Shown: one piece after another, positions 1 to 64,000 of the stretch
Numbering within the stretch: position 1 is the first letter of the stretch
How the letters are laid out: every line of letters starts with the position of its first letter
NCBI RefSeq assembly: GCF_000204055.1
Contig: NW_006768787.1
Span: 951,095 to 1,015,094, forward strand
Length of the DNA stretch: 64,000 bases
DNA from: Melampsora larici-populina 98AG31
Taxonomy: Eukaryota > Basidiomycota > Pucciniomycetes > Pucciniales > Melampsoraceae
Reading direction: 5' to 3'
The notes under the pieces: model-generated
Databases searched by the model: none
Told to the model about the DNA's origin: nothing
What the model saw: only the letters and a program-made list of their open reading frames with translations
Program-made: the position numbers and the translations under genes

Positions 1-97
1 TATTCTCAACACTTTTAGTTTCTTGTTCGGTTTGAATCAAGGTCTGGGAAGGTCGTTCTTATGCTGAAGTGCCTTCATCTGGGTCTCCATTTTCTTC

Positions 98-947
98 TCA
101 ATAAGAAGTCGCCTGTTTGGGGTGGGATGTTTTGATCGGCTCGTTCGGGCGGATTGGTGAAGTCGTAGGTGATGGGTTAAGTACCTGTGGTTCCGAAAAA
201 ATTGTTAGTATTCTTGATTGATTAATGAAATCGATATCAAATAATGAAATAGCTTACTTCATTACTTGTCATTCCTTTCTGGTCGAGTGCCTTAACTAGC
301 TTACACTGACGAAAGAATCGGTCAAGGAGAAGGTCTTGGTCCGATTCGTCGAGGGGCTTCATCTCGTCGAACAAGGCTTGAAATCGGGTTGGAAACTGAG
401 TTGGTGTGGGATCTGAAGAGCCTGCAGGTTGTGTCGCTGGTGTGGGATTGGAGGTGCTTTGAATAGGGGTTGCTGAATCTGCAACAACTCGTTTGCGTTT
501 TTTTTGCTTAGGTACAAAGGTATCGTTCGTTAGGTCAGGTAAAGTCATCGGTTTGAAGTTCACAACAGGGCCATGATTGTGGTTAGGATTCTCGATGACG
601 ATGAACCAAGTCCAATCGTCTGGATTTCGCTTGGAGGTGACTTGAAATGGACAGGTGGGAATGGTTAGGTTGGGGTTTTCGGCCTTTGCTTGCAGGTGCT
701 TCCGATTGGGTCCAAGTCCACATTTCCATTGGGTAAATGATGGTCGGCCGTCGTTTATGGTAACTGGGTAGCGATGTGCGTTGCCGTGAGATTTGATAAA
801 GTGCTCGGTAGCTTTTACCGTAAGATAAGAGGGTGCGGGCTGAGGGAGGGGAGGTATAACGGTGGTATTGTTGGAGGTCTTGGTGGTATTGTTGGAGGTC
901 TCGGTGGTATTGTTTGGATTGGGTTTGTATGTGTTAGAGGTTGACAT
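98..947 (-). CDS. FAR1/MULE-type zinc DNA-binding domain protein
   Basis: The main exon (258-947) starts at an ATG and encodes about 230 residues. After a low-complexity Asn/Thr-rich N terminus with near-perfect repeats, residues about 40-130 show the FAR1/WRKY-GCM1-type zinc module: a conserved Cys, then CPF, a Trp-rich strand and a final HNH triplet. A basic KKRKR run near residue 150 could be a nuclear signal. A GT donor at 257 and an AG acceptor before 184 give a short second exon (98-184) and a total near 258 residues; this splice is inferred. In this family the module is the DNA-binding N terminus of Mutator-like transposases. No transposase catalytic core follows here, so it is either a domesticated stand-alone DNA-binding protein or a MULE fragment. 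The window edge limits what can be said downstream. Confidence 0.6.
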
Positions 948-1019
948 ATTCGTTCGACGATGGGGTATCTTGTTATGATTCGGGAAAGTCTGTCTTTGAG
1001 GGGAAGAATGTGTTTTTAA

Positions 1020-1580
1020 AATCTATGTGTGATGAGGCCAATTTGTGGGTGAATCACAATAGTTGTGATTTGTGGCTACACGTGTGTTCACACTTGTGTA
1101 AGGGAGAATCACACATGTGTAATTGATGGTGTGGTGTGATTGCATTGCACACTTGTGTGAAAGTCACTCACACTTATGTTGTGACAGATTCGACTTGTGT
1201 CAATTGGAATCTGTTGGCGTAACCTGTGTGATTCATCATCACACATTGTGATTCATGATCACACATGTGTGATCTCATGTAACCTGTAATATAAGTGTGA
1301 TTCGATTGCACACATGTGCGTTTTGACTGAAATACGTCCATGTGTGATATCTGCTATGTATGTAACATGGTTGCTTGTTGCTTATGTATATGTAGCACAG
1401 TTGAATGTGTAGGGTCACACATGTGTGACAAAGAACATGTGCAACAAACCGTAAATTTACAAGTGTGATCTCCAGTCACACATGTGTGACCATCTATCAC
1501 ACATGTGTGACCCGAAATCACCCATGTGTGACCGAGATTCACACCACGTGTGACTGGAGATCACACTTGTGTGACAGCTT
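1020..1580. repeat. Cluster of CACACATGTGTG-type palindromes
   Basis: Four perfect copies of the 14-bp palindrome TCACACATGTGTGA lie at 1259, 1415, 1476 and 1497, with many one- or two-base variants between 1080 and 1570. Spacing is irregular, so this is not a simple tandem array. The block 1461-1490 is also inverted at 1541-1570. Small ORFs here are artefacts of the repeat. Confidence 0.85.
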
Positions 1581-1725
1581 CTTATGTAACATCTTGGGAT
1601 GTTGGGTAATTTTGTATGTAAGTGTTCTATGTCTTAATAGTAGTATGTTGATACTATGTTTACGTGGTGATACTGTTGGCGATGTTAAAATTCATATGTG
1701 AACTTGTGTTTTTGTAGTTGTGAAT

Positions 1726-1746
1726 CCGACGCGGCGGCCGCGTCGG
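1726..1746. repeat. GC-rich hairpin (9-bp arms) at alpha-kinase breakpoint
   Basis: CCGACGCGG at 1726-1734 and its complement CCGCGTCGG at 1738-1746 are separated by three bases. The surroundings switch abruptly from AT-rich to GC-rich DNA. The same 9-mer occurs at 42241 next to a relic transposon end. Confidence 0.75.
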
Positions 1747-1827
1747 CGCGTCGGAAGGGGGGTCTTCGGCCTGTCGCCGATAGGAATGACCCGTTTCCTT
1801 TCGGCTAGTATCCGAAGGGGCGGGTAG

Positions 1828-2383
1828 CCACAGGTGGCCGAGGCACAGCTTGCGATGAACATTCGAGTGAGTTAATTTCCTTGCATGGACTCTTTTCACC
1901 TTATTTTTGTTGACTTTTGACCATATATATGTCATTGCAGTTTGCCGAGCACTATGTTCTTGCCGAAAGCAACATCTTGGGTGCGCACAACATGTATTCT
2001 TTGCAGGAGAGGTTGTTGGGCCCGGTCGAAAGAACATCGGACATTAGTTATGCTTCACCCTGGGAAGGCCATGTGCCGATGGTCGATTTGCTCAATACCT
2101 TCACGCATTTCACATATTGGTATACAAACCAGCAAGCGGTCATCAATGGGTTCCAATATGTTGGAAACGTCATTTTTGATTCTCTCATTGTGGATCAGGC
2201 GTGAGTGCTACTTCTTATGCTCTTGCGTCTCTGCCTCTCTCATATTCTAATTGTTGATACACCCCCATCAGTTTCAATTGGCATGCCGGTTATTATTCAT
2301 CCCGAATATCACACTTCGAACGAGACCACCGGTGCAACCCCCTTTGTAGGCGTTTAGGTATCCATGAACCAAAAGGCCTGTAG
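1828..2383 (+). pseudogene. 3' fragment of an alpha-kinase (MHCK/EF2K-type) gene
   Basis: Three exons can be joined: 1828-1866, 1941-2200 and 2272-2383, with GTGAGT donors and pyrimidine-rich AG acceptors, ending at TAG 2381-2383. The product contains a HFTYWY...GFQYVGN segment resembling the core just before the end of alpha-kinases. It finishes with FERDHRCNPLCRRLGI, which matches the C-terminal His-Cys-Cys zinc signature of the family (H..CN..C..L). The N lobe and ATP-binding loop are missing: the reading frame meets a TAG at 1825-1827 and GC-rich hairpin DNA just upstream. I read it as a 5'-truncated gene remnant, moved or cut at the hairpin. The alternative is that more 5' exons exist that I cannot recognise. 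Confidence 0.6.
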
Positions 2384-2729
2384 CGGACTTTGCTGCTTTT
2401 GTTTGTTCTATTTCGCCATTCAGTCCACTCACACTCATTTGTTCTTACAACAACTATCACACTCATTTGTTCTTACAACATTCACGCTCGTTTCTTCTTG
2501 CAAATAAATAAAAAACTTTTTTTTTCAATGACACGACACCTCTTTATTTTTGAGCTGTCACACCCAAATGTGATATTGTGCTCCCGTTGGACTTGCGAGA
2601 TTGTTTAACTTACTTGTTTTCTTGTGACCACATTTTAGTGGCTGGTAAAAATCAACGATGTAATACGTGATTTGTCAAAATCACGTATTAGACTGGTTGG
2701 TCTGCTATTAGCGGCGATGAACTTACTAA
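2384..2729. other. Intergenic, no feature recognised
   Basis: AT-rich spacer between the alpha-kinase remnant and the CACTA-like element. It contains the imperfect repeat CACTCATTTGTTCTTACAACA twice (about 2429-2480) and a short inverted repeat around AATACGTGATTT (2660-2690). No coding potential is visible. Confidence 0.5.
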
Positions 2730-4107
2730 CACTACACCAAATGACATCTTTACCCAGGGGTATAGAAAAGTAGTGCGGGCATAGAAAACTATGGGTGAAG
2801 TACTATTCTATACCCATAGAGATTGTGTCCTCTCTGCCTAGACATACCATTCTGCTCTATACCCACAGATGAAAATATCCACATGACCACAGGGACTGAA
2901 TATAAATTTAGACTCAAAGCCCTTCTTGAGCCTTGTCCAATGGGAAAGCATGGTCCATCAGTCATATTGTACACCCACTTTGGCAACCGGTGTGTGACCT
3001 ATGCAACCGACTGTGCACCACCAAAAAAGCACAGTGATTTTCGGTTGCATATGTCACCCAAAAATCTCGTTTGGTAAACAAAAATGCAACAAAAGAGATA
3101 CACGGATCTCTGCACATATGTGCAAAGATTGTGCGCATTCTTGAAAACAACTAAAAGTCAAATATTTTCAAATTAATGCGACTGCGACTTTTCATTGTTC
3201 TCTCTTCTCAAGCCATCACCACCAGTTATTTCGGACCTCACCATTTTTTTTCTTTGTTTTCTACAAGTCCTTTTCTCTTCAATTGCAAACCATTCAAATC
3301 ATCACCACCTCAACCTTTTTCTCTACTTAAACTTTTCAATCTCAAATCCATTCAATCTCATTGTGGTGTTGATTCAGACTCAAATCTGACTTCCTCAAAA
3401 GACATCATTTCCACCAATTCAACTTTGCTGCCAACAGTGAAGAGCTTGGTCATTGACCATGTTATCATCAATCAAATTGCTTAAAAAATAATTGCAGAAG
3501 TTGAACAGGTAGATGATATTGAGAGCAATGAGAGTGATTAAGTTTTTTTTTTGGTTTTTGAACTCAATCAACAAATGACCTTGTTGTTCCAAATGGTAAA
3601 AGACACCATTGTGATTTTGCTTTTTATTTGGTTACCAAGCCTTTCTAACAAGCACACTGTTGTGTGGTTTTACATATACATACACGGTGAGAAATTTTCT
3701 CACCGTGATGTGAAAGTTGTATTAAATTATTAATGCAACTTTTTTTTGCCAAAATGGGTGGTACATATGTAAAAAGTGTCTGTCAATCTGTGTAAGATTG
3801 TGCATACATACTCACATACATTGCTGAACATGGTTGAGGATCTCTTTTAACACCATAGAATTGTATTTTAGGATAAAAATATCAAAAAACAGAAAATTGA
3901 GATTCTGCGCACTGTAGCACTGCCTTTGGGTTCCAATACATACAGCTGAGTCAGGGCAAAGAGAATGCTCAATTTCTCAATCCGAAATATCTTACATAGG
4001 TTTATCAAAAGCATTTTTTATTGGTATAGAAAAGTACCCTACCAATAGTTTTCTATGCCCACACTACTTTTCTATACCCCTGGGTAAAGATGTCATTTGT
4101 TGTAGTG
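2730..4107. mobile_element. Non-autonomous CACTA-like element, TSD TAA
   Basis: The element starts CACTACACCAAATGACATC and ends in the inverted form at 4107, giving terminal inverted repeats of roughly 90 bp (2730-2826 and 4015-4107). The CACTA terminus and a perfect 3-bp target duplication (TAA at 2727-2729 and 4108-4110) are diagnostic of the CACTA/EnSpm superfamily. The 1,378-bp interior has only short ORFs with no transposase signature, so mobility would depend on an autonomous partner. Confidence 0.88.
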
Positions 4108-4465
4108 TAATACTAAATAGTGCAAACCTCTACTGTGGCGTGAGTGTCTTTCAAAACACAAAAGATCGTCATTATTGACAAAAGGAAATGGTCAATGGAA
4201 CAAACACACACACACAGCGACTACCAAACCAACAAGTTTCCCAAAAATTGCGCGCACGTCACACACAGGTGCCTTTGGCAGAGTACCTTCTAACAATGAG
4301 CATGAGGAGAATGTAATGAGTGAAATGTCATAGTTGGCGGCACAAATGAACTACCTCAATCTACAACAATGTACAACCTAGTGAGGTTGAGTGAGGTGTT
4401 TTCTGGAACACCTCACGGATATAGAAGCGATGCCCAAAAAAATATATCTTGCACTTGTTTCAACC

Positions 4466-6649
4466 TTATCGTTTCAAACCTGTGATTATATCCCACTCAG
4501 CGCGGAAGTGGTCCCGCGCTCGTGGAATGGCTACGTTGTGCCAATTGATCTCGCCTTCTTCGCCCCATGCCTCGAGCCATTGCTTGAATCGGTTCTCGCC
4601 GACTAGGTCCACAAAACCCCAGTAGCGGTAAACTGTAGATTTCTCATAATTATAGGTACTTCCAAATTGCTGCTTCCACTTAGGGACCCGAGATCCACGT
4701 CCAGGGGAGGACGCATACCATTCATAGAGTGCTGACACTCGCAAGTCTTCGCCTGGCCATTCTCGTAACACAGAGGCGAGCGCGGGTGTTGGTAACGCGG
4801 GGGCGAGTTGCGGTGGTTGTAGGGGGGGTAGCGCAGCTGGGGGCGTGGCTAACTCGGGAATGGAAGGCTTCGATTCGGCCTGGGGAAGTTGAACGTGTGG
4901 GACGTGAGCTCTACGAAGATTGCATTGAGTTTGTATTTTAAAAATGCTCACCTCTTCCTCTTCTTGGCCCAGATGGGAAAGGAGGGTGGAGGGTACATTG
5001 GCTAAAGATGATGATGGCGGTGTCGAGTTCTTATCTTGTGATTTGTCTGAGTCACCTTCACTTTCCGAGTCCTCAAGGAAACATATGGGATCCGAAGACG
5101 ACCCATACAGGCTGAGTGACGGGTTTGCTTTAAGGGTGGGGGTTTCTTGTTTGACGACAGCGCCTTTGAGGATCGGGGTCGATGTGTGTTCGAGTGCCTT
5201 GGGAGGTGTAGGGACCATCGGTTTACCCAACGCAAAGCGTTCCAACGCATCCTGAAGCTCTGCTGTGAGTGCAGAGTGTTGGCTGGGCACACATATCACT
5301 AGGTTCTGGACAGTGTTTGTGTATGTATGTTTGAGCGTAACAGGGAGATCACGCTAAGGATCAGAAGATATTTATCATGTCAGGAGTCGTCCTCAATCTG
5401 AAATAATAATGCAGTATGCGTACCCAATTTCTGATTGCTTCATCCCAAATGAGAAGACGGTCCTCCCACGTCGCACCGGCAGCGTCTTTCGCCTGGCGAA
5501 GCAGAGATGGACAATCGTCCAGAGCAGCCATGGGCCAAGTCTTAAATGAATGAGAGATAATGGGGTTGAGTTGTTGCTGAATAACGCGTGTCCGTCAGCC
5601 ACGCAATCCACGAATTGGAGCTATTTGACCAGGGGGACTTACATTTTTGGTGACCAGGTGGAGGCTGACAACCTGGCCGTCTTCGGTTAAAGAGGCCGAC
5701 ACTTTTTTATGCACTTGCATCTGAGCCTGCCGAGCTCTCTCAATCACCATTGACGCCTCCGCATCTTCTGGAACAATTCTTCCAGCTCGATGGATACTCT
5801 GAGCGCATTGAGGTATGGTCCGGGGCCGCTTAGCTGTTGGTATTTCGGCCGGAGGGGTCGTACGTTTGTGAGGGGGTGGAGGGGATTGATGCAGAGGGTG
5901 CGCGAGAGCTGTGACCTTGACAGGATGTTTACCGGTTAAGTCCTTGACTCGATGGACATAGCAATCGCCCGTTCCGTACGCATGGCAGCACTGCGCGGGT
6001 AGAACAAAGCAAAAAGGATGAGAGAAGTCAGAGCTGCGCAATTACAAGCGCTGACTTACAGATTTGCAATAGTGCAGGGTACAGCCCGTATGGCCCCATT
6101 TCTTGTGCTTTGTGGCGGTGGGACCATGAGCTGCACGAGCACAATCAATGGCAGGAGGACCTCGTTTGTCTGCCATCTTCGCATTTGCAGCCGCCTGGCG
6201 TTTACTCTGTCGAGGGACGACCAAACCTCCCTGAAGATTGACAGGGGGTCCATGAGCAGAACGGTCAAAGGGAATGGGGTACGGATGACCGGCGTTGATT
6301 AATGCTATCTCGTGGTTGAGCTGATTGAGTTTGAAAGTCCTGAAATAGTGACCCGAATTTGTTGCGCACTGGGACGTGATTCGGAATAAAACAACATGAG
6401 TGCAGTGTCCTGAACTAACTCGAAATGAAGTGGGCAGAGTTGACAAGAAAGGAAGAGCTTTACTTTTACTTTGATGTAATCCTCGCCCCCAAAACAATAA
6501 ACTAGTGATCGATCGTTTGACGGAGGACAGTTTGGACATGAGAGACCAACCAATCCTTCCAATTTGGGTTTTGGCAGATCAGTGTGTGGCGGCACACGTC
6601 GGTATTTGTTCCCAATGTAAGGGTTGCCGTCTGAAGATTTGCCTGGCAT
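4466..6649 (-). CDS. Cysteine-cluster protein, transposon-associated type (585 aa)
   Basis: Six exons join in frame: 6470-6649, 6060-6368, 5643-5990, 5424-5576, 4952-5305 and 4466-4879, all GT-AG and all phase 0, giving 585 residues. Exon 1 has a CPNC zinc-knuckle-like pair. Exon 2 opens with an NHEIALINAG motif. Across the exon 2/3 junction lies the cluster CTLHYCKSCC...C..H (C-x4-C-x2-CC-x7-C-x2-H). The middle is Ser/Pro/acid-rich low complexity. The C terminus (VPKWKQQFG...YRYWGF) looks folded. It is paralogous to the gene at 57,369-59,354, with the same exon plan and zinc spacing. Similar clusters accompany KDZ transposases in basidiomycetes (family knowledge). The molecular function is unknown; nucleic-acid or protein binding through zinc is inferred. 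The frame is intact. Confidence 0.72.
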
Positions 6650-7317
6650 ATTGTATTGTGGCTGTGATTGATTTCGAAGTGGATGGAGTTGAGGGCAGAC
6701 CAGGTGCCTTTGCGCGGTAACATTCCAGAGGCCGAAATGGTTCCTTTTCAAAGAGATAGATGTGATACAGTCGGTGAAAATTTTTTTGGTGTTTCATCGC
6801 GGTGAAAAAATTAAAGGTGAGTAAGGAATGGGAAGAAAAGGCAACACACGTCATTGCTAGGATCTATGGTTTGAGAAAGGTGGGGGATTAGTACAGCTGG
6901 CCACGGGGTCGAGCCCCGTTGCGCAGCATCGGTCGGATCATATGAGCAGGTATAGGGATATGCATATATCATGCAATGCTTATACAGAGAGCTGTGTTCC
7001 CACGTGGGAAGTCTCACGTGAGTAGTCTCACATAAAATTCGAAAGTCCGATGCTCCCTAGGCATCTTTGTGTAACTCATACAAGATTCTGATTGGGTCCA
7101 ACAGGTGGAATTGTATATGGGAATAGAAACCATTACATGAGAAAACGTAGCAATGCTAGGCGGAGTTTGATATATGTAGAACAAGCCTTTGTTAAATTTA
7201 GGTCATTATTGACATAGTTAAATCCTGGATTCGAGGTTCCCATGCAGGAAATTTTATGGGTGGCTTTACAGGATTTTTATCCCTGTTACACTATGCTGGT
7301 TGTGTCCTACCAAAACC
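6650..7317. other. Upstream region of the cysteine-cluster gene
   Basis: No gene recognised. It would hold the promoter of the minus-strand gene ending at 6649. Around 6900-6935 there is a short GC-rich stem (ACGGG...CCCGT) without a tRNA context. Confidence 0.4.
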
Positions 7318-7860
7318 ATTGATATAAGCAAGTTGGTAATTGAGGATATGCACAAACGTCAGGGAGAACTTATCAAACATTATTTTAAAATTCAGAAAGC
7401 CCAGGACAATGGCTTGAACATTTCAATAGATTTGCAGATTAAAATTATAAGAAATCACTAGCAACATTATCTTGCCTGACATCCATATTACGTGATGTAA
7501 GGTTTTATTCCCTACCCCATGACACCAAACAAAAGTTGTGGAGTTATGTGTTCAAAGTATTGATATTACCAAGTTGGACATTGAGAATATGGAACAACAT
7601 CAGGGAGAACTGATCAATCATCATTTTCAAATGCAGAGCTCCCAGGATCATGGCTTGTGAGTGTAAAAGAGTTTCAGATCAAACTCTGAGGAAATCAACA
7701 GTATCTTGCCTGAAATCCAGCTTGCAAAAGAATTACTTGCATGTGATTTGAATGGGTTGTACAATTATAATGCACAGAACCACAGAGCTGACATCAGAAA
7801 CCAATATTCTGGTATGTAAGTTTTTATTGCTCTACCCTACCACATCAAAAAATTGAGCAG
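7318..7860 (+). pseudogene. Decayed tandem duplication of a coding segment
   Basis: Two diverged copies about 240 bp apart begin at 7318 and 7559. Each reads like D-I-x-K-L-x-I-E-x-M, then QGELI, HxF, QD and GL. The second continues with ILPEIQLAKELL and DLNGLYNYNA before stops. Similarity is clearer at protein than at DNA level, which suggests an old duplicated exon. In-frame stops break the second copy. I do not recognise the parent gene. Confidence 0.4.
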
Positions 7861-7894
7861 TCATTTGTTTTATAGTCTATCAGTCACCAGATTA

Positions 7895-9199
7895 CACCGC
7901 GGGAATGATTAAGTTCAAAACCCGATTGAGCAAAGTTGCGGTGTCCAAGTCCACAACTTTGTTCAATCAACAATCTGGTTCACATCTCGTTCACATCTTG
8001 TTCACAGGTTTCCCTTGAGTTGTACTCTCCCTCGTACACGATCAAATTTCAATTTGTCTGTACCAAGCTCCTTTCTTTGTTGATCAATCATCTGGATCAC
8101 AACCAAAGGTCATATTTTCCATCACACCATCCACCAATTCCCTGTCTGTATCTCAAAAGGTCCATCAACTTTGTTGTTGTTTAGCATCAGCAATGAGCGA
8201 CCTAAAGAACAGTGTCGGGACAATGCTTCTTGCAGCGTGACAAAAGCACTGCAATGAAACCTGGAAATTAAGACCAGAATACATAGTAGCAAGGACAATG
8301 CCTGATGACTTGCAAGGGATTCTATGTATGTACTACATATGACCATGTGTTGAGAATAGAATGAGATTGGTGTAGCAGAGGATAGCTCAAGGGAAACCTG
8401 TGAACAAGATGTGAACAATATGTGAACAAAATCCGTGATTGAGCAAAGTGGCGGACTCGGACATAGTAGTCGGTACGAAGTATTGAAGAATGGGAATGTG
8501 TCGGGAGGAAAACGGGTCGGATAGTGATGTAATTGGATCAAAGCCTCCTCATCCATTCCTCATAGACGTATTCTCAGAAGAACTCATCTCATAATAGTTC
8601 TAATGACGTCAACGGAGGAATGGATGAATAGGAGGACAATTCCCTAATTCCCAACTCCCTGTTTGGAATCAGTAATCAACGATTACAATTCCTCCCTTTC
8701 ATCCATTATCATTATCCTGAAAAGTTTTCCGGTTTTTGAAATTCTTCAGTAGATAAATTTTATTTACCTCCCTCCCACCCTACAAAAATTAATTAAATTG
8801 TCCTTTCTACACTTTATAAAAATATATTTTAATAAATATATGTTTCATTCAGTCATGTATCTTTCCTATGTTATAAAAATGTGAACAAAAACAAAAAAAA
8901 ATTTATTGTAGAGTTATTATCCATACACTATTAAGCTAAAAAATCTTTTTCACTCTATTTTAGTACTAAACACTTGTATCATAAATTTACAGTCCGCCCT
9001 CAGAACTCGCATCAGTTGTCTAGTTAGTTTATCTGTGTGGTCCTTATTCTCAGCCAGGCTTAGTTACCACATGCTAATCAAGCCTGCCCTCTGCGGCCGT
9101 TTAGCGTAAATCAGATACAACCAGTATCCAAACCGAAAAGAAGACACATTCCCCGCAACTTCACTCAATTGGGTTTTGAACTTAATCACTCCCACGGTG
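7895..9199. mobile_element. 1.3-kb inverted-repeat element, family uncertain
   Basis: About 45 bp at 7895-7943 (CACCGCGGGAATGATTAAG...) recur in inverted, slightly diverged form at 9153-9199, ending CTCCCACGGTG. ATTA-like bases flank both ends (7891-7894 and 9201-9204), but an exact target duplication cannot be fixed. Inside, 7918-8060 and 8388-8463 form a further inverted duplication rich in TTCACATCTTGTTCAC repeats. No transposase is present, so this is a MITE or foldback candidate. Confidence 0.5.
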
Positions 9200-10003
9200 A
9201 ATTAGAAAGCTTCATTTGCCTTGCAGATTTCTCTTAACATGAACCTTACATTACTGAGGCACTGGAACATTCAATAGAGGAGGGTGTCAACAAAGATGAT
9301 TTTTTTCAAGTATGTGCTATGTTTCTTCACAGATATTGAAGCCGGGTTCCTATGCTTTCCTAATATGGTCCATATGGTTTACATAGGGACATCAAGAATA
9401 AAACTGGATTTCATGTGGGATTTCATGTGGCAACTTTCAAAAGTAGAGAAATATTGTTAATGGTTGGGTTGCACTTTGGTGTGATTTTCCTGGTGTGGAG
9501 ATCACTGTGTTTGAGTTAAACAAATTATGTATTTGTTCTTTCCATGTTTCCATTGGCCTCATTAATATGGCAATTTAGGTGCCTAGAGAGGAAGTTTTGG
9601 AAACATGATGATAAGAACTTGATACATTGTATAAGCAATACAGAGTATACAGTGATGAGAGGAGGAACCAGGATGAGTCATTATTCATTGTTAAGTACAA
9701 TAATTGGATACGATTGTAGCATACTTTCCCTGTTGCGGGCATGCCCGCATAGTCTCTAGTCAATACAAAGACTAGTACACCTTAGAAAAAGCGGCCATCT
9801 AATCAAAAACAAGAATGGGTAGTGACAATAATTTGGAGATAGTATCTTAATGGAGCCAAGCTTTTGCTTATTACCAAGCCTGGGCTTACCGAGCCTAGAG
9901 GCCTAAAATTCAGGGCGTGCCCTGGCCGGCTCTGCGAGTTTTTGAGGGCTACTCGGGTCTATCTGAGGGAGGGGATGGCCCCGGGTAGCCCCCGTCACAC
10001 TCG
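9200..10003. other. Intergenic, nothing recognised
   Basis: No gene-like ORF or splice pattern. The stretch 9870-10000 is GC-richer than its surroundings (GGGCTACTCGGGTC, CCCCGGGTAGCCCC), and the next CACTA-like element inserted into it. Confidence 0.4.
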
Positions 10004-10814
10004 CACTACAAGAAATATAATATTTTCTGGGCAGAAAATTAAATTATTGATATACAAAAATATTGAGAGGCCAGGAGAAGGGCAAAAAATAAATAAAAAT
10101 ATGCATCTTGTTCCCTGCATTGAGAGCTTCACTCTCCATATTTCTCCGTATTTTTACAGTCCATATTGATAAGTGTACTAACAATAAACCTTGATAATCA
10201 TCCAATTACAACCTGTAACAAGCACTGAAATTTGGCTGATTAGTGTTTAGAGAAACTTTTGAATTCTGAAAACACCCATAACTTTGTCAAATCTGCCTCA
10301 AAACACTTGATTTCAGGTGCATTAGAAAGCTGAACTCCCGTTCTCAAACTTTCATAACATCAATAACTATGTAGCTAGTATGACAAACATTCTATGGATC
10401 TGTATGTGCAAATGTATAAAAAAGATGATATCTTTTTTAGCAGACCAGCATGCTGTGTGGTCTTATTATGAACTATTTGGAGGACCATTCCAGCTTGCCA
10501 ATGCACTCAAAATCGAGCGTTTTGGCCCGGAATTGAAAAAGTTATGAGTTTTCTCAGAAATCAAAAGCTCTAAACACTAATGAGCCAAATTTCAGTGCTT
10601 GTTACAGGTTGTAATTGGTTGATAATGAAGGTTTATTGTTAGTACACTTATCAATATGGACTGTAAAAATACGGAAAAATATGGAGAGTGAAGTTCTCAA
10701 CGCAGGGAACAAGATGCATATTTTTATTTATTTTTTGCCCTTTGCCTGGCCTCTCAATATTTTTGTGTATCAATAATTTAATTTTCTGCCCAGAAAATAT
10801 TATATTTCTTGTAG
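10004..10814. mobile_element. CACTA-like MITE with ~245-bp arms, TSD TCG
   Basis: It begins CACTACAAGAAATATAATA and ends with the complement at 10814. About 245 bp on each side (10004-10250 and 10570-10814) form near-identical inverted repeats, leaving a spacer of roughly 320 bp. A perfect 3-bp duplication TCG flanks it (10001-10003 and 10815-10817). There is no coding capacity. Arm divergence is only a few percent by eye, so it is a young copy. It differs in sequence from the 2730-4107 element beyond the CACTAC terminus. Confidence 0.92.
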
Positions 10815-10956
10815 TGTCGGGGTCGGGTCAGAGCTCTACTCAAAGGTGATGGTGAAATCAAATTGAGAGATTGAAATGTTTTTGGAAAAAAGTTGATGCT
10901 TATCTCAGCAAAGCTCAGCATATTTTTTTGTTCCAATGATGAAAACATAAACAACC

Positions 10957-11354
10957 TATGGTGGGAGACACCAAAGATAAGAAAAAGCCCAATGAATCTT
11001 GAAATTTTACGCGAGCCCGCAGTTCTCAATTTGGTGAGAAGCCGAGAATAATTGTAAGATCACCTCCTCCAGAGCTTCTCAAAAGTAGCTTTTTAGAATG
11101 TTTCATCAAACATTACAAGAGCTATGTAAGCTGGGGTATCTTACATGGCAAGCTCATCTCTCTGAATTAAATGAATGCCTCAAATGAAAAGGTCACAAAA
11201 GCTATGCGATTGCTCTAGAAAGCTAGTTTTGAGGAGCTCTGGATCAGAGCGTCACCAAAGTGCCCTCGGCTTCTCACCAGTTTGAGAACTGCGGGCTCGC
11301 GTAAAATTTCAAGATTATTCGGGCTTTTCCTTATCTTTGGTGTCTCCCACCATA
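10957..11354. mobile_element. ~400-bp foldback element with TA-type flanks
   Basis: Arms of about 90 bp (10957-11046 and 11266-11354) are inverted copies starting TATGGTGGGAGACACCAAAG and containing TTTTACGCGAGCCCGCAGTT. TA is present at both outer edges, compatible with a TA target duplication (Tc1/mariner or Stowaway type), though the palindromic edge makes this ambiguous. No ORF. Confidence 0.65.
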
Positions 11355-11862
11355 TGATGTTGTGTACGCATCAGATTGCTCATTTTGTTCTTCTGAATAT
11401 CCCCTCCAGGTATACATATATTTAATGCAATGGTACCCGGACGAGGCACAAGGTAGGTTGCCCGGGTCCATGGACTAGCGGGTCCATTCGTCACGCGTCA
11501 GAGGAGAACTCATGCCGGTTAGCAGCCTGGTCATGGTTAGTGAAGACCAAACCGTCAGGCCCGTTCCTGACAAACGGCCGTTCCCCTCAGCTTTGGGAAA
11601 GATCTGACATGATCAAATAGAGAAGAAGTCTTGAGTTGATATTCATTTGTAGAACATCATCTCGAGATCTTCTTCCCCAGTTTCCTCTATTCGATTCCGT
11701 CATTTACATCTTTCCCTCTCTCTCTCACCCTTTCCCTTGTCCGGCTTCTCTTTCATTAGCGCGGCTTTGGATCAAGTCTCCAAGACTTTTCCCTGATTTT
11801 TGTGTTTTTAGAAATTATTTCATAGTATATTAGTTAAAATTTATTGTTTTCAATCAAGTAAA

Positions 11863-12110
11863 ATGTCAAAAAGAAAGAATCCGTCAAGCAAAGAAGGGCA
11901 AGAAATAGTCAATTTATTAACATCAAATGAAGCAAATAGCAATAACAACACCAGTGAAGCAACTTCAGACAAACAGGCTAATGCCAAAAATGTCGAGAAC
12001 ACTTCTATTAGCAACAACCAGGTTAATACCAATAATGTCTTATTAGGTGAAAAGGAAATATCCGGAGGAAATGAAAACAGTTCCTTAAGTAAGCGATCAT
12101 TATATTTTGT
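11863..12110 (+). pseudogene. gag-like ORF of the DIRS-like element, 5' part
   Basis: ATG at 11863 opens an AT-rich, Asn/Ser/Lys-rich frame (MSKRKNPSSKEGQE...) cut off by the MULE terminus at 12115. Composition matches the Asn-rich gag continuation after 18713 and differs from the MULE. A pyrimidine-rich leader lies at 11650-11770. A GTAAGC at 12089 might be an intron donor, so the original junction with the downstream part cannot be defined. Confidence 0.5.
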
Positions 12111-12525
12111 AATAGGATTCCACTATTTTGAGCCCCCTATCCGTGATCCGTAGCCCCCCTCGGGTAATACCCGGGGGGCGTCAGAATTTTTGGAGCCCTC
12201 TTTTCAAAAATAGAGGGCGCCAGAAACTTTTGTAGCCCTCTTTCTAAAATAAGGGGGGCGTCATTTTTTTGGTTTTTTTACATGTTTCCATCCATCCATC
12301 CATCCAAATTGTCTCCAAACTTTTTTTCAGCTTTATCAAAAGATTTTGACACGCACTCACTATGGCACAAAGTTCATACATAATGGCATATTAATTTCAT
12401 GATTCATATCATAGGTGGTGGCATAGAGTGGCATAAGGCATATGTGGACGTATACAACTGAGTCAAACTACAACCGAGTACGTATACGTACAAACAAAAG
12501 AAAGAGAAAACAGGCTATTGAAACT

Positions 12526-15500
12526 TTATACTCGATTGACCCACTTATCCAATTGATGTTGATAATGTTCGATCCACTGTGGTATTTTGCTGTTGAGAAT
12601 TGCCTCCGAAAGTAGCTGACCGTATATTGCAGGGAAGGGAACTTCTTTCACATTTGTTTCGAGCGTTACAAAATGATTGCCATTGAGGAAGGCAAGTATG
12701 ATGGGATCATAATTGTTTGGTGGTGTCCGATAAGGAAAATACGTGTAGCAGTTGACCACATTAGGATCAAATACAATGACCGGACGGTTGTAAACACTTG
12801 CAATAACGTATCCCAAGTACGGCATGCGCAACCAGAATTCCTGGCTACAAGTATAGCCTTGAGGTCCAAGTCTTACAAGGAGGTCTTCAATCACCTCTGT
12901 GGCAAAAGTTTTGACCACTCGACTCTTCACTCGCTTGGTCTGCATTCCAGGGGCAGTAGATATAAGCCGTTCATGGGCGTCCCGAAATGAAATGAGCTCC
13001 TCACAAAGAGCGCTTCGCACCGAAACATATGAATCCTCATGATATATATTGATAGCTGCAGCGATGGCGTAGTAACCACAGTTACCGTAAGCTGGTGGAT
13101 TGTACACTGATTTGATAAAGGGGATGATCATATGAGGTAATTTCTTCAACAACTTCCGTTCTTCTGGCCCGATCTTGTGAGGAGAGATGTTTTTGGAACT
13201 CGAAGCGCCTGTAGATTTGGAAGTTGAAACCTTATCTTGAGTAGCTATATCCTGAATATCATTTTTGACTATTTCAAAAGGTTCATCTGGCATTGGAAAC
13301 ACTACTGATCCAAACGCTCGGCTGCCTTCAAGGGTTTCTCGGACCTTAGGATCGTCTCGTTTCAAATTTAAATCTTCACTAATCAAGCTAAGAGAAAGTT
13401 CAGGAATAAGAACTTGTCGGACAAATAAATCCGGAGTGAGCGGAGCTGATTTTTGTGAAGTGAGATGAATATCGGACTTTGGATCCAAGAGGAATAGTGA
13501 TTTGAGGGTTCGAACAATGATTTCAAACCCCTGATAACCATAACTGACAAAGTCATTCAGAAAACATATCAGCACACGAAGTAGAAGACAACAGTGAGAG
13601 TAGACTAACTATCCAGGTTGTTCTACTTCGAAGTGAGCCATCTCTGCAGGAACCATACGGTGACCTTTTCCCTTGAATTTTTGCTTCGTGTCTAAGAAGT
13701 AAGAGGAGGATTCTTTTGTTTTCACTATGTAACTCAGAGTAGTGCTATGGTTTCTGATGCGACTATGAAAGAAACTTAGTTAGTTTGCAATTACAAAGGT
13801 CGGTTTATACTGATTTGTTTGAATGAACAAACCCTTCTAAAGCACCAAAGTCAATGCTCGTAGGCCATCCCTTGCTAACTCCAAGTGGGATGATTTGTAG
13901 TTCGGCTTCATGTAAATGACAAAAGTCCGCCGTTTGGGTAAACTTTGGGCCAAAAAAGCAAAAGAATGAAGTCAACACGTCAACAACAACCAAAATCTAT
14001 GAAGACAAAGATTACTGACCGGAAGAGACATAGCGCCTGGACGTCCTATTCCCTTGCTAATGTTCGGCATGGCAAGTAGCTTAGCTTTCAACAAAGTCAG
14101 TTTGTTTGAAGGATGCTCAGGGAGAGGTTCATCGCAAAATGGGCACAAGTTTTTCTTCAAGTTCTGATTCTGATTCAGAGGATGAATTGCCTTCATCTTG
14201 CTCTGATTCAACATAGTTCTCGAGTTCGGACTCTGAAGAAGTTTCTGTAAGATTTTCAGAGACGTCTGATTCCAAAACCGAGGTCTTGAGAATGTGTGAG
14301 GCGTCTGAATCGGAAGTTGATGGCTTGAGAAGAGCTTTCTTGGTTTTGGCAACTTTGCCGCGTTTTGAATGAGAGGCAGAGGGGGTAGGAGCACTGGATT
14401 GAACCTGCGACAGCCGAAGGGGGCATGTGGTGATTTTGTGACCTCCAGTTGAACAAAAGCTACATTTCCCAACACGAGGTTTCTTAGCGGCTTCTTTGGC
14501 CTCAAATGATGATATCCATCGGCCTTGTTGAGATTCAGCCGGTCTTTTCTGATTAGCTTTTGGGCGTCCTCGGTTGTTTAGTTTGACTTCGGCGTTCAGG
14601 ATGGGCACCAGGGAATAACGACTAGATTTGAGTAGGGACAACTCGGAAAACACTTTACAAAGTGTGTGTTCAGGAAGTTGCAAAAGGAGATTGAACTTGG
14701 ATCTTGCAGCAGCAATTAAGGCTTCGTGGTTGGCGGGTGGAACATCCATGTCAAGCTTCCATTGTGAATGAATTGAATCGGGAGATATATAATCGTGGTT
14801 GTCTCGAGCAATTGCCAGTTCGTGAGAACACGGAATGCCCCAAGAGCCTCGAAACGTGTGAGAGCAAGTTGAGTTGAGCGAGTCTGGTAATAATTCGTAT
14901 TGAGACTTCAATTTCTTGAGTGCAAAGTGAGATACTACTCCATTTAATTGTTTGAAGAAAACTGGAACTCCTTCAAGGGTTTTGGTCCTTTCAATTCCTA
15001 CCAATACGTTGATCTCTGTCATTTGATGGTCCTCGAATCGCATAAAAGACTGAAAACAAGTGACAAAGTCATTGTTCCGCCCGTCGAGGAATCGTTTAGC
15101 ACAATAGTGACTTCCTTTGACACGAGAAGTAGACGAGTTACCGAAATGAGGGGTTTTTGAAGTGAATAGAGTTACAAACTTTTCTGTGCGATTCAGCCAA
15201 GTATTTTCAAGGTAGCTGAATACATTATGAGCTTTGCCAATCTTAGCCACGGCTTCGAGGTTGGCATCGTACTCTTCAGTTGTTTTGGAGGCAACAAACG
15301 CATTCCAGACCTTCATAAAAGCAGTCCATTTGGGTTCTGTAAATTTACTTTTACAGTTTTTCGCTATGTTTGTGTTGATATGCCAGACACACAAGATGTG
15401 TGCTGCCTCAGGAAAAACCGTACCGATAGCGTTGATGAGAGCCTGTTCTGCGTCAGTCGAAAAAGTTTTGGGTAACTCGACTGTTGAGTTTTCGTCTTCA

Positions 15501-17247
15501 TTCTGAAATATTATCTCCTTCAACTGAGTCAAGGCCCATTCATATTGAGGTTCCTTCTCACTACTCATGAAACACATGGCCACAGTGAATGACTTGTGAG
15601 TGTTTGTTGTCCCAACAATATGTAACAGAGGTAGATTAAATCGATTTGTTTTGTAGGTGCAGTCCAGACTGAGGACGGTAGGAAATCTGCGAGCTAGACG
15701 AATCGCCGAGGGACTGGCAAAAAATAAATTTTGAAGTGTTCCATCCGCTGAGGTGAGTGTACGATGCGCCCAATGACTAGCGGATATGAGATCAAAAAGT
15801 CCCTGGACTGGAGTGCGTCCATTAAGCCACTTATCCCGAAACCAAGCTCGTACATTGTGTATGTCGCGGAGAAGTGGACGAGATCCTGGATCAACGTCGA
15901 TCAAATTTTGGATTTGACCAGCTCGGCAGCCAGTAGATGATAAAAGATTGATCTTATGAAGCGTTTCGGGTGGGAAGCGACGATAGATGGCTAAGTTGTG
16001 GGGTTCGTCAAAGGGAGGGTGGTTGTGACCGTGTTTGCTTGTATCATTGTGATCGTGGGTTACAACCCATCAGTCAACACGTTGGCGGTAGTTGAGTGAA
16101 ACTTCAAATAGACATCCGGTTTTCTTCGAAGAGGTTGTACGTTTGGTTGCTTTTGATTTGACTCGGTTGCCAAGTGCACATCTGAGATAGATTCGAATTG
16201 TGTGATTATGTTTGGTCTTGTGACTCTTGATAGCCAAAGCGTAACCTTGATGTCGCGCGACGGCATTCAGATACATGACTCCATTCTCCATTTCAATGAA
16301 GTTCTTCCCGATTTTGGGTGATAGAAGCAAGCGAACGGGTGTTTGACCTGCAAGGCATTCAAAATATGTCATGTCAGTATTTTGAACTAAGTTTTCGATG
16401 GTATGATTATAAGAGACTGGTTCAACATACCAATGGCAGGCCAGTCGTCGTCTCTCTCAGTAGGATTTTGAGCTAAAGGATCCGCATCGTCTTCTGCGTT
16501 GTTAATAATAAGTGTAGGTTGTGTAATAGCAATTTGATTCGGGTTGTGGTTGTTTGCATCAATGACCGGAATGTTGTTTGAAGTCACAACTGGTGCGATT
16601 GTAGGAGTAGGATTTGGGTAATTTGTATTGTTGTTTGGGGTCAAGACTGATGGATTGATGGAAGATTTGGTGGTTGAATTGACTAACATAGAAGAATCGG
16701 TTGAATCTGAGGTACTAGCAGAAGCAGAGTTAATGGGGCTGTTCAAGTTAATCGAGGGACTGGCTTCTTCGAGAGTTGAAATACGTTGACCACTGAAGTT
16801 GTGTGACTTGACAGGAGGGTAGTTATGGGATGACGATACATTTAAAGATGGCATTTGGGGATATGCAGTTTGGTGCCACTGAGGCTCGAAACAATGGGGT
16901 CCAGGATGATGTGACGGAGCAGTAATGGGATGATACATGAAGGGAGTGTTCGCATCATGCGGAGCTGTTAGTTGATTAACATCTCCATGCGCAAACATCG
17001 AGCGATGATAAGGAAACGGTGGATAAGGGATTCCGGGAGGAGGGTACCAATAGGAATTGGGGAATTGATGGTGAGGGTGAGGTTGAGCGTTTGTATAACT
17101 ACTTGGAGGTGGTATAAATGGGGGAATGTTGATCAAGGACGGGTGATGTTGTGTGGGGTAGGGATTAATGGGATGGTTGTTAAACGGGTGATCCACTCCC
17201 GAAGTTGAATTTTTCGGAAGTGGGGGAGGTGGGGTTTGGTTGGACAT
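12526..17247 (-). pseudogene. MULE transposase fused to RTC4-like and OTU protease domains
   Basis: Exons join as 16431-17247, 16347 to about 14020 (with a frame change near 14,160-14,280, perhaps a ~46-nt intron), 13833-13942, 13610-13762 and 12526-13543, about 1,460 residues. Order: Pro/Asn-rich N terminus; FAR1-type DNA-binding module (LNAVARHQGYALAI); MULE core (LDCTYKTNRFNLPLL, STDAEQALINA, HILCVWHIN); SWIM-like zinc site (WGIPCSHELA); CCHC knuckle (CSFCSTGGHKITTC); RTC4-like region (CPFCDEPLP, FCHLHEAEL, IDFGALEG, PGYYGYQGFEII); OTU cysteine protease with Cys in YGNCGYYAIAA and His in LNGNHFVTLE. The PGYYG junction forms only when the GTTAGT...CAG intron is removed, which argues for one polypeptide. 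An in-frame TGA at 16070-16072 breaks the DNA-binding module, so this copy is probably dead. Confidence 0.75.
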
Positions 17248-17310
17248 GTCAGAGTTTCAACCCTTGACGTACCGTGCAAGGTGCTTTGATGTTGTATACG
17301 TGTGGTATTA

Positions 17311-18221
17311 CAGCTGTTTCAAAAACAAAACTGGTTGTCGTTTTTTTTTTTTTTTTCATATCCGCGGTTTTGAATCTAGCAGAAAAACCGCGCAAAAGGC
17401 TGATGACAGCTGATTACGTGGCATGAGGTTCAATCCTGTTGGACCCTGTTGAATCACATTGCAAGCTTGAAGCCAGCGCCACGTTTGTCCACAACACAAT
17501 TGAGCCATCCTCAACATGCCTGCTGATCGGAATTCACGGCCTTTTCAAAGTTTCAATCAATCACTCCCATATCAAAGAACCACTAATTTCAACACAGCTC
17601 AACAGTCTCGTGGTTCTTATAGCGGTACATCCTCAAGCTTCTTCCACCCGGCTCAAGATTTGACTCAAGAAGCACCAATCCTACATGCACCGGGGCATTT
17701 TCCTTATCAACGTTTCAGCCAAACTGGCCCAATCACATTTCCAACATCACAACCATCAACCTCTATTTCTTCCTATCCACAGAGATCAAGTCGGCCATGA
17801 ATTCACGTTCTTGATCTGAGAATACGAGGGGACGACCACGTTTCTCATATTCTGATGCACTGCGAACCACGGCTAGAGTTGATTCGTATAGTTTTTGCCA
17901 TTGGGTGAGGGTGTCCACATGTACTGCAGATCGCAGATGGCGTTTGACGGCTGCTCGACTCATACCTTCGGACAATAAAGTAATCGCCTGCACTTTGATG
18001 TCGGCGCTGTATCGAGGCATTCTTGTTGTTTTTGTTTCGTGAGATGTGGTGAGGTGGATCTGGCAAGATGGGGGCTTGGACAAGGTGCATGCGAATAGAA
18101 TTTGGATACATATTTGCTCCCGATTGGGAGAATTAGCCCAATCAGGTCAAATAAATTGACCGCGGATATGAAAAAAAAAAGAAAAAAACAACGACAACCA
18201 GTTTTGTTTTCGAAACAGCTG
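17311..18221. mobile_element. Tc1/mariner deletion derivative nested in the MULE
   Basis: Terminal inverted repeats of about 60 bp start CAGCTGTTTCAAAAACAAAA (17311) and end with the complement at 18221; each includes a T/A-rich run and a CCGCGGATATG-type motif. TA flanks both sides (17309-17310 and 18222-18223), the canonical Tc1/mariner target duplication. The only recognisable coding part is a transposase N terminus on the minus strand. Confidence 0.88.
17763..18020 (-). pseudogene. Truncated Tc1-like transposase, HTH part only
   Basis: From ATG 18020 the frame reads MPRYSADIKVQAITLL..., a helix-turn-helix of the Tc1/HTH_Tnp type, then a linker with a KRGRPLVFSDQE segment that normally precedes the catalytic domain. 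A stop follows at 17763. The DDE/D domain is absent, consistent with the 911-bp size of the element against about 1.5-2 kb for a complete one. A plus-strand ORF at 17516-17800 on the opposite half has no recognisable domain. Confidence 0.7.
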
Positions 18222-18712
18222 TAGTTGAGTTGAAGGAAGGTTGATGCCTTGTTGATTTGAAGTAAACACAAAGTTTGAGTGAAGATGAAGAGATCAAGGA
18301 CACAGTTGAAGAAGGGGGGAAGGGGAAATTGGAAGAGCAGTGCTACCTCACTCGCCTGTTCATGTCTGTGCGTGATTTCCGTGCGTCCGGATTGAGGTAA
18401 GTGTCAAACTGTTGATGGATGGATGGATGGATGCTGTAGCCCCCCTTTGGTGCCCCTTTCTTACCAAAGGGGTACCAAAGCGGGCAAACAGTGGTAAACA
18501 GGGCTATTGTTTGGGAAGGTGCCCTCAAAAGTAGCCCAAAGGGGCTGCATTATGGGAAGGTACCCTTGTGTGTAGCCCTCAGGTAGCCCCCAAGGTCTGA
18601 GTCTGCTAATTTCTGGCGTGTGATGTTCGGGTTTCCATCGGGTCAGTTGGGTATGCCCCAAATACAGGGGGGCTACGGGTCATCGCTAGGGGGGCTCAAA
18701 ATAGTGGAATCC

Positions 18713-19696
18713 ATGAAAAATGCAATTTCATCTTTATCACGATTGCCATCAAATGAAGAAATAGCAAAAATAGATTTGAATTTATTAAAACCTAACGAAT
18801 CAATCCCGATTGTACAAACGTCAATCAAAGTTGTAGAAAATGGTTTTACTTTTAAAGAAGGTGCATCAACAGGATCTGATAGCAATGTTGGACTGACTCC
18901 ATTTTTCGAGAAAAATATCAAAGAACTTAAATTACCAGTACCACTAACTATTTTTAATGAAGATTGGCAAGAAGAGGCCTGGCAATATCATGCGGAAAAG
19001 AAAGTAAAAAGCAATGACTCAACTAAGGCTCAGAATCTTTATTCAGGATTGCCATATCCCCATGAATTCTCACAAACCTACATGACTTGGACGATCAATT
19101 ATCAAAATTTCATCAAAGCAATTTGTTATAAATTTAAATATGTGAAGCTAGCTGAATGGTTGGAATTGCATAAAGAAAACGTTGAAAGCATCAGAGAGAC
19201 TGAATGCTTGATGGTCGCGTTTAGATACGATTTGAAGATTTGATCGTTATTATTTACTGAAAAGGTGGTTTATGAAGATGGAACAAACGGTCCTATCAAC
19301 ATATCAAAATTAAGAAATGACATTAAAGAAATTTGTTTTGCAAAGGCTAGGAAATGTGATGAATTAACTTTTAAAGACAATCCATATGCAGAAGGAGGTG
19401 AAAGGCTCGATTGGGACCACAACACCGGTGCGCCTAAGAGTAGACAATCAATATCAAGAAATTCTTCCTTTAATAGTAATTCTAGTTATAATCAAAACAA
19501 CAACAATTATATGAACCAATCTGGAAGTAAAGTTTTCCAAAATTCTTACAACAAACAACCACAATCAAATTCAAATCCAAATGTACAATTTGATGGGAAG
19601 AAGAGAAAAGGATATCATGGAAACCACTTTGATCCTAATTATGTAAGGAAAGCTAAAGGGGTGGAAGGACCTACCGCGAGCACTAGCAAACAGTAG
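18713..19696 (+). pseudogene. gag-like ORF of the DIRS-like element, 3' part
   Basis: The frame resumes right after the MULE terminus and runs 18713-19696, interrupted by a single in-frame TGA at 19241-19243; the frame is the same on both sides. The first half contains a mixed helical region (NEDWQEEAWQYHAEKK, MTWTINYQNFIKA, LAEWLELHKENVE). The second half is Asn/Ser/Gln-rich with a basic KKRKGYHGNHFDPNY tail, as often seen in gag-like proteins of DIRS elements. No zinc knuckle was found. The TGA is one C-to-T change from CGA. Confidence 0.6.
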
Positions 19697-19891
19697 GTTT
19701 ATAATCTTTTAAGATTATTCGCTTAGTTTTTCAATTCTCCTTTTCCTTTCCAGAGACATTGATAAGAAAACTGTACAATTTTATCTTGCCTCTCTATGTA
19801 TCCTGATCAATCGCATTGTGTATCTCTAGATTTTTGTGGATTGAGAATGATTCTAATTTGTTTTGAAATTTATGTTTTGATTTGTTTGTGA

Positions 19892-21655
19892 ATGATTAGT
19901 GCCAATGATAGAAACAATGTACAAGTTGAATTTAATAGAATAATTTCAAACCGAATGCCCCAAAAGAGAGTTTCAAAAATTGAGATCATACCAAAGAAAT
20001 GGCCGACTGAAATTAAGTGTGAGATGAATATAGATGAGTGGAGGAAAGCGCTTAGAAAGGCTAGCTTAATAGACAAATTCAAGGATGTTTTACATGGTTT
20101 CGAATTCGGATTCGATCAAGGCATACCTCAGCATCGGGTTTTAGATCTGCCTTTCTACACTCCGAACAATCATTCATCTTCAGAATTAGCGGCAGAAAAA
20201 ATTCTTAAAAGTATGAAACAAGAAATCGAAAAGAAGAGGATGTTTGGACCATACACTCATGAGGAGGTAATGAAGGTGTTCTTGTTCTTTAGAACAAACC
20301 CTTTGGGAGCTGTAGTTAATGGAGACGGGTCAACCAGACCCATTAACGACTTATCCTATCCTAGGAACGACCCTCAAATTCGTTCTGTCAATTCTTTTGT
20401 CAACGCTGAAGATTTTAAAACAACGTGGGATGATTTTAACAAAGTTGCAAAACTCTTCAAACTGTCAAAAGAACTATTTTTACTCGCCTTGTTCCATTGG
20501 GAAAAGGCTAACCCTAAGATCCCAACCTTGATGGAACAATGGAAATACTTGATGGTTTTAAGCACAACTGGTGAAATATTCCTAGATACTAGGATTACTT
20601 TTGGAGGAGTTGCAGGTTGTGGATCTTTTGGTAGACCAGCAGATGCTTGGAAAAGAATCATGATTTCGGAATTTGATTTAGTAACAGTATTTCGTTGGGT
20701 TGATGACAACCTATTTGTAAAAAGGTTAGGATCGTCAACAGATATGATGGATATAGTCAAACGATCACAGCAACTAGGTGTCTTAACAAACGAGAAGAAA
20801 TGCTCCAAGTTCCAGTACAAACAGAAATTTATCGGATTTGTCTGGGACGGATTTCATAAGACCGTCAAGCTAACAGAAGAAAAACTGGCTATACAGATCG
20901 CACAAATTGAAGAATTCCTTGCGCCAAATGCAACATGGAACTACAATCAGGTTGATGTTGTTGTAGGGAGGCTGTGTCACGTGTCATATCTTCTACCACA
21001 ATTGAAATGTTATCTTTGTAGTTTGTATGGATGGAAAGCGAGATGGGTTCATCATCAGGCGAAGCAACATCTACCTGAGGATGTGTTGGAAGACGTATCC
21101 TTTTGGCTGTCGACGCTGAAATCTTTTAAGAATTTACGATTGATCGCAACACCAGACCCAATCGAGATAAATTGGGTAGGGGATGCCTCGGATTGGGGCA
21201 TCGGAGTTCTGATTGGTGTTAAATGGATCCAGTTCGAAGCCGATGAAAACTGGAGAAACTCAGGCAAACACCCTAGAACGATTGCTTGGTTGGAAACCGT
21301 CGCAATACAATTAGGACTCCTGATGGCAATGAAATTAGGTTATGGTAGAGGAAAGAATTTGATCGTTTGGACAGATAATACGACCAGTCAAGCCGCAGTA
21401 ACCAAAAGGAAATCAAGAGATAAAGAGGTTAACGCTGAGTGGAAAATTATACAGCAAATCTTGATTGATCATCAAATAGACCTTGATCTGAGAAGAGTTG
21501 TCTCTGAAGATAACTTGTCTGATAAGCTATCTAGAGGCAGTAGGGATATCGAACTCCCAGATGGGAGCGTTAAGAAACACGACTTAAAAGATCTTGTGAC
21601 ACTTGACATGCCCGAGGATTTGTTAGGCATTTTATTTCCTGTGGTCACACCCTGA
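19892..21655 (+). CDS. Reverse transcriptase-RNase H of the DIRS-like element
   Basis: An uninterrupted 587-residue ORF from ATG 19892. The RT part shows GSTRPINDLSYPRND, the GGVAGCGSFGRPAD region, the catalytic VDDN box (FRWVDDNLFV), and NEKKCSKF...FIGFVWD typical of DIRS-type RTs. The RNase H part follows: Asp in WVGDASDWGIG, Glu in LETVAIQLG, Asp in VWTDNTTSQAAV, and SEDNLSDKLSRG near the end. There is no protease or integrase. It is the only intact ORF of this retrotransposon copy. The A+T-rich codon use matches the gag-like part and is unlike the more GC-rich recombinase ORF downstream. Confidence 0.85.
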   Translation: MISANDRNNVQVEFNRIISNRMPQKRVSKIEIIPKKWPTEIKCEMNIDEWRKALRKASLIDKFKDVLHGFEFGFDQGIPQHRVLDLPFYTPNNHSSSELAAEKILKSMKQEIEKKRMFGPYTHEEVMKVFLFFRTNPLGAVVNGDGSTRPINDLSYPRNDPQIRSVNSFVNAEDFKTTWDDFNKVAKLFKLSKELFLLALFHWEKANPKIPTLMEQWKYLMVLSTTGEIFLDTRITFGGVAGCGSFGRPADAWKRIMISEFDLVTVFRWVDDNLFVKRLGSSTDMMDIVKRSQQLGVLTNEKKCSKFQYKQKFIGFVWDGFHKTVKLTEEKLAIQIAQIEEFLAPNATWNYNQVDVVVGRLCHVSYLLPQLKCYLCSLYGWKARWVHHQAKQHLPEDVLEDVSFWLSTLKSFKNLRLIATPDPIEINWVGDASDWGIGVLIGVKWIQFEADENWRNSGKHPRTIAWLETVAIQLGLLMAMKLGYGRGKNLIVWTDNTTSQAAVTKRKSRDKEVNAEWKIIQQILIDHQIDLDLRRVVSEDNLSDKLSRGSRDIELPDGSVKKHDLKDLVTLDMPEDLLGILFPVVTP

Positions 21656-21961
21656 TGTTTCAGCTTTGGTGATTTGTAGTTTGCTCTCATCGCTTCTATT
21701 TGTTTAGGACATATCCATTCGACGTCTTTCTTGCTTCAGTTTAGATAGATTACGTAATCTGTATTCTTAGCAACTTTTTCTTTTTGGAGATTAGCTGAGC
21801 ATGGAAATGAAATATTTAATATTGGTCTTGACGCGACGCTGACCTGAAGTAGGCCTGATACAGTTGTGAGACAAGTACCAACGTTTTAATCATTTGTTTC
21901 GGCTTTCCCACAGAGTCACTACTTCACTCAAGAATAGGAATCATCGCCTTCACAATACGAC

Positions 21962-23020
21962 ATGTCTTCATCAATCCGTTTAGAAACCGTGGCAGCTTTC
22001 TTGTCCGGAGTTCATCCGCCCTCTTACCCCAGTTCGCTCCAGCTACACCTGTTGCACGGTTGGAAGATCAGCACTTTACGAAGCTATAACGGAGCCGTGA
22101 AGAAGTTCTATACCTTCTAGAACAAATCAAACTCTAGGCCCTTTAGTTTGTCTGCGACCCCAAATGACATCTACTGGTTTTGCTGGTGGGCCGGACGAGT
22201 AGACGGTGAACTCACCAATCACGACATCTCGTCGAAAACTTTGGCCAACTACCTTTCGGGATTGAAGGCCTGGCATCTATATCATGACCTGCCTTACCCT
22301 CATACTACCACAGAGAGGGTAGCAGTCATGTTACGAGCGTCCGCACGCGCTGACTCCCTCGTACCTCAGAAACCGGCCAAACCGGCTGTCATGTTGGAAC
22401 ACATCCTGATGTTGTATATGAAATTGGCGAACGGGTCACGGGCAGACTCTGCCGTTCTAGACGTAGCAATCTGCGCATTTTGGGGTCTCGCTCGTTTGGG
22501 AGAGCTGACTTATGACTTCCGCGTCGGCAAGCCTGCCTGGCTTAACTCGGTACTCTGTACTGACATTTTGCAGTCACCGTCAACACAAGGAACCATCACA
22601 CTAGCGGTGCGCGGAGCGAAGACAGCGAAGGCCGGCCAACCACAACCCATCCTGTTGAACGCGCAGCCAAACATGCTCTGTCTGGTGGCGGCCATACATC
22701 GAAGATTAGCATCAGCTGTTGAACCGAGCAACTCCCTCTTTGGCTATTTTGAAGGCGACGTCCGTATTAACCTCACAAGGACTGCCGTTGTTCGGAGATG
22801 TAAGCAGATATGGGACGCTGAAGGTCTCACAACTTTATCGGGTCACTCGTTTCGCGTTGGAGGCGCGTCTTTGAGAAACGCCCTGGGCGTGGATCATTCC
22901 GACATCCAACGTTTAGGCCGCTGGACATCCGATTGTTACCTGATATATCTCAGGGAATATTCGGCTGAGGAGTTGCGACGCGCATCCTCAATCATCTCTT
23001 TGATCAACAATTCTCGTTGA
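21962..23020 (+). pseudogene. Tyrosine recombinase (YR), one in-frame stop
   Basis: The gene most likely starts at ATG 21962, and the frame is continuous to 23020 except for TAG at 22118-22120. The part before the stop (WKISTLRSYNGAVKKF) is the helical core-binding domain of phage-integrase-like recombinases. The catalytic part holds the first Arg in GLARLGELTYD, the HxxR pair in SGHSFRVGGAS, the LGRW motif and the nucleophile Tyr in CYLIYLREYS. Downstream of the stop there is a 290-residue ORF that still has all catalytic residues but lacks the N-terminal clamp. TAG is one transition from CAG. In DIRS-type elements this enzyme integrates the circular cDNA. Confidence 0.8.
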
Positions 23021-23547
23021 ACAGATGTACGCTGCGGGTACTAAGAGTACGTCCTTTCGTCAGTGTCTTTCACACAGTGCGGGGGTTCGCGCGAGGCTCA
23101 GGCTTTGCGAAAACACTGAGTGTTGGGCTAAGCGCTAACCCCCTTCTGTGCTTAAGTCCCCGTCGTCTGTGACGCACTCTGATGTCAGTACCTTTCATTT
23201 TTCGTCTCCAATTTTAGGAAACTCTGGATCCCACTCTCGTTTACCAGGATCCTATGGCGGTGCTCAGATATGTCGATGACTACCTCTCCCTGGAGGTTTC
23301 ACAAACCCTGGCTACCCCCTCTCCGAGTTTTGTCCTAGAGACGCCGAATGATAGGCACCTCCCCCCATACACGTGATCTACTGTTCACGCGTACATCTTA
23401 GTGTAAAACAGTCTTAATTGTAACAAAAGATAGTTACCCATAATTAGTAGTAAAATGCAATTCAATTATGATTCCTTTTGTTCAAACTTCCTAGAGCTTC
23501 GAAATGAAGCTCACACGTCCAAAGCCCAGCGCCACTCAAGACCCAAC

Positions 23548-23553
<6 letters not shown>
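23021..23553. other. 3' flank of DIRS-like element up to LINE insertion
   Basis: No ORF. It probably contains the 3' untranslated and terminal part of the DIRS-like element, with a GC-rich stretch (GTTCGCGCGAGGCTCAGGC...) and short stems around 23,085-23,150. The LINE tail begins at 23554 after CCAACAAGGGA. Confidence 0.4.
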
Positions 23554-23581
<28 letters not shown>

Positions 23582-23756
23582 TATTGCTTTAAGTGTCATT
23601 AGAGCCGTTAGGCTATTAGACACTGCATATATTTCCAGCACCGGTAAAACCCCCTCTGGCTGTGTCAGGGGGAAAGGTTGCTGTTGGCTGTTTCATCTAG
23701 TATACAATATGTAATGGAGTAACAATTTTTAGCGCTAAAGGATGGTGATTGAGAGA

Positions 23757-26700
23757 TTATTCTCTCGGTGGTTGCCTGCCTGGAGGCAGAGGTTCATCTG
23801 TGATTGTGGCCCAATTCCAGCGGCTTTTAAACCGCCAGGTGTTATTGCAGTACTCTGCAATGGCTTTGAAAGCTACGGGTTTGTTGAGTATTGATGTATT
23901 GAGTTGTAATTCTAGGGCTTTGAGGTCTTGTTCTAGTTTCTTGCGCTCATTGTTGAATCTGTTGCATATAAGTAAATAATGCTCGACTGTTTCAATACCT
24001 TCTTGGCAATCGCAGCTTGGGTCTTGTGCCTGTGCAAATTTGGAGAGATAGTGGTTCAGGTGGACGTGCCCTGACCTGAGCTGTGTGATAATTCCTATTG
24101 AGTGTTTTTGAAGTTCTGTGATATGTTGTAGGTGAGATTTTTGTTGTGGTTTGTGACCTAGTCGCTTTAGGTCGTTGGGGTCGGTGATCTCTGAGTTTTT
24201 TGTTTGCCATTCTTTGATGGCTGATATAAAGCTTTGATGCGTTGGGGGTAACTCGGAAAGTGCTTGGTAGTTTTGTTTTTGCTTTCTTGTTGGCGATTTG
24301 GTCTACTCGTTCGTTGCCGTAACACCCGCGTGACCTGGGCACCAGCGGATATTTACGCGCATGTTGGGGAAGGCTGCAAATAAGTAATTCAGACGTTTGT
24401 AAGTTTCTTTTCTATCCTCAAGGGAGGTGATGGGGAGCTTGTTAGAGCGTAGGTCTTTGATAACCCCTTGGTTATCAAGTAGAATAGTTGTCCGCCTTGT
24501 GTGTATCGAGGCAGTGCTTAAGGCGATGGATAGTCCCATTTGGACTCCTTTGTATTCAGCTTGGTAGATGCCATGGGTCCTCGCGGGTCCTAGGTGTTCG
24601 GCGTGTGATTTGTTGGTGTTTTTGCACCAGGCAGCGGCTGCCGTAGTGCGTTTTGGGATCCTGGAGCCGTCTGTAAAGATGACAACGTGTTCAATCGTGG
24701 CGGTGAGTTTGTTGGCTTCAATCTTTGCTGTTGTTTCATTCTCTTGAATGATGGTCGAGTAATTTGTTGGACGTGTCAATATGTCGCTAGGGTCGAGTGG
24801 GATCTGAAGAATGAATTCCTCCAGTTCTTTGCTGATGGTGTGTTGAAAGAACCGATGAAACGGGTTATGGTGGCATTTTGGGTTGGAATTTTGTGCCTGT
24901 TTGACGAAATCGTGAATGGGGGAATGAGAGGGCTTTGTCAGTGCATTCGCCATGAAGTTCATGATCTTGCTTTGAAGCCTGATTTTTGTTGGCGTGAGAT
25001 TAGCATCATGCGTTAAGAAGACGGTCGGGGTTGTTGGTAGTGCTCCCAACGCTGCCCGTGCGCATATGTTGTCAATGGTTGTCAGGTCTTTGGTGAAGTA
25101 TTGTGGCGGTTCAAACGGCAGCCAAGCGGCTAGTCCGTAGTCGAGTGCTGTGTGTATAGTTGTGGTGATGAGCGTGTGCATGAGCTTTGGAGATATACCC
25201 CACTCAGACTTCGAGAGCGTGGTTAAGAAACCGGCTTGTTGGCGTCCTTTTGCAATGACGGCTCGCCTGTGTTGGGAAAAGGAAAGTTTATCATCAATGA
25301 TAATACCCAGCCATTTAGCTTTTTTCTCTGGTGAGATGTTTCTTCGGTCAACAAAGCTAATAGTAGGGGGATCTTCTACTTCCTTTGGGCTGAATATTAT
25401 CCAAAAAGTTTTCTTGACATTGAAAATGGCTCCGTGGTCTTGTGCCCAGACGTTCTGTCGGTACGCTAGCATTTGCATTTGAGACTTCAGTTGGTGTTTG
25501 TCGTTTGCCGTGGTCAGAAGGACTACGTCGTCGATGAATCCTAGTGCTGTGGCGTTATCAATATTGTCAGTAATCTCTAGTAGTCCATTGTTGTACAATA
25601 AATAGAGAAGAGGCGATAGTGGTGATCCCTGCGGTAGGCCGTGGGTGAGTTCAAAAGGTTTTGAGTCGAAACCGTTGAAGGAGAGGGTTGTTGTGCGGTT
25701 TTCGAGGAAGTTGTGGAGTAAGTTGATGGTCTGGCTATGGAAGCCCTTTTTCTCGAGGATGGTCATTAACCTGGGGTGGTGGACAGAAGGGAATGCGGAT
25801 TTCACGTCAGCAAAAAGCGCACCCACTACTTTACCTTTTGTCCACTCTTTTTTGATCCATGAGACTAGGTGTGTTAACACTTCATGGCCTGATTTATTGG
25901 GTCGTCCACCATAGTGGCCTTCGTGGAGTAGCCTCTTCTTTTCTACCTGTTCAGAGAGGTGTTTTGTGAGTAATTTTTCGTAGAGCTTACTTAACGTGAG
26001 CAGTAAGGCAATTGGTCTGTAAGCTGATGCTGCCGTGTAGTCGGGTTTGCCTGGTTTGGGGAGCATAACGGTGCGTGCTTGTTTCCATGCTGCAGGTATT
26101 AGGCCGGTCTCTGTGATTTGTAGGAAAAGGATTCTAATGTGATTTTTAGCTTTCACCCAAATTCTTTTCCATACCCAGTTTGGTATCAAATCTGCTCCTG
26201 GCGCTTTGAGTGGTGGAACACTCATCACTACTGATTTAATGTTTTTGTCCGTGAGGTAGCTGAAGAAGTCGGGCATGGTCGGTTCTGTGAGGCGAGATGT
26301 TGTTTCTACCGGGAATTGGATTTTCTCCGATTCCTGGATCCTGCACGGCGCGGTGGCCACGCAAGTTGTTCGAAAGAGTATCTCTGCCTTCTCTTCATTG
26401 GTTGAGCAGATCTCTCCTGAGTTTGATATCAAGGTTTTGACTAGCGATGATGGTTGTCTACCTGAAGCAAACTTTTTTGCCTGAAAAAGTGTCTCATGTG
26501 TCAGTGTGGAGAGATACGTTTTCCAGCTGTCCTCTTTCATTTTGTCTACTGTTTTGTTGAAAAGATTCCTGGCCTTTCTATATTCTTGTTTGTTTTCGTC
26601 CGTTTTTTCTGTTTTGAATTGTCGGTGTAGGCGTTTTGCATCTTTTCTCAGTGGGTCGAGGATTTCGGGCCTCCACCAGTGTTTGTGTTTGCCTGGTGGG

Positions 26701-27652
26701 GGCCTGTTGGGTGAGTTGTTGTTTAGAGCCGTTATTATGGCTTCTCGTAAGTTTGTGTCGAATGTGTTGATTTCTTCTTGGGTTGTTAGTTTCTCTATTT
26801 TTGGGAGAGTCATGGTTAGTTTGTTAAGCAGGTCAGGTGTAGCCACCTTGTTCCAGTTTTTCCTGCGCTGTGGTTGCTGATTGTTAATTTTTTGGTCGTG
26901 ATTTTTTGTCGTGAAGGAGGTGATAATGGACTGGTGATCCGAGAAATGATTTGTATGGTCATCTGTATCAATAAAGCATGTTTGGATGACATCGTCGAGT
27001 TGTTCATTAACCCAGACGAGATCAATGGTCCTTTTGTGGTGGTCGAGTTTAAGCCGTAAGTTGGTTCGCCTATTGGGGATCTTAGGCTGAGGTCCCATTT
27101 GGACATCATTTCAATAAGATCGTCAGCTGATTTGTCATTAGTTGTGCTGTGCAGGGGATTCCAGACTGGGGAGTGGAGATTCGCGTCGGTAACTACAATT
27201 GTTGGGAGTAGTTGTAGTTCTAGGGGTAGGCCTCGCATCATCTCGTCCCATGCTTGGAATCCGGAAAATGTGTTTGGTGCATTGTATACATTTGAGATGA
27301 GTAAAGTGAAGTTATCAATAGTTATGGTGCACGCTGATATGTCGCGTGAAGGTGTGGTGATTGGATTGAGGGCCGCTTGGAGGTCACGTCTTATATAAAT
27401 GCATGATCTTGGCCGTGATTGTTCGTTTAGTGCTGCGGGTGTGGGGCTGATTAATGTCCAGTTGGTTTGATTTGGCGGTAGGTAGTCTTTTTTATTTACA
27501 TGGGGTTCCTGAAGTGCTATGATGGAGAATTCATTAGTAAGATTATGGTTCAATAGGGAGTGGATTACATTTTGTGAGCAATGGCAGTTCAATTGAAGTA
27601 TTGCTGATGTGTCTTTTGATGTTATAATTTCGCGCAGACGTTGTTCTATCAT
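23757..27652 (-). pseudogene. LINE ORF2: endonuclease-RT-RNase H, frameshifted
   Basis: ATG at 27652 opens the endonuclease (LQLNCHCSQN, ALQEPHV, TDANLHSPVW). Near 27,057 the frame shifts by -1 and the SDHQ end of the endonuclease, RT and RNase H continue in the 24,303-27,098 frame. RT motifs are ADVKSAFPSVHH, LPQGSPLSPLLY and GFIDDVVLL. RNase H motifs are FTDGSRIPK, AEYKGVQMG, LLDNQGV and WCPGHAGV. A second shift near 24,318 separates PGHAG from GNERVDQIA, and a third near 24,260 is needed to reach the C-terminal CDCQEGIETVEHYLLIC finger, ending at TAA 23757-23759. No canonical slippery heptamer was seen at 27,057, so lesions are more likely than programmed shifts. Confidence 0.82.
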
Positions 27653-29325
27653 TTAGATAGGTTCATGTCGTTGCTTTCTAAGATTACGATCTTGGGTGAT
27701 CCGCTAGGGTTGTGTGGTGGGAGGCTTTCTGCTATCCTCGTGGGGCAGGATGGGCTGAATGGGTGGTGTATGATGTCGGCCGGGTTTGAAGCAAAGAAAG
27801 CTTTGAGGTTAGTGTTAGGTTCAAGCATAACTTTCTTTCTAGCACAAGCCGTGCATTTCATCTCAGTCTTCCCCTTTTGGGGGCACGTGTGTGAATGATG
27901 TTTGTCCCCGCAGAAGGGGCAGATGGGATCATTTGGGCATGAAGGCGCTGTGTGTCCTGGCTTTTGACAATTGTAGCATCGTCTCGGAGGTGGACCACTC
28001 CTGAGGGTGAGGTGCTTACCGCGCCCATGCCATATCTTGTCGGTGATACATCGTTTTACCTGTTCTTCGGTTTTTAAACCTATTAAGATTGATGAGTGCC
28101 TTTTATTAGGGTCTTCTAAGGCTTTGGGATTGAGCCATCTGACAAAAAGCATATCTTTGAGGAGGTCTCCATTACATATTTGGAGTTCTTTGCGGTGATC
28201 TTCAATGTTCGGATCAAACGTTGTGGGTATGCCATTTACGATAATTTCATGACGTTCTTCTTTCATTTTGAGCGTTCTGGAGAAGCCCTGTACCCATGTG
28301 CGGGGGAGTTCTTTTACCTTGGATGCGTGAGCAGCGGTCTCAAAGATGATATCAATGTCATTCGACGGGTGTCGTCGTACACTTTTGATTTCAATAGTCG
28401 ATTCTTCGTCCGGCTTCATCTTGATGTTATACGCTTTGAACGCTACAGTAAGCGCTTGAATGAGCTTGGCATTGGAAAGGCCTGGATGTGTGATCTCTGA
28501 TCCAGGCTCATGGACCAACGTTATAATGTTGGTTGCTTTGGGTTTTGGTGCCATCTTTGGCGCTTGTGGTTTAGCCGAGTTGGTTTTTTGGCTGGTTGCT
28601 GTGTTTTGTGGGGCATGTTTTGACGCCGCGAGCGCATAAGAAGGGATTGTGGGTCCTTTCTTTTGTTGCAGACTTTCTACTGCCGATGTGAGGAGCGCCA
28701 TTTGCTCTGAAAGCGCCTCCAGTTTGTCATCTGTAGCTTTGCCCTTAAATATGATGGGACGGCTCTTCTGATCAGAACCGGTGAGCGCATCCGGCGTGGT
28801 AAAGTTACGTCGAGCATCCTCGAACATAACTTGATCGTAGACAGCTCCTGTTAATACCAGGATGTCTGCCGCCGTTCCGACATCAATCAATGTCTTCTGG
28901 GCCTGTTTTGACTTGTTCGCAAGCGGTAAACCGGCTTTAGCGACTTCCAGGAGCTTACTAACCAGCTCCTTGAGAGTTCGGTTTTCTGCTCCGCCTGGGA
29001 AAAGATTCTGCATGCGGTTCGTCCTAGGACTCCCCGTTAACTCAGACGCTTGGTCTGCTGCGATTGTGCCAGGCGTGTCCGTCCTGGATCTCTTCTTGGC
29101 GAAGTTTCCTAAGTCCGATGATTGGATGGAGAGTGTTTGAGATACGTTTTGACAGACACTAGCTTTGGTAGCTTTGTCAAAAACGAGAGGGGGGATAGTC
29201 GATCTAGGCTGTTCCTGGCGACCAACTGGGTTGATAAACGCGTTGGACGCGTCGCGAGTTGCAGAAATGTTCTTTGGAACTTTCTGCTTCTCTTGGCCCG
29301 TATCCGACACGTCGTCGACCTCCAT
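27649..29325 (-). CDS. LINE ORF1, gag-like protein with zinc knuckles
   Basis: A single 558-residue ORF. The N-terminal half is Ser/Thr/Lys-rich with a helical stretch (LEALSEQMALLTSAVESLQ) that could oligomerise. The middle resembles an RNA-recognition-like fold found in LINE gags. The C-terminal part carries CYNCQKPGHTAPSC (CCHC), CPFCGDKHHSHTC and a further CTAC pair. The stop overlaps the start of ORF2 as ATGA (27649-27652), an arrangement suited to termination-reinitiation. The protein would bind element RNA. The frame is intact although ORF2 is broken. Confidence 0.82.
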   Translation of the reverse strand: MEVDDVSDTGQEKQKVPKNISATRDASNAFINPVGRQEQPRSTIPPLVFDKATKASVCQNVSQTLSIQSSDLGNFAKKRSRTDTPGTIAADQASELTGSPRTNRMQNLFPGGAENRTLKELVSKLLEVAKAGLPLANKSKQAQKTLIDVGTAADILVLTGAVYDQVMFEDARRNFTTPDALTGSDQKSRPIIFKGKATDDKLEALSEQMALLTSAVESLQQKKGPTIPSYALAASKHAPQNTATSQKTNSAKPQAPKMAPKPKATNIITLVHEPGSEITHPGLSNAKLIQALTVAFKAYNIKMKPDEESTIEIKSVRRHPSNDIDIIFETAAHASKVKELPRTWVQGFSRTLKMKEERHEIIVNGIPTTFDPNIEDHRKELQICNGDLLKDMLFVRWLNPKALEDPNKRHSSILIGLKTEEQVKRCITDKIWHGRGKHLTLRSGPPPRRCYNCQKPGHTAPSCPNDPICPFCGDKHHSHTCPQKGKTEMKCTACARKKVMLEPNTNLKAFFASNPADIIHHPFSPSCPTRIAESLPPHNPSGSPKIVILESNDMNLSK

Positions 29326-29400
29326 GACGGTAGTTATCGCGTGAAAAAGGCGATTCGAGAGTGCGAAAAAAGTTAGGAGAATGAGATTTTGAAATTTGGA

Positions 29401-29694
29401 CGAGTACTTGCGCAGTCACGGACCGGGTCACGTGACTAGTTGCTAATTCGTGGTAAAAGACAGAATCCTTCGGGGGAATGGAGCTTAACAAACCCCCTCA
29501 CCAGCGCGTTCGCCGCGCCCTCCCTCCGGGGTTGAGGGTCCCGAACTCCTGCGGTATGGAAATTGGCCAGTTGGGGTTTGTGTTAAGCGAGATGGTATGT
29601 GAATATGTGTGTAAGTACAACAACAAAACAACCGAACAAAGTCCTTCCCCACTGGCCACGATGGCAGAGTCTGACAGATATTTCACTGATTCCT
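29401..29694. other. Spacer between LINE 5' end and RecQ element
   Basis: GC-richer DNA with no supported gene. It may include the LINE 5' untranslated region. It ends with CTGATTCCT (29686-29694), the left copy of the 9-bp target duplication. Confidence 0.45.
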
Positions 29695-29897
29695 TAAGCT
29701 TAACTAAGCCCCTCTCCCGCGGCTGCGTCCGCGACCTCGGAGAGGGGCTTATCGCAGAGACGCGATTTTCGGCGGAGGACTTCCAAGAATTAAGTACTGT
29801 TAAGTACTTTCTTCAACTTGCCCTCAACACCTCTCCACAAAAAGTCCCAGATACCTTGTATGTTGTTCTTCAAAGAGTTCTACATATTTTGGTACTA
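29695..29897 (+). repeat. Left TIR with internal GC-rich hairpin
   Basis: Starts TAAGCTTAACTAAGCCCC. AAGCCCCTCTCC (29706-29717) pairs with GGAGAGGGGCTT (29739-29750), and CGCGG/CCGCG pair inside the loop (29718-29722 and 29729-29733), so a two-storey hairpin can form just inside the tip. The rest is AT-rich and includes AAGTACTGTTAAGTACTT. Confidence 0.9.
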
Positions 29898-30177
29898 TTT
29901 TCAACACAAACAGACTTGGTTTGCCATTGATGGAGCCATGACCAATTGTGGTCGTTATGTATTCCTGTAACAGCCTAAGATTGGGTGTACAGGCGGCCAA
30001 TCAGATTTGGTCGATTTGTTCTTGGACAATTCGAGACTAATCCAAAACCTGGGTCAAAAGGGTTATGACCTAGGGGCTGTAGGCCTTAGATATCCTAGAG
30101 CAGTAAGTGTTAGGGTGGGCGACCTTTCCAAAGACCCGTCATTCTCGCGCAACACTTTGATTTCACCCAACTACGTC

Positions 30178-32736
30178 ATGATCACTCGCTCTCAAGGAGC
30201 CATATTGCCACCTTCGCCTCATGTTGGAAAGACCTCAGATTCCTCTCCAGCTACCACCAAAGCAACTCTTAAAGGAATCCGACCATCAATCTCAAAGTTA
30301 TTACTGAAGGACAACGATGAAGAGCTGCGTGAAGTCATACTTGAATTATTTTACAACAAATATAACGTTATTGCTCGAATGCTCCAAGTGGACGCGACAA
30401 TCAGTCTAGTTCGAAATCGGGACGTATTTCTCCTTGCAAGTACCGGCTACGGGAAGTCTCGTATACCGGAATTGTTCTTTTTGATGTTTACCAAAGCCTG
30501 CGCTCCAATCATCTTGACTTTGAATCCTTTGGACGCCCTCGGGGACAATCAAGTAAGTTATACTCCTAATATGTCTCTGTTTGCGATTTGACAAACTGTC
30601 CTCATTGCACAGGTTGAAGAAAAGGCTAGACATGGACTATCGGCAATCAATTTGACCCGGGCATCCTTCACTAAAATCGTGTACAAAGAAATTCTCGCAG
30701 GAAAATACCAATTTATTTATGTTGTAAGCCTTCAACATTTAGCCGATTGTGATGTGGTGAAGGTATAGCTAACATATTCTGTTTTTTGTTTGATAGTCAC
30801 CTGAGATTTTTTTGAATAACACTCATTTCGAGCGTCTCTACTTTTCGAAAGCGTTTCAGACCCGCCTGGTCCTCAAGGTAGTCGACGAGGCTCACCTCAT
30901 CTACTGTTGGGGCCTTGCCTCGAGTGGCCGCATCAAGAATCTTCGATGCTTTCAAATTTTGCAAGATCGCACCGCTTTTCGGCCATCTTACGGTAATCTG
31001 ATCGAGCGATTCCTAGCCACCGAATCAGTCCCGACTCTGCTAATGTCAGCAACGTGTCCACCTCGCCATTTCGAACAGATCCTGGCAAGTCTCAAAATAT
31101 CCAGAGATGACATAGACATCCATCGAGGCGAGCTTGTTCGCCCCAAAATACGTTTCATCCGGGTCTCTAACAGACACGGTACTTCATCAATGGACTTGCT
31201 CAAGAAATTTTTCGCACCATCTTCTGTAATAGGTGACTCAGAGCTAGTACCTAGCCTTGTCTACTGTCATACTCAAAACGACACGTATCTAGCTCTAAAA
31301 GCAATCAACTCAGCTCGTAACATCCCAAGTGAATCTCGCAATGGCTTGAGTTCATCGGTCTGGCGATATCACGCTTCAACCTGCCCGATTGACAAGGCTC
31401 GTCGTGCTCTCGACTTTGGAAACGGCAAGTTCTTGATAATGACCTGTACAAACGCCTTAGGTTTAGGACAAAATTGGACTCGTGTGAGAAGGGTCATCAT
31501 TATGGGTCAGCTAGACCCGATGGAGTTATTGCAAATGGCTGGGCAAGGGGGTCGAGACAGACAACCATCGGTGGCTTTTCTAATAGTCAATCAACTCGCT
31601 CAGGCGGACAAGGATAGACTGATGGCTTTACCGCATCAGTCTCAGCAAGATAATGACCAGCATATGCATGCGATGAGCATCACTGACGTATGTTTACGAG
31701 TCGCGTTTGAGGTTCTTCTACGGTGAGTAGTTCGCACTTTGACTCATAATTTCTTACATTATAAATGTCTTATATTGAATTTCATTATAAATCTGACTCG
31801 ACGTTGAACTAGATGTAACTACATCCCTGTGTCCAAAAGCGATCAAGCCGTTATTGCCGAAACTCAAAGGCAGGCAGATGCAGGCATGGCACCATGCCTC
31901 TGCTCGAACTGTGATCTGAATGCGGCAAATTTTTTCCTTGCTCAGCAAAAAAATTTGACCTCTACGAATTTTACTGAGTTGGTACTCAAGAAGGACGTTC
32001 CAGCCAATCAACCCGATTTCAAACTCGCCGCGGAGGATTTGAGTCCTCATGATTCATCACTCGAAACCCAAATGCGTCCGATTCGTGAGGATCATCCTCT
32101 ATACCAAGACATACGGTGGATTCAATTGTACTTGCGCATTCAATCAAACCTGCAGGCGATATTTGACACTGAATATCCTAAAGATTCTTTCTATACTCTT
32201 GACGACCTATTCTCGCCAATCAAACTTTGGACTGTGTGCATCAACTACGATTTTGTTTTACAAGGACTACATTTGGATGATGTGTTTGGTAGCGAACCAC
32301 TGCCAAACACATATGGTTCAATACTTCAAGACATTCGCGCGTGGAAGGCAAGTACTGACTCAATTGCCGTATTGCACCCTTCAGAAGCAGAGATGAGAAT
32401 GTATAACGCAGCCAAGGCTCTCGCGAAGGAGAATGAATCAAAGAAGAACGATGCAAAAAAGAACCAATCCAAAAAGAACGGAAGTGTCATAGTTGCTCCA
32501 CAAAATGACACTGAGATGGTAGCTCAGGTACTCGCTTGGCAGATCTGATCATATATATATATATATCATATTGCTAATGTTTGATTTTCTATTCACTTTT
32601 AATAATGGCTATGCAGGCTTCGACTGCATCAGGCGACCCCTTGACATCAAAAGGTACAAAGAGCAACAAGCGAAAACCACCTCCGTACCAAGGTAAAAAG
32701 GGGAAATCGCCGAAACGTAACAAAACGGCCTCTTAG
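30178..32736 (+). CDS. RecQ-like DEAH helicase (748 aa)
   Basis: Exons 30178-30552, 30613-30723, 30797-31722, 31813-32527 and 32617-32736 join in frame with GT-AG introns. ATG 30178 is the first in-frame ATG; upstream in-frame sequence lacks one. Helicase motifs: I, STGYGKS (about 88-94); Ib, YVSPE across the second splice; II, DEAH (192-195); III, SAT; IV, YCHTQ; V, ALGLGQNW; VI, QMAGQGGRDRQ, a variant of the usual QExGRAGRD. A CLCSNC pair near the start of exon 4 matches the RecQ zinc-binding region. There is no HRDC domain. The tail is strongly basic (SNKRKPPPYQGKKGK), likely a nuclear or DNA-binding tail. RecQ enzymes unwind 3'-5'; here it could process the hairpin ends (inference). The stop overlaps that of the converging gene. 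Confidence 0.85.
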
Positions 32737-35675
32737 GTATCCTCAGGCTCACCTGGCGATTCTTCACGACTCCCTTCTACATCCACCACCTGATCTCCTA
32801 AAGACCCCCATCGGTAACGAGAAACCTCCTTGTTTTTGCGGTCTTGTAGAATGTGCTCTTGTAATGTGTTGGTACCCGTTAAAACGGTATCGGTAAACTG
32901 ACATTTGACGGTGGAAATTTTCGAAGTTATGTATTGATGATTCCAAGAGCGGATAAAGTTGGCGAGTGTCTGTTCTGATATTTGGTGGGAGTGATTCTGA
33001 AAAACCGGCTTAAGTCCGCTGCGAATTTTCAATTGTTGTATCAGCTGTCTTAGCTGAACATTGGGTGTTCAGCGTGGTAATGGAATAAATTGATTCATTA
33101 GTGTGAAAATGTAAAATCCGAGCAATGATTCACTGGAAAATGACATACAAATGTAATGTTGATTGACATAGCAATCAATTTTTCAATCTCTGTTCCATTA
33201 CTCTGGGTTAGAATCCCATCAGTATTCATCCAAAGAGTAACTGGAAAAATACTGAACACTGGTCACTCACAGTTTGGTTGAAATAATGTTTGAGCCAAAA
33301 ATTTTGGTACTCAAGCCAAAGATCATTTCCTACAAAGTGTCCTGGGCGCTGTCCAGATGGAATAAGAATACTGTGCAATATTACTTTTGCTAAAAGCGGA
33401 GGTAGGTCTTGTTCCACAAGGACAAGGAATCTTGTAAGATGTAAAGCATAACGCGGCAGGCCCTTCAAACCATGTGCCATCAAAGCCCACCGTTTCCACA
33501 TGAGCTTCAACCTACCAATATCACCTGCATGTGTGGCACTATCTGCTTCAACCACCGTGGCAAAATCACGAATCCGTAGCCTCAAATTATACCCCAAACT
33601 GTCACCTTTAGTTTTACACGACTTCAAAGAACCAGGGCTGCAAAAATTGTCGTAACATTTATTGATCACTTCCTGGGCAACACCTTCTTTTGAAAGGTCA
33701 GGAGGACTTTCATATTTTGACATGGTCGAGCTATATGTAATAGTTACAAATAAATATTAACAAATAGTCCAAATCTCGATCTGACATAATTAAACAAATT
33801 TTGCTCACGTTAAACAAGATACCAAAGTTGCAAAGTGAACGGAGTGGAGAGCTTTCATAACTGTCCCAAAATCCATGTTACAAGGTAGTTTAGATTGAGC
33901 ACCTTGCAATCCCCCCAAAGCCTGCCATGCTTTCCACGCCCCGGTGTCCTTAGAATCATGGGGATTACCCCAATGGTGAGATAGTATCCCTTGAGCGAGG
34001 TTCCACATGATATGGGATACACCGGGTATAGTCAAAACACTGCTGAGGGCCCCTACATCAGTACCGGCAGGACACCTTTTTTTTCGAAGACTCTCGATAT
34101 TTTGACACGTTCCAAGGTCGCCTTGGACAATTCGAACCCATTTTGACATCGCTTCAAGAGTGAGGCCGCATTGAGATGCAATTTCGTCGAATACCTGCGC
34201 AACCCCGTCTGCCGAGTTGTCGGCCGCGTCCATGAGGCTCATCAGGAACAAATGATGATCGTCCACTGGAATCGGGTCAACTGGAGGTGGCCTTGTTGCT
34301 AGTTTGGGCGAAGGAGTTGTTCCAGGTTTAAGTATATATTTGTACATGACCGTGGCTAGCTGACATTTCAAAGTTGACTCCCACTGGGTCATATCGCTGG
34401 CTTGATCTCGTAATGTATCCAACCGAATCGGAGTATTCTGAGCTTCGGCTAGAGTTTCATGGTAGTTTTTAAGGTGAGTGCTGGCATTATCTTTCGAGAT
34501 GTCTTTATCTAAGCATTTCGGTAAAAACTGAATATAGCCCAATGTCCCATGGAATAGATGGGACACAGTCTCTACACGGGTATTGTGAACCCTTTGTAAT
34601 ATATCGAAGTTGTCAATGCATATGATCGGGCTTATGCTATAAGACTGGGACATAATAGCTCGTAGAGAGGCCTCTCGCACGGTTCTGAGATGATTTAGAG
34701 CCCTTAATGCTGTATCGCGAGAACTGGACAGACCTAGAGTATTCAAGTATTGAAATACTCTATCAGACACTCCCGTCGCGATGAAAGTCAAAGCGTTGTG
34801 CAGCTGGAGCGCGTTATCCCGGTAATTAGACATGTACGAGATCATGCCGCATATTGTGGTCGCAACCTGAAGATATTTCAAACATAAGTTTGAGGACTGA
34901 TGATAAATAGTGAATTAGAAAAAGTACTTGCTAGATTTGCTCGGTCTCTTTCGGCAATGTGTTTGTCTTCTGGTACATACAACATTTCCTCATCATGACG
35001 GGCTTCCCTCTCACCAATGGTTTCAACAGTAAGACCTGAATCATCAATCGGTTCTGTTTCTGGAATTTCCTCTTCCAACGTGTCCCAAACGTTGCTGCGC
35101 GACGCGCCGGCCATTAGAGCTACACGATTATTTGCTCGAAGAGACATTTGATGATACATAAGGTTCCACAAAAAGGGCATTGATTCCCTGATTTTTTTAT
35201 CGCGCGCGTATAATTGACCAAGCTCAAAGAACTCGGTTGTGATCTTCTTTGAACTGTAAAAACTTCGAGGTTTGGACTCGATTTCGTGTTGAATCTGTTC
35301 CTGCGCCTATCACAACCACCATCAATAATAAATATATATGAGTAAAGACAAAAGAACGCGAAGAATGCTCACCTCAGTCAAAATGAATTTGCACCACGCA
35401 GCCCGGCCTTCCTCACTTTGGTGAGTGAGAGTCTTGATTGCACGCACAATCTGAAAAGTGGAATTTAGACCCCTTTCAATACCCCAGTATTGACGACTTT
35501 CTTTCAGAACTGGATTATCCGAACATAAAAAAGAGTAGAAGACCTCTTTAGCGTAGGTCTGATGTTGTTTTGCAGTAGTACATAGCTGCACGGCAATTGA
35601 CTCGATGAAGGGACGCTGTCGAATGTTTCTTTCTTGCTCGATGGGAGGACGCAGGCTGTTTTCTTGATGTTGCAT
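32733..35675 (-). CDS. DUF6589-like protein, candidate mobilisation protein (856 aa)
   Basis: Six exons join in frame: 35373-35675, 34932-35306, 33809-34866, 33271-33730, 33149-33202 and 32733-33053, giving 856 residues. Intron 2 is a GC-AG intron (donor GCAAGT) and the 18-residue exon 5 is easy to miss. Features recalled from the basidiomycete DUF6589 family: PFLWNL near residue 140, a Tyr/Asn-rich helix (SNYRDNALQLHNAL), an acidic IDNFDILQRV motif (about 309-320), FHGTLGYI shortly after, HAGDIGRLKLMW (about 647-658), RPGHFVGNDLWLEYQNFWLKH, and the SNGTEIE...LRQLIQQLK end. The function of the family is unknown. Its place as sole partner of a helicase inside TIRs suggests a transposase or nuclease role, with the conserved Asp residues as candidates (inference). 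Confidence 0.75.
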
Positions 35676-35993
35676 CTTTTCACAACGTTAAGTTCTGAAG
35701 GGCAGCCTCCCGCCCCCCTCAGTTGTCAAGCAACAACCTCTCACAATTTTTTTACCAATTTTTTGTGGTCCACACAAGGGCGCGCAACCACAAGAGCCCA
35801 TACATAACCCCACCGTGCTCAGCCTACTAACGAGGCAAAAATAAGACAAAACCCAAATAGGTTTTGCCCGGAATTTTGGAGTTTTGACCCCAATAATCAT
35901 TTCCGGGATTTTTGACTGACAAATACAGCTACACATACAATAAAGCTTACCACACATTCTGCAATCCTTGCTTCAGAGTAAACCACAAGTGTG
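35676..35993. promoter_or_regulatory. Promoter side of the DUF6589-like gene
   Basis: This 318-bp stretch between the start codon at 35675 and the right TIR should hold the promoter and leader of the minus-strand gene. No clear TATA box. Open frames crossing it show no recognisable domain. Confidence 0.35.
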
Positions 35994-36196
35994 TAGTACC
36001 AAAATATGTAGAACTCTTTGAAGAACAACATACGAGATATCTGGGACTTTTTGTGGAGAGGTGTTGAGGGAAAGTTGAAGAAAGTACTTAACAGTACTTA
36101 ATTCTTGGAAGTCCTCCGCCAAAAAACCCGAGTCTGCGGTAAGCCCCTCTCCGAGGTCGCGGACGCAGCCGCGGGAGAGGGGCTTAGTTAAGCTTA
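35994..36196 (-). repeat. Right TIR with internal GC-rich hairpin
   Basis: Inverted copy of 29695-29897, with the same hairpin (36141-36152 with 36174-36185). Differences from the left copy cluster just inside the hairpin (around 36120-36140) and near the inner end. It ends AAGCTTA, followed directly by CTGATTCCT (36197-36205). Confidence 0.9.
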
Positions 36197-36205
36197 CTGA
36201 TTCCT

Positions 36206-36559
36206 ACATGATCGTTGACTATCGAGTGGTGATCCTTGATTTCAACTTCTCAAGTGTGATTGTTTTCGAAATTTGATCGTTAGACTTCTTTAATGAAAAC
36301 CTTCAGTTGGATTTCATTGTTCCTGATCAAAACTCAACCTCCCCTTTCAAAGAAAGGAAGCAAGTGCCCAAAATGTAAAAATCGGAATATGATCGAACTG
36401 TTCTTCAAAAAGATTGTTCACTCTAAAAGAAACCATTCACCTTTAACCTCCCTTATCAAAGGATCCCTTTGACAAACGATTGTCATCAATCTTGAAGACA
36501 GTCAATCTAATCCCTTACAACAAACCTCCAACCATCAACCGTTTCAATCAACAATCAAG
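36206..36559 (+). promoter_or_regulatory. Upstream region of the formin gene
   Basis: AT-rich leader and promoter of the formin. CT- and CAA-rich tracts (AAACCTCCAACCATCAACC near 36525) directly precede the ATG at 36560. The RecQ/DUF6589 element ends here, so any promoter elements further upstream were displaced by 6.5 kb. Confidence 0.4.
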
Positions 36560-39500
36560 ATGCCTTCACGTACTAGAATCGTCAGTGAACCGATAGTGAT
36601 AACTGAAAAACCAATCGCTAGCCAATTTATACCAGCGTGGGCTACAAATAGACCTCCAAGTCACGTTCATTCTCAGCGAAATCGATCATCGCAAATTCCT
36701 ATACCTGAGATACCTGAATCACCTTTACATCCTCATTCGACTTCTTCTATTCCTAAAACCACTCGTACAAATTCTGATCGACGCCATCATAAAGCAGCCG
36801 CTTCTATCTCTGGTAGAATTTCCTATAGTCTTCCACCTATTTCTCAAACTATGGCTCAAGAGAAAAGTACCAAGTCGGGATATTGGCTTTCTATATGGAA
36901 TTCAGAAGATAAACCGGAAAAATTTAATTTCATCTCTCTTGAAAGTTGTCTTAAAGACTTGAAAAAGAACTTGAAAAAGCATGGGTAAGTCGATCTTTCG
37001 ATTTTTGTGTTTCCATTTTCTCTTTTATCTGTTTATTTGGAAAACTTGGCTGATGTTTTGGAGCGGAATTAATATAGAATTTCCAACGAAAGTGTCAGCA
37101 GATTGAGAGATTTACATGCTAAACTATCTGGTCAACTGAGAGATTCTTTGGGAGGTTTGGAGAAGTTTGGAATTGATAGTGAAGGAATAAATTTATTACA
37201 AGAACTGTTGTCAGAAAGTTTAGGTGTCGAAAGGTAAAATATTTTGATACAAGGTTTCTACGATGATGCCAATCAGTTGATTTTGTTTAACATTTTTTGA
37301 AAATTGTCAAAAGTTCTAATCCTCAAGATATAAGTGAAACTCGAAATTTGTTTCTTTATCAGATCACACGATGTTTAAGGGACATTGTTAACATTCCAGT
37401 AAAACATCCCTTCTTACCAATATAATATTGGATCCTACGACTGATTTATGCTTTTTGTTCACAGATCGGATTAAACATGTTTTTGGATCATCCTACTTTG
37501 ATACACACCCTTGCTCGGACACTCTTGAGTTCATCGTGCAAAGCAAGAACTCAAGCTGCAGATATCCTCACAGGACTTTGTTTGTTAGAAGCTCAACCTC
37601 AAGTTATAAACAGTCTCATAAACATGAATAACGGAAACCCAAATTTATCTCGTTATAAAGCTCTGAATAAAAGTTTTAATACTCAATTTGACGAAGATGA
37701 ACTAGGTTTAACAGAAATAGATGGGATGAATTCACTTTGGATCTATAGAACTGCTACCTTAGCATTGTGTAATGCGATTGTCAATTCGTTTCATGACCTA
37801 TCAGATCGGATGGAGTTCAGAGAATTTATCTATGAAGATGGTTTAACTGAAGTACTCATTGTAAGAGCTTTTTCTCTTTCAATTTCAGACCTCCCTTCGA
37901 GTTCACGGGATTGGGCAAGAATTAAAGCAGTGCTTTCCTTTTTATTCTTTTTGTTGCGGGGGAAATGTGAAATGTGTTTCTTCTCTAGAGATTAGATAAT
38001 CTTGGTACACCTCAATCATTTGATTCTCAACTTCGACTTTGGATTGAATCCCGAGAGAATGATAAATTATATGAAGCTCGTTTATTAATTCATGAAGCAA
38101 ACAATCAGACTCCTTCAAAGTAATGTTCTAGCTCTCTCTCTTTTTGATTTTTGAAGCTCACTCTTATCACCCCAATCTTTATATTTATTTTTACATTTTG
38201 TTGTAGAGATGATGATGTATTCTTGACACCTGTCAAGGATTCTAGAAGTGAATCAGCGAGCTCAAAACTAACTCGTGACATTAGGTGAGTCATCTCTTTC
38301 ACATCAAAGGTGTGAAAACAAAACTGATGATGTCTTCGGGTAGAAACATCAATATTGAAAATGAAGATTGGCAAAGATTGATTGACAAAGTTTGGAATGG
38401 ATTTAGAAAAATCAACAATAAAGATCAAGAAGACAAGGTTAAAAATTGGCTATATGGATTAAACCTGATACTGAATGGAGGAGATGGTTTAACAGAGTTG
38501 AAAAGATCTAGAGAATTGATCTTTGATCCGATTTTTAGTTTATTGATGGAAGTTGAAAAATATATCGAAAGGTTTTTAGATCTGGTCAGTCTTTTAGAGC
38601 TCGCTTCTTTGGATGAAAAAATGAAATATCCGACATGGCTTATTTCTGTTTGATAGCATCTTGACCAATCTTATGAGGTTCACCAATTTCGAAAGCAATT
38701 TAGAGATTATAGCGAAAGTCCCATTCATTCAGTAAGTGACTAAAACTTTTCTTTGTACCTTTTCGTAATTCTTTGAGTTGAACCCCTTCTTGATATTTAT
38801 TCTTAGTTTCAGTCATCTTCTAATGATTTAAATTCCAAATCGCATTCATCACTATGCACCCAGTCAGTACATCGAATTTTTCTGCCCTCTTTCTTCCTGA
38901 TGTGGGTTGAAGATTTTCTGATGCATCATTTTCACATTAGGGTTGTGAATGAGAAGGTTACTTCAGAGATGGAATTTAAAAACAAGTTTCCACCCCCACC
39001 ACCACCACCACCACCACCACCGCCTCCTCTTCCCGTCACCATTTCAGGTTCAGCTCCTCCTCCTCCTCCGCCTCCTCCGCCTCCCCCTCCTCCTACAGCA
39101 CCAAGAGCTCCTATGCCACCACCACCTCCTCCTCCTCCCCCGGTCCAATCCTTTAGGAGCAATCAATCTCTGAAAGATGAAAACAGTCTCCAAGGACATT
39201 GCACGTTTGCTCTGCCTACTTCATTGCCCGGCTTACCTACTCCAAGGATCCGTCTAAACGAGCCTGATGAATTAGCCCAAAAGCCCGAATCAGCTGCTGA
39301 ACAAGGTAGTGACTGATAAATCTGAATCTATTGTTTGGAGAGCGGGGATGCTGAAGCCCCTTGACATTTTCAAATCTAAAACAGTACCTACTAAGAATGA
39401 AGCTATAACAAAGATGAAGGTGAGATTCATTTACAGAACTGACAGATAATCGACACAGTGAACTAATCCATTAAATAAACTTTACATATATCACGCTAGC

Positions 39501-41650
39501 CATTCTTTTGGAACAAACTTACTATGCCTCCCCAAGATATCAGAACGACGATTTGGAATTATGATGAAAAGATGGTTCCAGCATCGAAAGAAATCCGGGA
39601 ATTATTGAAAGATTTCCAATATTCAGTTCAACCTCATTATCAATCTAAGACCCAGACAAAACAAACAGTTACTACGACACGCTTATCACTAGATAGAGCA
39701 AATAAGATTGGTTGGTGAGATCCTATGGAGTTATCTTTTCATTAAAAATCTGAAAGTATACTCATAAAGAATGATCTGAATGTGTGTTGAAAAATCAATC
39801 TAGCCATTTTTCTTGCCGGGATTAAATTAGATAATAAAGATATCAGGCAAGCGATTTTGTCTCTGCGTGATAGGGACTTGACCTTAGAAACATTGAAATC
39901 ACTTAGACATTACTCACCTACACCTCAAGAAGTAAGTCTTTTTTTCATGATCATATAGAAATCATACTTACTGAGCCAAATCAAACAAATGGGTACAGAT
40001 TCAGGCGATCGAGTCTTTTGAAGGGGCAAAGACAACGCTTTCGACTGCTGATCAATACGTTATGAAAGTAAGAATCTTACTCTATAGCGAGGGATGTCGA
40101 GTCTCTAAAAGATCCAACTGTTTTAGGTGATGGATATTCCAAGACTGCAGCATCGACTTACAACTATGATTTATCGCCGTCGATTTGTGGACGAGATTAA
40201 TGACCTTGGACCGGAGTTGGGGGTTTTGAGAAGTGCGACCGCCGAAGTCCAAAGATCATCAAAGCTCAAGAGAATTATGTTGGTAAGGTGCCTTCTCACG
40301 CGAAATAAATGTGATAAGAATGCTGTCAAAAAAAGGCATCACTGATGGAAGAGTGAATTTAATTTTTTCTTTATAAATTAGTATGTTCTAGAGTTTGGAA
40401 ATATACTGAATTCGTCTACTTTTAGAGGTAATGCGCCAGGATTTGAAATCTCCGCTCTTTCAAAGGTATGTGATTTAATTTTTTGAAAAAAGTTTCCATC
40501 ATTTCTGACCCTGAACTTTTTTTCTTCTTTTCGGAAATTTTCAAAATCTCAAGCTTAGAGAAACAAGATCGAATTTAAAAGGAGAATGCAGGAATAGTTT
40601 AATCCATTATATAGCTAGGTATTTAAAAAAGCATGAAGAGGAATGTATCTCTTTAAATGATGAACTTCCTCATCTTGATCCAGCATCAAGAAGTAAGTAG
40701 ATTTATCTTATTTTTTTCATCTTACTCGTTGAGCTTGATATTCTTGGAATTATTTTGGATTTGAAAGTTTCATTTTCAGAAGTATTGGGAGCCGTTAAGA
40801 ATATGTTAATCGGGATGACGCAAGCAAAGGAAGAACTTGAGATCATGAGCTCAAATAAAGAACTTCTGGGTGGAGACCGTTTCATACCTGAGATGAAGGT
40901 AATCAAAAATATTTTGGAACTAAAGAGAAACGTGTCATGTAGTATTGGGATACTAATTGGACATGTCCTTGCACTTTTTCACTTAGTTATTTATCGAAAA
41001 TGGGGAACCAATGATCGAAGCTCTTGAGAAGAGCACGATTGAATTAAAGAATGAACTTTCCCAAATGATTAAATATCTTGGTCAAGATGCAGTAACCAGA
41101 GCTGAGGATATCTTTGGAGCGCTTTCTACGTTTAAATCAAGTTTGGCAGTCAGTTTTTTTCGTTTTTTCCTTGCTTTTACATGCTGGTCAGTTGTGGAAT
41201 TGAAGATGAATTCTTGTGAATAGCAAGCAGTCGAAGACGTAATGGATTGGGAAGAAGAAGAAGTAATAAACGACGATGCTTTAGACCATCCCAAACCCGA
41301 TGAGAACATCAATTCGGTTGAAATCTTGGCAGCAATTGTACGTCCAGTTTGATTGCTTCACTTGTCATGAACCCTTAAAACTCAAAAATTCCTTACTCTT
41401 CGTATCTTAGTACCAAGAGCACAAAACACCCAACAGACATGCCAAAGATCGAAGTTCAGCTTCTTCTATCAGTAGTGCTCGTAAACTATTGTTTGGAAAC
41501 GGTGGAGTTGATACGGCTGTACGCGATTCAAGGTCAGGAGGATCAATATTAAGAACTGGATCTATCACTACTCGACATCGACATTTAAGAGATGAGATCA
41601 GTCCGACTAGAAATCAAAGTCCTGGTTCTAAAATTTTCTTAACTAAGTAA
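36560..41650 (+). CDS. Formin (Bni1/SepA-type actin nucleator)
   Basis: Multi-exon gene. Exons I can join: 36560-36984, 37078-37233, 37314-37398, 37465-37860, 37989-38119, 38207-38284, 38344-38584, 38657-38731, 38807-38862, 38941 on, to 39419, 39500-39710, 39804-39931, 39999-40067, 40127-40282, 40382-40465, 40554-40692, 40780-40898, 40987-41148, 41224-41337 and 41411-41650. The N-terminal GTPase-binding/FH3 region includes GLNMFLDHPTLIHTL. FH1 is three polyproline runs (about 38985-39145). FH2 begins near PFFWNKLTMP and holds SLDRANKI..AIFLAG, VLEFGNILN and RGNAPGF. A basic DAD-like tail (RHRHLRDE) ends it. A frame change between 39,150 and 39,306 implies one more intron that I could not place. 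Formins nucleate actin cables at hyphal tips and septa. Confidence 0.88.
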
Positions 41651-43118
41651 ACCATCTTCAGTTGTTTATTTTTGCTTTTTTCAACTTGAAAAATTAATGT
41701 CATTCTCGAGCACTTGGAAAATATCATGAATGGGTGATTTGATTGAAATTGATATTTATATCTCTAAATACATTGTGTAAATTGGATGATGAGTGCTTGC
41801 TTGTATGTGCAGCACATTCAAGCCAATCATGGGTTGAAGTTATGCGTGAATGATTTCATCAAGCAAGAACCTGGGTGATTTATCGTGTAAACTGTTTTAA
41901 AAATCTTTTTTTCCAAATCCTCACACTTGGTATTCGGCAAGGACTTTCTAAAATCATTGAACGAAAGCATATTGTTCTGACTATGTAGTGTGAACACCAC
42001 ATCACACCAAAGGGCAGTCCAACATCATTTGATTCAATCGTCCCTCTTTTCCATCTCTCTGTACTTTTTCGCACTTGATGAAACTTCTGAACCCTGATTT
42101 GAATCTGGTAATCATGATTGTGACATTGTTTGCACCGCCCAAACTTTCACCTTGACAACTATGCCTCTAGAATGCAAGATGAAGGTGCCAAACTTTCTAT
42201 TGCGAATCCTTGTTCTCCTAAACTTAACTAAGCCCCTCTTCCGACGCGGCCTCGTCCTGCTTATTGTTCTCCCTACTCAATAAAAAGGGGATCGTATTTT
42301 TGCCGCTATACACGTCGACTATAACACTCTCTGTTAACAGTGTCGGATGAGCAATTGGGTCCACAGCATCATGCAGTATTTAAAAGTCTGTTTTTAAAGC
42401 CTCAACTCAACCCCACTTATGAGCTCTCAATCTTGGTTGTGTACGACGTGGTCTTCCACAAATGTTTCACTGTTAAATCCGCCTGATATAAGCTTACTTC
42501 ATTAAAAGGCGGTGCACCCATCAATGTATACGAGTCAAAAAGATCCCTTCAAACATATACATCTACCGCCCGAATCACTGGTGAGCATGAACCTCCAAGT
42601 GACGTGATGTTTACATATGTAGATCCAAGATCTTGAGCTGACCTCCGCGCAATAATCCCTCGGCGGAAAGGGCCGATCGACTTCCTGGACCTTTGACATA
42701 CGCCTGTTTTTACAAACTCGGCCACATTTATGCATGACGAAAAAAGAAGTACAGATCCTTGCCCCCATAATGGGACAAATTGGAACCCAAGGGCATCGCA
42801 GTACAATACTGGGTTCGAGCGCAGCTGGATATCAATGTCGAATCCCAAAGCGAGCGGTGCATTTATTCCGAAAAGCGTGTGTATTCAGGGTACATTTTTA
42901 CAAAGTCCCTCCAGATGTCCATTTCAAGCTGTCCATCTGATCCCATCTTGAGGTCCAACACGGTCGGTCGAGATTTTGAACAGTAGAAAATCACAGTTAG
43001 TCATTCATGTGATCACGTTGATTCCGTATTGCAAGTAAAAAATTGAGTGAGTCGGAGTGGAGCCACAGGAACGCGATACTTGGGATGGGGGAGTGTTCAG
43101 GATGGCAGCAAGAAAGGA
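41651..43118. other. Intergenic region with a relic transposon end
   Basis: Overlapping short ORFs on both strands at 42,535-42,990 have no recognisable domain or splice pattern. The only structured element is the TIR relic at 42223. Confidence 0.4.
42223..42250 (+). repeat. Relic end related to the RecQ/DUF6589 element TIR
   Basis: CTTAACTAAGCCCCTCT (42223-42239) is identical to 29699-29715 of the left TIR, then CCGACGCGGC replaces the hairpin loop. No opposite end is nearby, so this is a solo fragment or the end of a diverged family member. Confidence 0.65.
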
Positions 43119-43126
43119 TATAAAAG
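43119..43126 (+). promoter_or_regulatory. TATA box of the secreted-protein gene
   Basis: TATAAAAG lies 139 bp upstream of the ATG at 43265, followed by pyrimidine-rich DNA. It is a rare clear TATA box in this window and suggests strong, regulated transcription. Confidence 0.6.
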
Positions 43127-43264
43127 GACGATGGAATGTCCCATTTTGCCTCTTCCCTCATTCGATACAAATCCATCTGCTAGAGACATCTTTCCATCCC
43201 AATTTATCATATCACTATCATTTGCATTTCAACGCGCTACTTCGTCTCATCAAAAATCTTCAAC

Positions 43265-44077
43265 ATGTTTAACATCGCAAAAGTTTTGGTCTTATTGGCA
43301 GTCGCCTCTGTGACTATTGCCAATCCGCTCAACAACTCAATCAAATGTGATAAAGATGCAGCTCATAAGGGAAAAATTGAGCTTCACGACTGCGAATTGT
43401 AAGGCGTTTGACAACTTTTTGAACAGGATGACTTCGAATATACTGATAGATACTTATTATTATGACAATTTATTACAAATTCTAGAGTCTTAAACAAGTA
43501 TCAACAAAAAGGTCAATGGATCGTTGATAACAAATCTTCAAACCGTAAGAGTTGTTACGGCTGCCAAGTAAGTAAAGCTGGATAATCTAAATGCGTTTGA
43601 TTAATTTCCTCCAAATTGATCCCTTATCTTTTTCTGCTAGGTTGTCTTTGAAACAAAAGATGGTCGTGATATTGCCATGTAGGTCGTAGTTGATAGACAT
43701 CCAAGTCACCCTTGGACTAATAATCTTTATTTGAAACAACACAGCCCGAGAGATGTTGCTTGGAAGGCGCTTAAAGATGTCCTCGGCACTTGCCACTCTC
43801 ATGTACGTATCAGGATTTATCCTTTCCTCACATGCCTATCAATTCACCAACATGAAAAACTTCAAATTCACAGGCAGGCACCACTTGGATTCCTCAAGAC
43901 TCAGTAAAACCGCAAGTCCAATATGATGACGAACCTCACATTGATCATGAGGTTAGTGTACATGATGAAACATCATACACTGGTTACACTAGCCATGGAT
44001 CACTCGTGGTGACTGTTCGTAACGGGTTCGGAAAAGAATGTGATGATGGAACTGGTGCTTGGTACAAAACTGACTGA
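43265..44077 (+). CDS. Small secreted cysteine-containing protein, effector candidate (171 aa)
   Basis: Exons 43265-43398, 43486-43567, 43641-43678, 43745-43802 and 43874-44077 join in frame with GT-AG introns to 171 residues. The first 19 residues (MFNIAKVLVLLAVASVTIA) form a classic signal peptide with a likely cut before NPL. The mature part is about 150 residues, with six cysteines (IKC, HDC, SCYGC, TCH, ECD) and no membrane segment. Short size, cysteines, export and a multi-intron structure fit rust secreted proteins expressed in planta, but no known domain was recognised. A TATA box lies upstream. It could also be a cell-wall or housekeeping secreted protein. Confidence 0.75.
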
Positions 44078-46025
44078 AAAGATTTATACTGCTTTATCAT
44101 GGACACACGGAAACACAACTTTTTCTTCTTGAATTTCTTTTCCATTCGATCTCTTGAATGATCAGCTTGTAGTCTGTTGTTATGTGGCACACCTACTCAT
44201 CAGCCTTTTGGATCTTCATACCAAACATTTCCTTATATCTCTTTCTACTATTCTTTACCCATTACCTCTGATATCTGAACAATCTGAACAATGGAATCAC
44301 ATCGTGTGTTAGGATTTTTGAATCCAAGCTACTTCATATCATGTCACTTTTTGACGAAAGATCTTTGGATAAGAAAGATTCTAATTTGTGCGGTTGACGA
44401 TGAAAAAATCTTGAGATTCACCCTTGGAGACTATGAGATCATCTTACTTATTTCGCAGCAGAAGCGAAACTCGATTTTGAATTTTGAAAAAATGGAGCTT
44501 ACTTTTGATTGAAATTGCCTTCTATTTCAAATCAAAATATTTGCATCTTGATACACACTAAAACTTGAACATACCCAACAATCATAAACCTCTTGAGCAG
44601 AGCAGAAGTAACTCAAAGACTCATTTTCCTGAGTTTAAAATGACCAACGCATGATTTCTAAAAACCCTTTGTGATGGGGCTCAGGGCTGACAGCAGTGGC
44701 AAAGGAACCAATCTTTGCGGATGAAATCATGAAAACAAAGCAAGTTGATCACTCTTTCTCCGTATTGATAGGTAACCATTGGAGAAGGCTCTAATTAGTG
44801 GCAAGACAAAGCTAAGGTCTAAGACGTACGCTAAAGAGCCCAAGTGTTTTACAATCTACATCATCTAAACCAATAAATATTTTGATCATAATTCACCACA
44901 AATGGGTTTATGATTCTCCATTCCCAAATTCTTCAAAATAAATGTTCCACAATTGATCACATGAGATATCACTCAAAGGATCTAAAGAAGGTTAATGCAT
45001 TCTAATATTTTCACTTGCGTGCATAATGACATTTCTTTTTCTGTGCTCCACCTTAATCTCAATAGTTCTCAGTATCTTTTAATCTTCAATACCCGGAAGC
45101 CTCAAGAGTATCCATCCTATCATAAAATTTTAGAAAGTAAGATTTCCATTTACATACTTACTATTCACCCACAAAAAGAATTATGAGAAATAATGATGAT
45201 TGTAGGAAATCACTCTCTTGATTTTTTCAATCATTCTCATGATCATACAAGTTGAAGAGAAACAAGTAAACCCATACAACTTTTTTTTCGTGAGGTCTGT
45301 TACCTTGGAATATAAGCCAACAAGAGTTTGGATCAAAACATATTTGCCCAGAAGCAGAAATAAACCTTGAGAACCAAAGTTCTCAACATCAGACTCACTT
45401 CCTTAAGATCAAGAAAAATCTATGCAAAACTCTGAAATTGCAAAAGCTTCACTTTCTGTTTCATCAAATAGCTAAAGTTGAGGCTGGCTAGGACTGTTGT
45501 TCTCTCAATGGGTAGCTCGATCACAAAGAAAATCCGAGTTTCGCTCTTTGACTTTCTTTCTTTTTACTCCATCATTCTCATTTCAAGTTTTCAAATTTAT
45601 TAGTGTTCAAAATAATTTGCTTTCCATAAAAGTAACAACAATACCAAAAGAAAAAAAGGAAAAACAGATTCATAAAGAAAGGTATTTAAAAGAGAAAGAG
45701 ATTTTAAGAACAGATCAAACTTTCTTCTCCTTCATTGGTTTACTCAGTTTTTCAAAATCAAATACATCAACAAATACCAAAGAAGTCAGAGTGAAGAGAT
45801 GAATGATAAGAGAGAAAATAACTTGCAATCTCTTTCAAAGAAAAACACCAAACATAAAAACATAGAGACAAAGATAAAGACAAAGAAATCGAAAAGATCA
45901 TAATTTTTATTTAGAAAAAAAAGAACGAAAACAAGAGAACGACGATTGATGACAGTTTCCATTATGATCAGAATACGAGAATAATAAATTGAATGACTAA
46001 GAAAAAATCCATAATGGAATGAGAA
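44078..46025. other. Intergenic, no gene recognised
   Basis: AT-rich DNA of nearly 2 kb. Short ORFs lack conserved motifs. The part 45,500-45,900 is A-rich on the plus strand and may include the 3' untranslated region of the minus-strand gene ending at 46026. Confidence 0.4.
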
Positions 46026-49000
46026 TCAAATCACAAAAAACCTTTGCCTCAAATTAGTACTAATGCTACTACTGCTACTACTATTACTATCAACTGCTTC
46101 CTTCATCTCATCATCATCATCTTCTGAATCTTCAAAACATCTTCTGAAATCTAAATTTCCTACTCCTCTCTCTTTCAACCTACGCTCTAGTCTCTCTAAT
46201 TGTAATAATCTCAGATCTTCTTTCATCTTCATCCCATTTCCACCTCCGACGTAATTTCCCACCCAACTTGATAAGTTTTGTAGCGAAAGACGACTGGTCA
46301 GCGATGGGCCTCCAGGCTTCCCATTACTGCTGCCTATACTATCTTGTCGAGCACCATAATGCGACTGAATTGATGATACAGACGATAGTGGAGACCTAAA
46401 CGAATCCTTCTTCCTCATTGCAAGACCATGTGGAGCCGTTGGTGCATGAGTCATGGCCGAGACGGAGAATTTTTGGTAAGCGACCGGCTTGATCTGCTCT
46501 ATCTGTTCTGGTTCTTCATGATGAAGGTAACTAAATAAGAAGGGCGGTGTCTCAAGAACTTCCTTGGCCGGCTCGACCGGTGGCAGTGTGATATCAATCG
46601 AATTAGGCCTAAAGAAAAAGCAATGGTCCTCCTCTGAGCTTCTCGCGCTGTGAGTGACAGGTCCTTTGGGAAATGACCAATGTCTAATAAATGATTCGCT
46701 TCGATGATGTAGTTGAGGTCGTTCCACAATGGGTGTCTTGGGTAGTGGCTCAGATGGCGACGAGTCTGTGGAGTCTACTGAATCTTCTCTTATACAATTA
46801 ATCGCCTTGACAGTCGCCACTATTGGGCTCAGCTGGTCAAGCAGTTCATCGTCAGCAGTTGAACGCTTCGAATCGTCACTAGAGCTCTGGATCTGCGAGT
46901 CTCGGACTTGCTTCACCACCGACTCAAATGGTACACTATCAACTGGGCTCGTTTCTTCATCTGAAAATAGCGTCGCCATTGCTGGTCCTTCGGCATCCAA
47001 CTCATTCACTTCGATCTGCATTGCAGCCTATCACAACCAAAGTACGAACACATCAGCGTCAGTAGTCTCATCGTCTGACATTAATATAAAATCACACTGC
47101 TTACCGCTTCTAATGCATCCTTCGTTGCAACGTGTTCAGACCTCTCCTTCTCTAACGCGCTCGCCAATGCAAAAATTTGATCTCTCATCTCATTGATCAG
47201 CTTCACTTGAGCTGCCTTTAGCTCACTTTCATCCTCCATCTCTTCCTCTGTTGCACCACTCAATCCTGAACCATAAACGCCAGAGTCATCAGATGAAGTA
47301 GGAGTATCTGATGAGTTAGTTGTAACTTTGGTCTTGCTGCGGTTCTTTCGCTTCCTCAATAGCTCGCCAATCATTCGATCCTTTTCTTTCAAGTCCCTCT
47401 CATACTCTGCTGTTTTAGCCTTCTCTTGTATCATCTGACCTTCCAAGAATTTCAATCGTAACTTGAATCCTGATACATCTTCTTCTAATTCACTCTTCGC
47501 CGATTCAAGTTCATCTACCAACTTCTTCAACTCATCAACCTCAGCTTCCAAGCGTTTCAACGACGAAGAGGTCTCATCAGTACTCTGAGATACCTCCATC
47601 ACGTCCGCCAGGCTGCTTGAATCGTCAGAATCACCACCTTGGCGCATTTTTTCCAACTGTCTCTGAAGCTTCGAAATCCTATTCTCCAGGTCAGCTCGGA
47701 CGCTTTCAGATTCTGTTCTAACTCTTCCAGTTTCCTCTCGAGCCTTCAATAACTCCGCCTTTAGTATCGATTGTCCAGCATCATGTTCATCTTCTGGTTC
47801 CAAAGCGGAAAAGTCGTTCTGCACGAGCTGTTCCATGTCGAGTCCATCCATGACCAGATCACCAAAGCCATCAGCTTGAAAACTCAATATTGACTCGTTT
47901 TCGCGCCTGGAGAATGAAGCACCATGCTTCTGCTCAAGAGACTGTACCAGACTCTGCTTCCAGCCATCATGAGCGTGCTCGCGGTCCAACTGGCTACTTG
48001 TCTTACTAGCTGCCGATGAGGCCGAATGAGTAGGTGATTGTTGAGCAAGAGCTTGAAAGCGGCCGACTTTAGTGGCTGTGTTGATCGTCAGTGGAGGTTT
48101 GGCTCGTTCAGGACTTGGCGACTTGGAGTAAGATATACTTCTTCGGGATCGAGTGACGCAGGGTTTAATTGCAACAGTCGCACTTCCAGTACTACCACTC
48201 AATGAAGATCGATTTGTTGAGTTTGAGCCAGCACTGTAGTGATTGTACTGGGAGCCAACAACAGCAGATGAAGCTGGTAAGGGCCGTTCGAATTTCAACA
48301 TACTGGTCGATGGATTGGGGGATGCGCTGGCCGAACTGGAGCCACAATAAGCGACACTGAAGTGAGAAAGTGAGGTGGCGCCAGACGATCCTGAGGTAGA
48401 TATCCCAAAGGTGGAGCCGGTGTCTGGAAGCTTGGGAGAAGTGAGCGCGAGAGGCTTCAATTTGGCAGGAGGGGTAGGTACTTGAGCACTAGGTGGTTGA
48501 CTCAGGCTCAAGCTTAACGCTCGAAGAGGTCGGGCATAGCTAGATGGCGGTAAGGTACGACTTCCAAAGCCAAAGGAAGGTGAACCAGTAGGTGTAGTAG
48601 AGGTTGAGCGAGAGTTGAATATCAAGGAATGGGGTCGTCGCTTGGGCGGAGTAGGCTTGGGGATCGGATTCGACGTGGAATCTTCTTCGTCCTCTTCTTC
48701 CTCCTCAGCAACCGTCTCCATCGCCCGAGGTTGTGACATCATACTCGAGATTCTCATTGTGGCGTCTTCGTCTTCATTTTCTTCTTCTTCTTCCACTCGA
48801 CTCAAATCCCTGGCCAGTCCGAGACTACCGGCACCAGCCCACGAGAGACTGTTGATGCCAGGGACACCTACCACAGGAGCGGCATTAGGGCCGACATTAT
48901 TGACCGCACCATTAATCCAGCTCATTCGCCGTTCACTCCGGCTAGAAAGCGAGGTACCAAAATTGAGATTGGGTGAAAGTTCAGAATTGATACCGGTATC

Positions 49001-49650
49001 GGTTTGCAAGTCGGCGCAAGCAAAAGGATGAGGTTGGAATGTCCCGTGTGATTCATGATACGCAGGGGTGGATACCTTGGGCGTGATGCTTTGCATAGAC
49101 ATGTTATCGCTTATACTAGTTAGACAAGAGAAGAATGTGGGGAATGATCAGCCGAAGGGGTATGGATCAAGATAGTGGGAATTGCTCACCTAGACGGTGA
49201 AGTGATACCAGCCCCTTCGCACGAGGAGTTCGAAGGTTTTTCAGAATCCTTCAACTCAGCATTTCGACCTTGTGGGCTTGGTTTGCCCTCCAAGGCGGAA
49301 AGCGCAGCTAATCGGGCTAGCTCGACCGACATCGGACCTTGCGTAGATTCCGTGGGCCTTTCTACGCCATCCAAGTCATCCACCTCGACCGGAATGGTAC
49401 AAGGAGATACATCTGCAGATGTATGCTTCTTTGTTTGGACCGAGACAGGAGGGTCGAGATTTGAGAGATGAGCGGCGCCGGAACCGAGGCCAGACGCCGA
49501 AAGCCGAGGGCCGAGAGATGAGAAAGTATTAGAACTCGTGGTACATGTCGGAGAATAGGGATCGACTCGTGACAAGGCAGGATTGGGAAAACTGGATGAA
49601 GGTGGCACCGCAAAGGTCAGCAAAGGAGGCCAGTCCTCAATTTCAGCCAT
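46026..49650 (-). CDS. Large low-complexity coiled-coil protein (about 1,157 aa)
   Basis: Exons 49190-49650, 47105-49115 and 46026-47027 join in frame. The start at 49650 (MAEIEDWPPLLTF) is the first good ATG, but the gene may extend to the exons at 50,618-51,576. The N-terminal two thirds are Ser/Pro/Thr-rich and probably disordered, with acidic EEEE runs. A heptad-rich coiled coil is encoded at about 47,360-47,770 (DLENRISKLQRQLEKM, LKRLEAEVDELKKLVDELE), followed by RKRKNRSK, a second helical block (QVKLINEMRDQIFALASALE) and a Ser-rich tail ending SISTNLRQRFFVI. No catalytic domain. A scaffold role, for instance in cytoskeleton or polarity, is conceivable but unproven. Confidence 0.7.
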
Positions 49651-50617
49651 GGCCAGATATTGGAGATAGAAAAGGATGATATGTATAAGTGCGAATGTGA
49701 CAGAGCGTGCAGAATTATGGATCACAGGACATCTAGGGATCTACGACGGGGCAACAATGCCTGTATAGATCTTCTTCGCTAGCCCCCTTGAGGAGTAACG
49801 AAGAGCAACAAAACAACGCCACCAAAAATGAGATAGTAAGAGAAAAGCGCTAAGAGGATAGATGTGTCAAATCTGCCGACAGTCGTTTGGCCAGGCTGTG
49901 GAAGGAAGAATCATCAAATCGGGCTAGATACAATAGTCTGAGCTGACAAAAGTCTGAGATGACAGGGAAAGGATGATGAGCGTATTGGCAGGATGGTTTT
50001 GATGTGTCTTCACCCAATTTCACGTTGCTTGACCCTGATCATGCCAGACGAATCATTCGCGACATGTTGCGATCGGCCCGCGAGATGAGACAAGGATGAA
50101 ACTTTAAACCTATTCACCGTAGTATGTTGTGTGGTGCAAAGATGTCAAGACAGGCTGTAATACATTGGGGATCTGAAGCCTATGCAAGGCCACAGATCTG
50201 CAAATGAGTGACTTGAGGACTTGGATTCCAGAAGATTGGCGTACGATACAGCCTTCTGGAATTTCGTGAAGGGGTTCAATAAGCACAAGGACAGCCTGGC
50301 GCTGACCAGTTTTCAGCGGACCAAAAAGCGATGACGTGAAAATGGGTGTGTGAGGATTGCAACAGCCCATGCATCACTCCATTTGAGCGGGCTTTCAAGG
50401 AAATGTGACCACCAATTCATATTGCTTTTGCACACCATGATTCATGGTCGCAGGCAATGAAAATCACGGTTTTCGACAAAAGCGCGTGGAGATGCAGCAG
50501 ACGAGTGCGAGCTAGGCGATTGGAACTCCACTGTTCGCTAACGATGCAAATTTTGACTGAAATGCTAGAGGGGACGCAAAAAGACAGAGAAAAGAAAGCG
50601 AGCAAATGAGTACTGAC

Positions 50618-51576
50618 CCTGACCAGCTACCTCGGTTGATCGACCTCGCACCCCCTAGATTCTCAGAGTGTGAAACGGAGCATAGACCGCTAGGCGCAGA
50701 AGGAACTCCAATGATGCCAAGTCCACCCATGATCTCAATACTCTCCCGACGAGTGCTAACACTGTTTTTACGCATGTGCTTCGACTCGCGCCTGACGTGA
50801 CCGTGTTGATGAGGCACAAATGAAGAGGAATTTGTACGTTGATGGGGTTGGGAAGGATCATGACCGGCCCATGGCGTGGATACCAAGGTAGGAGTAGTAC
50901 CTGTGACTGGAGGTGGGAGACTGATCCGATTGGAGTTGAAACCGGGTAAAGTGGACGAGCCCTCGAATGCGTTGATAGAGGCTGGAGTAAAAGTCGCTGA
51001 GAGTCGATTTGGGTTGGTCGCGTTGGAATCCAGTGAGGGGGCGGCGATCGGCCTAGAGAGCGAATCACGTCGAGAATGATGATACGCAGGTTTGGTGACA
51101 CTCAGACGGCGTTGATGAGCCAGGACTTCGTCAATGATATTCACTTGTTCACTTGAGACCAGAATTGAAGCAAGTGAAGAGCGGGACTGGTTACGAGAAT
51201 GAGTACGAGTGTGTTGGTGACGTGAATTGCCAGGAGGCGCAACAGCTGAGGTTGATAAGGTTCCGCTTGTGGTAGGATTGAGAGGGTTGGCAGAGAGCCC
51301 AAAAGAGCCAGTAGAGCTTGCATCACGGCTGTTCGCCGCAGCTGCCTGTTTTAATCTATAATTTTTGAGCTGTACCACAAATACGAAACACGACAGAGGT
51401 ATCAATACATGAGAGAAGAATTCAAGTTAGGAGAGGGCAAATCTAACCTTTTTGCGCGCATTGATCAATCGCACTTCGCGTTCATTTTGAGCATCTTTCT
51501 CGACCGATGTCTCAACGCTAATGACCTGAACGGGTGAAGAGGACTTCGAAGGCGGTGGAAAAGTGAAGGTGTCCAT
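50618..51576 (-). CDS. Ser/His-rich protein, possibly 5' exons of the next gene
   Basis: Exons 51448-51576 and about 50618-51369 join in frame after ATG 51576 (MDTFTFPPPSKSS). Residues about 25-60 are helical and charged (EKDAQNEREVRLINARKK, LKNYRLKQAAAANS), like the beginning of a coiled coil, followed by a long Ser/Asn/His/Arg-rich disordered region with STRRESIEIMGG near the end. No stop follows naturally at a domain end; the frame stays open to 50512. A ~950-nt intron joining it to the gene starting near 49650 would make one long protein of about 1,450 residues. Introns here are otherwise mostly under about 110 nt, so I keep them apart. No known domain. Confidence 0.5.
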
Positions 51577-54470
51577 CGAGAGAGGAGTGGTGAAGGTACA
51601 AGACGCTGGGTACTTGCAGATAGAGGTATGGGAATAGAGAGCCTAGGATGAGGAGGAAAGATTGAGAAGTTTCAATATTCACAACTGGTAAAGAAGAATG
51701 AATTGAAGGAAGCAGAGGCCAAGCTAAACAATAGAAGACAAAGAACCTACGTTAGTTCGTTCGAAACGTCAAATCGAGAGGTCGGGTGAGGAAGTGTCTG
51801 AGAATCGCACAGACACAGAAGCTCTGTGAAAATGAGAGCCACAAAGATGCGAATGGATTGAAGCGAAAGAGACAATAAAAAGAAGATTAAAAGATTAAAT
51901 TATGAAAAGTTTAAAATGGAAATTGAAGAAAATGAAATGAAGTGAATTAGGAAAAATTGAGAAAACCGTAGACGAAATTGGTGATTGATCAAGAAACCTC
52001 AAATTCAAATCAACTTCTGAGTCGGTATCATCGGGAACTTTAATAGAGAAGATCGACGAAAACAGGAACAGGCACACCAAGAAAGAAAACAAAAAAAAGG
52101 AATTGAAGAGAGCTGCTTTGATAGGATTTGGATGTATATAACTTCCAGTGAAGAAGTTGACGAAATGAATTGTATGGATGTAGATGTTGAGATCGTTTGA
52201 AGTCTTTGATATGTAGCTTTTGGTTTAAAGAGGGAAAGAGAAGATCAATCGAAAGAGCACCACAGTAGAAATAGAAATTGACTTAGAGTTGAGATAAAGG
52301 TCAAGAAGAAAAAAAAGGTATCCGATATCAAACTACAACAAAAGAACTTGACAACATATAGAACTTTATCGAATTGCTTTGTACAGCTTTCAATCAAACC
52401 CTCAAAAAATCATTGTAGCACTAAAAAGTTGACAAGGGTAAAGACAAGTTATTTGCGGAATGGATTTTCAATTGAATTCAATCGAAATGATCCATGGAGT
52501 CAACAAATTAAATTTCAAATCGATTATCGTGGTTTGTCGAGATATTTTCAGACATGAAGGAAACAAAAGTCTAAAGATGATAGGAATCAAAAATGTTTTA
52601 CAAAGCAGTCTTATGAAGCTTAGGATTTCCTTCATCTCTTGACTCTATCCTAAATACCAGTTCAGAAATCAAAAATCTTCAAAGGATTTCTATTTAGAAA
52701 AAGAAACCCAATGGGATCATCTAAGAATTTAAAGCACTTGATGTTTTGCAAATCATGCATTTGTTAATAGATCCAACTGCGCGTCCCATTCAAGAATTTT
52801 GAAGTGTTGGTAAGGATTAAATAAACTTTCAAGCGATATAAAGAATTATCAAGAAACCCATTCGGGCGTGATTTTACCCTGTAAAATAAATCCTACAATT
52901 CTCCAAAACACTTCGATATGGTCATGACGGTTATGAAGCCTTGGATGTCATGTTTTCAGATCATGTGTTGGATGTCTTTTATTTCTCACTTACTAATGAT
53001 CTCACCGATTTCGAAGATTAAATTTATGATCCACTTTCTTCACAACTCTGCCAATGATGCTGGTGGCTGCACAGGGCTGCACACTGCATAGATGGGGTCC
53101 TTTTGTTTATTTGGTCAACATCTCTCATATGGTAAACTTATCAAAGTCCCCCCCGCCCGAAAGTTTACTCATGTGGACTCCAGATGACTGACATCAAATT
53201 TATCTCTGAATCTCTCTGAATCAGCTACAATTTTCTCACACTAGGAAATCTCAATTGTAGGTGCATTCTTCTCTCTGAAATGCACTTGGGAGCTGAGTTA
53301 TGTGTTGGGGTTGGTACCTTATCTAGGGGTCATCATCAGATATGAGGCTACACCACGGGATTGTTTTGTGTTGAATAATGGCCTTACCCAGTGTCCACTT
53401 GGTCCTCATCCTTCACCCGCCCATGCTTGGGGAAAATGTTTCCCCATGGTTAAAGATGATTGCCAAAAGCTGTAATTGAGGACTCAGTTTTGACCCAAAA
53501 TGCTTGAAAACCCATCTGGAGAGAAATACAACACTCTTTGTCCTGGAAAATATTTTGGGGGTTGCCTGAAGCATCTTACTCAGCATCAACTCAGCAAGCA
53601 ACTTATGATGTTTTTGCTGACTTTTGGAAATTCAAAGAAGTTCAAAAAATCAAAAAAATAATCAAGATAGATCAGAAATGTGCTTTATGATGTGTGGTAT
53701 TTTGTTTTGGATGTTTTGGTGCCTTTTTCTTGGATAGATGCAAGGTATAACATAAAAGTTGTGTTCAATTTGCCAAATAATTTGAAAATGCATTTTGGGT
53801 CACACAAATGCATCAAAGTTTCATAATGTTGCATCTTTATTGCATTTGTTTGGTGGTTTTGGAGCCTTGTACATATGTCTGTAGTGTTGATATAGTTTTG
53901 ATAACACATGTGTGATGAATTACAAGCTGAGCCAGAAAAATCCTAAAAAAATGATCAACAAATAAGGGGATACTGTCCTTCACTTCTTGTTGTTTTTTTA
54001 GATTTTTCTTGTCACTTCTGAAGGCTGACAAACTCTACAAGGGAGCTTAGTTAAAAAAGATATTGATGAAATCAAGACTTGCAATGTATAATGGAAATCA
54101 CAAGGAATTTGAAATTTGAGTTATTCTTTATTGGCATGAGTGTCAAAAATGTTTGCTCAGGTCTTGTTTGCCAGTGGCCTGTTGTAAAGATGCATGTTTG
54201 TTTGAAGAAACACCTTGGAAGTACTCAATGGAATATCGGAGATGGAGAAAATGTCACTTACAATTCCAGAGGTAAAATAGTCAGTGCAAACCAACCCACC
54301 ATCTCACCTAATTGATTGCATCACATGCTTGGTTCAAGCATCAAGCATGCATCAACCATCTGATGCAGACATGAGTCAAGTGGCTTTCTGAGGAGAGCAT
54401 AGGTGCATTGATCAACAATGACTTCTTTGATGGCTGTCAAGACTGGTCATGGTTTGATGAAATATTTGGG
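51577..54470. other. Long AT-rich intergenic region
   Basis: About 2.9 kb with no supported gene. The part next to 51,576 probably carries the promoter of the minus-strand gene. Near 53,350 a CACCACGGGATTGTTTTG stretch recalls the terminus of the 7,895-9,199 element, but no matching second end was found. Confidence 0.4.
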
Positions 54471-55221
54471 TTAATTGGTAGGTTTCCAGATGTCCTTGCA
54501 AACACTAATTGGCCGTAGATCAAATTCTCCATCATTCACTTTGTGATCCAGAATATCAACTTCTTCTATGTCTTCATGAAGTCCCTGTTTTTGAAACGGC
54601 TTAAGCTGATCATAAGAGCAAGGAGATGGATCAGCTGTAATAGCTGATGCAAAGCAACCCTTGGCAGGAATGCACAATTTCAAGACCAGTGTTGTATATG
54701 GCACCCTAGTTTCAAATTTGAAGACACTCATGTATAAGGCTGGTTCTGCTGTTGCATTACCAAAATTATGATCATAATAACTGCCTTGTAATCGCAAAAT
54801 TGACTTGGAGTGAAATCTTGTGGATGTTTTTTCTACTTCCAACACGTATTGGAATGCTCCTAGCCAAGCCACCATAGCACACACCACTTATCTTGAAAGT
54901 CATGCCAGATGTTGATTCAACATGACCCACATTGTACAGAGCTGAAAGGTTTACTATTTTCCAGTGTGGTGGTGCAATATGCATTCACCAAATTGGCCCA
55001 ATTGTAAGCTCTACATGGGCCACTGTCAATTGCTGACCAAAAATTAGATAAGTTGTGCATGATGGTTGAAGAGAACGATGGTAACAAAGATTACCCAGTC
55101 TGGTGAATATCTTCTTGCTTACCATATACAGATTGGAGATTGTCCTACTGAAAAATCTAGCTTTTATAGCATTGTTCATGAAAATGCCATCCAAATTTTC
55201 ACAGGAAAAATGTATTGGCAA
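54471..55221 (-). pseudogene. Decayed ORF of unknown family
   Basis: Three consecutive minus-strand open segments (55,221-54,985, 54,984-54,772 and 54,887-54,471) abut or overlap in different frames. They read like one protein broken by frameshifts or introns: IGPIW, then APPHWKIVNLSALYNVGHVEST and CYGG, then GAFQYVLEVEKTSTRFHSKS with several Cys. No known domain recognised. The surroundings have repeat-like AT-rich character, so it may derive from a transposon. Confidence 0.35.
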
Positions 55222-56149
55222 GAGGAGGTGATGAATAGGGATTGGGCAAGATGCAATTTTGTAAAACTGAATTCAGCTACAACTCCAACAGAGGGCCTGG
55301 CAGATTCACCACAAATCCAGACAACTTATATCTGCATATGTGTAAACAGACAAGGTTTTTAAGGTGGGAGTTGACCTGGAAATATACCAGATCAGAGAAG
55401 ATCACATGTCTTTAGGATGGGTTAGTGGAACACACAACAACAATTTTTAGATCAAATCAGAAGCAAAAATAATGGTGCAGTTGCAGGACTTGTGGATGGT
55501 TGTCCACTTCGATTTTATTGAAAATCCTCTCTTTTGATTGATTTGAGAGCAGCTGTCCAGTTTTATTGAATTGAAGATAGGTGAAGATACTTCAAAATAT
55601 GATGTTACAGAATCATTGCTGTTGGGGGTTAAGTGCCAAAAATGCCACAGATTCCCAGTCAGGGAGGAAGCCTTGCTGAGTGAATTCAAATGTCTTACAT
55701 TGTAGGGCTAACATATTAACTGCAGAAGTTACAATGAAATCCAATCCATCTCAGGTCAATCCCATGTTACCTTCCTTGATTCATCATATTGTCTGTGATA
55801 CAAACACTCTTCCTTTTGGGTGAACCATGATACACTTGTAAAAGGGTGTGTCCTTCTGGCGCCCAGAATGGCACCTTGCTACCTTAGCTTCTGCCCCAGA
55901 TGCCGTCCCCTGCCAAGCCCCAACTGTGCCACTTGTGACCTTACTATTTACCACCCTTGGCTTGCCTGTGGGCAAGCTACAGCAGGTCTGAGGTTCTGTG
56001 GGGACGGTCCTCAAATGGCCAACCAGTGCAGACAGTGTGGTGGTATCACAACAGCCAAATCAGACAGCCCAAGGGCAGTCTGACAGTCCTGGGAGCACCG
56101 AAGAACCGGGGGAATTTTCCTGATAACCTGATAGTGATAATCTCACTGA
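55222..56149. other. Intergenic, nothing firm
   Basis: No supported gene. At 55,850-56,085 there is a GC-richer block with Cys-rich frames on the plus strand (CPRCRPLPSPNCATC), too short and unsupported to call. Confidence 0.35.
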
Positions 56150-57152
56150 GAGCATCCGCACTCGTTTGCGGTTGTTAATTTGGTCACGTGCGGTAACAAA
56201 CACAACATTAAGTAAAAAGTTACTTAACTCAACCAAATTTCGCACTCGTTTGCATTAGCAGCGCTGTAACTTTTATAACTTTACAGATAGTGCATGTACT
56301 CCGCACCGGTCGTGCAGTAAGGTAAAGTTTTAATTTTTTGAGTACACATCACCTGCTTTCATGGCCAGTTTTCATGTGATAGAGGCACTGTTCTCTTCTT
56401 TGCACTAAGATACTAATACTCCATCTACACATGAAGACCCGATATCATCCTGTTCATCTACTCGATCGATAGATCTTAATTTAAAATTACAAATTTAACA
56501 TGAGTTTGTTCAGATCTTAATACATGAATTCCAATTAAAAAACAAAGGCTTTACTACATCGAGAAAGCTTTTAATGAGTCTGAATACACATAATGATCTT
56601 GTAAAAGATTTAAAGATTTAAAACTAGGAAATAAAAATCCAAACTTCAATTTTTAATTTGTATCACTTGATCCTAAAAGTCCTCCAATGATTGGTCTTTT
56701 AATGTTGATTTTCTTAAATATTGACCTCTACATAGCTATATGAATCTAGACATCTTTCATTTTCATCTGAATGGTTTGGAGTCGAGTTCAAGATGGTTGA
56801 TTGACTTATTTCAATTGAAGACATCGATCGGTGTCAAACGTTCTCGAGTTGATTCATGCAACTGTAAGGCTTGGAATTCATCGTGTGTGAGTGGTGAAAA
56901 GGAGATATTGGTTGTTGACTTTGGTGTTGGAGGTCTGGTTGAGTTTTGTTTTTGGAGTCGAGTTGCCGGGAACAAGTCGTGATGTGTGATACCGCATGCG
57001 TTAGCCAATTGGTAAATTTACCGATTCGCTAACGCAAAATGACCGAAAATTAACTACCGCGGGGCTAATTTTTCACCGGTGTGGAAAAGACCCCGCGTTT
57101 GCGGTAAATTTAACCTTACCGCACCCGACTTACCGCACGAGTGCGGATGCTC
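56150..57152. mobile_element. Harbinger-like MITE, TSD TGA
   Basis: GAGCATCCGCACTCGT at 56150 is inverted at the right end (ACGAGTGCGGATGCTC, ending 57152). A 3-bp direct repeat TGA flanks it (56147-56149 and 57153-57155). The GAGCATC terminus with a 3-bp TSD is typical of PIF/Harbinger-type MITEs. Subterminal DNA is rich in GCGGTAA/TTACCGC motifs. No transposase. Confidence 0.7.
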
Positions 57153-57368
57153 TGATAATGTGATAATACAGCCTCACGGTAGTAGCATACTGTACGCCTA
57201 CTTACACGATACACACCCTTAATAGCACCGATCAGAACTTACCATGTATTTCGCCAGAAACCTTTCTGCCTCCGCCTGTCACAGGCACCTTCGAACCCAT
57301 GTTTCATTCAGAATTTTCATTTGTGCCCCTTGTTTCAAGCACCAATCTTCCCTTTGCAAAAAATATAT

Positions 57369-59354
57369 ATGCCTGCCACATTTGCACGATGTCATCCCAA
57401 TTGCGGCCATATCCACGGCACGGTCACAACTCACTCATCACTTTTTCGATTGAATCGACACGAGACCTTCATCACCGTCACTCTCTCTACCCGCGTCATG
57501 GTGGTTCCAACGCTCATCACCGAAACGTATCGCATGGTCAACCCTGGTGCACCTCTTCCTGTTCCCAGTCTTCGAGGCGCCGTTGGCCTACATTGCCCAG
57601 TCTGCGCCACCCCGATGATCTACAAAAGAGCTAACAAAGAATCCTGGCTCATTGGGGCAAGTCCAGTCATGCCAATTCCATCGCTTCATGGATAGTTTTA
57701 CCAACTAACCCTTTTGTTCTTTACACGACCACGACCGCGACCGCACAGTGCCCAACTCCTTCAAATGATCACAATTGGAAAACTTGGCGCTGCGACCAAC
57801 TCAATCACGAACTAGCGCTCATCAACCTCGGTGCCCCCAGACCCATCATATCGAAAGAAGGCGACTGGGGACCCCGTATATCACCTCATGGTCGACTGAT
57901 CTCCCCTCCACCTGAACCACATGCTGGACATCCCTATCATCCATTCCTGCACCGCCCAGGCGCGTCGGGAGCCGCTCAGGCCAACGGCCGAGCACCTAGG
58001 GCCAAACCTTCCACAGTTTGCAAACAACCCAACGAGGGCCCCACTTCACAAGGTCATAAGACCGCCGCGAACAAAGAGTGCCTCTCTCAGTATTGCCTAG
58101 GAGTCAGTCAAACCTTGCTTAGCATTTTGTGACCCACGAACCGTTCATTGATATGTTAAAAACCCTCCGTAGTGTTGTCTCGAGTATGGCTCGCCGCTCT
58201 GCCGCAAACACGCACGCCCGGCTGCAAGTACCCCCGTTGGGCGCGATCCTATTCCCAATCGCGAACCTTTTGATCATAGTGTTGCCGACATCAGTCAACC
58301 AGACGTTTTTGACCCCACTCTACGTGGTAGACCCAGACCAAAAGCTACCGCGTCGCAAGCTCGCCCTCACCAGTGGGCTCAATCCTCCAAGTCTCTTGGG
58401 CGACGTGTGCCCAAAGAAACCATGATCATGTTCCAGAATCATCGCGAGCAACGCGACCATGCGGCCCAACGCGAGGTTTCCAGCCTCATCGACGAGAGCA
58501 AGCTAGTCACTATCAACTTATGGGACAATGTCAGTATTTAAGACATCAACATTGATTACAAGACCGAAATTGTTTACCATTAACAGCTGAAATGATTGCA
58601 AATAGCCGGTGAAACCTAAGGCGATAACCGCCTTGTTCCCATTCTGGCCTAAAGCTTGCTTTAACGAGAGTCCCCTCCTAGTGCAGGCCCTCCAGACCGC
58701 GATTGGGCCTCATTGGAATCGAGCCATTATATTTTGGGACAAGAAGATCAATGCATGGGTCAGCCTTGCGATTCATCATCGGCTGATTCACTTTCTATGT
58801 TTTGACTGACCTGGCGATTACCTTCCATACACAGCGCGATACTCTTGACAGTTACCCTCATCGTTTCTCTGTTCACCAACGTTCGATTGTGGTTCGACTG
58901 CCACAGGTTGAAGTGCCACTTGCAGGCTTACCCTCATTAACTAAGAGTAGCCCGATAAAGCCCCCCACCTCTTCATTTCTGTCATCTTCGGGACTGCCCC
59001 CAATATGTGACTTACCATCTTCACCCAGGGACAGCTCACAACCCCATATGCCCAGTCAGCAAACCACTTCGACTACGGGACCCACACAAGCATCGACATA
59101 CAAAACTACCCCTGAGATCCAACCTCATCCTACCGGAGTAGGTGTTGAAGAGGACCAGACCACGACCTCAACCCCTCGATCTCCCATCACGATCGATTTA
59201 ACAGGATCGCCTGATGACGACCCTAATCAAGTCCATGTTGGAATGCAACGGTGAGCACCACAATCCACGGTCATTTCTTCGAGCCAACCACCACCAAGCT
59301 TACCATCAATATCAACAGCGATCACAGCGTGTGGATTTCCACGCAAACTGGTTG
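57369..59354 (+). CDS. Cysteine-cluster protein, paralogue of the 4.5-kb gene
   Basis: Exons 57369-57656 (GC-AG intron follows), 57749-58102, 58173-58529, 58606-58758 and 58835-59250 join in frame. The C-terminal exon is uncertain: splicing to about 59315 ends at TGA 59352-59354, while read-through stops at 59252-59254. Motifs parallel the 4,466-6,649 gene: a HCPVCATPM pair in exon 1, NHELALINLG in exon 2, and the cluster CLSQYCLGCC...C..H across the exon 2/3 junction with identical spacing (C-x4-C-x2-CC-x7-C-x2-H). Exon 4 is exactly 153 nt in both. A TIDLTGSPDDD acidic motif near the end resembles a SUMO-interacting sequence. The WKQQFG...YRYW C terminus of the paralogue is not found, so the 3' end may be lost or rearranged. 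Confidence 0.65.
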
Positions 59355-59787
59355 CTGAATACCAACCTCACCTCGTTACTTTCCCTCAACGCCCTGAACG
59401 AAGGGAACATAATCAGCCTGCGTGGCAATGTTGTTTCATTTATCCCACTCCACAACACTTGGGAGATCCAGGTATGCCATTTCGAATGTCTCTTTGGAAG
59501 GGAGGGGAGGGAAGGGGCGCAACATCAACTGATTGGCGTACCTTCATAAAGGCTTCCGAAATCCAACTAATTCATTGCCGAGTAAACACGAGGGCATATG
59601 GTGGCCTTGAAACCGTTAGCCTTTAGCCATTGGTTAGCATGGTTGGACATGGACATGGATGGTGGTGGTGACGGACCCAAATGGTTTCGCAATAGTCGGT
59701 GCATTGTATATAGTGTTCATATATGTATGATACATGTATGTAAAAAAAGACCAGACGAATGCCACTGTTAGCCCCTATAGATCCACT

Positions 59788-59821
59788 TCATCTCATCATT
59801 TCGAAGGAAATGATGAGATGA
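59788..59821. terminator. Perfect 15-bp stem hairpin between convergent genes
   Basis: TCATCTCATCATTTC (59788-59802) pairs perfectly with 59807-59821 around a GAAG loop. It lies in the 3' space between two convergent genes. A transcript-end role or MITE remnant are both possible. Confidence 0.45.
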
Positions 59822-59913
59822 GAACGCGTCTAAGACTGAGCTTCAGCTTGACCATAGACGTCAGGTTGTGACATGCATAAGCACCCCAACAATCATTTAT
59901 TCTTTGCAAAAAA

Positions 59914-59950
59914 GAAAGCGGTAAATGTTCCCTGGCCATTTACCGCTTTC
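59914..59950. repeat. Second hairpin, 14-bp GCGGTAAATG stem
   Basis: GAAAGCGGTAAATG (59914-59927) pairs perfectly with CATTTACCGCTTTC (59937-59950) across a 9-base loop. GCGGTAAAT also occurs near the right end of the MITE at 56,150-57,152, so this may be a tiny MITE remnant. Confidence 0.5.
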
Positions 59951-60120
59951 GCTCAACTCTCCAGACCACATTGGTTTGTCAAACATGTCATATGTATGAT
60001 CAAACTCTAGATCAACTTGATCACTCAGTATGTATTGCTTTATATAACATTGCTTTATATAAGACACAACACATATTCACAAGAAATTCTTTTGGTTACT
60101 CTCAACTTTCCAATTGACGA

Positions 60121-62607
60121 TTAAATGGCACCCTCCCCAATGTAAGCTACACCAGCTCTCTTGTTCAGTTTGTTTGTGAGCCATTTATTTCTCAAATAGA
60201 CCATCTCTTCCAAGAAAAAATTGTAGATGAGCGACAACATGTTTCGGCACATCGAAGCAAAACCACCATACCAAATGTTGGTCAGTTCAGCGGCGGATGC
60301 GTTGAAGATCCATCGACCGTCCTCTTGAATGTCGGGAAAAAGTTTGGGGTCAGTGAACATCTTGCAGAATTGATCGCTTTCTGCGTGAGAGCGGTGGTGG
60401 AACGGATCGACCGGAATTACAGTCCCCTTGAAGTTGGAGGGGTCGGACTGCCCGGTGTAAATATGTTCGGTCAACCTGCAGGCGTTATTGTAAAACACCA
60501 CTTCAGGCATTCCTCGTGGAAAGGTTTCCTCAAGGAAATCCTGATAGAATCATGTCGAGATGAAGAATAAACAAAGAACCGAACAGGATAAGGTGGCACC
60601 AATACCCAATGATAGATAGTTCCATTTCAATTTTCCAATTGAAATCACGAAAAGAAGATATGAATATTCAGATATTGAGATGCTGCTATCGAGTTCGCGA
60701 CGTTGGAATTGGAACAGAGGTACTCACTCTGACGGCGCTCACTGATTCGGCATGGTAGAATGTTTTGCGAGCCAATATAATTCCACAAGGAGCTACAATG
60801 AGCTGGTCATTGTGAGTACGGCTCCTTGATAACACGTATTTCCCGGCGGCCTGCGATTGCCCCCCATCGCGCGCTGCTTCATGGGCCCTTTGCGACTCAT
60901 CAGCTTGTTGCAAGCTCTCCAGGTCGACAAATTGGCCTGTTTCGGCGTCCAGATGCGGGGTAGGATCCGGATGGAGATTTGACCCAGGCCTGTTGAGGAT
61001 TGCAGTAAGGGAGAAGTTACCTTTCACTCTTTCTTTGAAGTTGGCCCACTGTTTGACATGCTCGGGGTCATCGCATGTGTCACTATTCGCGGCAGAGATA
61101 CGAGGGCAGGGTTGGGCTCGGCATCGAGATCCTAGCAACGCAAAGTGTTCTGTGCAGAAACGGTGATTGACATTGGCAAGCTTGTTGGTACACGGTCCTT
61201 CCGGCAGAGGTCGCCCAGAACTTTCCGCTATTTCGCGGAGTTGTTCGGTGGTCGCACTGCAACGCCAGTGACCAATGGTCAAACCATCAGTCACTACCGC
61301 ACGGATAGCTGATGATGGGGATGGAAAAATCGTTGTCAGGTGAAATTTGTTGACAGTAGAAATTTGTTGACAGTAGAGTCGGGGAATCAGCGATACAAAC
61401 ACTTACATTTGTAGAAGCCTTCGCCGGTGACTGGATCCACCCCGTCTGGTAATAATCGAACGCAAGTTGAGAAGTAGTGGTCTCGATATCGTGTGCCTTC
61501 AATCAGCAGTTGATCTAGGTGAGTTTCAATAGCCGACTCAAATCGGATGTTGTCGGTGCCACTAGAGCTGACGACTAGGGTGGTACCTCTTCGGTCGGCA
61601 TGCTTAATCAACGAATGAAGCATCAGGCCATTACGACACACTTCCTCTGACATAGACGGTGTAAATAGTTGATCGGGGGTGAAGGTCGCCGCGGGAGTCT
61701 CGTCTACAAACACCATGTTGTACCAATTCACCAAATTGAAATGAGAGACACTACCCAAATGGTGTCAGTCTCAATTTGTCAACCGAGTGATTCATAATTT
61801 GGGCTTAGCTTACTGTCCTAGCATTTGTAGCACCCGGAACATGTAGGCCATTCGAGTACTCATGTAGTAATGACAGGTGATGTGTAGATAATCCATATCG
61901 CGGCCCAGGTCCTTTGTGTAGTAGTATCGAGCGCTATCTCGGGTGTAAAAACTGGGCCTATAAACGGTGTCGCATTTGGGGTCTGCTATCAAGGGTCAAT
62001 GAAGAGGCATCTTTCTGTGTATGTTTAAGGTAAGGTCTCACGAACTGGAGCAACTGAGGATAACGGTCTGCACTGGGTGCACACCGTCGATGTCATGAAG
62101 GTATCCATTGATCCGAGAGTGCACGTGTAAGGCGTAGGCATCGTCTTTGGAGCATATGACACAGTGGGATAAAGGTGCGCGTAGAAATCGTTCGGGCAAC
62201 TTCGTGGTAAAGTTTTGTTGGAGACCCATATTGCGTATGGAGAGTGTTGGATCGATTCGACACCAGCGGAGTAAGGGGAAAAGCAGTTGCCATAAGTCGT
62301 CCAGAAGGTCGGTGGGGAATTGAACGGATAAGGCCTCCTCAAGGAATGGTAACACAGGGTTTTGATTCGGTGACAGCCGTAAGGAACCACCGGCGCGATG
62401 TTCGACTTCGGCAGAAAGCGATGCAAAGCGGACGAAGTCTGACACCGTGAGTGTTGCGGAGAGGTGTGGTGACCGGTTGATGAGTTGGATGGTAAAATCG
62501 CGTAATAGCATGTTCGATGATGTGGTTGAGGTTGAGTCGATGGGAGTTGTGGTGTGGTGATGAATCGGTGTATGAGGCTTGAGCCGATTGATGTCAGCTG
62601 TTGACAT
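60121..62607 (-). CDS. CxC5/CxC6-type protein associated with KDZ transposons (692 aa)
   Basis: Exons 62046-62607, 61814-61985, 61407-61750, 60728-61308 and 60121-60540 join in frame to 692 residues. The N-terminal part (LTVSDFVRFASLSAEVEH, then SHCVICSKDDAYALHVH and C..DPKCDTVYRPSFY) fits the CxC5 cysteine cluster. AVVTDGLTIGHWRCS, PCTNKLANVNHRFCTEHF and the following Cys pairs fit CxC6. The end (DPFHHRSHAESDQFC, FNASAAELTNIWYGGF) resembles the terminal part of KDZ (Kyakuja-Dileera-Zisupton) transposase-like proteins. All catalytic-looking His/Asp/Cys positions and splice sites appear intact. It converges on the cysteine-cluster gene at 57,369; the two may be parts of one transposon, but no flanking TIRs were found. 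Confidence 0.72.
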
Positions 62608-64000
62608 CCTTCATCCCACAAACAGGCCGTCGATATTATGGCATATGAGGTAAGGGGCGAAACGTTTTTTCGGTTTAGTCATAAGTCCCAGGGTCTAATT
62701 GTGGTCAGGAAATTTCAAGCTGTACGCCTGATGGAAACCCATACTTCATGGGTATGTGCAGGTTTATCAGCGTTATCAGGGGGTTGTCAGGGAATCCCCC
62801 GGTTCTTTGGTTTACCGACAGTCCTGTGGTGTATGAGGTGGGCATAAATACATTCAAGTTCAACCAAAAAATTTGAGGGATTTTTTGTATCACAAAGATT
62901 TCATAGGGAAACTTATCACTCTTTGCAAATTGCAGTCTAGAGTGGTTTCCAGAATTACCCCAGCGACATAGGTTGGAACTCCTGTTCACTTTAGTTGTAT
63001 AAGGCAAGAGACGGGGGAGAACTATGGAGTAAATCTTTGAAGTGGTGTAACAGTTCCCATTTGACAGAGATTTACTTCATGAGCCTTGGGATTACACCCT
63101 ATAGTCTCTTGTCTAACCTTATGAATTTGAATTTGGCAAGGGACTTTGTTAAGTTTGACATTAGATGCTCTTAAATGCCTACCCCAATTCTGGATTGAAA
63201 ATGTGCTTAGACATGACTGACTTTCCTTCACCAAACTGGCCACATCTCTTCCTGATTTTACAATACAAACCCCACCTGGCAGTAAAGCATGTATGTACCC
63301 CTCAGCACCGCACCAATTCAACTGCACAGACAAAAAAGTCACCACAGCATTTGACCACAAGTGCAGTCAAAACACGACAAAAAAACCCATGCTACATTCT
63401 GAGTACCTCCGGCGGTAGGCTTAGCTGAAGACAGCTAAAGCTATCCCTGCACACTGAACAATACTCTGAAGTCACCTCACAAAATAATCACAATCCAATT
63501 TCAGGACACAAAGGGAAAAAAACACTAACGTCTAGGGATCTCCGTCCAACAATAAACAAAAAGAATCCATTTTGTGACTGTCTCCAACATTAAAGTGGCT
63601 CGCAAGAACCTTGAGGTAACAAACACAATGTATGATGGAGAGATCCCAAGACGGAAAATATAAAATCACAAACAAGAAAATCGATCCCATTGAAATGGGT
63701 GGACTAGAGCCGTGGGAGCGTGTCTCTATTATACGAATTCATAAGTAGTAAAAAGCTCTTCAAAACTTATCACGTTTGTAATCGCCATTTGGGAAAGTTT
63801 GGTTGACATTCCTAAGAGCAAAATACAATATTTTAGTAAGAAGAACAGATTTGAAGATTTGTTTGAAATACTAACATCAACTTGGTGTTTTGACTGAATG
63901 CATTTCAAAGATCAAGATCAAAATGTCAATTTTTTACATCTTCAAGGGATGATCAAAGTCTACTCACCCCTGTTGGACGTTGTTCCAAGGTTCTGAAATA
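62608..64000. other. Right end of window, nothing recognised
   Basis: AT-rich DNA with short ORFs only. A small palindrome (ACCCATACTTCATGGGT, about 62,739-62,755) and no splice-supported coding sequence. Confidence 0.4.

What the first reader, a model, noticed from the sequence alone, without database searches (positions are those of the whole stretch)
29686..36205. TIR/TSD-bounded element built only from a RecQ-like helicase and a DUF6589-like protein
203-bp terminal inverted repeats and a perfect 9-bp direct repeat (CTGATTCCT) show that a 6,502-bp unit inserted here. Its entire coding content is a RecQ-type helicase and a protein of unknown function; no recognised transposase, integrase or RT is present. 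Seen directly: TIRs, TSD, helicase motifs, gene structures. Inference: the DUF6589-like protein, with or without the helicase, mobilises the element, which would define a new class of DNA transposon and give DUF6589 a function.
Basis: partly seen in the sequence, partly recalled or inferred. Interest (0 to 1): 0.93.

Follow-up and report, generated by a model that had tools for sequence, protein, structure and literature searches.

The report
Helicase-carrying DNA transposon of AcademH type
This is a recently active jumping gene in a large genome that looks fungal; it carries its own cut-and-paste enzyme, until now filed as a domain of unknown function, together with a DNA helicase, and it looks like a member of an already described transposon lineage, not a new class.

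Summary
In detail: a 6,502-bp unit (29695-36196) with 203-bp terminal inverted repeats (TIRs) and a perfect 9-bp target duplication. (1) Mobility: two more 6,502-bp copies 99.6% identical, five diverged long relatives and short TIR-only copies; 22 of 22 TIR pairs read have perfect, different 9-bp duplications. The insertion site of one near-identical copy has 10 related loci that align in one piece across the junction; of two read base by base, one holds the exact 9-mer once, the other once with its last base changed. (2) Both genes are kept together under selection (dN/dS about 0.10 and 0.13). (3) The DUF6589 protein is an RNase H-like DDE transposase: two AlphaFold models of relatives match Hermes, P element, ISCth4 and RAG1 best, with conserved D311, D476, E640. 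So it is an autonomous DNA transposon: DUF6589 transposase plus RecQ helicase. It is not a new class: 9-10-bp duplications and a helicase are what a citing paper records for AcademH. Homology to an Academ reference transposase could not be tested. No paper in the library searched ties DUF6589 to transposition.

The parts
29686..29694 (.). Left copy of the 9-bp target-site duplication, CTGATTCCT
29695..29897 (+). Left terminal inverted repeat, 203 bp, begins TAAGCTTAACTAAGCCCCTCTCC
   Evidence: about 15% diverged from C3, C13 and C8, against 27-30% for other non-coding DNA and 33-54% for the seven introns compared
30178..32736 (+). RecQ-like superfamily-2 helicase gene, 748 aa, exons 30178-30552, 30613-30723, 30797-31722, 31813-32527, 32617-32736; Walker A STGYGKS, DEAH, SAT and GQGGRD motifs (motif names recalled)
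   Evidence: dN/dS 0.13-0.14 over exons 1-4
32733..35675 (-). DUF6589 (PF20231) transposase gene, 856 aa, exons 35373-35675, 34932-35306, 33809-34866, 33271-33730, 33149-33202, 32733-33053; proposed catalytic D311, D476, E640, with H511
   Evidence: dN/dS about 0.10
35994..36196 (-). Right terminal inverted repeat, 203 bp
36197..36205 (.). Right copy of the 9-bp target-site duplication, CTGATTCCT
29695..36196 (.). Whole element, 6,502 bp; copies 99.63% and 99.55% identical on contigs C50 and C57 of the same assembly

Best explanation
An autonomous DNA transposon, most likely of the AcademH lineage. The DUF6589 protein is its DDE (RNase H-like) transposase: it binds the 203-bp TIRs, cuts the ends, and joins them to the two strands of a target with a 9-base stagger; host repair fills the gaps and leaves the 9-bp duplication. 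The RecQ-like helicase from the convergent second gene is an accessory, probably opening DNA at the transposon ends, at the wide 9-bp target, or at the gap-repair step. Short copies that keep only the TIRs are moved in trans. Shown by computation: mobility, TIRs, 9-bp duplication on insertion, recent activity, selection on both genes, DDE-like fold of relatives. Inferred: catalysis, cut-and-paste rather than copying, movement of the short copies by this very protein, and the helicase's step.
Against: No Academ reference transposase was at hand and the defining paper is not held, so membership rests on anatomy, not on sequence. All relatives named with an organism are from rust fungi; the reported presence of AcademH in animals (title of the paper, seen as a reference) was not reproduced. 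AcademH is described as low-copy in fungi, whereas this family is numerous here. Foldseek itself gave no match at E <= 0.001 (best 1.6e-3, P element), and a sequence profile found nothing in the PDB. 39 of 94 DUF6589 loci showed no convergent helicase; two of those have a same-strand one (the searches are capped, so 55 is a lower bound). Two of three diverged elements fetched whole showed no TIR in 9 kb. No empty site was found in this genome for the window's own insertion or for one short copy. The C50 copy has two stop codons in the transposase reading and a changed splice acceptor, and straight translations of the diverged copies also hit stops (tnp: C13 3, C3 1, C28 1; helicase: C13 40, C8 29, C3 3, C28 1), partly from inserts and from my projecting the window's exon borders. 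The models are of relatives about 41% (P0002) and 35% (P0015) identical, not of the window's own protein. [quoted passage not shown]
Confidence: 0.87

Rival explanations
1. A separate, undescribed superfamily of DNA transposons, whose DUF6589 transposase is unrelated in sequence to Academ and which gained a RecQ helicase independently.
For: No paper of the library ties DUF6589 to transposition; all relatives named with an organism are from rust fungi; [quoted passage not shown]
Against: Duplication length, helicase and DDE transposase all agree with AcademH, which is reported from Basidiomycota. Independent gain of the same set is less likely.
Confidence: 0.1
2. A KolobokH element: the fungal Kolobok lineage that also carries a RecQ helicase.
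For: RecQ helicase, DDE transposase, known only from fungi (PMC9587614, passages).
Against: Kolobok makes TTAA-specific 4-bp duplications with 5'-RR ends; here 22 of 22 duplications are 9 bp of varied sequence and the element begins 5'-TA. The helicase is a separate convergent gene, although one red-algal Kolobok also has its helicase on the other strand.
Confidence: 0.02
3. The helicase, not DUF6589, is the enzyme that moves the element (a Helitron-like or helicase-driven mechanism), and DUF6589 is the accessory.
For: The helicase is retained and under selection.
Against: TIRs with fixed 9-bp duplications are the mark of a DDE strand transfer (established knowledge); the DUF6589 relatives have the DDE fold; a helicase alone does not cut DNA; the six frames of the element scanned against Pfam gave only DUF6589, Helicase_C and a weak DEAD match.
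Confidence: 0.01

Closest known systems
AcademH lineage of the Academ superfamily (Kojima 2020, Mob DNA 11:15; paper not held, known here from citing papers)
   Same: Helicase; 9 or 10 bp duplications (here 9 in all 22 pairs read); DDD/E superfamily; reported from Basidiomycota.
   Different: Reported as low-copy in fungi, numerous here. Homology of the transposases could not be tested; the convergent two-gene layout was compared with no described AcademH.
KolobokH
   Same: RecQ helicase, DDE transposase, fungi.
hAT (Hermes) and P element transposases
   Same: Best structural matches; RNase H-like core with a large mostly helical stretch before the last acidic residue; a conserved H between the second D and E.
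   Different: 8-bp duplications in both and no helicase (recalled); 9-12% sequence identity in the structural alignments; GxxH instead of C/DxxH.
Helitron
   Same: Carries a helicase.
   Different: HUH nuclease and single-strand transfer (PMC12730594, passage); no TIRs or duplications (recalled).

Membership tests
AcademH | 9 or 10 bp target-site duplications | tested here: met
   9 bp in 22 of 22 TIR pairs read; related empty site with the 9-mer once; a further diverged element (L047) reads as 9 or 11 bp depending on where its TIR begins
AcademH | Encodes a helicase | tested here: met
   RecQ-like, nearest PDB sequences WRN, RecQ4, RecQ5
AcademH | DDD/E transposase (Academ is listed among the DDD/E superfamilies, PMC9587614, passage) | tested here: met
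   Fold of two relatives and conserved D, D, E; catalysis itself not testable here
AcademH | Transposase sequence homologous to reference Academ transposases | not testable with these tools
   No Academ sequence available; Kojima 2020 not held; Pfam hits name no Academ model
AcademH | Occurs in fungi and animals (title of the paper) | tested here: inconclusive
KolobokH | TTAA-specific 4-bp duplication | tested here: not met
   9 bp, varied sequence
KolobokH | RecQ helicase | tested here: met
hAT | 8-bp duplication (recalled) | tested here: not met
   9 bp in 22 of 22
Helitron | No TIRs and no duplications (recalled) | tested here: not met
   203-bp TIRs, 9-bp duplications

The most novel reading that the evidence does not exclude
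DUF6589 defines its own superfamily of DDE transposases in rust-type fungi, fold-related to hAT and P but not homologous by sequence to Academ, that acquired a RecQ helicase and a 9-bp stagger independently of AcademH.
Probability: 0.1. Interest if true: 0.65.

Novelty: new member of a known kind. Interest (0 to 1): 0.36.

Why it matters
It turns a family of 'unknown function' proteins, numerous in rust fungi, into a transposase family with named candidate catalytic residues, so that many annotated 'hypothetical proteins' in such genomes can be relabelled as transposon genes (at least 94 loci in this genome alone). It also gives very young, nearly identical copies with clean TIRs and a related empty site, which makes the open question of what the RecQ helicase does in DNA transposition testable.

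Tried and rejected
Empty site for the window's own insertion: joined flanks match only the two flanks themselves. Empty site for one 607-bp copy (L042): only partial repeats, none across the junction except fragments ending near it. DUF6589 in viral contigs: 70 pattern matches, none confirmed. Mitochondrial COX3 to name the host: one short nuclear fragment. Rfam in the window: nothing at the gathering threshold. PDB by sequence for DUF6589: nothing. Papers: 'DUF6589' 0; 'PF20231' one unrelated optics paper; 'AcademH' 7 papers, not the defining one. Helitron and KolobokH were considered and set aside as told above. TIRs of the diverged elements L048 and L049 were not found in the 9 kb fetched. 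Fold search in the viral library did not run. The long stretch of N in L059 was left alone.

Full report
Observation. The window lies in an unnamed 98.3-Mb assembly of 243 contigs. The element is as described: TIRs 29695-29897 and 35994-36196, 203 bp, 95.6% alike, and CTGATTCCT on both sides. Two convergent genes fill it: an 856-aa DUF6589 protein and a 748-aa helicase. Most intron borders recur in related copies, among them a GC-AG intron in C13, C3 and C8; the last helicase intron does not line up in those copies. Full-length rust proteins align over nearly the whole 856 aa at 33-35%, which supports the gene model.

Mobility. A search with the TIR gave 41 matches, 40 of 119 candidates being scored; the first 23 bases of the TIR occur 276 times with up to 3 mismatches, the pattern read backwards never. 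I read 22 distinct TIR pairs: the window's element, seven other long ones (6,502, 6,502, 7,293, 6,505, 6,761, 11,993 and 6,658 bp), thirteen short ones of 607-770 bp and one of 4,101 bp that is mostly N. All 22 have a perfect 9-bp duplication and all 22 duplications differ (one search lists eight, one of which repeats a place). The pairs were chosen because both ends were found near each other in the listed matches, so they are not a random sample. Base preference in the 22 is weak: C in 11 of 22 at position 9, C or G in 15 of 22 at position 1. The C50 and C57 copies differ from the window's element at 24 and 29 of 6,502 positions, with no gaps. Seven 607-bp copies differ by at most 2 bases from the first of them. 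So movement was recent, and TIR-only copies moved too.

Empty site. The C57 copy sits in an older short repeat. Its flanks, joined with one copy of the 9-mer, match 10 other loci in one aligned piece across the junction (88-99% identity). I read two base by base: L063 holds GCAGAAGGC exactly once; L064 holds it once with its last base changed. The 9 bp are therefore made on insertion. For the window's own site no empty counterpart was found in this assembly, and for one short copy none was found either.

Both genes belong. Against C13, C3 and C8, at dS 0.9-1.3, dN/dS is 0.10 for the DUF6589 gene and 0.13-0.14 for the helicase (exons 1-4; codons with gaps or stops dropped), while seven introns differ by 33-54%, a non-coding stretch by 27-30% and the left TIR by 15%. 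C3 and C8 are close to each other, so these are nearer two comparisons than three. A fourth copy, C28, is saturated at synonymous sites and gives no usable ratio. Among the three near-identical copies the changes are too few to show selection (1-4 synonymous and 5-11 others per gene and pair). C50 has two stops in its transposase reading and a changed acceptor, C57 none; straight translations of the diverged copies also hit stops (tnp: C13 3, C3 1, C28 1, C8 0; helicase: C13 40, C8 29, C3 3, C28 1), partly through inserts and through exon borders projected from the window. Across six elements the identities of the two proteins rise and fall together (r 0.96, 15 pairs that are not independent, single-exon stretches). 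Genome-wide, 104 DUF6589 matches (102 of 248 candidates scored) fall into 94 loci; 46 have a convergent Helicase_C match within 8 kb (150 of 152 matches were listed and used), and 9 of the other 48 show one when the element's own helicase is the query (I used 54 places out of the 112 rows, where 60 of 414 candidates were scored): 55 of 94, 53 of them within 4 kb, against about 2.4% expected by chance for each locus with the first helicase set. Of the other 39, two have a helicase on the same strand and 37 none at this sensitivity; I did not find out why. In the five diverged long copies I looked by eye at the frames of 150 aa or more and saw no other transposase (no domain scan); the 11,993-bp copy holds a nested stretch with a 1,191-aa open frame that looks like a Copia-type polyprotein (my reading, not tested).

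What the helicase is. Nearest solved sequences: WRN, RecQ4, RecQ5, E from 1.2e-9. Walker A, DEAH, SAT and a GRD motif are present in the sequence (motif names recalled).

Mechanism. The likeliest course: DUF6589 pairs and cuts the TIR ends, joins them across 9 bp of target, and host repair makes the duplication. The helicase's step is inferred. [quoted passage not shown] on that view the helicase may open the wide target.

Known kind. The features match AcademH. I could not read Kojima 2020 nor compare sequences, so membership is by anatomy. One point differs from what was seen in print: AcademH is called low-copy in fungi, whereas this family is numerous here. KolobokH fails on its TTAA duplication. 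A 2025 rust survey names Academ only in its background in the passages I saw, and leaves 27.5% of its consensus sequences unclassified (PMC12210899), so such elements may be under-annotated there. Verdict: the finding is real and its functional guess about DUF6589 is very probably right, but the class is already known.

Papers: PMC10045372, PMC10799480, PMC9587614, PMC12210899, PMC12730594, PMC8290104, PMC10294476 and PMC9970103 were seen as passages only; Kojima 2020 was not seen.

Noticed in passing
window 24303-29415, - strand: A LINE-type retrotransposon directly beside the element: zinc-knuckle frame (27649-29415) and a 935-aa frame with reverse transcriptase and RNase H domains (24303-27110).
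   Followed up: partly
window 14129-16069, - strand: A 646-aa frame with a MULE transposase domain (91.8 bits).
   Followed up: no
window 60686-61402, - strand: CxC6 cysteine cluster, a domain associated with KDZ transposases (71.9 bits).
   Followed up: no
window 12526-13608, - strand: RTC4-like domain (42.2 bits) in a 360-aa frame.
   Followed up: no
window 19892-23020, + strand: Two long frames with no Pfam match at E <= 0.001 that look by eye like the reverse transcriptase and the tyrosine recombinase of a DIRS-like element; not tested.
   Followed up: no
own genome C57:101398-108268 and 10 other loci: A short (about 140 bp) repeat family with GGGTCCGTTCGGCTGC-like ends in inverted orientation, probably a different MITE; it served as the empty site.
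   Followed up: partly
L048 and L049 (own genome C24 and C77): Strongly diverged DUF6589 plus helicase pairs in the same convergent layout, without TIRs found in the 9 kb fetched.
   Followed up: partly
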